Positions 1-64,000 of a stretch of DNA of 64,000 nucleotides are shown one piece after another. Positions within the stretch are counted from its first letter, which is position 1, and each line of letters starts with the position of its first letter. This DNA is from Lineus longissimus. Taxonomy: Eukaryota > Nemertea > Pilidiophora > Heteronemertea > Lineidae. A program made the translations under genes and the position numbers. The notes below the pieces were generated by a model. It made no database searches and had not been told where the DNA came from. It saw only the letters and a program-made list of their open reading frames with translations. Location: assembly GCF_910592395.1 (NCBI RefSeq), contig NC_088310.1, positions 16,437,501 through 16,501,500 of the forward strand. The letters run 5' to 3'.

Positions 1-129
1 CACCTGAAAGGCTATATCTTCAAAATGGATGGAGCAAATTGCATGGGGTTTTCTGTATTATATAAATTGTTAGGTGCACTTTTGAAAACGTCTTACAGCA
101 GGAAATGGCAAAATACCTTGAGTTATGGC
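1..129. other. window edge, no feature seen
   Basis: No coding exon or recognisable repeat terminus is visible before the family C copy that follows. Confidence 0.4.
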
Positions 130-696
130 CTTTAAAGTGCGTTTCAAAGGTTTTTGCATAAGGACAACTCATTCGTGTCGTTTATCACCGGAAACGCCTG
201 ATTCCTCCCTTTCTGCAAAATCCGGTGTTTTATTTGTTTAAATAAATAATAAGCATCGCATCGGCTCCTAGCTCTGTTTACCACCCTAAGTGGAAATATT
301 GCCAATTTGACCGAACAATCACGGAAAACGCAAAAATTCTACATTTCTTCCTGGCTAAATCTTACTGTGACCATTCTTCCGTGTGACAGTTTCTATAAAA
401 GCTAGTAGAAAATTATTTTTTTAAACAACCGAGGGTCAACCATTGCGCTTTGATGTATTAAATTTTCCACAAATCAGCGAAAAACGCATCAACTTGCACT
501 GGACGGCATTTCAACACACACTCGATGCACATACATATTGAGCAGCGCTCCAGGTTTTAGAAACTTCCAATAACATGTCTTTGCAAAAACAATTGCTAAA
601 TGAAGACTGGCATACACTGAGGACCAAGAAATCAACGATTTTTTAGAAACTATCGTGCTCTCATGAATACATGTACAATGAAACTCCCTTATTATA
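130..696 (+). repeat. Diverged copy of MITE family C (Harbinger-type)
   Basis: The order of blocks matches the complete family C element that begins at 6932 (there in the opposite orientation): the stretch around GGAAACGCC, the CCTAGCTCTG block, the ATTGCCAAT block, the CATTTCAACAC block, and finally AAGAAATCAA followed by CATGAATA. The left end is not clear and the right terminal repeat has decayed (AACTCCCTTATTA instead of a clean AGGGAG-type end). It is non-coding and looks older than the 6932 copy. Confidence 0.6.
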
Positions 697-2120
697 CATC
701 AGGTGGTGACCATCAGCTACGCCACGCAAGTTTTTGCCATTAATACGAGTCTCTGTCACAACAGAAAGTTCCTCTTCAATTTTTTAAATGCAATTTTTTT
801 CCTCGGCGGATTTAAACTCCCTCCCTCTTCTGGAGATATAGGCATGACGTTTTCACAGTTGAATAAATGATACATGGAATAAAACATTGGCGCAAAATTC
901 TTGTTCCTTGTTTGTTAATTGAGTGGTAGTTTAAAGTCAAATTGTAAACAGATGGAGGTGAAGTATGCTTTAAAAGCAAACTTTTACCCAATATCACCTA
1001 TTTTACTAAACGCAGAGAATTTATTAGTGTCGATCAAAGTGATGAAAGTTTTAGATCAATAATAAGTTACATGCATAAAAATATTGAAATTGAGTTCAAT
1101 TTATTAAAGTAAGTCATTCAGCGTAGGACCCCCCCCCCCCCCCCGCTCGAGGAGTTGGCACCCTGGCGCAGTTATAGTAGTGTGATGAGACGGTCCTACT
1201 GTCACTGCTTGATATGGTCGCCATTTAATCTGAAAGTGCGATGATGGGGCGGTCCTATATGTCCCTGCTTGAATTGGTCGCCATTCAATCTGAAAGTGCG
1301 ATAATAGCTTATCCTCGTATCTACTAGACGTTTTTTTATTTCAAAATTTCAAAGAGGTTGTCACTTGTATATCAAGTCTTTGTCCGAAACATTTCCCCCA
1401 ATAACGAAGTGTGTTTGTTGTGTTTTTAGGCACACTATTTTTGTAGCGGGTGTAAATATGATTCGTTTCCTTCGTGCAGACGATGATTTGAAGCGAGCTG
1501 AGTTCTGGCCTTTTAGCCTGTTTAATGGGCTCAAAGCAGGACTATTCTCCTTAGTGATATCAAACAGGGTTACATCAGAGCAGACTAGAACATGTATAGG
1601 AAATCGTGACATTAATTGCATTTTGTTCGAACATTCTTTCTCTGTACATACGTGTGTATCATGAATGTAATACACGTGCAATTGACGCCAATACTGTCAG
1701 ATATAATCGGGTTGTATATCATGTTTTCTTTGGAAAATGAGTCGGCTTTTAAATACGTCACGAGACTCGGTCAGAGTTATACATTTTACATACAGAATTT
1801 CTTTCTTGGCGGATATTGTTTTACAATAACTCAATTCACAATTACATTGTAACTCTTCACTTAAAACAACAAATACATGTACGACTTTCATGTAGGCCTA
1901 CAGATATAAGGCATAATCAGATGTGTTGGATGTTGCCTCGCTGAAAATACTGCTCATCTTCATTTTTTTTATTCGAACTTCGCACTCACTTGTTGGAAGT
2001 ATATTACAGAACAAGTTTAAGAATGTTACTCTACCTTTACCTATCAACAAGGGGCTTATTTTGCTGATCATTGAAAAATAACAACTGCCTTTGTACAACA
2101 CACCGACTTTGTTGTTGAAT
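697..2120. other. Intergenic stretch, nothing supported
   Basis: Short open frames on both strands overlap one another and have no recognisable domain or splice context. A run of 16 C lies at 1129-1144. Two similar segments at about 1175-1235 and 1240-1300 share the phrase TGGTCGCCATT and look like a short direct duplication. Confidence 0.4.
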
Positions 2121-2141
2121 TGCTATCCAGTAGACTGGAAC

Positions 2142-2149
2142 TATATAAG
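2142..2149 (+). promoter_or_regulatory. Possible TATA box upstream of the orphan ORF
   Basis: TATATAAG lies about 235 bp before the first ATG of the ORF at 2384. Position and sequence fit a core promoter, but in AT-rich DNA such words arise by chance, so this is only suggestive. Confidence 0.3.
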
Positions 2150-2383
2150 CGGTATGTCATCACTCCATAATTTGCACTTTACCCTAGCAGATACCCGCGC
2201 AGACTTCAGACAGTTTCACGATTTTCTCTTCATACACGGGTATAAGATATATGATCAGTAAACGTTACTCGCCATCAAAAATGCTCTTTCAGGAAAAAAG
2301 CACCAAAACGTACAGAGTTTCTGAACCAGTCGTTTTCAAACCTCCCGTATCAGCCATTTTGAGCAAATTTGAAGCCAGGCTGT

Positions 2384-3316
2384 ATGCGTGATGTCAATTC
2401 TAATTCGTTACTATTTATTGATCAAGAGGGCAGTGCACATGTTCATGTTTTAAGAAATATACTTGTCTACCAACCTGAACAAAAGAATGTTTACGCACTG
2501 GTTTATAATGTGTCTGTTTCCTCTCGTTTCGTTATAATGTTCAAAGATATTTACGACGGGAAATTATGGCTGATCGACGTCGTGCGCCGGGAAAGTGGAC
2601 GTGGAACGATTGTCTTTAAATTGTTTGAGATATTAACTGGTCGTTATGACACAATGATCCTACCTCTTCATCACCCATGCTCAGCTTCGGGATCCACGGT
2701 TTGCGAGCCGCTTCTCTTGAAAAACATCATGGCAGCGGAATGTTGTGTTAAGGGTGCCTCGCGAGAGTTGATCACCGTATTTAACGTGACATGGAGACAC
2801 GGACAGGGGACGCCCTTAAAACTAGATAGTTTGCTAAGCAACGTCAAAGGTTATTTACGCAGTCGACGAGGTCAAATCTTCTACTTTGAAAGTAGAGGTA
2901 AAGGTTCGGCCCTTGCACTATATCGTGTCTTCCCTAAACCTGTACAGTTGGAATTGTTTTCGATATCAAATTCCTCATTGTTTTCGTATGGCATCAACTA
3001 TCGAAAGGAATCAACGGATTTATTGACACAAAAAATAAACAAAAACGTCTTTTCCCGTGCATTATTTATCAAAGGTATATGCTCTTCTCTGGCTTCTTTG
3101 AATACTGTAACAGAGTTTAATAAGGTCACCATTGTTTCGGTCAGTAATTGGCATATTTCGAAACCGTGGGAACCAAGTAAATATCGAAAAGAACACCAAA
3201 TAGTAATGCTACCGAATAGCGTTCTATTATCACCCGTACGGACTATTAAAGATATGGGTATAGGACAGAGCAAGGAGACAATAAAATATGCCAAACGGTT
3301 TACGCCAGTTGGTTAA
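2384..3316 (+). CDS. Intronless orphan protein, 310 aa, function unknown
   Basis: A single uninterrupted frame of 310 codons, far longer than expected by chance in this AT-rich stretch. I chose ATG 2384 because an in-frame TGA lies just upstream near 2360 and no earlier ATG exists in this frame. No family was recognised. There is no obvious signal peptide, transmembrane helix or zinc-binding pattern. The N-terminal half is rich in beta-type hydrophobic residues (for example RFVIMFKDIYDGKLWLIDVV), and the C-terminal third is basic. A second, damaged version lies at 5758-6186 with codons such as ALYRAFPKPVQLEL conserved, so the protein belongs to a family with at least two local copies, both among family C MITE pieces. 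A gene of a mobile element or virus-like insertion, or a lineage-specific host gene, are both open. The lack of introns favours the first or a retrocopy. Confidence 0.55.
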   Translation: MRDVNSNSLLFIDQEGSAHVHVLRNILVYQPEQKNVYALVYNVSVSSRFVIMFKDIYDGKLWLIDVVRRESGRGTIVFKLFEILTGRYDTMILPLHHPCSASGSTVCEPLLLKNIMAAECCVKGASRELITVFNVTWRHGQGTPLKLDSLLSNVKGYLRSRRGQIFYFESRGKGSALALYRVFPKPVQLELFSISNSSLFSYGINYRKESTDLLTQKINKNVFSRALFIKGICSSLASLNTVTEFNKVTIVSVSNWHISKPWEPSKYRKEHQIVMLPNSVLLSPVRTIKDMGIGQSKETIKYAKRFTPVG

Positions 3317-4009
3317 AGACGCTTCGATAGGTTAATTGGCCATCACAGAAATTAGTAAAACTATTCGAGTAGGATGTCCGAGTCAGCATATCACGCGGCA
3401 CGTCAAGTGATTGTTCTTTGGCGAGCCCGCAGGTCGAGAGGATTTCCGCGGCCAATCAAAGACCTACCACTTTAATGTTGGCAGTCTCCCCAGGGTGGGT
3501 TGGCGTTTATCAAATCCCCCCCCCACGCCCTAACGAGGATACAGACTATACGTCACACAATATCAACACTTACACTTTGTTACAAGATGGTTACCCTGGC
3601 CACTCCTTCACGGTCATCAAGGATACGTACTGAAGTGTTGCCTTTTGTTAGTGAAGCATTATTTTGCGAGCAAGTAATAAAAAAGTAACGAGCTAATTCT
3701 GCTACTTCCCTCTTTTTGATCACTATAGTCTCAGTTATGGTCCCGCATAGACGGGCGTTCTCAGATAAATTTGCCCACTCGACTTGTGTTTGACAATAGA
3801 GAGAGTATCGCTAAAATTGCCAAATCCAAAAAGGGTCTTACGTTTTGAATTCGCACCAACATTTAGGAAGGAGAGTAAACCGTGATTTATAGTAAGGTGC
3901 TAGTTTTACATAAAACAAAAATTCCCGCAAATATAGTTGCTCCTAGCTATAAAAATTCATAAATTGACATTGGTAACCAGAAATTCATTTCACCTTCCTT
4001 TAACTGACA
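3317..4009. other. Intergenic, no gene seen
   Basis: Contains a short C-run near 3518 and small overlapping open frames without recognisable motifs. No polyadenylation signal of canonical form was found close to the ORF ending at 3316. Confidence 0.35.
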
Positions 4010-4290
4010 GAAATATTTTAGTACATTATTTACAAGCTAGCGTCGCATTGGGTCCTAGCTCTGTTCCCCAACCCAAGTGGAAATATTGCCAATTGGACCG
4101 AACAATCACGGAAAAACGCAAAAATCAACAATTCTACAATACATAAGTATCCATTCTTCCGTGAATGACAGTTGCTATGAAGGTACACGAACATATTTCG
4201 AAAAATCGAGGCTCAACCATTGTTCTTTGAGATATATTGAATTTGTTATTTACAAATCGGCGAAAAATGCATCAACTGGTGTTATCGCCC
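4010..4290 (+). repeat. Fragment of MITE family C
   Basis: Carries the GTCCTAGCTCTG block, the ATTGCCAATTGGACCGAAC block and the GAGGCTCAACCATTG block of family C in the same order as the copy at 130-696. It stops at GCATCAACTGG; the next part of the family resumes at about 5110, so the two may be halves of one interrupted copy. Confidence 0.55.
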
Positions 4291-5109
4291 CAATACTGGG
4301 CGCGGGTCTACTGGTCATGCACTGATAATAACGCAATCTTATTCTCTCTAATGTCTTTATTTTTCCATCAAAATATACTTCGTTACTTGATTGATGACTG
4401 ATAGTCGATTGTTAGTTGATTGATTGGTACAACTGCAAAATACAATGTCGAAACACTGTCTTACAAATTTGCAAACATATTTCAACGGAGGGGATAAAAC
4501 CCTGCAATTAAACCTTTGAAACCAATTACACTAACGAATGAGGACAAGTCGGAGGTGCCACACCCAAACTAATTGTCGGATTTCTCAAAAGGCCTCTCCT
4601 ATTCTCGGACAGGAGGCCGGGAATGACCTGTGGCCTAAAATAGCCTACACCACAAAAATATCAAAATGAAGTAGGATATACATGTATTGACTTAAATCTG
4701 TCAATATAGGCCTACATCTAGAGCATCATTACGAAACCGTTTTAAATCAGGTTTAGAAGGAATTATAACAGTATAGGTATTTAAGTTGAACGACGGGAGA
4801 GACAGTGGGCGACGCGGGCCCAGCCTTCAGATTTAGTCGACATGACTGCTTCAAACACATATTTCTCTGACCATTGACAACACCTTTGGGCTAATTACAC
4901 ATCATTTCGAGCCTTACATCTTGTGTTTCCTCTTATACCTGCTTATCAATTCATAAGCACATTAAAATCCGCCCTATACGGATAAAACATATCATTGAAA
5001 TTTGAGGACCTCTTCCTCCGGTAGCAGACGATGGCTTGCGCGTCTGACGTTGTGGTCGTTGTTCTGTCTTCGCCGGACATTTTGGCTTAAAACTGTCTCT
5101 GGACACGAC
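4291..5109. other. Sequence between two family C fragments
   Basis: No gene recognised. It may be an insertion that split one family C copy (left part ending near 4290, right part starting near 5110), but I could not find clean terminal repeats for it. Confidence 0.3.
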
Positions 5110-5285
5110 AAATGGCACTGGGCGGGATTTCAACACACGGCCGATGCACATCCTAAGTTCAGTGTCCACAAACTAGATACAGTAGTTTCTTGTTATCAGC
5201 CTATCGACCAGCGCCCCAGGTTTCAGAAACATGTCTGCTAAATCAAGACTGGCATACACTGATGACCAAGAAATCAACCACGGCT
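5110..5285 (+). repeat. Fragment of MITE family C
   Basis: Matches the later part of family C: GGATTTCAACACA, CTAAGTTCAGTGT, GTTTCTTGTTA, then CTGGCATACACTGA and CCAAGAAATCAAC, as at 500-640. Confidence 0.55.
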
Positions 5286-5757
5286 CGTGTCTGCGCATGC
5301 GCTTCGTGACGTAGGGTCTCTTGTAAATCGCCATGGTCATTGTGATGGGGGGAGGGGGGGGGGCTGGAAACGATTTTAACATTGGCGTTCTTGTCTGTTT
5401 TGGCGCATTCCTAGATGCGTTGGAAATATTCCATCTTACTCCAAAGCTCAGTGATTTGGCTCACGCCCTCAAAACTTGTTCCAAAAAACTTGACAATGTT
5501 CCAATCTCCAAGGGCTTCGCGGCCATTACAAAGGAAGAGTAAAATGTTTGGGGCCTTATGAAAAGGGAAACAGAAATGACCATGGGGTTGAAAAGAAAAA
5601 AGTACAAAAATCATCCGACCCGACCCTTTATCCAAGATGCCCACCAGGCCGCCATCTGGGTTTTTCGCATTCCGCCCCATAACTGGAGAACCGAGTGAGT
5701 GACAGACCAAAAACTTATGTGGAGTGATGTTCTAGGAGAGGGAGGTTCTCTATTCGT

Positions 5758-6186
5758 TTTTTGAGAAATGTACTTGTCTACCTGAAGAAAGGAATGTTTA
5801 CGCACAATAGAATTGGGATGTTTTCTTAAGTGCTCGGTCAGTTAGTCACCGTTTTTAATGTGATACGCGGAGATGGGATGCTCTTAAAACTAATCAGTTT
5901 GCTAAGCAACATCAACAGTTATTTCGGCAGTCGACAAGGTCATATCTTATGCTTCGAAAGGCCAAATATTGGTTCCCTTGCACTATATCGTGCCTTCCCT
6001 AAACCTGTACAGTTGGAATTGCTTTCGATATCAATTTCTTTTCATTATAGTATCAACTATCTACAAGGTAATCTTAAAGACATTACTCAAAGACTCACCG
6101 CAGAACAAAAGCTAATTGTAACCTTCAACAGCATTAGCGATGGTTTAATTAGGGATATGGGGTTCTTTACCCACTACAGATTTTAA
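5758..6186 (+). pseudogene. Internally deleted relative of the 2384-3316 ORF
   Basis: It starts with the block that encodes the 'LRNILVYQPEQKNVYA' part of the 2384 ORF, here with small indels, then jumps across a deletion of roughly 110 codons to the block encoding LVTVFNV and runs on through SLLSN, SRQGHILCFER and FPKPVQLEL to a stop after about 120 codons. The order is the same as in the longer ORF. The deletion and frame breaks make it a probable pseudogene. Its existence shows that the long ORF is a duplicated unit. Confidence 0.7.
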
Positions 6187-6339
6187 TCCCCTTGCTTTGA
6201 CTCTTCCCTCTATACACTCACTTAGTACTTTAAATACTGTTTCGGTAATTCTTAGTTCTAGTTCGCTATTACTGCGGACACCTTGTGAACATCGTTGTAA
6301 AATATATTATTAATATTTTTGCCACTGCCTCCCCCAGCT

Positions 6340-6625
6340 TTTTGGCTCACCGTAGGGGAGTCTATACAACACCGCTATGTCCGTCGTCCGCCATCGTCGT
6401 CTGTATCCTGTTTCAAAAACAGTGGCACGTTTCATAACCGCTAGAGTTATGCATTTGAAACTTTAACACAGGACCCCCCCCCTCACCCCCAGGTCAGGCG
6501 ACCTGTGCCATGATTTTCGGTCCGATCTGATTTTTGACTTGGCCACTAGGGGGCCAGAAGTGGAAGCCGCCTAAAAAGTAGGATATCTCTCTTATGAATG
6601 ACTCGTTTTCGATAAAAATTTTATG
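6340..6625 (+). repeat. Dispersed repeat, also at 47940-48225
   Basis: Shares the phrases TTTCAAAAACAGTGGC, the GTCTGATCTG-type block, GACTTGGCCAC, AGGGGGCCA and TTTTCGATRAA with 47940-48225, in the same order and spacing. Class unknown. It may be the 3' part of a retroelement, because the copies lack obvious inverted ends. Confidence 0.55.
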
Positions 6626-7343
6626 GTAGGTTCTCCTAGCAAAGATACATTACCTTAGCCCATTACATAGCCTCGATTCGCTACGCTGTACATCGAACCT
6701 ATGTGCTACCTCGAAAAAAGCCAGGAATTCCAGCCCAATAACGCATTTAAGAAATTCCCCCCCCCCCAAACGAGGAGACAGACTAATGTGTATAACAAAT
6801 GGTGATTAATAACCAAATAACTCATGAATTCCTCAAATCCCTGTTATTCTTGCCTCTGATCGTAGGACGGGCCGAGTCGGAATAGGTTAATAGGATATGG
6901 GCCCGGGATTGTTCAACTACAGCACGCATAAGGTCTCATTAGGGAGGTTTTTTTTATTCATGCGCGCCCCCGTAGTTCCTAAAATCATTGATTTCTCGAT
7001 CCTCACAGTATGTCAGTGTTGATTCAGCAGTTGTTTTGGCAAAGACATGTTTTTCTGGAGTTTCTTCAACCTAGAGCGCTACTCAATAGGCAATTAACAA
7101 GAAACTACGCATTTACTGTTGTTGCCGTCGTATGTGTACACTGAACTTGGGATGTGCGTGGGCCCCGTGTTGAAATGCCGTCAGTGCCAGTTGCTGCGTT
7201 TTTCGCTAATTTGTGCAAAATTCAACATATCTCAAAAGTTCAATGGTTGACCCTCGCTTTTTTTAAATTTTTGTATAGCGTAACCAACTGTCTTTCATGG
7301 GAGAATGGTCACTATAAGAATTATTCAGGAAGAAATGTATAAT

Positions 7344-8971
7344 CACTCACACAACGTAGTGAGTGTAATGGTTACGTATGTATAAAGTGTAAACAAAATT
7401 CATATATCCATCATGTCCATCGAATCTGAAAAAAATTGTGCAGACCCATGACAATTCTGGTTCCGGTACAGTTTGTCGCATTCCATACGGGCAGCGCGTT
7501 GGCCGATCCTGCATTCACGACGCACCGCACCCACAGTTACCACGTCGGACGTGTTTCCCATTGTTTCCTTCCTCGTGACGCAATTATTTCATGACGTCAT
7601 GAGCAATTGACCATTCACACAAGTAGATTTATTCACACCGGCGCCACTCAAGTGCAGGTGTGGGACATCATGTATTTAAAAATCGTCTGCTAGGGTCTCA
7701 CTAGCCAGTGCAATGGCCGGGCCTACCTGGCTCCACAAATGGCGCGACGTCATTTCATGCATACCCCTGTTCAAGTGGCTGTCGACCTTGCAGTATATCA
7801 CTCTCACACATAAACCTATACATTTCTGAATAGCTTGTCGCTTCTAGAATACATCTGGCCAGCTTTCATTGTTATCAAGTAATTCAGTCATGAGAACATG
7901 GGGGCAGCACAATACATGAGACACCCTGTACATCGATGAAAATTTTGAAAATTTCACCTTGCCGCCTTATAACTTGACAATTAACATGGATGGTGAAATA
8001 ATATTTTTAGAAACTTCTACTTATCACCTTGAGAAAGCCAAATAATAACAATTTTAAATTTTGATACCAAAATAGGGTGTCGTTGCGGCTTTTCTTTGAG
8101 CATTTTGACCTCGAAGTCTCACCTTGAGAACATGTGCACTCTGACAGGAACCAGTTCATGTCAACATCCGATTGAGCTATACATAGAATGCGAGGCCTGG
8201 TCACTGCGGACGTGCACAGAAGAAGCTGATATTTTCCTCAAATAATCGTCAGAGCTACCTCTTCACAAAATACCCAGGACACCGACATTTGAACATGCAG
8301 CAATAGCGATATGATAGGCTCATCTGTATCCATGGTAATCGCCTGAGATTGAAGAACTTTTTTTTTAAGGGGGACCAATGTTGATCTGATCACCACTGGC
8401 TAGTGAGACCTAGGGCATACAGGACAACGTCGGCCGAGACAGTTGTGACATTTCATTGCAGACAAAGAAAACGTCCTCTTCTTCTCGATTTACGTACTTT
8501 ACTTCAAAAAAGTCAGTTTTAACACTACTGCACAAATATAGAGTGGTCTTAAAGTTCCATTTGGATAGAGATTTGACGGACTGATTTGGAAATTCATTCC
8601 AACCATGCAACTGTTTCAGAAATGAGAAAAAGCTCCTGGGTGTCATGACATGCATTCAATTATTATTTCACCACAAAGAGCTGCTTCTGTCCGCAGATAT
8701 GAGACAGCTACCGGGGCGGGTACTATTTCTTTATGGGGCCTTATTGTTCAGCGTCTGCAAGGGATTCTATTTTTAGAGTCCAATGGGGGGGGGGGGGGGG
8801 CCTTCCCCCAATGTACTGACTAAAACCTGTCACTTTCAGGGAACGGGGGAGGGGGTTTGGGGGACTCATCCCCCAATGTACTGGCTAAATATGTCAGAAG
8901 GACGTGGGTTTGGGGGGCTCCCCCATGTCAAACAGTTGTGTGAGTTCACTAGAGCTTGCTCTTTACATATT
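7344..8971 (+). mobile_element. Helentron-like unit A1 (non-autonomous)
   Basis: The 5' end is cACTCACACAAC with the palindrome ACTCAC..GTGAGT. The 3' end carries the matching subterminal repeat GTTGTGTGAGTT, then the hairpin AGAGcttgCTCT (8951-8962), and finishes TACATATT. It contains three G-run blocks near 8780-8925. Internal subterminal repeats, a short hairpin close to the 3' end and absence of a target duplication are hallmarks of Helitron/Helentron-type rolling-circle elements. Without the 718-bp insertion at 7694-8411 it is about 907 bp long. It is inserted in family C at AAT^ATTTG and is followed directly, after one extra T, by unit A2. Confidence 0.7.
7694..8411. mobile_element. Family D MITE, 718 bp, TSD TAG
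   Basis: It has a 17-bp perfect terminal inverted repeat (GGTCTCACTAGCCAGTG at the left, its reverse complement at the right). TAG at 7691-7693 and 8412-8414 flanks it. The empty site is seen in sister units, for example near 9965 and 25130 (GTCTGCTAGGACATACAGG). The TIR resembles that of family C (GGTCTCRTTAGGGAG) in its first six bases, suggesting related transposases. It has no convincing coding sequence. Confidence 0.75.
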
Positions 8972-8972
8972 T

Positions 8973-10431
8973 AACTCACACAACGTAGTGAGTGTAATGG
9001 TTACGTATGTATAAAGTGTAAACAAAATTCATATATCCATCATGTCCATCGAATCTGAAAAAAATTGTGCAGACCCCTGACAATTCTGGTTCCCGTACAG
9101 TTTGTCGCATTCCATACGGGCCGCGCATTGGCCGATCCTGCATTCACGACGCACCGCACCCACAGTTACCACGTCGGACGTGTTTCCCATTGTTTTCTTC
9201 CTCGTGACGCAATTATTTCATGACGTCATGAGCCATTGACCATTCACACAAGTAGATTTATTCACACCGGCGCCACTGAAGTGCGGGTGTGGGACATCAT
9301 GTATTTAAAAATCGTCTGCTAGGGTCTCGTTAGGGAGTTTTTCCCAAATGTACGCGATGATGACGTGTCCCATTAACAGGACGTAACATCTATTTTAAAA
9401 TGCGTTTCCAAAGTGAATGCATGAGGACAATCCATTTGTGTCGTATATCACTGGAAACGCCCGATTCCCCTGATTTAGCAGGATGTTAAATCGGGCATTT
9501 TATTTCTTTAAATAAATCATAAGCGTCGCATTTGCTCCTAGCTCTGTTCACCATCCCAAATGGCAATATTGCCAATTGGGCCGGACAATCACGAAAAACC
9601 ACAAATATTCTACATTTCGTCCTGAATAATTCTTAGACAAAGAAAACGTGCTCTTCTTCTCGATTTACGTACTTTACTTCAAAAAAGTCAGTTTTAACAC
9701 TACTGCACAAATATAGAGTGGTCTTAAAGTTCCAATAGATAGAGATTTGACGGACTGATTTGGAAATTCATTCGATCCAGCCATGCAACTGTTTCAGAAA
9801 TGAGAAAAAGCTCCTGGGTGTCATGACATGCATGATGTGTCTAGCCTCTGCATTTTTGTACTCAGACATGTCAGAGGGTTTTCAACTTTCATATCATTGA
9901 AGAAATAATTCATTCCAATCTATAAGTATATCAATCACATCATTTATTTAAAAATCGTCTGCTAGGACATACAGGACAACGTCGGTGGAGACAGTTGTGA
10001 CATTTCAATTTTCATTGCATAGAGATTTGACGGACTAATTTGGAAATTCATTCCAACCATGCAACTGTTTCAGAAATGAGAAAAAGCTCCTGGGTGTCAT
10101 GACATGCATTCAATTATTATTTCACCACAAAGAGCTGCTTCTGTCAGCAGATATGAGACAGCTACCGGGGCGGGGACTATTTCTTTATGGGGCCTTATTG
10201 TTCAGCGTCTCCAAGGAAATCTATTTTAAGAGTCCAATGGGGGGGTTGGGGGGGGGGGGGCTTCCCCCCAATGTACTGACTAAAACCTGTCACTTTCAGA
10301 GAACGAGGGAGGGGGTTTGGGGGACTCATCCCCCAATGTACTGGCTAAATATGTCAGAAGGACGGGGGTTTGGGGGGCTCCCCCATGTCAAACAGTTGTG
10401 AGAGTTCACTAGAGCTTGCTCTTTACATATT
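8973..10431 (+). mobile_element. Helentron-like unit A2, with internal duplication and a captured family C piece
   Basis: Starts AACTCACACAAC and ends with hairpin AGAGcttgCTCT and TACATATT. It contains a truncated family C piece (9323 to about 9633, starting with the TIR after TAG) and a partial internal duplication of the unit core (the GGACATACAGGACAAC block and what follows). G-run blocks lie at about 10240-10385. It lies head-to-tail after A1, and its 3' end abuts the resumed family C sequence at 10432. Confidence 0.7.
9323..9633 (+). mobile_element. 5' part of a family C MITE inside unit A2
   Basis: Begins GGTCTCGTTAGGGAG right after TAG (9320-9322) and runs through the family C blocks to CCTGAATAATTCTTA, where it switches abruptly to unit A core sequence (GACAAAGAAAACG). 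The right end and right target duplication are lost by deletion. Confidence 0.65.
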
Positions 10432-10593
10432 ATTTGGGGTTTTTCGTGATTGTCTGGCCCAATTGGCAATATTGCCATTTGGGATGGGGTGAACAGAGCG
10501 AGGAGCAAATGCGACGCTTATGATTTATTTAAAGAAATAAAATGCCCGATTTAACATCCTGCAGAATCAGGGGAATTGGGCGTTTCCAGTGAT

Positions 10594-11433
10594 AACTCAC
10601 ACAACGTAGTGAGTGTAATGGTTACGTGTATGTATAAAGTGTAAACAAAATTCATATATCCATCATGTTTATCGAATCTGAAAAAATTTGTGCAGACCCA
10701 TGACAGTTCCGGTTCCGGTACAGTTTGTTGCATTCCATACGGGCCGCGCTTGCCGATCCTGCTTTCACGACGCACCGCAACCACAGTTACCATGATTCCC
10801 GTTGTTGACGCAATTATTTCATGACGTCATGAGCCATTGACCAATCACGCAAGTAGATTTATTCACACCGGCGCCACTGTCTTGAAATGTATCTAAAAAT
10901 CGTCTGCTAGAACATACAGGACAACAACGTCGGCGGAGACAGTTGTGACATTTCATTGCAGACGAAGTAAACGTCCTCTTCTTCTCGATTTACGTACTTT
11001 ACTTCAAAAAGTCAGTTTTAACACTACTGCACAAATATAGAGTGGTCTTAAAGTTCCATTTGGATAGAGATTTGACGGACTGATTTGGAAATTCATTCCA
11101 ACCATGCAACTGTTTCAGAAATGAGAAAAAGCTCCTGGGTGTTATGACATGCATTCAATTATTATTTACCACAAAGAGCTGCTTCTTCCAGCAGATATGA
11201 GACAGCTACCGGGGCGGGGACTATTTCTTTATGGGGCCTTATTGTTCAGCGTCTCCAAGGAATTCTATTTTTAGAGTCCAATGGGGGGGGGGCTTCCCCC
11301 CAATGTACTGACTAAAACCTGTCACTTTCAGAGAACGGGGGAGGGGGTTTGGGGGACTCATCCCCCAATGTACTGGCTATATATGTCAGAAGGACAGTTG
11401 TGTGAGTTCACTAGAGATTGCTCTTTACATATT
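10594..11433 (+). mobile_element. Helentron-like unit A3, 840 bp, compact copy
   Basis: Starts AACTCACACAAC and ends with the subterminal repeat GTTGTGTGAGTT, hairpin AGAGattgCTCT and TACATATT. It lacks the internal core duplication of A2, A4 and A5 and the third G-run block of A1 and A2. It forms the left edge of the 15-kb insertion. Confidence 0.7.
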
Positions 11434-11983
11434 AAGTGTTATTGTTGTCAAATTTAACTCCTTCACAGTCACAAGTGCAGATTGTGAATAAAGGTCATTC
11501 TTCTTTGACTGTGTCTCTATACTCATTTGATTGATAGTCTTTCAATACATCTGCATGACAATGATGACACCAAAAACCGATCTTGGGTTTCATCAGATTG
11601 GGTATCATCCTCAGTGAAGAAAAGGTGGGCTGAGATGTGGCAGTTTCACTGGCAAAGCACATACATGTATTGTTTTGATGTGATTAATCTTGTGGGTGGT
11701 TGTGACATTTAAGCATGTCACAAACACTGTTCATTGCGGGGAGGGGTCCACAAATATGGCATAATATGTTGATGCCAGCCAGAAGAAAGCTTTCATGTAG
11801 GTGTAGTGGCTGTGGGTAAAGATTTCAGGGTGTTTAGGGAGCACTTCGGGCATTGAAGACAAGAGAGATTGGCGGGCGACAAGGAATTAATACAACATCG
11901 CGACAAAAACGACGACCAAACTTGCATGCTGTTTTGTTTTTTCTTCAATGTCACGATTTCGTAACTAGAAATCTACTGCAAAA
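11434..11983. promoter_or_regulatory. Upstream region of NDUFAF4
   Basis: Single-copy-looking sequence between unit A3 and the NDUFAF4 start codon. It should contain the promoter and 5' untranslated region of that gene if the copy is active. No TATA box or CpG island is evident. Confidence 0.3.
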
Positions 11984-13198
11984 ATGGGGAAAACACTGTC
12001 AACGATCGGAAAGCGTGCTAGCCAAAGGTTCAATTTTGAAAATAGAGCTCAGAGAGCTATCGAAAAACAGAAAACGATCCCTAAAGCCGCACCCAGACAC
12101 CCATCAACAGTGGAGCAATTGAAAACCATTGAACGTGAGTACGATTACATGCACACCAACTACGGGGTGTTCCAAAATCGATGTAGGCCTACACTGATAC
12201 AGTGCAAGCTGGATGCTTTCCTCTTGCTTGGATCATGGTTGTTGCTTCACATTAAACTTGCAGCGCAGTGTGCCATCGTATACCGCAGTGTGAGTATCAT
12301 ACACTTTATGTATGCAATTTATTTATACACTTCATGATTATCATACACTTTACTCGAATCTCCAAATTTATTCTTTATGTTTTATTTCAGAACGATCAGA
12401 AATAAAAGAAGAAATTGACAGAAGGAATGAATCTTTGCTGGACAAGCTTAAGCAGGTCCGGATTGAATCTCATGGTCCGCCTCCTGAGGTATGTGAAAAG
12501 TCAATAACACTCTTGTCACAGCGCTTGTCACATCATGAACCATTGAGAAGTTCAAAGGCTTAATCTGAGAATTCAATTCGACCTCTCTGATCAGGACACC
12601 TCTCTATTAAGGACAGCACTTGTCAGTTCCGAGGGTGTCCTTAACATAGAGGTTCTACTATACTTTCTGTTCAGATGCTTTCACATTTCCAATTCTTCAG
12701 TCTCCTTATCTGATTTGAAATCATTAAAGGTATGTACCTACTGCATATACATTGTATAACCAAACTCCAAAATGACCAAAGTGTCATTCTTATTTCTAGA
12801 TTAAGTCTGCACGCCACCTCCCACAGAATAGAATATATGCCGGGGAGACAGAGTCGGGTTTTGAGGAGCCAAATGTCATACCGCCTGGAAAACTAACTGT
12901 ACGGACATTGATGGATGTTCTTGGAAAAGCTATGGTGGAACCAAAAACTTACACTGCGAGAGAAATTGCTGCTGAACATTCGCTCGATAGGCAAAAGGTT
13001 GAAAACATGTTGAAATATTTTGCCGCATTTAGTTTACATATTCCTAAGGCTGGAGAGGTACCTGTAGCAGGAAAACTTCGAAGCAGCGAAAAGGGGAGCG
13101 AAACTGTCGAGCTTGAGGACAAAACAACTATGCTGGAAGAAGGGAAAAAGGAATCTGGTTTTAAGATTAATATCTTAACAAAGAAACCAGAGGACTAA
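11984..13198 (+). CDS. NDUFAF4: NDUFAF4 homologue, complex I assembly factor 4 (3 exons)
   Basis: Exons are 11984-12134, 12391-12488 and 12800-13198. All introns are GT-AG and phases agree (1 then 0), giving 215 aa; human NDUFAF4 is 175 aa. The start MGK keeps the glycine at position 2 that is the myristoylation site reported in the family. The family signature follows: FNFENRAQRAIEK, then APRHPST, then EIKEEIDRRNESLLDKLKQV in exon 2. Exon 3 has the conserved GKLTVRTLMDVLGKA and a region ending in LKYFAAF. A C-terminal tail of about 45 charged residues is longer than in vertebrates. NDUFAF4 acts in mitochondria with NDUFAF3 in early assembly of the Q module of NADH dehydrogenase. The frame is intact, so this copy could be functional although it lies inside the 15-kb insertion. 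Confidence 0.9.
12577..12658 (-). repeat. Partial TA-flanked MITE, family E
   Basis: Lies in intron 2 of NDUFAF4. Contains GACCTCTCTGATCAGGACA, ACAGCACTTGTCAGT and the end AGAGGTTCTACT of the family seen complete at 43198-43375. Confidence 0.6.
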
Positions 13199-13579
13199 TC
13201 AGTGACTAAGACATTAACTTGTGTGCTATTGTATTGGGACATAGACATTGTTTGGCCAATCAGATGCTGACACTTGTACATTTTGAAGTTGAAATTTCAT
13301 TTTCTTAAAGGAACAGCGTTTCCTGACAGGGTTGCGTTGCAAGACTCGGCAATTATTGTTGATCATCAGATATCTGGTCGGGAAAGACACCTTGATTTCC
13401 AAGTTCACTGCTTATAAACAATGTGTATAAAAATTCAATTGTAAATGCACTCTAAATAGGAGTAAGAGTATAAAACCTGACAAATTGCAAAATTGACGCA
13501 AATGATCTCAATCATAGTTTAAATCCAGTTGAAGTAATAATTTATGTTGAAAAAAACTATGTCTTGGTTGTGCTTTTGA

Positions 13580-14420
13580 TTCAACCAGGTCTTTGTCCAC
13601 TGTGAAGACAGAAAGAAGCAGGTTCTTGCTTTCTGCGACGACAGAAAGACCAAAGTCCTTGTCTCTGGTGGAGACAGAATAACCCCGTCTTTGTCCGCTT
13701 TGGAGAGAAAAAAGAGCATATTGTTTGTCCTTGCTACCATGGTAACAGCTCAACCATCTTGACCCTCAATGTATTGACATTGCTAAGCTTTACAGACAAC
13801 GCTCGTCCAATGGGCGGAGGTAATGGAGGCAATTCTGCTGGTAGTTCAGTATGCAGATCAACCAGCTCTTTGTCCACTGTGGAATTGAAAAGAACTATTT
13901 GTGTCGCCTACAGACTTTGACTCGGAGGCAGCAAATAGTCATGAAGAAGAGCTCAGTCGTTGTCTAATGCGGCCAGGCTTGGGCAACATCAAAAAGTGAA
14001 ATAGTGAAGTCACAACCAAAGGCATATCCGGAGTACTTTTTGTCCACAGAAACAGAAGGACGAAGGATTTGTTTATGATGTATAGAACAATCATGTCCTT
14101 GTCCACTATCGAGACAGAAAGAACCAAGTTCATTGAGAACACACAAAACACAGTCATTGCCTACAGTGACGGCACAACACGTCTTTGTCTTACTATCAAG
14201 ACAGAAAGAAAACAGGTGGTTGTACACTGAGAAGAAATATACACTGTCCATGTCTACTGTGGAGACAAGACAATCGGGTCTTTGTCCGCTGTGGAGTAAG
14301 AAAGGAAACCAGGTGCTTGTACACTGTGAGGAAAGAAATGGACATTGTCCATGTCTGTGGTGGAGACGTTGGTGGGAGGACAACCACGTCCTTGTCCTCT
14401 ATGGGGACAGAAAGAACTGG
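13580..14420. repeat. Diverged minisatellite (GTCCACTGTGGAGACAGAAAG type)
   Basis: About 15 imperfect copies of a 45-60 bp unit built around CTTTGTCCACTGTGGAGACA and GAAAGAAAC/GCAGGT. The long open frames on both strands here (for example 14133-14721) are a by-product of the repeat and show no protein family. Lies between NDUFAF4 and the foldback. Confidence 0.7.
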
Positions 14421-14889
14421 GCGCTCACCCCACGTGACTTCATCGACGAGTGTGCGAAATCCTTTTGTTCGGCCTCATTCAGCCTTTTGTCGCCTCCTTG
14501 GTCGGTCGACTGGCTTCCCCTCCTGTCCATTTTGCTTTTCTCCGATTTTCGACCACAGTATTTTGTGTCTTTCCTCTCAGGCTTGCCTGAATCTCACACG
14601 GCTCTTTATCTATCTTTCTTCGGGTCACCCTAGGGAGCTTCTTCGCTCGGCTAGGGGGGACGGCATCGTAGCAGACCATTGGGGGGCGTGCTCGAGCCAG
14701 AGATATGAGATATATATATAACTGTCGCCTTGGGAGTCTTGCGTAGGCTCGCCAGTGAGCACAGTAGAGATGAATCGGGCGTTGCAGTTCCTCTCTGAAC
14801 GCGCCGATAGGCGACTATATAGGGGAAGTCACGCTCGACTATTTTTTAGTCTGATTCGAACTCTAAAATTTTCTATAATTTTACATCGC
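14421..14889. other. Spacer between minisatellite and foldback
   Basis: No gene recognised. C/T-rich with a short (AT)n tract near 14711-14720. I looked for upstream CRYL1 exons (Rossmann glycine motif) here and did not see one. Confidence 0.35.
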
Positions 14890-15140
14890 CTAAAGCCTGC
14901 ACCACACGGTGAAAATTTGCGTGATGCAAGTGACACGCGTGCATGTTGCGACAGGCAAATTCTCACTGTGTGGGGTCGTTTTTTGCTGCGTATCTTCCTC
15001 GCGTGTCGAGACGCAGCCGATCTAGCATGTTTGATATTTTCTCGACACGCGAGGAAGTTAATCACCGTGTGGGGGCTACCTGCAGCAATGTTGCGCGAGT
15101 TCGACGAATCACAACAAGCAGATCGGTCACATGATTTATA
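14890..15140 (+). repeat. Left arm of a 251-bp foldback (X)
   Basis: Starts CTAAAGCCTGCACCACACGG and ends CACATGATTTATA. Its reverse complement is at 21716-21967 with few differences. The arm itself contains two nested hairpins: CCACACGGTGA paired with TCACTGTGTGG, and TCCTCGCGTGTCGAGA paired with TCTCGACACGCGAGGA. Confidence 0.75.
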
Positions 15141-18100
15141 AGACCCCCTTTAGGAGGGGCTCTTAAGATACACGTGTGTGCGGGAGTATATAATGTAAAT
15201 GAAGTGAAATAAAGAGAGTAAATATTGTATATCCAACAAACATTTTTTTTTGGTTTTTCAAAATGGCGCTGAATAAATAAATCAGACCAGTTGTAGCGCT
15301 GAATTATAAATCAGACCAGTTGTAACAGGTTACGAGAACATCTAATTTAAATCTTCATGGGAATTCGCTACATATGCCTAAGAAATTGGCCAATTATATT
15401 GATATTGTTATTAGAGAAATATCCGTCCTAAATAATGACAGAAAAGGGTGGTTTATTTCAATTTTGTGGCGACATGGTCGAGGTCACGTGACATAAACAA
15501 AACAATCGCACACACCCGTCCAAAAAAGGCACTTTAAGAAAAACAAATACGTTTTTCCTGCTTAAAACCACACTGACGACTAAGTTATTTTAGTCTACTA
15601 CCCAAATCTGAAGTATCAAAATGAATTACAAACTAGAACTAGCTCTATTTAGCAAAAGTTGCGTGAAAAATTCGGGTGAGCGACATTCTGAACCCTAGCG
15701 GCCAATAATTAAACTACTTTCAGCCGTCTGCTCCGGTCTCGTTAGGGAGTTTTTCCCACATGTACGCGATGATGACGTGCCCCATTAACAGGACGTAACA
15801 TCTATTTTAAAATGCGTTTCCAAAGTGAATGCATGAGGACAATCCATTTATGTGTCGTATATCACTGGAAACGCTCGATTCCCGTGAATAAGGACAATCA
15901 CAATGTATTACATTACCAAAACAAAAATGTGTCGGAAGGAACTATATGGATGGTCCCATCGCACCCGCCCCCCTCCAGCAGTATGACACAGAAGGGCTAG
16001 TTGACTGTCCACCGGGGGGGGGGGGGGTTGGGGGGAGCTTCCCCCAACGCACTGGTAAAAACCTATGTCGACGGAGGGGGGTTTGGGGGGTGTCCCCCCA
16101 TTGTAACAGTTGTAGTTGTTAGAGCTGGCACTTAACATATGCTCGTAGGGGGGTTCGGGGGAGCTCCCCCGACCTAAAGGGGGGCTCACTAAGTCCTTGA
16201 CTTTACATATTAAGACCCCCTTTAGGAGGGGCTCTTAAGATACACGTGTGTGCGGGAGTATATAATGTAAATGAAGTGAAACAAAGAGAGTAAATATTGT
16301 ATATCCAACAAACATTTTTTTTTGGTTTTTCAAAATGGCGCTGAATAAATAAATCAGACCAGTTGTAGCGCTGAATTATAAATCAGACCAGTTGTAACAG
16401 GTTACGAGAACATCTAATTTAAATCTTCATGGGAATTCGCTACATATGCCTTAAAAATTGGTCAATTACATTAATATTTTTATTAGAGAAATATCCGTCC
16501 TAAATAATGACAGAAAAGGGTGGTTTAGGCCCTATTTCAATTTTGTGTCGACATGGTCGAGGTCACGTGAGTCGTGACATAAACAAAACAATCGCACAGA
16601 CCCGTCCAAAAAAGGCACTTTAAGAAAAACAAATACGTTTTTCCTGCTTAAAACCACACTGACGACTAAGTTATTTTAGTCTACTACCCAAATCTGAAGT
16701 ATCAAAATGAATTACAAACTAGAACTAGCTCTATTTAGCAAAAGTTGCGTGAAAAATTCGGGGGAGCGACATTCTGAACCCTAGCGGCCAATAATTAAAC
16801 TACTTTCAGCCGTCTGCTCCGGTCTCGTTAGGGAGTTTTTCCCAAATGTACGCGATGATGACGTGCCCCATTAACAGGACGTAACATCTATTTTAAAATG
16901 CGTTTCCAAAGTGAATGCATGAGGACAACCCATTTGTGTCGTATATCACTGGAAACGCCCGATTCCCGTGAATAAGGACAATCACAATGTATTACATTAC
17001 CAAAACAAAAATGTGTCGGAAGGAACTATATGGATGGTCCCATCGCACCCCCCCCCTCCAGCAGTATGACACAGAAGGGCTAGTTGACTGTCCACCGGGG
17101 GGGGGGGGTTTGGGGGGAGCTTCCCCCCAACGCACTGGTAAAAACCTATGTTGACGGAGGGGGGTTTGGGGGGTGTCCCCCCATTGTAACAGCTGTAGTT
17201 ATTAGAGCTTGCACTTAACATATGCTCGTAGGGGGGTTCGGGGGAGCTCCCCCGACCTAAAGGGGGGCTCACTAAGTCCTTGACTTTACATATTAAGACC
17301 CCCTTTAGGAGGGGCTCATAAGATACACGTGTGTGCGGGAGTATATAATGTAAATGAAGTGAAATAAAGAGAGTAAATATTGTATATCCAACAAACAATT
17401 TTTTTTGGTTTTTCAAAATGGCGCTGAATAAATAAATCAGACCAGTTGTAGCGCTGAATTATAAATCAGACCAGTTGTAACAGGTTACGAGAACATCTAA
17501 TTTAAATCTTCATGAGAATTCGCTACATATGCCTAAGAAATTGGCCAATTATATTGATATTTTTATTAGAGAAATATCCGTCATAAATAATGACAGAAAA
17601 GGGTGGTTTTATATCAATTTTGTGTCGACATGTCGAGGTCACGTGACATAAACAAAACAATCGCACACACCCGTCCAAAAAAGGCACTTTAAGAAAAACA
17701 AATACGTTTTCCCTGCTTAAAACCACACTGACGACTAAGCTATATTGGTCTACTGCCCAAATCTGAAGTATCAAAATGAATCACAAACTAGAACTAGCTC
17801 TATTTAGCTATAGTTGCGTGAAAAATTCGGGTGAGCGACATTCTGAACCCTAGCGGCCAATAAATAAACTACTTTCAGCTGTCCGCTCCGGTCTCGTTAG
17901 GGAGTTTTTCCCAAATGTACGCGATGATGACGTGCCCCATTAACAGGACGTAAAATGCGTTTCCAAAGTGAATGCATGAGGACAATCCATTTAAGTGTCG
18001 TATATCACTGGAAACGCCCGATTCCCGTGAATAAGGACAATCACAATGTATTACATTACCAAAACAAAAATGTGTCGGAAGGAACTATATGGATGGTCCC

Positions 18101-21100
18101 ATCGCACCCCCCCCCCTCCAGCAGTATGACACAGAAGGGCTAGTTGACTGTCCACCGGGGGGGTTTGGGGGGAGCTTCCCCCCAACGCACTGGTAAAAAC
18201 CTATGTCGACGGAGGGGGGTTTGGGGGGTGTCCCCCCATTGTAACAGCTGTAGTTGTTAGAGCTTGCACTTAACATATGCTCGTAGGGGGGTTCGGGGGA
18301 GCTCCCCCGACCTAAAGGGGGGCTCACTAAGTCCTTGACTTTACATATTAAGACCCCCTTTAGGAGGGGCTCTTAAGATACACGTGTGTGCGGGAGTATA
18401 TATTGTAAATGAAGAGAAATAAAGAGAGTAATTATTGTATATCCAACAAACATTTTTTTTTGGTTTTTCAAAATGGCGCTGAATAAATAAATCAGACCAG
18501 TTGTAGCGCTGAATTATAAATCAGACCAGTTGTAACAGGTTACGAGAACATCTAATTTAAATCTTCATGGGAATTCGCTACATATGCCTAAGAAATTGGC
18601 CAATTATATTGATATTTTTATTAGAGAAATATCCGTCATAAATAATGACAGAAAAGGTGGTTTTATATCAATTTTGTGTCGACATGGTCGAGGTCACGTG
18701 ACATAAACAAAACAATCGCACACACCCGTCCAAAAAAGGCACTTTAAGAAAAACAAATACGTTTTCCCTGCTTAAAACCACACTGACGACTAAGTTATAT
18801 TGGTCTACTGCCCAAATCTGAAGTATCAAAATGAATCACAAACTAAAACTAGCTCTATTCAGCTATAGTTGCGTGAAAAATTCGGGTGAGCGGCGTACAT
18901 TCTGCACCCTAGCGGCCAATAATTAAACTACTTTCAGCTGTCTGCTCCGGTCTCGTTAGGGAGTTTTTCCCAAATGTACGCGATGATGACGTGCCCCATT
19001 AACAGGACGTAACATCTATTTTTAAAATGCATTTCCATCGTGAATGCATAAGGACAACCCATTTGTGTCGTATATCACTGGAAATGCCCGATTCCCGTGA
19101 ATAAGGACAATCACACTGTATTACATTACCAAAACAAAAATGTGTCGGAAGGAACTATGATTGGTCCCAACATGGGGGGTTGGGGGGGGGGGGGGGGGGG
19201 GTTTGGGGGGGTTTCCCCCTCCATTGTACTGGGTAAAAACGTTACGCTATCGTAGGGGGGTTCGGGGGTGCTCCCCCGACCTAAAGGGGGGCTCACTAAG
19301 TCCTTGACTTTACATATTAAGCCCCCCTTTAGGAGGGGCTCTTACGATACACGTGTGTGTGGGAGTATATACTGATTTGATGAGAAATAAAGAGAGTAAA
19401 TATTGTATATCCTACAAACAATTTTTTTTGGTATTTTTCTGAATTAACTCCGTTGAGTTTACCGATTTCTCCGCGATCTTCCGGTGGTGGTTGCTATCCC
19501 ATTGATTGAAATTAATTTAAATTAATTTAAATCTTCATGGGAATTCGCTACATCATATGCCTAAGAAATTGGCCAATTATATTAATATTTTTATTAGAGA
19601 AATATCCGTCCTAAATAATGACAGAAAAGGGTGGTTTATTTCAATTTTGTGGCGACATGATCGAGGTCACGTGACATAAAAACAAAACAATCGCACACAC
19701 CCGTCCAAAAAAGGCACTTTAAGAAAAACAAATACGTTTTTCCAGCTTAAAACCACACTGACGACTAAGTTATATTGGTCTTCTGCCCAAATCTGAAGTA
19801 TCAAAATGAATCACAAACTAGAACTAGCTCTATTTAGCAAAAGTTGCGTGAAAAATTCGGGTGAGCGACATTCTGCACCCTAGCGGCCAATAATTAAACT
19901 ACTTTCAGCCGTCTGCTCCGGTCTCGTTAGGGAGTTTTTCCCAAATGTACGCAATGATGACGTGCCCCATTAACAGGACGTAACATCTATTTTAAAATGC
20001 GTTTCCAAAGTGAATGCATGAGGACAACCTATTTGTGTCGTATATCACTGGAAACGCCCGATTCCCGTGAATAAGGACAATCACAATGTATTACATTACC
20101 AAAACAAAAATGTGTCGGAAGGAACTATATGGATGGTCCCATCGCACCCCCCCCCCCTCCAGCAGTATGACACAGAAGGGCTAGTTGACTGTCCACCGGG
20201 GGGGGGGTTTGGGGGGAGCTTCCCCCCAACGCACTGGTAAAAACCTATGTCGACGGAGGGGGGTTTGGGGGGTGTCCCCCCATTGTAACAGCTGTAGTTG
20301 TTAGAGCTTGCACTTAACATATGCTCGTAGGGGGGTTCGGGGGAGCTCCCCCGACCTAAAGGGGGGCTCACTAAGTCCTTGACTTTACATATTAAGCCCC
20401 CCTTTAGGAGGGGCTCTTACGATACACGTGTGTGTGGGAGTATATACTGATTTGATGAGAAATAAAGAGAGTAAATATTGTATATCCTTCAAACAATTTT
20501 TTTTGGTATTTTTCTGAATTAACTCCGTTGAGTTTACCGATTTCTCCGCGATCTTCCGGTGGTGGTTGCTATCCCATTGATTGAAATTAATTGAAATTAA
20601 TTTAAATCTTCATGGGAATTCGCTACATCATATGCCTAAGAAATTGGCCAATTATATTAATATTTTTATTAGAGAAATATCCGTCCTAAATAATGACAGA
20701 AAAGGGTGGTTTATTTCAATTTTGTGTCGACATGGTGGTCGAGGTCACGTGACATAAAAACAAAACAATCGCATACACCCGTCCAAAAAAGGCACTTTAA
20801 GAAAAACAAATACGTTTTTCCAGCTTAAAACCACACTGACGACTAAGTTATTTTAGTCAACTACCCAAATCTGAAGTATCAAAATGAATCACAAACTAGA
20901 ACTAGCTCTATTTAGCTATAGTTGCGTGAAAAATTCGGGTGAGCGACGTACATTCTGCACCCTAGCGGCCAATAATTAAACTACTTTCAGCCGTCTGCTC
21001 CGGTCTCGTTAGGGAGTTTTTCCCAAATGTACGCGATGATGACGTGCCCCATTAACAGGACGTGAATGCATGAGGACAATCCATTTAAGTGTCGTATATC

Positions 21101-21450
21101 ACTGGAAAACGCCCGATTCCCGTGAATAAGGACAATCACAATGTATTACATTACCAAAACAAAAATGTGTCGGAAGGAACTATATGGATGGTCCCATCGC
21201 ACCCCCCCCTCCAGCAGTATGACACAGAAGGGCTAGTTGACTGTCCACCGGGGGGGGGGGGGGGGTTTGGGGGAGCTTCCCCCCAACGCACTGGTAAAAA
21301 CCTATGTCGACGGAGGGGGGTTTGGGGGGTGTCCCCCCATTGTAACAACTGTAGTTGTTAGAGCTTGCACTTAACATATGCTCGTAGGGGGGTTCGGGGG
21401 AGCTCCCCCGACCTAAAGGGGGGCTCACTAAGTCCTTGACTTTACATATT
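15140..21450 (+). mobile_element. Six-unit head-to-tail array of Helentron-like family B
   Basis: Units 15140-16211, 16212-17294, 17295-18349, 18350-19318, 19319-20393 and 20394-21450 (1072, 1083, 1055, 969, 1075 and 1057 bp) abut without spacer at ACATATT^AAGACC or ^AAGCCC. Each starts with AGACCCCCTTTAGG (or a variant) and carries its inverted partner CCTAAAGGGGGGCT near the 3' end, followed by the hairpin AAGTCcttGACTT and TTACATATT. Each also carries G-run blocks that fold against C-runs and, in the middle, the first roughly 130 bp of MITE family C including its TIR. Units 5 and 6 share a different 5' segment (GAATTAACTCCGTTGAG) instead of the AAATGGCGCTGAATAAA segment of units 1-4. Unit 4 has lost most of the middle G-run blocks. 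No coding sequence. Confidence 0.75.
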
Positions 21451-21451
21451 A

Positions 21452-21715
21452 GGTCAGTCACATGATACCAAAATGGCAGCGCCCGGGAACTGTCAAATCC
21501 TATGAGAAGTATTATGGACCAAGAAGACCAAATTGCCCTTATTCTCCTGCTGTTACTCCGTCGGAGGCGGCGGCGGAGGCGGCGCCGCGTGGACCGTAGT
21601 CTTTGGACAAGGCCATGGATTCAGAGAAGAGAGGATAAGGGGGCCTATGCAAATCTAATTGCTGAATTGCTGTCGACTCAATGGGAGCTGCCATTTTGGT
21701 ATCATGTGACTGACC
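21452..21715. mobile_element. Harbinger MITE in the foldback centre
   Basis: Terminal inverted repeats of 29 bp, starting GGTCAGTCACATGATACC and matched exactly at the right end. TATA occurs on both sides once the family B array is removed (15137-15140 and 21716-21719). It retains the start of a HARBI1-like frame, so it is a deletion derivative of an autonomous Harbinger. Confidence 0.7.
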
Positions 21716-21720
21716 TATAA
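21502..21720 (+). pseudogene. N-terminal remnant of a HARBI1-like transposase
   Basis: A 72-codon frame beginning MRSIMDQEDQIALILLLLLR, followed by a run of ten arginines and then RSLWTRPWIQRREDKGAYAN. This acidic start, leucine/arginine-rich stretch and 'W.RPW..RR...G.Y..L..EL' pattern is how many animal Harbinger nucleases begin. Directly afterwards the frame runs into the right TIR, so the DDE nuclease core is missing. It cannot encode an active transposase. Confidence 0.6.
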
Positions 21721-21967
21721 ATCATGTGACCGATCTGCTTGTTGTGATTCGTCGAACTCGCGCAACATTGCTGCAGGTAGCCCCCACACGGTGATTAACT
21801 TCCTCGCGTGTCGAGAAAATATCAAACATGCTAGATCGGCTGCGTCTCGACTCGCGAGGGAAGATACGCAGCAAAAAACGACCCCACACAGTGAGAATTT
21901 GCCTGTCGCAACATGCACGCGTGTCACTTGCATCACGCAAATTTTCACCGTGTGGTGCAGGCTTTAG
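21716..21967 (-). repeat. Right arm of foldback X
   Basis: Reverse complement of 14890-15140, from TATAAATCATGTGACC to GTGCAGGCTTTAG. With the inner insertions removed the two arms meet at the perfect palindrome GATTTATAAATC. The arm ends only 131 bp before the first CRYL1 exon. Confidence 0.75.
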
Positions 21968-22098
21968 CCAGACAGTGCACACATATATATTGGGCAAGCT
22001 TACGTCAGAGTCACCCTACGAGCTGTCAGTTCGCCCTTGCGTAATTTTAGAATTTTCGGGCGATTCCTGGCCATGCGGGCAAGAGCAAAATTTCTAAG

Positions 22099-23046
22099 CC
22101 GGCAAGAACACGTGCATTAATGGAGAAAATCGGTCAAGCGCCAGTTGTCCTGAATCGGGAGATACCCGGATTTGCTGTGAATCGTATCCAGTATGCAATA
22201 TTAAATGAGTGCTGGAGGCTGGTAGAGGTGAGTGACTCATAAATCTGCAGTCATTTTTCTGTGAATTTGTTGAAATGAGAGGGGTTCTATCTTGGCATTC
22301 TGGTTGTGACGTTATGTCCTCAGAAGACAGTCTGTGAAACAATGTCAGGTTTTGTCATAGCGTGGTAATGTTTGGCTGAACTTGGTGTACTTGCACATTC
22401 GACAAAAATTGACCTTTGTTTGATATTAGTAAGATGGGAAAAGGACCCTTAAGCATCGTCACGTTCCTTTCAGGATGGTGTGATGAATGTGAAAGATGTT
22501 GATACTGTGATGTCCCATGGCCTTGGACCCAGATATGCTTTTATAGGGCCACTGGAGGTAGCTCATCTTAATGCAGAGGGTAAGTGTAATGAGGATTTCA
22601 GTTATAATGACTGGACTTCAGGCCAATGCAAGAAAGTTATCATGGATATATTCCTTTACATTGAACTTGTCTCCAATTAATCCAGTTAGAGACATCAGTA
22701 ACAATGCGTCCTTGCAGGTGTTAGCAGAGTTGAAAACACTGTATTCACAAAGTTTAACTAATGTGATTGAGGGGATCAAGATCAAGTCATCAAGGATATG
22801 TTTTGCAATCGCTGTCTTTCAGGTATGGAGAACTACTGTGAAAGGTACTGGCAAAGTATTCACTCAGTTAGTAACACGTTCGGTCCCGTACCAAAGATGA
22901 CCCCTGATAATGTTGTCAACACCACCATCCACCCGCAGTTATGTGACATGGTACCGATGGAGAAGATGATCGAGAGGAGGAAATGGAGAGACGACTCACT
23001 AGCACGTCTGGCTAAACTGAAAAAGGAGCGAGCCAAAAAGGAGTGA
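22099..23046 (+). pseudogene. CRYL1: CRYL1 (lambda-crystallin / L-gulonate 3-dehydrogenase), last three exons only
   Basis: Exons 22099-22227 (acceptor inferred at CTAAG), 22474-22579 and 22823-23046 are joined by GT-AG introns in phases 0 and 1, ending at TGA. The product reads [14 protein letters not shown], then [45 protein letters not shown] and a C-terminal RRKWRDDSLARLAKLKKE. This matches the C-terminal helical, substrate-binding and dimer domain of CRYL1 in order (roughly the last 125 of about 320 residues). The N-terminal NAD-binding Rossmann domain and the catalytic histidine region are absent. Upstream lies the transposon foldback, and I found no earlier exon in the window. The remaining exons show no stop or frameshift, so truncation is recent, or upstream exons lie far away across the array. 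Alone it could not be an active dehydrogenase. Confidence 0.8.
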
Positions 23047-23303
23047 AAAGGGCGTTAGCAGCCTTATTATTAAAGATAGTTTTTTTTGGACAATGGAAAC
23101 TGATGAGAAATAGTGATGATACTGTTTTGAATCTGTATAGTCTGTCAGTTTGATCTCTCTGTAGGCGACCTCTTCATAAGGACAGCATCGTTTTAATCAA
23201 GGCTCCTCTAGGCCTACATATGAATAGGTGCTAGAATGTGGATGTATTATTCCAATCTTGTTACAACTACTGGTACACACTGAGATGTTACATTTTAAAT
23301 TAT
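23047..23303. other. CRYL1 3' flank
   Basis: Likely the 3' untranslated region; no canonical AATAAA noted. A decayed family E fragment (GATCTCTCTGTAGGCGACC, then TAAGGACAGCATC) lies near 23152-23200. Confidence 0.35.
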
Positions 23304-24438
23304 AACTCACACAACGTAGTGAGTGTAATGGTTACGTGTGTGTATAAAGTGTAAACAAAATTCATATATCCATCATGTCCATCGAATCTGAAAAAATCTG
23401 TGCAGACCCATGACAGTTCCGGTTCCGGTACAGTTTGTTGCATTCCATACGGGCCGCGCTTGCCGATACTGCTTTCACGACGCACCGCAACCACAGTTAC
23501 CATGATTCCCGTTGTTGACGCAATTATTTCATGACGTCATGAGCCATTGACCAATCACGCAAGTAGATTTATTCACACCGGCGCCACTGTCTTGAAGTGT
23601 ATCTAAAAATCGTCTGCTAGAACATACAGGACAACAACGTCGGCGGAGACAGTTGTGACATTTATTGCAGACGAAGTAAACGTCCTCTTCTTCTCGATTT
23701 ACGTACTTTACTTCAAAAAGTCAGTTTTAACACTACTGCACAAATATAGAGTGGTCTTAAAGTTCCATTTGGATAGAGATTTGACGACTGATTTGGAAAT
23801 TCATTCCAACCATGCAACTGTTTCAGAAATGAGAAAAAGCTCCAGGGTGTCATGACATGCATGATGATGTGTCTTGCCTCTGCATTTTTGTACTCAGGCA
23901 TGTCAGAGGGTTTTCAATTTTCATATCATTGAAGAAATAATTCATTCCAATCTACAAGTATATCAATCACATCATTTATTTAAATATCGTCTGCTAGGAC
24001 ATACAGGACAACGGCGGTGGAGACAGTTGTGACATTTTAATTTTCATTGCATAGAGATTTGACGGACTGATTTGGAAATTCATTCCAACCATGCAACTGT
24101 TTCAGAAATGAGAAAAAGCTCCTGGGTGTCATGACATGCATCAATTATTATTTCACCACAAATAGCTGCTTCTTCCAGCAGATATGAGACAGCTACCGGG
24201 GCGGGGACTATTTCTTTATGGGGCCTTATTGTTCAGCGTCTGCAAGGAATTCTATTTTTAGAGTCCAATGGGGGGGGGGGGGGGGGGGGGGGGGGGCCTT
24301 CCCCCCAATGTACTGACTAAAACCTGTCACTTTCAAGGAATGGGGGAGGGGGTTTGGGGGACTCATCCCCCATTGTACTGGCTATATATGTCAGAAGGAC
24401 AGTTGTGTGAGTTCACTAGAGATTGCTCTTTACATATT
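23304..24438 (+). mobile_element. Helentron-like unit A4
   Basis: Starts AACTCACACAACG and ends with hairpin AGAGattgCTCT and TACATATT. It has a duplicated core (GGACATACAGGACAAC block twice) and a G-run of about 27 bases at 24270-24297, the longest homopolymer-like tract in the window. Confidence 0.7.
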
Positions 24439-25555
24439 AACTCACACAACGTAGTGAGTGTAATGGTTACGTGTATGTATAAAGTGTAAACAAAATTCAT
24501 ATATCCATCATGTCCATCGAATCTGAAAAAATTTGTGCAGACCCATGACAGTTCCGGTTCCGGTACAGTTTGTTGCATTCCATACGGGCCGCGCTTGCCG
24601 ATCCTGCTTTCACGACGCACCGCAACCACAGTTACCATGATTCCCGTTGTTGACGCAATTATTTCATGACGTCATGAGCCATTGACCAATCACGCAAGTA
24701 GATTTATTCACACCGGCGCCACTGTCTTGAAGTGTATCTAAAAATCGTCTGCTAGAACATACAGGACAACAACGTCGGCGGAGACAGTTGTGACATTTCA
24801 TTGCAGACGAAGTAAACGTCCTCTTCTTCTCGATTTACGTACTTTACTTCAAAAAGTCAGTTTTAACACTACTGCACAAATATAGAGTGGTCTTAAAGTT
24901 CCATTTGGATAGAGATTTGACGGACTGATTTGGAAATTCATTCCAACCATGCAACTGTTTCAGAAATGAGAAAAAGCTTCTAGGTGTCATGACATGCATG
25001 ATGTGTCTTGCCTCTGCATTTTTGTACTCAGACATGTCAGAGGGCTTTCAACTTTCATATCATTGAAGAAATAATTCATTCCAATCTACAAGTATATCAA
25101 TCACATCATTTATTTAAAAATCGTCTGCTAGGACATACAGGACAACGTCGGTGGAGACAGTTGTGACATTTCAATTTTCATTGCATAGAGATTTGACGGA
25201 CTGATTTGGAAATTCATTCCAACCATGCAACTGTTTCAGAAATGAGAAAAAGCTCCTGGGTGTCATGACATGCATTCAATTATTATTTCACCACAAAGAG
25301 CTGCTTCTGTCAGCAGATATGAGGCAGCTACCGGGGCGGGGACTATTTCTTTATGGGGCCTTATTGTTCAGCGTCTCCAAGGAATTCTATTTTTAGAGTC
25401 CAATGGGGGGGGGGCTTCCCCCCAATGTACTGACTAAAACCTGTCACTTTCAGAGAACGGGGGAGGGGGTTTGGGGGACTCATCCCCCAATGTACTGGCT
25501 ATATATGTCAGAAGGACAGTTGTGTGAGTTCACTAGAGATTGCTCTTTACATATT
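24439..25555 (+). mobile_element. Helentron-like unit A5
   Basis: Head-to-tail with A4, with no base between the 3' end TACATATT and the next 5' end AACTCAC. Same duplicated core as A4. Its 3' end is the right edge of the 15-kb insertion, joined to family C sequence ATACGACAC. Confidence 0.7.
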
Positions 25556-25807
25556 ATACGACACAAATGGGTTGTCCTCGTGTATTCACTTTAAAATAGA
25601 TGTTACGTCCTATTAATGGGGCACGTCATCATCGCGTACATTTGGGAAAAACTCCCTAACGAGACCTAAGAGGCGTGCAGAGACGGACTGGATCGGGAAT
25701 GTCACGGCCGGCGTGGAATTGGTGCGCGTTAGGTTAATTGAGACAAATTTGTTGGCACACATTGCCAGTTTTTCTGAGCCTACGAATTCAAACTTGGTTT
25801 CGATGAT

Positions 25808-28800
25808 ATGAGTGCGCTGGTAGATCTTCCACCAAGTGCTAGGAGCAAGTGGATCAGTGAAAACACTGAAAATATTCTGTCGGTCCGTTATGTTCGAGCC
25901 CCGTTTGGACCGGGAATGCCAGGAGAGACTGTCGACACTGCATATATCAACTTGCTTGTTCACTCGAACTCGGCACCAGCGCCAACATCCGATTTGTTCA
26001 GACTGTTGCGCTTGGATGAGCATGACAGGTGTCGGCCTGGTCAGAATAGCAGTAGCACCAGGCCTGCACCCTCAGCCAACACTAAGCCTGGGCCTAAAAC
26101 AATGTCTACCATGCCCGACAAATTGATAAAAGATTATAAGAAGGTTTTTGAAGTTATAAAGGCATTCAATGCAAGTCGGGCTGATTCTGCATTTCTCAGC
26201 AACCGAAGACGAAGAGTAGCAGCAGAAAGGAGCAAGGCCAAGAAGTTAAAAAGGGACTTTGTCTCTGGACTGTTGGTACCCGGGTTGGATGTCAATGCTG
26301 CTGATGACAATGACCATACCGATGATGATGTTGAAGAAGACGAAAACCGAGGAGAGAGAATGCTGTTCCGTGAGGATGAGACATTTCCTGAGGAACAGGC
26401 AGGATTGCCAATGGCTGTTTTAAAACGTGATATTGATATTTGTTTTCGTGCCATAGAGGAGGCAAAGCTTAGGATGATGGAAAAGGAGAATATGCAGAAG
26501 TACAACAGAGAATACATTTATCAAACTATCGGCAGGTATGGGACTGTTTATTTGCTAGTGTTACATCCTCAATACTCATCCAGGGATGTTTCAGGAGTAT
26601 TTCTAGTGATAAAGGGTAGGTGGCGCCACCATCAGTTCAATACCAGGTTCCTTTCAGGTTTTCTGAGGGTTGGGGATTCTTCCTGGTAACAAACCATTCA
26701 TTGTGAAATCCAATGAATGCATGGAATGTGGTCATCTGAGAGATAACGATTCATACTGGTGATAAGCCATTTAATGTGAAATCAAATGAATGTGATCATC
26801 TGAGAGATAACGATTCATACTGGTGATAAGCCATTTAATGTGAATTCAAATGAATGTGATCAGCTGAGAGATAACGATTCATACTGGTGATAAGCCATTT
26901 AATGTGAAATCAAATGAATGTGATCATCTGAGAGCAACGATTCATACTGGTGATAAGCCATTTAATGTGAAATCAAATGAATGTGGTCATCTGAGAGATA
27001 ACGTTAGCGATTCATACTAGTGATAAACCATTAAAATGTGAAATCAAATGAATGTGGTCAACTGAGATAATAATTCATACCAGTGATAAACCATTAACCC
27101 TTTGCCTACTGAGCCACTACCCACCTGGGACACGAGAGCACTTTTTCCACAGTAACTGTTAGAAATGCCGTGAGTACTCACCATTACTATGCATTCACTT
27201 AAAACGCAATTTCTTTGGAGGCGTACCCTGTATGCGTGACGTGTCCTGGGATAGCAAATTACTGCATACGGGCTACGCATTAAGTAGGCAAAGGGTTAAA
27301 ATGTGAAATCAAACGAATGTGGTCATCTGAGAGATAACGATTCATACTGGTGATAAGCCATTAAAATGTGAAATCAAATGAATGTGGTCATCTGAGTGAT
27401 AACGATTCATACTGGTGATAAGCCATTAAAATGTGAAATCAAATGAATGTGGTCATCTGAGTGATAACGATTCATACTGGTGATAAGCCATTAAAATGTG
27501 AAATCAAATGAATGTGGTCATCTGAGTGATAACGATTCATACTGGTGATAAGCCATTAAAATGTGAAATCAAATGAATGTGGTCATCTGAGAGAAACGAT
27601 TCATACTGGTGAAGCCATTAAAATGTGAAATCAAATGAATGTGATTATCTGAGAGATGACGATTCATACTAGTGATAAACCATTTAATCTGAAATCAAAT
27701 GAATGTGGTTATCTGAGAGATAACGATTCATAGTGAAAACCATTTAATCTGAATTCAAATGATGAATGTGGTCATCTGAGGGATGAATTCATATTGGAGA
27801 TAAACCAGAGTTGACATGAATGAAAGGTTAGCAGGGTGTACACTGGCAACAGTCAAACATAAGACGGTCTCTCAGAAAATTTCCCTGGGAAGAGCAGTGC
27901 GGTGCCCTTTCATTGAATGTAAAGCGCCTACGCTGAATGCTGCTCTATTGTCATACCCTAACTCAGACAGTGAGACAAAATCAATGCATCTCTCTAACTG
28001 TACTTCCGTATATCCCCTTCAACTTTAAACTTGCTGACGCATCATCTGCCTTTACCTTCCATCCAACCACTATCACTGTTGAAGAGTAAACTATAGAAAG
28101 CATTGAAAATTGTTTGAAATACGGTTTACCCGTGAGAGATTGATTAACTGGATGTATCACAAGTGACAAAATTTCTGTGCCGAAATATTGCCACATGACC
28201 TATATCGGAGATTTAAATCGGCTGTTAAAGGGACAAGTATCTTGGCACCAAAAACAGATGTCGGCCATGTTTTGAAAAATGATGTCATACCATGTGAAAA
28301 TCCAAGAAGGACGTCCTCGGGTCGCCGACAGGTCTGGTACCTGTAAAATTTACGCACCTCGGTGCAATACAGGTCGATATGACGTAACATACAATTTTGT
28401 GACGTCATACGATGTAAATGGCGGCTTCCATGGGCCAGTGAGATTTTTTTGGCGCGAATGGTTAGCCAAACGTAAATGGGCCCAAAGAAGTCATATGCAA
28501 CCTGATATCTGCTCAGAAGTTTCTGGGTCGTTATAAATGCTCGCTGTGACTACAGTAATGAAAAGCAGTGTGGCTCTAATCTACTTACTCTTTAACATCC
28601 AAAGTCAAAACCTCCACGTCTCATTTCATCTACCACTATAAAATCATTCCACGGTGAGCTCAATGTCCCCAGGACATTTCATTTTCGGACTCCTTCAAGC
28701 TGCAGGATAATGGAGAAAGGAAACAAATAAGGCAATGTCTCGGAGGGTGAATTCGGATTTGGAGTCTGGAAAAAAGATTTGTCCGGTAAATGACCTTGTT

Positions 28801-31275
28801 GGGGCAACATCGAAACAGAGGAAAGAGAGAAAAAAAGGAATGGGTTAGAAATAGAATCAAGTCATGTGAGAGGGCACCCCAGCAGTCAGAATCTGATAAC
28901 TCTTGCATATTGAAAGGCACTCCCATGATTTGCTTTTTGTTCCATTGCAGATACGATGCCTTGCGGCGGTTTATGGGTGATGTCAAGAAGCTCTTGATCA
29001 TGCTAAGCAGTTATGATGTGATGACAGTGCATTCCCTTGACAAAGGATTTTTCACCCAGTTGTTCATCAACTTTGGATGGATATTTGCGATTGACTTCAG
29101 GTCAGTATATTTAATTCCAGTTATAACATGGTCCAATTTCTAAAACTATGGGTGCAACATCATCTTGACATGCATTGCAGTGCATGGATGTAGGCTAGTA
29201 ATCATTGAGCGATGGCTCAAATCATATGTTCAGACTCTCCCTTGGTCTGTTTCGTCCTATTTGATGCGTCTTTTATAATGCACAATCTTTTTAGGTTGGT
29301 GACTTCCTTCCAATGCTTGGTCATAGGTGGTCATGAAGTCCTCTCTAAACCTGATATTGTGTTGATGGAATCCGCTTTGAGCCGTCTAGTAGTAACTGTA
29401 GTAGAAGTAAGTAAAAGTCTTTCCTAGCGCGAGATATAAAATTGGACCTACGAATGTCGGGCTGTACGAAACAATGCACTGTAAACCCAAAGATTTTCAT
29501 GAGCTGACACTCGGGTGGTTTTGGTATTTTCCTCCGTTTTAGACTTACCAAAGTAATCTGCCACAAGAGAGCCTGCCATCTGTCATCACCAGACGTCTAC
29601 CAAAGGGAGAACTTTGAATTCATTGTGGATGATATGACTAATTTAGTACTTGTACAGGGAAGTGGTCCAGTTTAGGAACAGATATGGGTGCCATGTGCCG
29701 TGATATGTGTGAATGACTTAATAATGTTTTTCCTTTAGCGGGTTTGTACAGAAAGGCCTTGTATAAATGTGTATTACAGCCCCATTCCTGGATGCAATGC
29801 AGGTGAAAAAATCACTGATAAAATTATTGCTTTCTGCGTTCTAGGTGAAAAAAGATGTGGGAATGATTTCCGACCATGGTCATGATACACGCAAACGCAA
29901 GTTTTCAGCATCATCAGATGTTGGCCATTCCGACTGCGACAGAGATGATATTGCTTTCTTGTCAAGTACATTGCGTAGTCAACATGCCTGTCAATTAGTT
30001 TGCGCCTTGCCTCTCACCAATGCGAAGAATCGGATGTGTATGCTTGGGATGATTGTGCAGGAAACAAAGGTAACGCTTATCATACAGGGTGTAGATAAAA
30101 AGTCTGCCCTTTCATATCACTTATGCAACAGTCAAGGTATTTTGTCTTTTCCTGCTGTAAGAAGATGTAGATACTTGTAGTGCACAAGTCATCAAACACA
30201 GTGTAGAAAACCCCATTAGATATGCCCCATCCATCCAATCCACAGAAATAACCAGTTTTGTGTTTGACAGTTGGAGAACCTGAATATGTCAACCCTTCAG
30301 ATCCTGGAACATTTTTATGTACTCCCCCTATTTCCCTGGAGCAACTCAGCAAGTTTCTACCAAAAAGACCCCCCAAAGCATCCTGTACAAGTCGGCCACT
30401 GAATGTCTGTATTACTTCATCAAAACGGCCTTCGTTTCATTGCTTAAATAAAGATGGCGATGGTGTCCCTGGCTTGAGAATAGGTACGTACTGGCGGGTG
30501 ATTTATAGTAGCCGATCAGGGATATATAGGCGAAAGTCAGTGGCCTGATATCGGCCGGTTGGGATCTAAAGGGTAAACTGGCTTGTTAGCCAGGCGATGG
30601 GTTCCTCATCAAGTGGCATAATGAATTTGCTGAACCAGTGTGATGCCTACAGGGATCAAATTTGTATCAACCAAAGTCCCATTTTGGTTTGGTGTGGTTT
30701 ATTGCCTGGAGAATAATGACTCTGGATGACACCCGGCCTTCCCCCATCCAACATTTCCAGCATCCTCCTCAGGGTATGGCTTGAGATGGCACCCATGAGA
30801 AGCTGCCTGGTGATGCGCCTGCTTTCCTCACGCAGACACACACTGCGCCCTCGTCCCATCTACATTCCTTTGCCCTCTGTCTGGCAATTGACATTGACTG
30901 GTCTGCTAGCCACCCCATTTTGGTAGCAAGCCCAGAAATATTTGGTGTATTCTCTATTGAAATGTGTTGGCACCCTAAAATGTTGGGTTGCATTTGTTAG
31001 TTAGGTTGCATGTGTGCTACCGTTTCAGTCTCAGCTTTCTTCCTTGGCCTACTGTTATAAGGTATACAGCTAATAACAATATTCTTTGTCTTTCATAGGT
31101 TCGTCTTACATGCCTACTGATGGCGAGTGAGCATCTAGAAAGCCTCAAGCATCCCAATTACGATCCAGCAAAGTACAGTGCAAAAATATTCTACACCAGG
31201 GCCTACGATATGCTGAATGCAGATGATCGTGAACATTTGATCAACATTATGACAACATTGGCAAGTTTTCAGTGA
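25808..31275 (+). CDS. Unrecognised five-exon gene, 463 aa in this model
   Basis: Exons 25808-26535, 28951-29100, 29295-29406, 29845-30069 and 31099-31275. Every junction has GT-AG and matching phases (2, 2, 0, 0). The frame ends at TGA after IMTTLASFQ. No family was recognised. Residues 70-105 are Ser/Pro-rich and probably disordered. A basic stretch around 135-150 (FLSNRRRRVAAERSKAKKLK) could be a nuclear localisation signal. An acidic stretch (DDNDHTDDDVEEDENRGE) follows. The second half looks alpha-helical, with a hydrophobic LVTSFQCLVIGG segment in exon 3. The layout resembles nuclear regulatory or chromatin proteins, but that is inference only. The ATG is 142 bp from the right end of the nested MITE, so the promoter may include transposon sequence. 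An open stretch at 30274-30480 and a phase-compatible short terminal exon at 29553-29626 could be alternative exons. Confidence 0.65.
26693..27800 (+). repeat. Minisatellite of about 77 bp derived from C2H2 zinc-finger repeats
   Basis: About 14 copies of a unit reading CATACTGGTGATAAGCCATT, then TAATGTGAAATCAAATGAAT, then GTGGTCATCTGAGAGATAAC. In one frame this gives HTGDKPF, NVKSNECGHLR, close to the zinc-finger linker HTGEKPF followed by a first C-x2-C strand whose first cysteine is lost. The unit length is not a multiple of three, so no frame stays open. It lies in intron 1 of the gene starting at 25808. It is a non-coding relic of a zinc-finger array, not a gene. Confidence 0.65.
27098..27295. 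mobile_element. piggyBac-type MITE, 198 bp
   Basis: TIR CCCTTTGCCTACT at the left, its inverse AGTAGGCAAAGGG at the right, flanked by TTAA at 27094-27097 and 27296-27299. The empty site CCATTAAAATGTG is repeated in neighbouring minisatellite units. TTAA duplication and CCCTTTG ends are typical of piggyBac. Confidence 0.85.
27801..28950. other. Rest of intron 1 of the unknown gene
   Basis: No further exon seen. Open frames at 28279-28536 and 28790-29143 (the latter overlaps exon 2 in the same frame) are not supported as separate genes. Confidence 0.4.
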
Positions 31276-31780
31276 TCTAAGGTAGATTAACCCGATAAAC
31301 CAACCTGCATTTGAGAATCATCTATTCGGTGTGTCATTCGCAAAAACTTCATCATTGCGGGAAGCCAGTTCATGATGTCGGTTTCTACAACCAGTAAAAA
31401 AATGGATTCTGTATCCAATGTAAGGTGTTCTAGGATGGCAAGTAGTGGAAATATGTCACTTTTCTGTTGCCCACCTTGTATTTAGAAAACTAAGAGTTGA
31501 CTGTTGGGATGTAACATGTGTAACGTGTCTGCTCACAAGCTTCACTGAAGGGTTTCTGGTGTATTAGTTATGGCCAAAGTTGCCAATTCTGTCAATGACT
31601 CAGATCTGTATAGTTTCTGCAGTTTCCAGGCGGATTCTCTCTCTTCATAAGCTTTCCATTGGCTTCCTGATGAAATATGTGTTGCCTATTTTGGTTGGTC
31701 ATGAAGTCATCTTTTCCTCATGTGAACTACCCTGATCAAATGTGTATAATGCCCAGAATGGTTACATGTATAGATGTATA
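31276..31780. other. Downstream flank of the unknown gene
   Basis: Probable 3' untranslated region followed by intergenic DNA; no clear polyadenylation signal found. Confidence 0.3.
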
Positions 31781-31916
31781 CAGTGGAACCTCTCTTAGCG
31801 GACACCTCTCTAATAAGGACACTGGTTATTTCCATTCAAATTTACCTCTGTAATCGGGGCACCCCTCTATTAAGGACGGCTTTGTCATGGGTGTCCTTAA
31901 GAGAGAGGTTCTACTG
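31781..31916. mobile_element. TA-flanked MITE, family E, 136 bp
   Basis: Ends CAGTGGAACCTCTCTTA and TAAGAGAGAGGTTCTACTG form imperfect TIRs next to TA (31779-31780) at the left. CAGTNGAACCTC ends recall Tc1/mariner-pogo (Tigger-like) elements. Confidence 0.7.
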
Positions 31917-32584
31917 CACTTGTAATACTTGCTCATTTTGGTTATATCATTGATACAAAGATTACAAGAAGTAGTGTCTGCTGCAAGGAGGAAGAAATTA
32001 GGTTTCAAATTATATTTTCCTTGGGTTCAGGTATCTTGGATTGGTGTGAAATATTTCATTTATAAATGGATGCTCTCATTTGGATATTTGGCAATCAAAA
32101 CAGTTATTGTCAGTGAGTCGGATTCGGTCACTGAAAATAAGTGTGACATGTGCTAAGTTTGGTCCCCAACATATACCCAAATGAGAGCATGAATGAAATT
32201 TGTTTTGCCAATCCAAGATGCCCATCTTCGCTAATCAAAAGGCAATCTATCCTGGCCTTTGTTGCTCCAATTGTTACCCTTTAACATATGTTAAACAGTG
32301 TTTGTCCCCTGAGTGATTTTGCAACTGGAGAAGGATAATGTATGTCACATGACAAAATTTTGAAAATATTGTTTTTCAAAATGTTCGAGCAGAATTTTGA
32401 ACGTCCTTCAAAGAATTATCAGAGTGGTCTGTTAGATAAATACTTTTGGTTCTATGGGGGCACTATTTACCGCTCTGCATAAATCAATGACTTTGCATGG
32501 TAGGTTATTACTGTAAACCAGGAAATATTCGTGGCTGTTATGGTTTGCGGTTTTGTGAAATTGCATCTTTGGCGTAGTTTTAAT
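31917..32584. other. Intergenic, nothing supported
   Basis: AT-rich sequence with short spurious frames only. Confidence 0.35.
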
Positions 32585-32700
32585 TTAGTCACCTCCGAGA
32601 TCCCGGATTCGATTCCCGGTCGGTCTCGGTACACTCATGTGATAGAGAAGGCGACTCTCTTCGACTGCGTAGGTTTCCTCCAGGGTCTCCGGTTTCCTTC
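32585..32700 (+). repeat. tRNA-type SINE, diverged copy
   Basis: Contains the polymerase III B-box-like GATTCGATTCCCGG, followed by CGGTACACTCATGTGATAGA, CTCTTCGAC, TTTCCTCCAGGGT and GGTTTCCT in the same order as at 57520-57680. Confidence 0.65.
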
Positions 32701-33309
32701 TACATACATAACAATCGCCCAATAGTGCTAATAATGTCCGTATTTTGCTGATCGCGAAATTTGCAAAATTAAAACGCACATGATAATTTCTTGTTTACAG
32801 TAATCTCATCATTAGGGTTCCTGATTCTCTGCGCACCAGCCTCAATATTTGTTGCTACTTTGAAGTGATCTTAAATATACCCTGCCTGTATAAAAGAGTT
32901 GAACTTCCTACAGTTTGAAAAATTGATTATTGAAAATTAATTGAATATTGTCACGCCTCCCGCTGCCTTTAAATACTTTTTGTGAGAATCAAGTTATTGA
33001 TTTATAGACTAGACTCTTATAATTGACTGTTAAAATGTTCTTTTTGATTGTAATAAAATTATTTGTCAAGAATATCATAATTTCTGAGTGTTAATTTTTG
33101 CTTATATTCTTGGTCTTTTTTGGATTTTTGCCAATACAGTCATTTGCAAAACTTTTGAACCTTTGGAAATGACTACGGAAAATTCTGTCTTCATGAGATT
33201 TCAAGATATCACTATCAGCCTCTTGTCTGGTAATACATACAGAAACAGAAAGAAAAACAGTTTATCTAAACTGTAATTTGATTGAAATATAGTGAAAAAG
33301 GAGCTGGCA
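32701..33309. other. AT-rich intergenic DNA
   Basis: No feature supported. Confidence 0.35.
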
Positions 33310-35600
33310 GAGGTTAGAGATGCATGTTAACAGAAAAGTGTGTAGTTGGCGAAAATAAATCCACTACCAAGAGCAGACCTGAGTGCGGTGGTGAAGAAGA
33401 GCGCGAAGAAAGCAAAATGGGGGACGATAAACCAATGTGAGAGAGGAGGGTGGTAGCAGATGTATGCAAAAGGGGAGAAGAGGCCGTTTTTATAGTTGAG
33501 AGAGTGAAGGGCAGAGTCGAAGTGGCGTGGGAGTTGGTCATCAAAAGAGAAAGGGAGGAAGAAGCAGTTGGCAGCAGAGTGTTCAATGAGGAGAAATTTA
33601 GTTCGAGTGAAGTTTGGGATGAACTAAGTGTATTGGCGATGTGGTTCAACATTGGCAATTTTGAACGTGGGAGAGAGAGAACTAGAAAGGAATGCGGGGA
33701 AATTTTATTCTGACGGACAGTAGAGGAAAAAACTTTACCGAGATACAATGGAGAAAGGGTCAACAGGAGTGTAATATCCGGGGTTTCAATACAACAGTTA
33801 TCTTCATCTTCATCCTTATAATGATCGGGTTCCTTTCGGAACGTAATCAATCATAATTACAGGTACGTGTATGTAAGAATGAGCGGGGAATTCGGGGAGA
33901 AAGAAAAGGGTGGCGGAGTTGCAGTGTTTATTACAAATGAAATCGGGAGCTAGCAGGGAGTGGGAGAGTGGTGACTGTGAGAAGGTAACTGGTAGAAATG
34001 AGTAGGCCTATATGGGTTGTGTGTCTGGTATGGAAGGGGAGGTTACAATCGGGGTAGTTTATGTGGCATCAGGATAGGGTACGAAGTATAGAAACTGGAA
34101 TCCAGAAATTTATTTCGGTGAGAAGGGGTCCAGGAAGTTATCATCAAGGGTGACATGAATGCTCACATAGCAGAAGTAGGGGGTAAGTGGGATGAAGAGG
34201 GGCACTTCTAACCGAGTGGGTAGGGAAGCTCAAGATGAAAATTCAAAACAGACCCGAAATGCAGAGGGACGTCGACATGGATTGGAAGCAGTTCTAGAGC
34301 TATGCAGTGGATTTTGTTCTAGTAGGGGAAGATGAGGGAATTGGATGGGTAGGGAAGTCAGATTGTTATATTTCAGTCAGGCCATGTTCCAGTTGAAATG
34401 GGGGCAATTAGACGGAAAAGAGAAAATTGAAGTAGGATGACTGGAACATTAGAACAGAGGCAGCATGGCAACAGTTTTTAAGGGGCATAGGAGAAGCATT
34501 GAGAGAGTAGAAGTAGAGAGAGGAGGGGCCCTGAAATGTAAGATTGGTGTGGAAATGTCATGCCAGAAAATGATCGTGAAAATAACTCTAGGGGTGACGG
34601 AGAAGAAAATAGGAATAAGGGAGTATCTGGAGGATAAGGGGGTACAGGAGTGCAGTGGGAAAGAGCACATCCAGAGCGAAAAAGGGAGGGACAAAGAAGC
34701 AGAGGTGGCGGATGGCGTATATGAGAGGAAGAGTTGTAGAAGCAAGGAGACAATGGTGGGAATATAAAAAGGCGCAGAGTTGGGTATTAGTAGATTGGGC
34801 AAAGCGTCAGGGGTGGAGTAGGGAGACGAGGACGAGGAATATAATTGAAAAGTGGCGAGGGGCCCATTGAGTTTTGGAGGGAACTAGAGGCCAGTGAAAG
34901 GGCTGAGATGGAAGCTGTACGAGCGGGGGATTACAAAAGACGGTGAGCTGAAAAAAGGAGTTTTTAAGCACTTTGAAAAAACTGGACAGGAGTGACGGGG
35001 GAGGGGATCAGGGGAGGAAGGAGAGGGACGTGAATGAGAGTCGAGGGTGTGTACAGTAGGGAGATAACAGATAGTGACATGCAGAGAGGGATTAAGAGAC
35101 TGGAGAGAGGAAAAGCAACAAGCAAAGAGAGAATTACTAATGCGTTTATGAAACATGGAGGGCAGGGGAGGTGATGGGATGAATTTTTGAGGGCATAAGG
35201 AAGGTTTGCTGGATGCCTAAGGAGTGGAATGAAGAGGAGGTTCAGATGATGCACAAAGGGGGGAGTAAATTGGGGCTGAACAATTATATTTTGTGTCTAA
35301 GGGTATTGCAGTTAGCAGCAAGATGGGGAAACTGTTCACAGGAATGATGTAGGAGAGATTGAAGGAGCATGCAGAGGTACAGACCTAGTTGGCGAGTGGC
35401 AGTCGGGTTTCAGGAAAGGAACAGTGGCTATGGATGCTGATTTTGAACACAATGATTGAAAGAGTGCAAAAGACGGGAGAAGAATCCATTGTTATTCATG
35501 TTTGTGAATTTTAAGAAAGTGTATGTTGGTGCATGTAGGAAGACAAGAGCTGAGGGAAGTCCTTGGGAGAAAAGGGATAAGGGGTAATTATCTAAATTTT
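33310..35600 (+). pseudogene. Heavily decayed non-LTR retrotransposon (endonuclease plus reverse transcriptase)
   Basis: The plus strand is strikingly purine-rich and contains, across many frameshifts, landmarks of a LINE ORF2. VTIGVVYVASG and, near 34138-34176, IIKGDMNAHIAE correspond to the apurinic endonuclease 'GDFNAH' motif. A basic helix EKWRGAH lies at about 34850. Near 35400-35420, QSGFRKG followed by MDADF and NFKKVYV corresponds to the RT motif 'Q.GFR.G.ST.D' and 'F.DF.KAYD'. No frame is intact, so it is an old copy. The long minus-strand frame at 33314-33850 is a shadow of the purine bias. Confidence 0.65.
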
Positions 35601-35756
35601 CAAAAGGAACTATTGGGTGTCCGGAGAGGTGTCCGGAGATCGCAGGGCAAACTCGGAGGCTTCCCCGCAGTGTTTTCTTATGCAAATTAGTAACGTGACT
35701 GAAAAAAATGAAACCCTACATGCACAACTGCAACATATTACCTTTCATCCTAGGCT

Positions 35757-36078
35757 TGAAAGTTGCAATGCTCTCCGCCAAGCGGTTACGGCGGAGTTGT
35801 CCAAAAACGATTATTGTTTTGTCATTATATACCTAAAACAAAAGTGCTCGTTATCTTATGAACGAAGCAAAATATCAAAGTTTTGTCTAGAACGAAAGTT
35901 GTTGCCAACCATCTGATCCATCTTCCATGAAAACTGCATGACAATGGCAATAATAATGAGTGAGTTGCGATCTACCAAGTTCACCACAATCATCCCTGAA
36001 AGTGAAAGTTGCAGTGCTCTCCGCGATCCGACAAGCGGTTACGGAGAAGTTGTCCGGAAGAGATCTTTTGTCATTTAA
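35757..36078 (+). repeat. Local direct duplication
   Basis: GAAAGTTGCAATGCTCTCCG, GCGGTTACGGCGGAGTTGTC and TTTTGTCATT at 35757-35830 recur at about 36000-36078 with small changes. Origin unknown. Confidence 0.5.
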
Positions 36079-36399
36079 TGATTTGAAGCAGGTGTAAATT
36101 ATATACATGACATGACAGCTGACCTTTTTAGGCTTTCTTGTTGATTTGGGATACATTACACAACTGTCGGGTACAGTTGCTGATGTATCCTGGCCAACGC
36201 TCGGCACTATCGACCGAGCTTTATAACAGTAACGTACGTGTGCGAGGGGAGGAGGATACGACTGACTCTGGATTTTCGAGGATGGAACTGATGCTGAGAT
36301 CTGTACATTGATGTGTTTGGGAAACCTTGTTAAAGTCACATTGGCCGGTGCAGTGCTCAGGAAACATTGAAGCCGATTCACCTGGTTTTTGAGACAGCC

Positions 36400-37100
36400 A
36401 TGCAACATATGATGTCAGTCGGGCACATTCTGCTACTAATAATTTTAACGTCGTCGGCGGGTTCGTGGTATTGGAGACTACCTACCAATCGTTAGGCGCA
36501 CTGATGATAATAGGGAAACATGGTGTTCGTGGTATTAGAGACTGCCTGCAACTGTTGGTGTAAAGGTCGTCGCCTGATATCCAGAAAAGCTCGGAGCTGG
36601 TGCCCGTGGCGTTTGGCTGGAACTGATGGTGTTAACGTTTTTGGGTACAATGATGGTTTTTGGGAAACCTTGAAACTGACAACAAGCTCATGAGTATACT
36701 CATCCTGGCACCAGTTGTTTTCCATATACTCCGCCTGTCGGTATTTCAAACGACGACTAAAAAAGCCTGATCTCAGGATGATGGGTAAGCTTACTTTGAA
36801 TGCTATGGTGATTGAGATACTTGAAACGGGTTGTCTTTTGGATACACTAGATAAACTACATTGAAATTGGGATTAACAGGGCAGACTCATTAAAGGTATA
36901 AACGTGTTTGGGACACTTTGAATGTTGGTATTTAAAATTAATTTCCTTGAAGGCTGGTGATATTCGAGACTATAAATGAAACGGGATGACTTAAACAGCG
37001 TTTAGGTCTCCTTGAAACAGATGGCGTTCGGGCAGCAGGCAACCTGGTAGTGTAAAATCGCCGCGCAAACGATAATTGCGATCATTCGCGTTTCGAGGAT
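36400..37100. repeat. Degenerate tandem repeat, weak
   Basis: Phrases such as GTGGTATT(A/G)GAGACT, GGAAACCTTGAAACTG, TACTTGAAACGGGT and CCTTGAAACAGATGGCG recur every 50-150 bp. It looks like an old, decayed tandem repeat. No gene recognised. Confidence 0.35.
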
Positions 37101-37529
37101 GACCTAAGTTTTGTCAATTCGATTACCATCTATGAAATGTGTAAGTATGAGGCATCGTTGATCAACCAGGAGCACCAGTAGCCTAGTATGCAGGAATGAT
37201 ATTGTGAAGCAATGTTCGTTTACACTCCGGACGCAGAGGACCGGCCTCGTCCCGCCAAGGACGCCCATCATGATGACGAAATGGATGGCCGAGTGCAATA
37301 ACTCCCTCGTCTTGACCCTCAATGTATTGACATTGCTTAGCTTCCAGATAACGAGCGGAGGCTACGGCATCTTGACCCGCATTGTTTTGATCGCTAAATC
37401 ACTCGTCTTGACCCGCAATGTTTTGAGATCGCTAAATCACTCACCCAGTCGAGCTTGATGGTAGTGACGCAAACGCATGCACGAACTCGATAGTGGTGAC
37501 GCAAACGCAGAGAGCCAGGATGAGGCTAC

Positions 37530-38335
37530 GGATATGGCTGGCGCGAGTGGACAGAATTCAGAATTATGCCACGGTATAAATCCGAATTGTGGTGCACCAT
37601 AAATCGACCAATCAAAACCTCGGATCTCGTGAATTATGCCGCGGCATAAATAGGAATTGTGGACGGATATGGCTGGCGGGAGTGGACAAATATCTGAATT
37701 AAGGGTCGGGATAAATCAGATTTATACCACGACTATATTCATAATAGTAGACAGCCAATCAGAACCCCGCATTTCATGAATTATGGTGACCATTAAATCT
37801 GAATTATACCACGACATAAATGAATCAACCCACGACTATAATCGTTTTAGACCCACGACTATATTCGTAATAGCAGACAGCCAATCAGAGAGCCGAATTT
37901 ATGGACGGAAGTGCGATTTATGGACGCCGGAAGTGCGATATATGGACGCCGGAAGTGCTATTTATGGACGCCGGATGTTAGAGATCCGATGTTTTGATTG
38001 GTTGATTTATGGTGCACCACAATTCTGATTTACTTCCGTCCTCCATAAATGACACTTCCGTCCACAATTCCTATTTATGCCGCGGCATAATTCACGAAAT
38101 CCGAGGTTTTGATTGGTCGATTTATGGTGCACCACAATTCCTATTTATGCCGTGGCATAATTCTGAATTCTGTCCACTCGCGCCAGCCATAGACGGACGC
38201 ATAATTCTGAATTCTGCCGCGGCATAATTCACGAGATCCGAGGTTTTGATTGGTTGATTTATGGTGCACCACAATTATTCCGATTTATGCCGTGGCATAA
38301 TTCTGAATTCTGTCCACTCGCGCCAGCCATACGGA
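37530..38335. repeat. Complex inverted and tandem repeat (GCCGCGGCATAA type)
   Basis: The left side carries GAATTATGCC(A/G)CGG, GTGGTGCACCATAAATC, CCAATCAAAACCTCGGAT and GAATTATGCCGCGGCATAA. The right side carries the same blocks reversed, twice, ending CTGTCCACTCGCGCCAGCCA, the inverse of TGGCTGGCGCGAGTGGACAG at 37537-37556. Between them are short tandem copies of TTTATGGACGCCGGAAGTGC. The whole region can fold into a large hairpin. Confidence 0.65.
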
Positions 38336-38400
38336 GGCAATGGGTGATATGAATATTAAAAGACTACTTCAGTTTTGTACCAAAAAGGCCTAGTGTAAAT

Positions 38401-38599
38401 GTGACCCACCACGGCAAAATGAGTCGCATGTCGAACAGAAGATGAGCCTAAAATGACACCAGGACATAATAGAAGAAACTGATATACTCAGATTTCACAA
38501 AAGGCAGACAATAGTGAAATGAACAACCAGTCCGTCTCAACCTGTCTCAACCTGTCAAGCTCGGAGCGACATGCGACTCATCTTGCCATGGCGGGTCAC
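38401..38599. mobile_element. Foldback MITE, family F, TSD AAAT
   Basis: Starts GTGACCCACCACGGCAAAAT and ends with its inverse near GCCATGGCGGGTCAC; AAAT on both sides (38397-38400, 38600-38603). Two further copies lie at 44291 and 59064. Confidence 0.75.
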
Positions 38600-38940
38600 A
38601 AATGCACATGGAGATTTAGATAAAAGCATTTGCTAGTCTCTATTCATATCACCCACTACTATCTACTGCTGGAACTTCAGTAGGCCGATGCCACTCCTTC
38701 GAGTTAGGAAACCCGGATGAGTAGCCCACCATTCACTACAAGGGTCAAGCCAAGGTCTAAATTACAATTTGTACTACATATTGTAGGCCTATATGCTAGT
38801 AGGACTTGTAAGTTATTTAACGGCCTTTATTTAATAAATGTTCCCTACGCCGGGGGATTCTACTTTCTTCCCGCTGGTCTATACAAATAGTTGCTGAACT
38901 GATTAAGATTATCAATGTCGGCGTTCCTCCCATCCCTCAA

Positions 38941-39060
38941 GTTCAAGCACAGGCACTTGTAAATAAAAGCACACACCCACTGACAACACACGCAAAATAT
39001 TTCCTTTACGTGTTTTGTCAGTGGAGGTGTGCTGCTATTTACAAGTGCCTGTGGTTCAAG
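38941..39060. repeat. Near-perfect foldback, 120 bp
   Basis: TTCAAGCACAGGCACTTGTA at the left pairs with TACAAGTGCCTGTGGTTCAA at the right, and ACACCCACTGACA with TGTCAGTGGAGGTGT. Short loop. Lies about 360 bp upstream of the retinol dehydrogenase start codon. Confidence 0.7.
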
Positions 39061-39423
39061 GCTCATTCACAATAACTACTGTGGTTAGATTGCCACGTGC
39101 TGCTCGTCTATTTCTAGGATTATCTTGTTTATTTCCGCACACGTGACCACCTGCCTGGAATCGCAGATCAAACCATTCTCAGTCGGTTGAGTTGGGCACG
39201 AAAGTTCTTTTAAACTTCTGGAGATCTGCACAAGACGGCACCTACACCGATTTGCCTATTCATCATAGAACCTTACGTTCTCTATTCACGAGTTTTCTAG
39301 GGATTGTTGTAATATTTGTGTGCGTAGATTATCGTGTTTTTTTACTTTCTCCTTTGAGAAACCCCTACATAATTATGGACTTTCCCCGACACTGGCCAAG
39401 CACGAGCTGAGGTCAGTTTCAAA

Positions 39424-42400
39424 ATGGAGCTGGTCGTAGGTGGTGTTGGACTTGCGGTCTGTGGGATTATCGTACTCCTTGGATTATTAAAGTAAGTGTC
39501 TCCGGTATTAATCTGTTTTTGATAACATCCGGAACATCCTATTAGTGAGACCCCTTTTTCACCTGTTCAGGCTGATTTTCAGTAGTTTAGGCTGACCTAT
39601 GCACTCCAAGCTTAGAATAATTGTATCGCCTTACCTTACAACATACTAAAATGCACTGACACTTCTGTACTTTCTGAAGTCTTTCAAAGCTCCAAGGTAC
39701 AACTCGCTGCCAAAAGAGAGAAAAGACGAACTAAATGAATGAAAGACTTCAGAAAGTACAGTTTTAGTATGTGTGTTGTAAGGTAAGGTGATACAATTAT
39801 AGACACGCACCAACCCCGTACCATTACAGCCCATTTTGTTGGTCCATTTTGTGGGGTACTGGGAGCTTAGCAAAAGAAAGCTTGTCATCCGGCTCAAAAG
39901 CAGTCCACATATGACATGCCCCAAACTTGCAGTCAAATCTTACTTCGCCACAGGATTTTATGCCCTCTTTGGTCTAAACTCCCCTTACCCTTTACAGATC
40001 CTAGCCTTACCTTATCTCAATCTGATTGCTTGATCAACCTTGCTATATATTATTTTACCTTAAATGTATGTATATGATTGATGGAATAGCTTACAGGTTG
40101 TTGTAGAAACTGTCCATTACATTTGTATCATTGTATTGCGTAAATTTAAAAACCATATTCTGAGAGAACAGCTCTTGGCTAAACTTTAGAATTACCAATC
40201 GGATGTTCCTCCGCACTAAATAAGTTGTGAATCGGTAAAGGGTTAGGGTAAGGGTTAGGGTTACTTATTCATTATTCGGTATTCATTCGCGCCTTAGACC
40301 TATACTTCTGATCGGGAATTCTAAAGTCGTTCCCAGCTCTTTCTGGGAAATTTCTGCAGTTGACCCCCTGAAATTTAATGAAATTTAGCATGAATGTTTG
40401 TATTGGTGTGCCAAACGGAAAACCCCAAAATTTCAGCCCATTATAATACTCCTTACCCTGATCTGTTTGCAAAGCTAAAATGTCAGGGTTCACAGTATGG
40501 CCTTTCTGAATTTGTTTATAGCAGCCAGCTGCGTTGGCATGCCTGAAAAGCACATTCTTGCATGCAATTGCCCTCCTATTGCTGTGGACAGTTTTATCAA
40601 ATGGGAGGCATTCACTGGCATTTCCAAAACTCATGCTATGGTCTCTAAGTAAGGCTAATTTGGAAATGCCAGCACAATATACAGTTTTGACTGACAGACC
40701 ATTTATTATGATGTGCCATGGTCAGGGTTGGACTCCTTGCATGTGACTATGTCCCTCCACAAGCCCCATTTAGGTACACCACGGGATGCATCTCGGAACA
40801 ACGAGTTCCCCAAGCTAGTTGTCAGTGACTCTCTCACACATCATGAGACACCATGCACGGTCCTTTGTCAAAGGGGTCAGGATGGGCCAAATTGAGGTGT
40901 TGAATTGACAGGATTTATCTGACAGATCACTTTGATTGATTGATTGATTGTCAATCAAAATATTTGGTTTTGGTAACTGAAAACACTATTTGAATTTGTG
41001 CATGCGGTATGTCTCGTATAACATGAGTATAAATAGGATATTTGTGTGGAAAGTTTAGCTGTTTGGGGACATGAATGAATGACAACAAACTTTTCATGAG
41101 TCACATTTGCTTTTTGGCTGTGTCAGCCTTTATTCAAGTGAATGTGTTCTGAGATAGTTGCGCCTAAAATGAATGTAATAACGCACCATTCTGTGTTACA
41201 AACTAAATTTTCCCACCAGTGGCACTTGAGCACCTTGCTCGAGCTGACATTCTAACCCATGGTATTCTTTGTTAAGTTACAATGAAACTGGCGAAAAGAC
41301 ATCCTGAACTTCAGGGTCTTACTCCCTGGGTAAGATGCAAAAACCTTGATGGTCAAGATGATGCAAAAAGCGCTCCAGCTATTCAACCTACCAATAAATA
41401 TAATGGTGTCTTATGAGGTACACTTTGATAGGTTTATACTAGGCACAAAATATGCCTTAGATGTAACGGTATATACTAAATAAAAGTTACGTGTAAGATA
41501 GATATCTGTCAATCAAATTGTCATTTCTTTGGTGCAACTTTCCAGGCAAAAGAGTCCTGTTCAAGTGCGCCCTCCCATCTGTACTTTCTGGTACTTTCTG
41601 TAAAGTATTTCAGCACAACCATGATACATTCCAGTGCATGATTCTGTCTATGTGCTGACTTATAATGTCAGTTTTGCCTTCGTAAAATACAGCCTTTTTT
41701 CTGAACGTTGTGGAAAAATTAAAAAAGTTATGAATGCAAACGTGAAACTGAACTTGAAAGTACTTAAGTGGATACTAGTATGTTTTTTCTCATGAATGAA
41801 CAAAATTCTATTGAACAAAAACTTTTTCAAGTGGAAGGCTGGTTGAACTGATCATGCATTTCATTCTCCGTCGGGAGACCAGTTACATGTGGTGCCTTTC
41901 AGGAGGGGGTTTTACTGTCACTGGCGAGATCTTTTTTATACCTTTTACGATCAATTATACCATGTTCGTAGTGTGGACGAGCCTGTGTGAACTGTGAGTT
42001 TATAGCACTCAATAAAAGAGCAGTTGGCAAGAGGTCGATGCTTGTAAACAGAATGAGCCTAAATAATAGAAGACTTACTAACACTCATCGTTCTGAAGTG
42101 ATGGATGAAGTGAAGTAGCACTGCACTATAAAAAGGACTGCCAGGTTTTAGTGTGGAAGTGTGCCCCATTGATTTGTAATCCAAATTACAGTCAATAATC
42201 TACATGACTTAGTGCACTCACCAATGATTTTGTTATTCTAATAAAGTTACCATTTTAGTGAGTTGATTTGTTACAGCAGCATCCATCATCCATCATCCAT
42301 CATCCATACCACCATCTGCACTTTTGGCTGTAACATTGGCCCGTTTCTATCTAAAACTTTTGGGGCTCTTGGCTTGAAACTTTGTATACAAGTACCACCA

Positions 42401-45400
42401 ATCGACTCCTGGGACCCAATTTCAGGCCCCCTAGAATTAAACCTGATCCAGATTATCTCCAATTTTTTGTCATGGGTAACGGTACAATTGTGCAACAGCT
42501 AATAAGAACACAATAATAATCAGGTTAATTCATAAGTAAATCGTTTCACTGCCCCTCCTTCTCCCCAGTCCTGCCTATCAGATTGGACAGCGTCCTTCTT
42601 ATGAGACTGCTTGGCAACATTAAAGGGACTCTACAGGCTGCAGCTAGGCAGGCAAGATAAAGTTATAATCAGAAGTCGTCAATCTCTCCCATCTCTCAGT
42701 TATTGGAAACTAATCACACTTGTACAAGGGATATATTTAGTGGTGAATCAAAATGGCCTTGTGCCCTTATGTGCATATATGTCACCAAAAGATGGCCAAT
42801 TTAACCCCCCTGCTTCTGCCTATAGTCCCCCTTTAAAATGTCGTGACGTGAAAATTGATGTTTACTGTTGATCATTCCTTCATGAAACTTGTGGGTAATC
42901 ACATCACTTCTATTCTTCTTTCCAGGAATCATATGAATGGAGGAGTTTGTCGCATAACGAAAAGACTTGATGGGAAAACAGTTGTCATCACTGGAGCTAA
43001 CACAGGAATAGGGAAAGAAACGGCAAGAGATCTTATCAAGCGAGGTATAGTCTCATTTCCTTTAAGAACCCATTTGACGAAAAAAATGAACTTTTTCAAG
43101 TAACATGCTGTTACAAAAACTGCCCCGCTACTTCATTCAACTTTTGCAATACCCTTGGCCTGGGATCAACACAGGGTGACCCTGGAGTTTGGGAATACAG
43201 TAGAACCTCTCTATTAAGGGCACCCTCGGGATTCACAAGTGCTGTCCTTAATAGAGAGGTGTCCTGATTAGAGAGGTCAAATTGAATGAAAACAACCAAT
43301 TTGGGACCAATCCTAATGTCCTTAATAGAGAGGTTGTCCTTAATAGAGAGGTGTCCGGTAAGGGAGGTTTTACTGTATACTAATTCTTAAGTTGGCTTTT
43401 TCTGTCATTCGATCCACTATTTCAGATGTATCTTGGGATGGAGCTGAGACTGACAGGTTGCATTTGTCAGAGGAGATTAAAAATAAAACTTACGAATTGA
43501 AGCATTTTTCATTTGGGTTTCAATAATGCCCCATCCCAACAATATCAGGCCATTTCACTCGATACATACTCATGCGTAAGGAGAAGTCATGTGTTGTAGT
43601 AGGCCCTGTGAGAGGATGATGATACACCTATGAATGACTAATGTTTATGGACTGCTACTGGCCATGACTTATATTTACAGCGGGTACATTTTTCATGCAC
43701 ATTGGTCAGTTAAAAGGCTCCCTGAATACATTTCACATATGATTACGAGTGTGATTATATGATTGCTAATATATATACTGCTCAGTTTGCCATTGGGCAT
43801 GAGAGTGATTGATAGTTTGGTGATATTTAGCTCCAATCAAATTACTATTTCCCTATTTCCTCATCAACGACCCTCAAATAGCCTGTACGGTGTGTATAAC
43901 CATGCTTTCAGTGCATCCGTTGTGGCGCCAATGATCATGCCTTTATGACTTTCTGGCTGCTGTTTTGTGGTTGGTTGTATGACTTATTTAGCAATTGTCA
44001 TTAAAAATTCACCATCCGACTGATTGAGCAATCATCGTAAAAAAGTCACTGGTCGATTACCCGAAGGTTGATTTATGAATGAATATGGTACAAATTTGCA
44101 ATTGAGACTGTTGATGGTCAGGTCTTGATTGACTAAAGTACAAAATGAATTGAGCATAAAATACTGTGTTTCTACTATAGATAATCCTTAAAGGTGACCT
44201 GAAACGCTTTTATTTAAATTTTAACTTGGGGTATAAATAATAGGCAGAACTGTGAAAACCGCTTAAAAATCAAACTATAGCAGTATATATGGGACCTGTC
44301 ACCGCAAAACCAGGCGCATGTCGCTCTGAGCTTGGCAGGTTGAGCAAACTCTTTGTTCGTTTCTCTATTGACTGCCTTTTGTGAAATATGAGCTCATCAA
44401 TTTCTTTCATTATCTCCTGGTGTCATTTAGGCTCATCTTCTGCGCGACATGCGCCTGGTTTTGCTGTGACGGGTGACATATATGTAATTCAAATATTCCA
44501 GGTGGTGCAGGAAGAAAAATTTGATGATACATTGTGCTGTACTGAAATAATGTTTCATGCTTATATTTTAATTACCTTGTCACAGGTATGAGCTTTTAGT
44601 GATCATGTTAATGTCCAATTTTGAAATATCTGCATGAAACTATAAAAAACATTATTTCAGTACATCACAATGTACATTATCAGTTTGTTCTTCCTGCACC
44701 ACCGGGAATATTCTGCCATAACTTGAAGATGGGTAGTTCGATATTTATGCGGTTTTCACCACTGTGTTTGTTATCTTCTGCCCTATTATTTTTTCCAAAG
44801 TTAAAAAGTGTTGCAGGTGACCTTTAATTGAGTCTATTCCATACAAGCTTTTAACAGTCAAAGAGCTCTTTTTCCCCAGTTAACCTCTGACTGCATTAAA
44901 GCTAAGCCATATCCTTTACAGATTCAGAAGTTTAAAAACAATTGACATTCCCTTTCTTTTGATTGTTGAGAATCTTGGATGAAAGAGCTGACTCTTCTCA
45001 CTACAAGTACAATAATATAAATCGATGGTGAAAACTTATTTATAAAAAAGATGACAATAAGGTATGAAATGACATGCAGTTGTGTGGGTAATCGGCCCAG
45101 CATGAATAATCATGCAGAATATCATGATTTGTATTTTAAATCAAGGGAGCCAAGTTTCAACAATAATTTCATTGAAGGTTGAGGGTTATAATAGTTGATT
45201 ATGGCTGTGTTGTTTTCATTCACATTTCATTTTCATGTATTGGATTGCCAAAATCGAGGCCTACTCATGCTTATGAGTTGTATTGTTTGTAGTAAGGGGA
45301 CATGGGCCTTTGCTTGACTGCCCACTGTGCTGTGAATGTTTTCTTTCTGGAAGAATCGGTAAATAAGCAGCTTTGTGTTGGCTTCTAGGCCTAATGGTAC

Positions 45401-48400
45401 AGAAAGGCCCTTGGTAATAGAATATTACCTTTCATTGCAATACAGTTATTGAAAAGGTCTGTTTGTCCTCTGTTTTTTCTAATAGAGCATAAAGCTTTAG
45501 TGTTTTTGATTGGATTGAATTGCATTGGTGAGACAAACATGTTATGGAATGTTGTTGTCCCGTTGGTTTGTGAAGGTGTGAGGACGTGATCAGGCTGAGA
45601 GTTATTTCGCAAAGAAATAACTAAAAAAATTAATAAGGTAGAATGGGGTAATTGTAGCCCCGGTTTATTTGTAGCCCCTGCATTGTTTGATGCATGGGGA
45701 CATCAATCAATATCATGGGCAGGGGCTACAATTTAACCGGGGCTACAATTACCCCATTCTACCTTACTGTTTTTGCCACTGGAAATCTACTATCCTCGTC
45801 CGTGAGAATCTGCTTCTTCCACGACAGCCACACTTCATTGTGGTATTCCAGGTTGTGGTTAACGTTAGGAGAGATTCCAGGAGTATGTACTATCTCTGAT
45901 TATCAATATTACAATCTTGGAATAATATTTAATATTTATCTTGCCAAGTTCGTCACATACTCTGATTTGCTGCGTCAATACAATCAGTGTTGATACAGAC
46001 AAGAGAAGATACATCCCAAATCTTTCTTTTTCACATTGATTATGTCTAGAATACTGCAGACAATTCATAGCACTACAGACAATTCATACTACAGTAGAAC
46101 CTCTCTATTAAGGACACCCTCGGGACTGACAAGTGCTGTACTTAATAGAGAGGTGTCCTGATTAGAGAGATCAAATTGAATGAAAACCACCACTTTGGGA
46201 CCAAAACTATTATTATTATTATTAAAAACATTTTTATAGGGCTTAACGTTGTTAAAACTTTTAAGCGCTTTACAATTTATAAGAAAACAATACAACATTA
46301 ATACATTAATACATGATAGAATAAAAGTCATTACTAAAGAAAACGTGCAAGTGGGATTTAAAAATAGGATTCAAAAGAATTTCTTAAAAATATGAGTTTT
46401 TAGTGCAGTTTTAAAACGACCGAGGGTACTCTGGCCACAAACACTATTTGGCAGCTCAACATTTGAATGGGTGGACAAGGCATTCTGTCAGGTGGCAGTG
46501 ATCACAACTCAATCAAGGTTAGGGTTTATCATCAACCGTCCAGTTCAGAACAGGAATAAGTGGCAGAGTCAGGACCTGGTTTTACTTTGTTAACACTGTC
46601 ACTGATAAAGGCTTAGGGGCACCAAGCCAGACAAGTACAATTGGCATGTTCAATATCGGGAGATTTGTGTTAAACTTAGGGAGATCAGTGGCATCAGAGT
46701 GCCGGGCTCACAATCCGGTGGTTGTGAAGAGGACTCATGGAAGGATTACGGCTGTTTGTCTCATTGTCTAAGCAAGACATCACTTCATCCTTCAATGTAA
46801 ACCATGGTTCCTTCTACCTTGTACTTGTCAATGCAAAAGCTCCCATCCAAGAGCACGGTAGATTGTGTGGGACTCATCAGCTCATGTCTGGCAGAACCCT
46901 CACCATATCCCAGGGGGATTTCCAAGGGTGATCCAGTGTAATTCCAGCTGTGCGCACCAGTTACAAACCAGTGCCACCAGTGGTGTACCAGTGGAGTACC
47001 AGTGGTGTACCTGGGGTGATCCAGTCCCAAACCCTGTGTGGATCTTGTAGTTCATTTGAATAATTCATACACAGAAGTACAATGGATCTTCACTGGTTTC
47101 AAGTGGCGGGCCAGTGGAGTGCCAGTTGTACCAGTTGTGTTCCAGTTGTAACCAGTGGGGTTCCGGTGTTCCAGTTGTAACCAGTGGGGTTCCAGTGTTA
47201 CTTCATGTAGTTCCAGTAGTCTCAATCTACTTGGTTATGGTGAGGGAAGCCAAAGCCGAAGTCAGTGTCATTAAAAGCTAGCTAGCTAATTTGTGGCAAA
47301 ACCATAGAAGCGCACAAAACTCTCATCCCACATCATCGAGGACGAATACTGTCTGTGGAAGGAGTTTTTTCCAAGTTCAGAGCAGACGATGTGGCGTAGA
47401 CAAAAATGGTAGAAGAAGGCATGTTAAACAAAGGTTGAAACCGTGTATGCCCTAATGGTAACTTTTAGACTACAGCTATATTGTTATCCTACTCCTTGCG
47501 TCAGAATGTGTTATAGTTAGGTTATTTGCTGACGTATGTCAGTGTATATTTGTTCAGAAAACAATGAAAAAACCTGAAATTATTGGTTTTTGTTTATTTC
47601 CTAGGTTGCATTCTTTGATGGATATCTATCCTAAAGCAATATTTTGTATGGTAGACAGGATAGCTGTGGCTACAGTATTTCCTGTTATTTACCGTAAATC
47701 AATAGATGTTTTTCTTGAGACAAACCTGGGCTCCTGAGCTCCCCAGGGAAGCTGCAAGATTAAAATTTTAGGATGTGATGCTATAAATAAAGTGTGTTCT
47801 AAACAAATTCTGTACAGACAACCTCCCATTACCAGAGGCTTTGCGAAGTTCTGGTTGTTGAGTTTGCAAATATTTTTGGAACCATTTTCTTTGAATGCCA
47901 GTTACTACTTAAATTGTAGGAATTTTAGGCTCCAACACAATTTTGTTGACTTGCCAGTACGGTGAGTCTGTACAATAGCGCATTTTCCATCACCGTATCC
48001 TATTTCAAAAACAGTGGCTTGTTTCTTTAAAATTCCTTTGACTATGAACTTGAAACTACATGTAGTTGTACACTGGATCCCTTAGGACAGGTGACCTCTT
48101 ACACTGATTTCTGGTCTGATCTGGTTCTGGACTTGGCCACCAGGGGGCCAAAAGTGAAAATCTAAAAAGTGTGATATCTCGCTTGTGAGTGACTTGTTTT
48201 CGATGAATTTTTACTTGTTAGTTATTCTCACCTCAGAGCCCCTGAAAGCAACGATCTTTGGCAGTCCCTGATGAGTCTTCTTTGTTTCAGGTGCAAGAGT
48301 TATCTTAACACTCTGTGGCAGATTACAAGGAGAAGAAGCCATCTTCATACTTGCCACTCATCTCAGAGCAATGTATAACAATGTTTTGCATTCCCTAATT

Positions 48401-51400
48401 GTCACAATTCTTCTTTCTTTTCAGGTGCAAGAGTTGTGTTAGCATGTCGTGACAGATTACGAGGAGAGGAAGCTGTGCAAGAACTTTGCAGTGAGGTTGG
48501 CAAGCCTGGTCTTGTTGCCCTCTACAAGCTCGACCTTGCCAATATTAGCTCCATTCATACCTTCGTAGAGGAATTCATATCAAGTAAGTTCTTTTTCATT
48601 ATATTGACCAGCGTTGACTTGTTGCAAGTTTAATGGTCGAGTTTATACGGCGTATGAAGAGATTAAAAAACTTGGAATTCATCTGATGACCTCATCCTCA
48701 GAGAATGAAATGACATCATTGTGGCAATTATAATTCATGCTATATAAGCATATTCTGGACTGTAACTACAGAAGGAGTTGCCAGAGAGGCTTGAATTTTT
48801 CCTATGCCGTGATGGGCAGGCATCAGAGAGGTACCCTGTCGATTTTCAAAATGGCCGCCTGGCTGCCATTGCAGTGGTCCATGTTCATTTCATTGTTCCA
48901 AGAATCCACAAGATCAGCGTTTGAAAACCTAGTTCTTTGCTTGCTTATAGCGGGCATCTTGATTCAGCCTTAAAGGGACAATATAGGCAGCAGCTAGCCA
49001 GGCAAGATAAAGTTACCGAAGTCGCCAATAGGGGTCTTTCACATCTCACAGTACGTTGAAATGATTCATGCTTGTACAATGAATAAATTTAGTGCTGAAT
49101 CTGACATGACCCAGGGCCCTAACTCTGTATATTAGTCACCTGAAGATGGCCAAATTAGCCCCTCTGTTCCTGCCTATAGTCCCCCTTTAAGCCTTTCGCC
49201 AACTCTGCAATTGGTTTGCGAACGGATCACCAATATTTACTGTCAGGCGAGTGATTACTCCTCCATTTATTCCACTTAAGCTCTTGATCTTGTGATCACC
49301 AGGAAATCCCCTGCAAATGTGATTTTGATGATTGGTACATTTGAACTTGATTGGTTTGCTGTTACTGATGTATTACTGTAAACCCTTTTGTGTTTGGCCT
49401 TGTTGGCACAATGGTTTTGGCAAGTTGGCTAATTTAAAGACATTGAAGCAAAACCGAGCGAGGTCGAGTTTTCATGGTAGAGATCATCAAGAATTATCAC
49501 TAAAGACCAAATTTCCAAACGGAAATACTGACATGAAATATTGGGTGGCCTGAAACGTTCACCACTATTCGATTATTTCAGAGATTTGAGCATGAGATTA
49601 GAGCAAGGTTTATTTTGGATGGTTTATCAAAAGGACTGCGACATTTTGCCCAAATTTTGATGATTATTATATGGAATCTCAATCATCTATAAACTAATAA
49701 AAACTGGCCTTTGATATGTTTGATATTCATAATGTTATCTCGTTTCCTGATTTGGGTATTTGTCTGTACATATAATATGGATTTTATGCTCTCTCTTATT
49801 TACAATGTAAATATATCGCCCTTGTTTGGCCTATTATCTTCTTTAGAAATATTGGTATCAATATGGCCTACATTGTATCAACACTGGCATCAATATGTCC
49901 TATCAATATCTTTATCTATAGTCCATTCATAAATGTAATGACCACATTGTTTTGGGCTTTGGAGTATTGACTACTGGTCAGATTTCTTTGAATTTCTTTG
50001 TATCTTCGGTTCAAAACCTAAAAGTAATTCTTAATTTAGATAACCATGGCAACGAAAAAAACTTTTTGTATTTATTTGTGTACATTGACGTGCTTTTTGG
50101 ATTTAGACATTTTCTGCTCTGTACGGTTTATTTATTAAACAATCTTGAGTCAAATCCTCAGGTTATATATATTTTTGTGTGTGCATCTACTCATGTGCAA
50201 AGTATGAACAAGAAATACCCAGAATCAAGATATGACCTATCCAGGTGACCCCTCAAAATGACCATTGGGCTTCACAGAAGAATTTTTTTCATTTCTTCAA
50301 ATATCCTCCCAATTGCCAAAAAGATAAGATGTCATAAAATTGAAAGGTTTTTGGTGTGAAGACCAGTTTTCTGACCGATGAGGCCAACACAAAAAAATAT
50401 GCCGACATTTTTCGACTGTTTTGAAGGCACCCGTATTAGTGTTAGAAACAGAAGCTGTGACCAGCTTCTGCAATTGAAATGCCTGGTGGTATATCAGATA
50501 TCAGACTCTCGAGAAACTTTTTTCTAAACCTCTTGGGCCAAAATGAGTACATGGAATAATCACCTAGTCAATTACAAATGAAATTTAAAGCTCATGTAAC
50601 TTAATTATTGCATCGGTCCTCCATGTTTTCTTCAGAAGAGGAGCGTTTAGACATTCTGATCAACAATGCAGGTGTGATGTGGTGTCCGTACGCTAGGACA
50701 GACGATGGCTTTGAGATGCAGATTGGAGTCAATCATCTTGGTAAGTAGCTGATCATTTTAACTTCCAAACAATCTTTTAACCACTGAAAAATAACAACTT
50801 AAAGTGAAGATCTTGTTTTGACTTTTATGCATACAATGAGGCATTGATTCATACATGTGGACTCTTGACTCTTTATTCTTTCTTGAATATTCGTAAATGG
50901 CCATAGACCTAGAAATTATAGGATGTTTAAAAATATCCACCAGTTACTAGGTCTATGGTCATTTCTGAATATTCAAGGAAATGGAAAAGTTATGCAGGCA
51001 GTTTTTCTATGCTGTTTACAATGTGCAATTTTGATAGAGCATCATCTAGGAATACAAGATCTCTTAACAATTTGTTCAATTTGAAAAGACACCATCGACA
51101 TCGTCTTTCTGGCTGATCTTTGTGTCTATTTTGTAGTCATTAATGAAGAAGTCTTAGTGTTTCATATCATGATTACAAAGCTTATCTTATATGTCATGAT
51201 TTCAAAGATATGCTTAGTATCTTATATCATGATTACAAAGTTTTGCTTTCGGTTTCTTATAAGGGCAGAGAACCTCTCTAAAACTGTCTTCAAACAGCCT
51301 ACATGTACGTGACCTAGTCTTGTTTGATTTTGACATGATTTTGTTTAATTTGAACCTAGTTTTGTTTGATTTTGACATGGTTTTGTTTGATTTTGACCTG

Positions 51401-54400
51401 GTTTTGTTTGATTTTGACCTGGTTTTGTTTGATTTTGACCCAGTTTTGTTTGATTTTGACCTGGTTTCATTTGATTTTGACCTGTTTTTAAAAATTTTTT
51501 GACCCTATATGATTACTTTTTTCAGGCCACTTCCTCCTGACTAATCTCCTGCTGGACAAGATGGTCGCCAGTTCCCCTAGTCGCATTATCAACCTCACCT
51601 CCATTGCACACTATGACAAACGAGCTCTGCTCAACTTCGATGATCTGATGAATGAAAACAACTACCAGCCTGCCATCGCATACGCCCAAAGCAAATTGGC
51701 AAATGTTTTATTTACAAAAGAACTTGCAAGAAGATTAGAGGGTAATGATTGTTTTATTACAATTTATTGTTTTCAGTTTGTCATACAGATTTGCCAGAAT
51801 GGTATATTTTTAGATTTTTTAAAGGAGAATCTTTTCTGTTGAAAAATTACAGCTAGATCATCTAATTAATTCAACAACTAATTTTGCCACAAGAGGCACT
51901 AGGTGGCCTGAGGTCATTTTAAGGTGCAACTGTGTGGTTTCAGGACAAATTTCGGGCTGTACGCAGGAATCTCTCATTAGAGTCTATGCCTCTTTAGGAA
52001 CAATTTCATTTTATTCAAAACTTCATACATGGTATTGTTTTAGTCTAATTTAAAACAAATCGTTTGCTTAAACTGAGTGTAGCAGAAGTCAAGTTTGCTT
52101 GACACCCACACAAGTGGATTCTTTAGCTAACGAGCGCATTATGAAAGGTACCCAGGGCATCGCCTCCATATGAGCTCACATTAGGTGAGCTTATGTATTC
52201 ACATCTAGTCTGTTGCCCGGCGTCTGTGTGGTCTGTGGTCTGTTGCTGTCAATAATGGTGGCACGTTTGCTAAAAAAGGATAACTGAAAAAATTGCAATT
52301 GCTACTTAAATAGCTTAACGCAATTTGATTTTAAATCACTATCCAGTAGACTGGTATGATATAACTCAATTCACACTTACTGGACACAACTTCAGCAGAT
52401 CTTCTTCAACAGGCATCGACAAAATGCATTCTAACAACATGACCCACTGTTTAACTTACCACCCACTACTGTTTGGTGGAGGGGTATCAAGTGCCTCTAA
52501 GGACTGTAGTTTTAGACAATGATACTTAAATGCCTATGCCGTTCATTAAAATCTTTTTTCAATTGTATAAATACATGCTGATTATAAATGAAGCCTGTCT
52601 GTGCTTCACAAAAACATCTCTACAACAGAAACTACTAAACAGAATCGGTCGATCTTGGTATCATTCGTCTTCTTGTAAGATTCCCCATCCACTGGTATCA
52701 ATGGTTTTAACCCCCTGGTAGTGGAATTATCCGGTTGCATTTTTTCTGGACCACCCTGTATAGACTTATACTTGTCTTACGTAGGATGCTTTGTAGATTT
52801 GTATTCTACCTCTAGTAACACCATGCCATTCCTTCTTCTGGTTGTAAAAATTTCTTCGAGATATAAACATACCATCATAAACAAAATGTTAACAAATACA
52901 AACCATCCGTCATGTAGGTAAGATAAAATCTGCTGCCATGGCTGGCAGAACCTGGGGTTGATGTTGAAATGTAGGTATATCAGCGGTTATGCGTCAGCCC
53001 TTTGATGTTGGCTCAGGTTGTGGCTTATTGGCATTTGGTAGCATGTCAAAGGCAACATACCTATCAATTGTCAGGATGCATTGATGTGCTGGATCCGTCA
53101 ATAGGATGCCTTCCATCATCAGTTCTTGCCAACCAAACAATGACCAACCTCCTGGTATTCTTAAGTTTAAGGAATCGATACCAAACTGGAGGTGTTGGTT
53201 GTCTCACCAAAACTGCCACGGTTGAGCTAAAATGTAGACAAAAACTGAGGCGTAACCGTGGTTTTGGCCAATATTTTAGCTCCACCCAAGCAGTTTTGGT
53301 GAGGCAATCAATACCGACAGTGAGGTATCTATTTCTATTCTGAAACATCTCAAATTAGATGACGAATAATGGGTTGTCTATAAACTGAAGATCAAAGACT
53401 GAAGACCGAAGACCCCCAAAACTATAAAACGAAGACCCTGATGTCAACTATAAACTGTAGACCACCTGAACTATAAAACGAAAACCCTGATGTCAACTAT
53501 AAAATGAAGACCCCCAGAACTATAGTTGACATCAGGGTCTTCGTTTGTTTTGGGGCCTTTGTTTCATAGTTGACCTCAGGGTCTTCGTTTTATAGTTTGG
53601 GGGTCTTCTTTTTATAATTGACATCATGGTTTTCATTTTATAGTTCGGGGTCTTCATTTTATAGTTTTATAGTTGACGTCAGGGTCTTTGTTTTATAGTT
53701 CGGGGTTCTTTGTTTTATAGTTGACATCAAGGTCTTTGTTTTATAGTTTTGGGGGTCTTCATGTTAGCATGATGTTATGAGCTAACATGCTTTCTAACAA
53801 CTGGGCCCTACTGTTTGCATACATACCCCCTTTAATGTTCTTAGCTTCTAGCATGTAGATGGTGCATTGACTTTCCTCAGCAACTGTCTTCTGCAGCCAT
53901 CCTGGTATTGTTTCTTACCTTTTGCCTGAGGCCAAGGGGGAAACGATAATAAAGGTGATGGTTTTCCAGGGTTACTTCCCATTGTTATTGTCACATTACT
54001 TGGAAAAGCATTTGTAATGATCCATGTTTGCTTCAAGCAAGATGACAGCATTGCTTAACCCCTTAACGGCCACCGTCGCCAAATTGCGCCGAGCGCCTAT
54101 AATGCGTTATTCGCCATTGAGTTTCATTGAAAAGATTGTCCGCTACGCTGTTTTCCCGCCTACTGATAGATGGCGTGCAAATGATCGTTTCTATGGCGGT
54201 TTCGAGGAATCTAACTCTTCTCTGTTTCAGTCTTTTAATTAAAAACAGGTTATTGGAATTTTTAAAGAATTTAGCAGTTAAAGGATAAGATGGGGTTCTG
54301 TGTGAGCTCTAATCACACACAGCTTTTCAAGGTGTAATTTGTTTATGTACATTGTTCATATCTGTCCCACAAATAGCTATGAAAATTGGTGTGTGAAGTG

Positions 54401-56308
54401 TCAATCTTGACACTAGAGGAGCTGATTTCTTTCCTTACAACGCCTCTAGAACTAGTAGGTTGCCACCATCTTGAAAAGCAGTACCGCGGATATAGAAAAG
54501 GAAAGAATTCTTATTGCAATGAGGCTATATAGTGCAACATCACTATAAGCCTGCGAAAATGATTACTGCCCAAGTAGTTCTCCATAAAATCACCTAAAAA
54601 CACACCAAAAAGTTTTATTTACAAAGATCTCATTTTGTTATTTATTGATAAAATAAACAGTTTTATGAAAGAAGCTGGCACTTATTAGGCCTGAATAAGA
54701 CTTGCAGTCTGAACTTGTGACGCAGTGGATGACATGGGATTAGCAGAACCCTGAATCTCAGGATGCCGATCCAAGATGGCGGCAATTGATCAATTCCAGT
54801 GTCTGAAATTTTAATTTTGAATTGGTTACTTTGCGAGTTTGTGTGTAGTGTTTCTCCTTCTAAATCAGTCTCCACAACTTATCCCCTATGCATATTTTCA
54901 TAATCAGAAAACCTCGTATTCATTTTCAAATATTGATCAAATGAACGTGGTCTTTAATGGCCCCGGATAATTTATTCACCGGTTGGCAATAACAACTTTG
55001 CGGATAATGAGCCATTTGTGAAGTTACAATGTGAATCCTACAGAATATAGCGATTGAGATAACTTTCCCAAGATCCACAACTACTGTTTCATACATTGTT
55101 ATACGAGTAAATGTTTGCTCTAAAACAAACAGCTGGTCTTCAGCTAATGAGCTAAAATGCTAAGAATAACACATCTGTGTATTTTCTTTGCGATTTCTAA
55201 GTTCATTACTTCCTAGTTTCATTATAAAAGCTAACGATTTGTTAGCGATCTCTCTCCTGAAAATCAATTAGTTTTAATCGATTGGCATGTTTTCCTGAAA
55301 TAATTGACAGTTTAAAGCTAATGAATGAAAATCAATAGGCCTAACAGTACGGTATTTGTTTTAAAAATATTGATTGTATCAAGTTTGCTTTCCCATGGTG
55401 AGGTTACCGCAGGTTGTGTAAATAAACGAGAAAAGAAACGTGATTTCATATCAGTGGTCAATATTTTGTAGCTGGTCATGAGCGAGATTCGTGTAGTAGT
55501 CCGGGTTTGAACAGTCTAAAACCTGTGGCCACTCACTCGTCAATACTGGGTAGTTCCATGCATTCATGAGCAGAATGGTGCAGAAAATCAAGCCAGGAAT
55601 GAATAAAAATTCCTCTTATCATGTGTCATCCTGATTTGATCCCTGCCTGGGTGAGTTTAAGCAGAACTTTTCATGTCAGCCGCAGTTTCCCGTCTTATCA
55701 AACAGAACGTCATATCAAGAATACATTATAAAAAAAACTAGATAAATAATTTGAACTGCGCTTAACCTTAGGAATAATTTTACTTCATGATTTCTCTTAT
55801 GACACTGCATCCCTTGTGAGACTAATGGCTACTGGGTGACCAGTCTTTTGCTGTGTCGGATGCCTTGTCTGAAAGGCCCTTCATGCTCAACTCAGCTGTC
55901 GTCATCCTTCTCCACGCAGTCTGTGGGCATGCACGAATCCTTTTCCTCTGTTGTGCCCCCTTCAGGTTCACCAAGATAATGCTGTCTTGCTTCATTTGAT
56001 AGTCAACCCATCTGAGTTTCCACCATGAGATTTTTTGCTGAGATGCTTGGTACTAGTTGATTTGTATTTGAATCCGTTGTATTTCCAGGTACTGGTGTGA
56101 CAGCGAATGCAGTTCACCCAGGCGTGGTGAGAACCGAACTTGGCCGCTACATGGATATCTTGAAGAGGCCCATGGTGCGCTACTTCCTCTTTCCGATGCT
56201 CCAACCAATCATATGGCTTGTTACAAAAAGCCCAACGCAGGGTTCGCAGACGTCAATATACTGTGCTGTGGCTGATGAACTGGTAAAAACATCGGGAAAA
56301 TATTTTAG
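39424..56308 (+). CDS. Retinol dehydrogenase, RDH11-14 type (short-chain dehydrogenase), 6 exons found
   Basis: Exons 39424-39491, 42926-43044, 48425-48583, 50636-50740, 51526-51741 and 56089-56308, all GT-AG with matching phases, encode 295 aa. Residues 1-22 form a hydrophobic membrane anchor ([20 protein letters not shown]). Then follow [20 protein letters not shown] with the dinucleotide motif TGANTGIG (45-52), [10 protein letters not shown], the NNAG motif (125-128), NLTSIAH with catalytic Ser176, the catalytic pair YAQSK (Tyr203, Lys207) and [12 protein letters not shown] (231 onwards). These features mark a membrane-bound, NADP-preferring retinal/retinol or lipid-aldehyde reductase of the ER or mitochondria. 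Family members have 316-336 residues, so a last exon of about 25-35 codons after GKYFR is missing from my model. Which of RDH11-14 it matches best I cannot tell. A decayed extra copy of exon 3 lies at 48291. Confidence 0.9.
39617..39800. repeat. Foldback element in intron 1 of the RDH gene
   Basis: ATAATTGTATCGCCTTACC and CAACATACTAAAA at the left pair with TTTTAGTATG and GGTAAGGTGATACAATTAT at the right. An inner pair, TGTACTTTCTGAAGTCTTTC and its inverse, is also present. Confidence 0.7.
40238..40262 (+). repeat. Short interstitial TTAGGG tract
   Basis: AGGGTTAGGGTAAGGGTTAG is present, about four telomere-like repeats. TTAGGG is the common animal telomere repeat; this is internal and short. 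Confidence 0.6.
42620..42837. mobile_element. MITE, family J, about 215 bp
   Basis: Ends TTAAAGGGACTCTACAGGC and GCCTATAGTCCCCCTTTAA are inverted; the copy at 48970-49190 has the same ends and interior (GCAGGCAAGATAAAGTTA, AGATGGCCAA). The TTAA at each end may be the target duplication. Lies in intron 1 of the RDH gene. Confidence 0.65.
43198..43375. mobile_element. TA-flanked MITE, family E, 178 bp
   Basis: Complete copy: CAGTAGAACCTCTCTATTA at the left, inverse-type end GAGGTTTTACTG at the right, TA at 43196-43197 and 43376-43377. Interior repeats of TTAATAGAGAGGT give it several nested hairpins. Lies in intron 2 of the RDH gene. Confidence 0.75.
44291..44477. mobile_element. Foldback MITE, family F, 187 bp
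   Basis: CAAAACCAGGCGCATGTCGC at the left pairs with GCGACATGCGCCTGGTTTTG at the right. ATAT on both sides (44287-44290, 44478-44481). It is inverted relative to the copy at 59064. Confidence 0.75.
45636..45764. mobile_element. Palindromic MITE, 129 bp, TSD TA
   Basis: Perfect 30-bp TIR starting AGGTAGAATGGGGTAATTG and containing AGCCCCGG. TA at 45634-45635 and 45765-45766. The perfect arms suggest recent insertion. In intron 2 of the RDH gene. Confidence 0.8.
46092..46206. mobile_element. Family E MITE, right end missing
   Basis: Starts CAGTAGAACCTCTCTATTA after TA and follows the family to CACTTTGGGACCAAAACT, where it stops at the next repeat. Confidence 0.65.
46207..46460 (-). repeat. 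Retroelement with (ATT)n tail, minus orientation
   Basis: An (ATT)n/(TTA)n microsatellite followed by ACATTTTTATAGGGCTTAAC and TAAGCGCTTTACAAT. An AGCGCTTTACAA block next to an (ATT)n tail is seen in SINE/LINE 3' ends of many marine invertebrates. It abuts the broken family E MITE and may have truncated it on insertion. Confidence 0.45.
46935..47215 (+). repeat. CCAGT-rich minisatellite
   Basis: Many imperfect copies of 12-18 bp words such as TACCAGTGG(T/A)GTACCAG and GTTCCAGTTGTAACCAGTGG, with a break at 47020-47100. Confidence 0.65.
47940..48225 (+). repeat. Dispersed repeat, second copy of 6340-6625
   Basis: Shares ATCCTATTTCAAAAACAGTG, TGACTTGGCCACC-type and AGGGGGCCA blocks in order with 6340-6625. 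In intron 2 of the RDH gene. Confidence 0.55.
48291..48350 (+). pseudogene. Decayed duplicate of RDH exon 3
   Basis: Following CTTTGTTTCAG, the sequence GTGCAAGAGTTATCTTAACA and AGATTACAAGGAGAAGAAGC parallels exon 3 at 48425 (GTGCAAGAGTTGTGTTAGCA and AGATTACGAGGAGAGGAAGC). It would read [17 protein letters not shown]. The acceptor is intact, but similarity ends after about 55 bases and no donor is evident, so it is a relic of a local duplication. Confidence 0.75.
48970..49190. mobile_element. MITE, family J, second copy
   Basis: TTAAAGGGACAATATAGGCAG at the left, GCCTATAGTCCCCCTTTAA at the right; interior as at 42620-42837. In intron 3 of the RDH gene. Confidence 0.65.
49191..50635. other. 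RDH intron 3, remainder
   Basis: AT-rich intron sequence; no additional exon or clear element terminus recognised. Confidence 0.4.
51318..51490 (+). repeat. 21-bp minisatellite in RDH intron 4
   Basis: About eight copies of TTTGATTTTGACCTGGTTTTG. The period is seven codons, so it stays open (LFDFDLV repeats), but it lies in an intron and ends 35 bp before the exon 5 acceptor. Confidence 0.8.
51742..53055. other. RDH intron 5, first part
   Basis: No exon seen. Contains TTAGGTGAGC and GGTCTGTTGCTGTC phrases near 52180-52260, reminiscent of the repeat at 6340, but too diverged to delimit. Confidence 0.35.
53060..53345. repeat. Foldback element, family H
   Basis: AATCGATACCAAACTGGAGG and GTTGGTTGTCTCACCAAAAC at the left pair with GTTTTGGTGAGGCAATCAAT and the inverse of GATACC at the right. 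A single arm of the same family is at 59630-59730. Confidence 0.65.
53390..53765. repeat. Tandem and inverted repeat (ATAGTTGACATCAGGGTCTTC)
   Basis: On the left, copies of GAAGACCCTGATGTCAACTA; on the right, several copies of the inverse, separated by TTTTATAGTTCGGGG-type words. The two halves can pair into one large hairpin. Confidence 0.7.
53766..56088. other. RDH intron 5, last part
   Basis: No exon recognised. A possible degraded TTAA element lies at 54056-54287 (see rejected list). Confidence 0.35.
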
Positions 56309-57515
56309 GTAAGATGATCAACGTATTTCTGTTCAAGTTTATCATAATCACAACAAGGGATTGGTTCAGTATCTGCCAAGCTTCATGTTTGAAATATTAT
56401 CTTTCAATGTGATTGGGTTCGTTACAAATTTCAGCATAGCTGTTGTGTAGACAGTCATACAAATACTATGAATACCAAGTTTCAGCAAATTCGTATGCAA
56501 CTTCACTGTGACATTGTGTGTAACTGTATTTCCATTTTCCTGGACCACTAATAATTACAAATGGCATACCCCTTTAACTGTTATATAATGCTATTCAACA
56601 AGTGAGTCTAGATTGCCAAAGAAGCTTTCTAACAGTGACGGTTGTTTAGTGTTGACAATCCCCGGAAGATGAACGCCTTTACATAATTTGACCTTCACCT
56701 TGGGTGTTTCACCTTCAATTCTTCCATCATGAATGACTCGTAAATCCTTTAGAGCAGATAAGACACCACAAGTGAGGTACTCTGAGAACGTCATTCACAA
56801 CACGACTTTTTAGCATACATATTTCTGGAAGAAACCCACATTGTAGATGTCATCCAGCCATTGTTCATTTGGCGAATTAATAAACAACATCTATTCATCG
56901 TAGTCAGCCACAGAATAAAAATCGGCTTCTTTCGATGCTGGCTCTTATAAAGTCACTTTTTTGTCGAAACTTCTCACAATGGTCGCTGAGAATCAGACGT
57001 GATCTTTATACGTGTTTATCCAGTCATTCACACTGATGTGTCCATTCACAACATCTTTGAATATTTCTCCGAGATGCTGGTCAGGCTAAATGTCGACAAA
57101 ATACTCTAGACTCATTGATCTAAGACCGGTTCATTAATTTGTGGCATGCCCGCCCATAGTATAATATGCATTGAACAGGCCAAGGCCCCTTCATTCTGAT
57201 TGGCTTAAACTTGTTGGTTGCGTCTTGAGGTTGTGGTAAGTTGATTGACAGCGGTTGGCATTGGGAATGAGCTGATCACTTGTGACCCAACCACTTTTCT
57301 TCTATCAGTGGTTATAGAGTCGTCAATCAATTTCCCTGTCTGTCTATTAGCCTAGGTCAATTGGCAGCGAATCTTCACATTGATAATAAAGCGACATTTT
57401 TATGGGAACGCCATTCTGAAATCCCACTATAGAATAGATGCGAAGGCGAATGGCATTACCATGGGACAAAGTGGTCTCGCCCGCGCATTGTCCATCCCAT
57501 CGAACTGTGTTAAAT
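56309..57515. other. Downstream of RDH exon 6, nothing supported
   Basis: I searched for the terminal RDH exon (expected to begin with one base completing Arg/Ser, then about 30 codons ending in a Leu-Trp-containing helix) and did not see it. Confidence 0.35.
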
Positions 57516-57519
57516 GTCA

Positions 57520-57680
57520 TCGGGCTGTCGGAGTGGTGCAGTAGTAACATAAGTGCCCGTCACCTCTGAGGTCCCGGGTTCGATTCCCGGTTGGTCCCGG
57601 TACACTCATGTGATAGAGAGGGCGATGCTCTTCGACAGCGTAAGTTTCCTCCAGGGTGTCCAGTTTCCTCCTACTTACAT
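57520..57680 (+). repeat. tRNA-derived SINE
   Basis: A degenerate A box (GGTGCAGTAGT) is followed about 45 bp later by a good B box in GGGTTCGATTCCCGG. Then come CACTCATGTGATAGAGAGGG, CTCTTCGACAG and GTTTCCTCCAGGGTGTC. Same order as at 32585-32700. It is a SINE rather than a tRNA gene, because no cloverleaf closes. Confidence 0.7.
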
Positions 57681-58069
57681 TACCATCGCCCAATATTGGT
57701 TATAGAGGTAATGATGTCCTGTTGACGCTCAGCTCTCTATTCAATATTTTTTTAAATGTCATCCAACAAGAGGAGACATAATATCTATGGGGGCTTGGCT
57801 TGCATATTCAGAAGTGGTCTTAGATCGGTGAGTCTAGAGTATCTTATCATTTGTCACGTTTGCCACCGTTTTTGTAAAGTTCACGTGTCAGGTGGCTCAC
57901 AAATAAAAACATGATGTGACACAAATTAAAGGGCAAACTCTTACAATATTTGACAGTGAAATTATTGGCATCTCACTTATTGGCATCTTCATTAACCAGG
58001 GTGTTGAAGCGTTTGGGCATTCATGTCTTTGGGCTATCGAGTGGTAGTTAGGAACATTCATTCATTAGC

Positions 58070-58526
58070 GAGTTTCCGCATCGACTACGATTACGATTTG
58101 TGTTTGACGTCATCGATTTTTGGTGCTACGTCATCCCCGGCGAAATCGTTGATGGTACTTTCGTCTCGTTCTTACGAGGATTCCGGCTGATCTTCGTAAG
58201 TCGAAAAACGATTACATGGATTAGCGAAAAGCCTATTTTCCACGCTACATATCAAATTCAAGGTGAAATATTCATTTAAGAATACTTTAGAACATATCTG
58301 TCAAACATAGGAACTGCATTTAATGTGATCAACGGCGATTTTGATCATGTTTTAGCGCCGAGAAAAGTGCACCCAGAGCATGAGAGCAGAGTATAGGGCC
58401 TATACTACAGTACACCAAGTCGTTGGTGTGAATGCGGAAACAAAATTTTTGGTTCATACCGGTTTTGAGAGTATTACGATTACAACTTTGAAATCGTAAT
58501 CGTAATCGTAAGCGATGCGGAAACTC
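58070..58526. mobile_element. TIR element, 457 bp
   Basis: GAGTTTCCGCATCG at the left and CGATGCGGAAACTC at the right, extended inward by ATTACGAT / ATCGTAAT repeats. The target duplication is not clear; no coding sequence. Confidence 0.6.
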
Positions 58527-59063
58527 CCTATTCACTCCTGCCTTTTGTTGCCCAATCTGTGTACAATGACCCCTGGGCATTTTATTTTGGGGCAAAAGCA
58601 GGATGGATAAAATAGCTCAAGGGCCAGTCCTTGCTGGGTTGCACAGCTTACTGGTGTAAATGGCTAAATATTAAAATGACCCCTCCAGTTTTAGACTTCT
58701 CTGGAGGTCCTCTCTTGTCTGTTTTTATAGCATGAAGACTTTTTTTTTCTTTCAAGTGGCAGTCCCTCTGTCCATCAATAAAAGTTATGCAAGAATGCAC
58801 TTGTGATTCACTCTGCTGAATGTCGCCTTCCATCCTCTTTCACAAAAATACATTCTGACTGATTTAGGGGTCATCCTCTTTTATCCAGTTCATTGTGATC
58901 TAATGGACGATTACTATTGTGTGAATTGAATGCTTTCATTAAAAGCCCCTCGATCTGGATAAATACAAGATGACCAGAAATGATTTGTTATCTAAATCTT
59001 AGACGCCACCCTGAAAACAGGGTTTTTTACATGGAGGGGTTTGAGGGTTTAAACCTAACATTT

Positions 59064-59251
59064 GTGACCCGTCACATCAAAACCAGGCGCATGTCGCACA
59101 GAAGATGAGCCTAAATGACACCAGGAGATAATGGTAGAAATTGATGTGCTCATATTTCACAAAAGGTAGACAATAGAGAATTGAACAAACAGTCCGTCTC
59201 AACCTGCCAAGCTCAGAGCGACATGCGCCTGGTTTTGCTGTGACGGGTCAC
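59064..59251. mobile_element. Foldback MITE, family F, 188 bp
   Basis: GTGACCCGTCACATCAAAAC at the left, inverse GTTTTGCTGTGACGGGTCAC at the right; TTT on both sides. The clearest of three copies. Confidence 0.75.
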
Positions 59252-59629
59252 TTTATGGACATATGGTGTAAGAGCCATTTATACACCTGGGTCCAGAAAC
59301 TTGTGTATTGGAATTCCCTGGTAATGACTCAATGCATTATTATTGTTGGTACCTATACTGATGGAGGGCTACTATATTGCTCATCGGAAATTCACTTCAG
59401 GGTTTAGTCAATCAGATCACTGTTAGTTTACAGTAATGCTTTGTTGCTATGAGGTTGATAGTTTGGTGACCCCCCAGATTTCTGTCCTGCGACCACTGAT
59501 GTCGCCATGACAACATGATGATTGTGGTTGGAAGCGACTGCCAATTGGTTAAATTGCAGTTTATCTAATCATCCTGTTGTTTTGGTTATGTCCAAGTGAC
59601 AAACATTCTAACCAAGCAAGCTGTTATTG

Positions 59630-59730
59630 AAGGAATTGATACCTCATTGGAGGTATTGGTTGTCTCGCTAAATCGCGAGGGTGGAGCTAAAATGTAGACA
59701 AAAACCGAGGCAGAGCCGAGGAAAGATGCG
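59630..59730. repeat. Single arm of foldback family H
   Basis: GGAATTGATACC, GGAGGTATTGGTTGTCTCGC and GGAGCTAAAATGTAGACAAA match the left part of 53060-53345. Confidence 0.55.
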
Positions 59731-59940
59731 TCTAGGCAATTCCTAACCAAACGACCTTAACTACAGTCCGGATTCGATTACATATGTCGCCACCAGGGGG
59801 CAAGGTTTAAAAAATTGTCAATGAAGTCAAAGGCACCCATCATGTCCGAGTCCATTTTTACCTACTATAGTCATTATACCATATGCAGAACTATTGCATG
59901 ATTGTCTCCTTGAGATTTTTCATAACAAAGTTCTTCTTCA

Positions 59941-60031
59941 GGTTCTCCCTTCCATGTCGACAGGTGAGCACAATGACCCTGGCCGTTTCATTCTACAATC
60001 TAAGAGCTGAAAAAGTTGTTTACTGATGAAC
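59941..60031 (+). other. Candidate, unconvincing last exon of the RDH gene
   Basis: A good acceptor (TTCTTCTTCAG) is followed in the required phase by about 28 codons (RFSLPCRQVST...) ending in TGA at 60026-60028. Length and position fit, but the sequence lacks the Leu-Trp helix common at the end of RDH11-14. I therefore left it out of the CDS. Confidence 0.25.
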
Positions 60032-61463
60032 CAGAAGAAGAACAAACATAAAATATTGCCAATTCCTTTAAACCCTCAGTCGACCTACACATTTCGAACT
60101 GAAGAACAAATTGATGAAATTTAACCCTTCTTGTTGTATGTATTTCAGTTTGATCATTATGTTCAACTACACTCTTTCAGTTGTGGTCGGAATGTTTCAT
60201 TTTCTCGAGGGAAAATTGTCTTTACAATAACAATTTCATTGCCAATTGTCTCCATAGGAAATTTATTGCATTGCTGGAAATGTGAATTATTGTCGTACAG
60301 GGTGGGTAAATTTATCCGCCCGATTCTGATAAAGCAGTAAACAATGGTGATGTTATGATACCGGCGGATCGTAGAAATAACCAAACGTGTCCCCAAGGGG
60401 AATTCTTCCCAATTGTGAAATCTTGTAGGAGATATACGATATAAAAGCGTCCGTTTGTTATTGAAGGGAAGACATTTGGGATCTCTTGCCTCTTGCAAAA
60501 TCTGGCGTGTTCAATGAGTTTAACCTAAAATATGTGGACAAACTTCCATTTCCGGAAGATACTTCAAACAGCTGCACTTAATATTCTTTGCACCGAAATA
60601 TTTGTCGCCATTTTCATAAAAGTGCAACTTTGTCATAACTTTGATTAAGCATTTGGCAACCCTGTAACAAACAGCATAAGAGTTTCTTTTTGTGGCCACA
60701 GACATAGAAGTTATCTATCTGCAAGCGAAAACATTATATGGATATGCAAACATTTCAGGGTTTTCAGTATGTTAATTGTAATCTGTGAGAAGCGTGTAGA
60801 AATTACTGCTGAAAACCCTTAAATATTTCAGTTTTTCCTGTTTACAGATAGTCACGAAAATATTGGCTGTTTATATGTGTGAAGAGGGAAATGCTTCTGA
60901 GTTATAGAAACTGAAATCAAGTTGTTGCTTTGAATAATTAAATTGAGATCAATTCAATTCAATTTAAAGACCTCTTGTTCTAAATGATTTTGGCACTGTT
61001 TCAGATAATTATCCCTTTGAATTAATTACTGGAAATTACCTGTTATCAGATCTCAACAGAAAAAATCTGATATTCTTGGGTCTGCTATCATGATCATGAT
61101 GATGGAAACCTTTCCTTCAAAACAGGATATTGTTATAACCACTGACGTCAAGTTTAGTTAAGATTGGGTGGTATTGTGAAATGGATACCCGGTGGAAAAA
61201 TAAATCTAATACAATTATTAGTGCTGACTGCGCAAATTACTCCATGCAGTCAGAGTTTACCTTTCCGTGCTGTGTGGGCAGGGGTCATGTCAAAACCTTA
61301 CCTGAACCGCACCATAGGCTATGGGTACCATATCTCGATGCTCAACGATTAAGTATACTGTGTTCCTACTGCTTTTATTGAGGAGATGTCTTCAAAACAA
61401 GAAATGGAAACAGTGGAAAATGTTATACTGCACACTCAGAATTGTTCACCTGCCTTTTAAATG
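60032..61463. other. Intergenic, nothing supported
   Basis: AT-rich; short overlapping frames on both strands without motifs. Confidence 0.35.
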
Positions 61464-61465
61464 TA

Positions 61466-61642
61466 CAGTAGAACATCACCATCAAGAACACCCTAGGTAC
61501 TGACAAGTGCTGTCCCTCATAGAGAGGTGTCCTGATTGGAGAGGTCAAATTGAATGAAAACAACCAATTTTGGACCAAACCTATTGTCCTTAATTGAGAG
61601 GTTGTCCTTGATAGAGAGGTGTCCCTAAGGGAGGTTACACTG
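61466..61642. mobile_element. Family E MITE, 177 bp
   Basis: CAGTAGAACATCACCATCAA at the left, GGGAGGTTACACTG at the right, preceded by TA. Interior as at 43198. Confidence 0.7.
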
Positions 61643-61808
61643 TTTGTTCATGTTTAAAGTTTTCTGATAGTCACCAAATATGTGGCTGCGGAAATCATCT
61701 TAATTGAAATTATACAAGGTTGTTACGAAGTTTTATAAGGTTCTAAAGAAGCTGCGCCAAAGTTACAATTGCACGAAACTGCGGATTAAAATAGCCATGT
61801 ATATTGAC

Positions 61809-61963
61809 ACCTCTCTACTCAGGACACCCTCTCTGTTAAGGACACTAGTGTTTGACTGAAATTGGTTGTAGTCATTCAATTCGACCTCTCTAATCAGGAC
61901 ACCTCTCTATCAAGGACAGCACTTGTCAGTCCCGAGGGTGTCCTTGATAGAGAGGTTCTACTG
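61809..61963. mobile_element. Family E MITE, inverted and partly deleted
   Basis: Ends GATAGAGAGGTTCTACTG before TA; interior CCTCTCTAATCAGGACACC is inverted relative to the preceding copy. Confidence 0.65.
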
Positions 61964-61969
61964 TATATC

Positions 61970-62660
61970 ACAATTTCTTTTACACTTGCCATAATTGAAG
62001 ATGAGGAAATAATACCAGTACATCTGAAAGTTTGATCAAAAGGAGTAAAAAAACAACAACTATACATAACAGTACGAAACAAGCATTGGATAAAATGGTT
62101 TTGTGAGAGCGGATCGAGACCCCCCCCCCCCCACGTCTTGAGGTTACCGGTGTTGTTGGCAGCCAATACTTCCACATGTTCTGACACATTCGCACCTGTT
62201 GACCCTGGCGATGTTGATGTTGTCGGTAGGGAATTTCCTTGTTTCTGGTAGGAGTGATCGTGTTCCTGTATCCTGTATTTAATATAAATCATTTTATTAG
62301 GTGAGGGGGCCATATCAACCGCCCACTCATATGGCCTTACCAAAGTTTTGCTATTCAACTGTTTGATGTTTGAACAATATTTTTCTGTTTCTATAGTTTT
62401 AAATCATTCGGGTTTTGTTATGTAACAAAACGTTTTTGGGGGTGGAGGGCCCAGCCGTTGAAGGCAGCCCACTCCGGAGGATGGTTCAAATCAGCGTATT
62501 AAAGGCCTACACCGTTCGTTAAACCTTTTGAATTTGTAATTGAATTAAAAAATTTCCAATTGCGGAAATACGTACAAAATATAAATTTCAGCATTTCTGT
62601 TGTATAGACTGATATACAAATACAATAAACACCAAGTTTCAACAAATTTGTATTCATAAT
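61970..62660. other. Intergenic, nothing supported
   Basis: Contains a C-run at about 62120-62132. No gene or element end recognised. Confidence 0.35.
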
Positions 62661-62662
62661 AG

Positions 62663-63458
62663 GGCTTTTTACACGGTGCGGGTTCGTCCGAACCGGCCTA
62701 AACCCACCTCGGGTCGGTTCCTACAAAGCCAGTTCACCTGGATGAAATCGTATTCACACAGTGCGGGTTAGTTGAACTGACTTCGATCCGGTTTGAGGCC
62801 AGTTCGTTCGCGCTGTGGCGATCGCGGCGTTTCTGAATCTCCTGTCGTTTGGAGGAAGAAAAGTTTCATAACAACCATCAAACAAAATCAAAAAAACAAT
62901 CTTTATACACTTTATTATTATGCTTGGTACCGTCTAGGGCCCTTTGTATATGGTCCTCCCCCCAGATCTCCAATAACATGTTCGTTTCTTCATCCGCCCA
63001 GCTGAGTTCCCTCTAAAACCTTGAGCTTGCGCTGCTGTGGCCATGATCGAGATATGAATGATCGAAATACGAAATATCCAAGAAAAAGCCGAAAAAACAA
63101 GTGAAATTAAAGCAAATGAACAGATGAATCACGAAGAATGGATCGAATCAAAACACGGCGCTAAAAGTCATGACAGGAATACGACAGCTATTCCCGCTAA
63201 TGACGTCAGTTTTGTGCCGAGTGCAAACTGGCCTTGGGTGAGTTTAAAGCCAGTTCGCATTTACACGACAACTTGAACCCGCCTGAACCGACCTGAACCC
63301 TCCTGAACCGGCCCGAAACTCAGCTTTGCGACGAATCTCAGGCCGGTTCGGTTAAAGTCAGTTAAGGTCGGTTCAGGCTGATTTAATCGTATTTACACGG
63401 TGCTTTTTATACGAAACTGGTCTCGAACCGGATCGAACCCGCACCGTGTAAATGGCCC
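62663..63458. mobile_element. TIR element, 796 bp, GGGC ends
   Basis: GGGCTTTTTACACGGTGCGG at the left; CCGCACCGTG, then TAAATGGCCC at the right. TA at 62661-62662 and 63459-63460. The interior is full of GAACCGG words in both orientations (hairpin-forming). No convincing transposase frame. Confidence 0.7.
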
Positions 63459-63597
63459 TAATAGCCGCACTACGGCATTGTGTATTAGTGGCTTTCCATT
63501 TAACTGGACCGCAAGTACTTACGAACGGTGTACCCCTTTAAGTTTTAGGATATCAAAGACAGATGTCTGGTGTATATCTTGAAATTGTATGATATAT

Positions 63598-63857
63598 TCT
63601 TCTTCTTCAGCGTTCAACCTGCCTAAGTAAAACTATAACCTCAGTCCTGTGGCGGAGATGAAGCGGCTTGTCGCCCGAAGGTCCGGCTGTGTTCCCCACA
63701 GCTTTTCTTCGACCTTCGTGTCTTTAGGCCAGAATCTATCTCGTAAATCCTGGTACAGGGGACAGTCCTGTAGGATGTGCGTTGGTGTTTGCACTGCTGT
63801 CTGGCATTGGCATTCTGCTGTGTCTCTTACTCCGTAGATGTTTATTACCAGTAACAT
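63598..63857 (-). pseudogene. 3' end of a non-LTR retrotransposon reverse transcriptase
   Basis: The minus-strand frame 63633-63857 reads RDTAECQCQTAVQTPTHILQ, DCPLYQDLRDRFWP, KLWGTQPDLRATSRFI and SATGLRL*. This is the C-terminal zinc-knuckle-like region (C-x-C ... H-x4-C) found at the end of many RTE/Jockey-related reverse transcriptases, with the usual 'W...T.V..KL.G...DLR.T..FI..TGL' ending. The frame breaks upstream (towards 64000), so this is a damaged copy. The downstream strand ends in AACGCTGAAGAAGAAGAA, a GAA-repeat tail seen in such elements. Confidence 0.8.
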
Positions 63858-64000
63858 TGCTACAGGTGACCCTGGTACTTCCAGTCATCCTGTAGCCGCC
63901 TCCAGTAGCATGGGGTGAAGCCCCTCGAGGCTGGGGCCCCGGCGTCCTACCTACCTGTTGACGAACCATAGGTCTGACGCCACAACGAAATAAGGTGCTT

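Follow-up and report, generated by a model that had tools for sequence, protein, structure and literature searches.

How does a whole nuclear gene, with its introns and together with the tail of its neighbour, come to lie inside a transposable element? The question is raised by a stretch of 64,000 nucleotides of the nemertean Lineus longissimus (hereafter the window; contig NC_088310.1, positions 16,437,501 to 16,501,500), in which positions 10594-25555, read on the plus strand, form an insert exactly between adjacent bases of one element, M. Both junctions can be read directly: ...CCAGTGAT (ending at 10593) is followed by AACTCACACAACG... (starting at 10594), and ...CTTTACATATT (ending at 25555) by ATACGACAC... 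(starting at 25556), the interrupted M sequence being CCAGTGAT^ATACGAC. M is a full inverted-repeat element of 685 bp with terminal inverted repeats GGTCTCRTTAGGGAG, and the TAA target duplications on its two sides (6929-6931 and 25667-25669) both survive. It lies in three plus-strand pieces, namely 6932-7343, which begins with GGTCTCATTAGGGAG... and is collinear with M copies on contigs C13 and C17, 10432-10593, which ends in CCAGTGAT, and 25556-25666, which ends in CTCCCTAACGAGACC. The first interruption is a tandem of two Helitron2/Helentron-like units, A1 and A2 (7344-10431, plus strand), placed in M after TAAT, and the second is the insert. The joined flanks of the insert are uninterrupted in other M copies, both within the window (161-517 and 9323-9635, each reversed) and on C13 and C17. 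The original prediction had described the flanks as adjacent bases of one MITE, and this stands, refined to a full-length element with TAA on both sides that is interrupted twice. It had also held, correctly, that the insert opens at the 5' end of a unit A and closes at an A 3' end; its further statement that there is no target duplication fits an insertion between T and A, although a 2-bp TA duplication would look identical. Terminal inverted repeats accompany 3-bp target duplications in the M copies (TAA in the window, TTA and TAG on C17, ATA on C13). Duplications of this length are associated with the PIF/Harbinger superfamily, and we regard M as a putative PIF/Harbinger-type element, which it fits on both features.

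The insert opens with A3, a short-form A unit of 840 bp (10594-11433, plus strand), and closes with two long-form units, A4 (1,135 bp, 23304-24438) and A5 (1,117 bp, 24439-25555), both also on the plus strand. Between them lies a complete NDUFAF4 gene (11984-13198, plus strand) of three exons (11984-12134, 12391-12488 and 12800-13198) encoding a predicted protein of 215 aa (PF06784, E=6.1e-43), with its introns and 550 bp upstream of the start codon. The second gene, CRYL1, is represented by its 3' exons only (22103-23046, plus strand; 22104-22227, truncated on its 5' side, 22474-22579 and 22823-23046). It is cut inside an exon, and the remaining residues match residues 168-311 of the human CRYL1 chain 3f3s; a tblastn search with a human CRYL1 query found no CRYL1 5' exon elsewhere in the window (next best match E=1.2). 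One complete intron-containing gene and one truncated gene had indeed been predicted. The two genes are separated by a transposon of about 7.07 kb (14894-21965, give or take a few bases at either end), whose termini are inverted repeats (around AGCCTGCACCACACGGTG) and which carries an array of six tandem B units (15140-21450, plus strand), each containing an M fragment and ending at its 3' side in CTTTACATATT, like A. Once this transposon and the three A units are subtracted, about 4.8 kb of foreign DNA remain.

A donor for this DNA is present in the same genome, at C5:10909209-10915530. Window 11434-14893 corresponds to C5 from 10913165 down to 10909347 (minus strand) and, continued by window 21966-22104, down to 10909209, whereas window 22103-23303 aligns with the part of C5 that runs from 10915530 downwards as far as the donor A unit. 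The order on C5 is complete CRYL1, one A unit, NDUFAF4, and that in the insert is A3, NDUFAF4 and its downstream DNA, CRYL1 3' exons, A4, A5. The two flanks of the single donor A are thus the 3' flank of A3 and the 5' flank of A4: the ends of the donor segment are joined inside the copy, and the ends of the copy are adjacent in the donor, except for the A units at both ends. Since the C5 CRYL1 has exons for the whole of human residues 11-315 and the window CRYL1 is cut within an exon, C5 is the donor and the window the copy. Complete NDUFAF4 copies were found only in the window and on C5 (8 of 8 candidates scored), further matches being an exon-3 fragment at C5:10930799 and one match with E=0.5. 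A search for other NDUFAF4 and CRYL1 loci, which had been proposed with the original prediction, was thereby rewarded; the anticipated donor with A units (A3...A5) flanking both genes was not found among these loci. Insert and donor differ by 68 substitutions in 4,768 aligned bases or, once two intron blocks adjoining indels are set aside, 33 in about 4,330. The predicted NDUFAF4 reading frame is open in both copies, which differ by 4 amino-acid-changing and 2 silent changes, too few to judge selection. As far as sequence comparison can tell, NDUFAF4 and the tail of its neighbour CRYL1 have been copied between chromosomes in circularly rotated order, with the donor still in place.

The rotation turns on one internal joint (22103-22104), where C5:10909209 is joined to C5:10915530 with a 2-bp microhomology, CA. 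By eye there is no homology beyond these 2 bp in 91 bases on each side, a pattern of end-joining or microhomology such as a circular intermediate would leave. Among the 22 matches to a 266-bp junction query, only the window has both arms together. The 120 bp that lead up to the joint are found again at 19 further places, and the joint lies inside a repeat of about 837 bp (in 3 of 5 loci compared, the other two being minus-strand loci in a plus-strand-only comparison); the left end of the segment is therefore a multi-copy repeat, and an unknown host gene at this position was rejected. No single linear piece of C5 gives the insert order and a circle of about 6 kb does, so a physical circle is, we believe, very probably the intermediate. 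The same joint would result if the donor segment had been duplicated in tandem or the template had switched backwards once there.

We propose that C5:10909209-10915530, a segment of about 6 kb that includes the final CRYL1 exons, a single A and the whole of NDUFAF4, was either excised or copied, and that its ends were joined into a circle by end-joining with 2 bp of microhomology. M on contig C3, that of the window, would already have held a resident A unit, and homologous recombination between the A of the circle and this resident A would have brought the circle in, with an A unit at each end and a rotated order as the outcome. A4 would be an additional unit that came to lie beside A5 either earlier or later than this event, and the 7-kb transposon with its B units, which is absent from the donor, would have landed in the copy, most simply later. 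Recombination between A units had been one of two routes originally envisaged and is supported here; the prior circularisation, or an equivalent step, had not been foreseen.

The relationships of the A units bear on this proposal, and were assessed from haplotype counts and a tree of the 36 A copies that were complete at both ends in the retrieved loci. No copy is closer to the donor A than A5 (4 of 1114 sites differ), and a 27-base haplotype occurs in these two alone. A3 is the sister of a copy on C11, L044 (4 of 837 sites differ), with which alone it shares a 24-base haplotype; the exact alternative occurs in 12 of the 36 and neither string in the rest. Tree support is 97 for A3 with L044 and 74 for A5 with the donor A, and A4 has a third haplotype. 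That A3 is a donor A with a private internal deletion was rejected, as the point changes of A3 recur in L044 and are absent from the donor A; a deletion of the A3 type could recur between internal 95-bp repeats of A. As A5 is closest to the donor A and A3 comes from another A lineage, we favour entry by recombination with a resident A over entry by a rolling-circle transposase, a preference rather than a certainty, and the complete scheme, judged from these comparisons, seems to us to be probable to much the same degree. The predicted crossover is not visible because A has no informative site from position 886 to its 3' end. Against the scheme, gene conversion may exchange sequence among A copies, and the grouping of A5 with the donor A has a support of only 74; A4 is unexplained by a circle with one A, and calls for an extra insertion or a circle with two; and the exact A3/M/A5 boundaries would be identical had a transposase inserted the composite.

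There is precedent for a resident A in M: at C17:2243529 a single A sits at the identical base of another M. The exact 28-base filled left junction occurs twice in the genome, in the window and at this place, against 1,022 occurrences of the exact 20-base empty site (a count that includes the M fragments inside B units), so that a resident A in M is no common thing. The C17 A, which has an M nested within it and a long branch in the tree, is placed there with A1 and A2 and not with A3. An M family carrying A as the source of the resident A was rejected on these two observations, which suggest that independent insertions at a favoured TGAT^A site in the window M and the C17 M are the more likely origin.

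The main rival to recombination is rolling-circle transposition, in which a Helitron2-type transposase would start at the 5' end of an A carried by the circle, travel one turn to the 3' end of an A, and insert the product between T and A in M. Both outer ends of the insert are exact A ends, and its target, TGAT^A, agrees with the preference of A, which enters T^A in most copies and is preceded by TNAT in 23 of 34 distinct 5' flanks (tandem-internal flanks left out). Helraiser is reported to make transposing circles and to be able to bypass its 3' end (PMC4778049), and a Fusarium Helitron2 group, as described, has joined-end forms and inserts after TNAT (PMC5148889). Rep-type proteins also abound in the genome, with at least 151 matches to PF14214 (150 of 217 candidates scored). 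However, a single donor A predicts that A3 and A5 are copies of one sequence, and they belong to different lineages; otherwise a donor array A4-A5-A3 is required, which is absent from the assembly. Nor was an autonomous partner with A-type ends found in the one Helitron family examined, whose two copies are without TTTACATAT in 9.9 kb. We therefore give this route a chance well below that of recombination, yet a substantial one.

The A and B units themselves resemble the non-autonomous elements of the Helentron/HINE and Helitron2 groups, as these are presented in PMC4067079 and PMC5148889, in having near-terminal inverted repeats, occurring in tandem and lacking a long coding frame. In A these repeats, identified by eye, are ACTCACACAAC at the 5' end and GTTGTGTGAGT about 27 bp from the 3' end, against 38-60 bp in the mite elements of PMC4067079. 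A possible hairpin, AGAG-ATTG-CTCT, was read 8 bp from the A end, but computed folding of 52 bases preferred a different pairing; for the B end the predicted fold is AAGTC-CTT-GACTT. The A target TNAT^A is the one given for FoHeli1/2 of Helitron2 in the text of PMC5148889 (TNAT and T in a figure legend there), and not the TT dinucleotide that Helentrons are reported to use (PMC4067079, PMC5148889). These families differ from the present case in the autonomous partner, none with A-type ends having been seen here in the one family and two copies mentioned above.

The same joint and order could also arise with no free circle, if the 6 kb on C5 had been duplicated in tandem, or if a copying complex had jumped back at the 2-bp microhomology, which suits template switching, and the DNA spanning both A units had then moved to M. 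The C5 assembly (10905000-10934999) has the segment only once, and A3 and A5 are of different lineages, so we hold this to be improbable. An assembly error or chimeric contig is very unlikely: repeats, the usual place of false joins, stand at both boundaries and form the left arm of the joint at 22103, but the window is without any N, insert and donor differ at 68 of 4,768 bases, the 7-kb transposon is in the insert only, and both TAA duplications of M survive. A giant gene-carrying Helentron that used its outermost termini, the other route originally envisaged, would have captured the two genes linearly by read-through beyond its 3' end; the precise A termini flanking the insert would suit it, and it can be dismissed with near certainty, as the donor genes lie on opposite sides of a single A, the captured DNA is not collinear with the donor, no linear A-to-A piece of C5 has the observed order or could be read so in one pass, and no third complete NDUFAF4 copy was found.

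Duplications that passed through a circle have been described in cattle, tilapia, yeast and human. Compared with these, a circle opened exactly at rolling-circle transposon ends is unusual. The human segmental duplications mediated by circular DNA (Chicote et al. 2020, PMC7450558) have, as described, rotated blocks (A-B/C-D to B-A/D-C), an ancestral locus that persists, joints marked by short indels or microhomologies of 1-2 bp, and breakpoints mostly in interspersed, mutually non-homologous repeats, like the left end of the circle here. They differ in size (over 20 kb against about 6 kb), and that account reports no breakpoint homology that would allow homologous recombination or classical transposon-like mobilisation, whereas here the circle opens exactly at transposon ends, with A at both ends and a target inside another transposon. 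In Nile tilapia a whole intron-containing gene, vasa, was likewise copied to another place in rotated order via a circle, of 28 kb (Fujimura et al. 2011, PMC3245284); transposon ends are not among the features described where that circle opened, and a LINE fragment was suspected for another, non-rotated copy. The cattle KIT translocations (Durkin et al. 2012, via PMC7450558 and PMC3420103) share with our case a circular intermediate, a 2-bp microhomology at the circle joint and a return step presumed to be homologous recombination, but are of about 500 kb, and the homology presumed there is the ancestral locus, here the repeated A unit.

How circles integrate without homologous recombination is a question raised in PMC7450558, and how their reintegration sites are selected remains to be seen according to PMC3420103. 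In L. longissimus the donor, the closing joint, the opening point and the target can each be placed at single-base resolution. Mobile-element sequence makes up both of the last two, which allows the concrete and testable proposal that repeated transposon units provide the homology or the ends for re-entry. The case also illustrates how a whole nuclear gene with a role in complex I assembly can be duplicated together with its introns and upstream DNA. One might speculate, tentatively, that rolling-circle transposon units act as entry ports, where A-bearing circles can re-enter at any A or any A target, via transposase or homology. Perhaps hundreds or more A places would then be available in the genome (at least 46 matches, from the scoring of 40 among 1,502 first-look candidates, the query also holding part of M). 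If true, this would be a standing route by which intact genes with introns and promoters are copied between chromosomes in rotated order.

Direct reading of the sequence places the left border of the insert at 10593/10594 (CCAGTGAT / AACTCACAC) and the right border at 25555/25556 (CTTTACATATT / ATACGACAC). The two flanks are neighbouring bases of M, a 685-bp inverted-repeat element that is uninterrupted at the insert site in one copy on contig C13 and another on contig C17, the latter nested in an A unit (one of the Helitron2/Helentron-like units numbered A1 to A5 in the window); a diverged copy at 161-517 is likewise continuous across the site. The original prediction of an insertion between adjacent bases of one MITE is real as to borders, flanks and gene content. 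The split copy of M is complete, with ends GGTCTCATTAGGGAG and CTCCCTAACGAGACC and TAA on both sides (6929-6931 and 25667-25669), so M predates the insert and the pieces are those of a single M copy, which also holds the tandem A1-A2, 162 bp from the insert. The 20-base empty-site string occurs 1,022 times genome-wide, M fragments in B-like units included; a series of occurrences about 1,060 bp apart suggests that part of them are such fragments, B being the tandem units of a 7-kb transposon inside the insert. A reversed, truncated M starting at the same M end lies in A2 (9323-9635) and in all six B units (15735-21125), where it became part of the multiplied unit. A1 holds an element of about 717 bp (7694-8410; ends GGTCTCACTAGCCAGTG, TAG on both sides) that shares a GGTCTC start with M. 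Directly after M comes a stop-to-stop frame of 303 codons (25778-26689), for which a Pfam search gave no match at E<=0.1, and then a 65-bp tandem repeat (26724-27807).

The cargo is as had been proposed, a whole NDUFAF4 and the 3' exons of CRYL1. NDUFAF4 has three exons, GT-AG introns and 215 codons (PF06784, E=6.1e-43), and the CRYL1 part corresponds to residues 168-311 of the human protein in 3f3s (E=2.9e-46). The start of its first exon is lost, and tblastn with a human CRYL1 sequence found no CRYL1 5' exons in the window. An ATG at 22120, in frame with the truncated exon, could start a 145-aa C-terminal piece; ten codons that open with an ATG in repeat sequence (22073-22120) are joined out of frame to the same exon.

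Searching the genome (391 Mb, 30 contigs, the window being C3:16437501-16501500) for further loci revealed a donor on contig C5. CRYL1 matches fell into four loci (18 matches, 19 of 19 candidates scored genome-wide): C5:10914570-10916755 holds a complete gene, two loci lie near C5:2.68 Mb, and the fourth is the 3' part in the window. NDUFAF4 occurs in the window and on C5 only, besides one match at E=0.5 and an exon-3 fragment (C5:10930799-10930954) with stops, which is oriented oppositely to the donor gene and lies about 18 kb from it. The two NDUFAF4 frames are both open and differ by 4 changing and 2 silent substitutions; intron 2 of the C5 gene has 369 bp more than that of the insert.

When the window was compared with C5:10905000-10934999, the minus strand of C5 read CRYL1 3' exons, a single A (10914294-10913166), NDUFAF4 and downstream DNA to 10909209. 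The stretch from C5 10913165 down to 10909209 reappears as window 11434-14893 plus 21966-22104; the next window base is C5:10915530, within a CRYL1 exon, and the match then extends through the DNA that flanks the donor A on its 5' side. A4 has this same 5' flank, and the donor A's 3' flank is that of A3. The joint at 22103/22104 reads CCGGCA/AGAACACG, from source ends CCGGCATTTG and CCCAAGGACACG that have CA in common. The donor pieces are therefore in rotated order relative to C5, which is impossible from a linear C5 segment in one pass, and the giant gene-carrying Helentron, one of two options in the original prediction, does not fit as a linear capture. The rotation could be given by a circle closed by end-joining, by a tandem duplication of the donor or by one backward template switch. 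Both arms of the joint occur together in the window alone among 22 matches to a 266-bp junction query, and the donor segment is present once in the C5 stretch read. The insert resembles duplications in human, tilapia, yeast and cattle whose rotated order is usually read as a circle (PMC7450558, PMC3245284, PMC3420103; yeast and cattle at second hand). The left end of the proposed circle lies inside a repeat of about 837 bp (C5:10908978-10909814), 120 bp of which recur at 19 further places with 93-98% identity.

The A units were characterised from 36 copies with both ends, from loci fetched around the best matches. As copies were chosen by their ends, it is partly by choice that 35/36 begin ACTCACAC and 35/36 finish TTACATAT. 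A second A directly follows the first in 11 of the 36, and TNAT, which the text of PMC5148889 names as the target of the Helitron2-group elements FoHeli1/2 from Fusarium, precedes 23 of 34 distinct 5' flanks. With HINE/Helentron elements, as described in PMC4067079, A shares near-terminal inverted repeats (ACTCACACAAC/GTTGTGTGAGT in A) and the tandem habit, but their reported target is TT. We call A Helitron2/Helentron-like and claim no membership, because no autonomous partner with A-type ends was found, the one Helitron family examined (two copies) lacking such ends. Elsewhere, three A units at C1:12249000-12258000 share their flanks and are spaced about 2.58 kb apart; they represent a longer A-containing unit multiplied in tandem, as rolling-circle copying might do. 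A Helitron with a 2,032-codon open frame is present in two copies identical over 7,462 bp (C9:11277098-11284559 and C17:3511154-3518615), so rolling-circle elements have been very recently active in this genome.

The A lineages bear on how the circle would have entered M. A transposase running round a circle with a single A would put copies of one A sequence at the two ends, whereas the end units of the insert, A3 and A5, belong to different lineages. A5 is closest to the donor A (4/1114 sites differ; haplotype shared by the two and seen in 2/36 copies) and A3 to a copy on C11 (4/837; haplotype only in those 2/36), while A4 carries a third haplotype (6/36, itself counted). In a tree omitting A positions 531-744 and 956-989, A3 groups with the C11 copy (support 97) and A5 with the donor A (support 74). 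Homologous recombination of the circle's A with an A already resident in M, its crossover lying near the A 3' end, would produce such different lineages, and we favour this entry with moderate confidence. Recombination between A units was one of the two options originally offered; the lineages differ as it expects, but the crossover is hidden because A3 and A5 are identical from A position 886 onward. It also demands a separate event for A4, and filled M sites are rare, the exact left junction having been found twice. It also counts against recombination that a donor haplotype with an array A4-A5-A3 would allow a transposase to insert the circle in one step; with a lone A such transposition is at odds with the two lineages, and we consider it rather unlikely.

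Insert and donor differ at 68/4,768 aligned bases, or at 33 of about 4,330 without two intron blocks adjoining indels. The 7-kb transposon with six B units is in the insert and absent from the donor, and the insert is thus probably not fresh.

Our search of the open-access literature, which most subscription papers lie outside, found no case of a gene duplicated by way of a circle that had opened at the ends of a rolling-circle transposon. The origin of the insert is now resolved further than the view from the window sequence alone allowed. It is a rotated, circle-type gene duplication, a class already known, in a variant bounded by Helitron2-like units.
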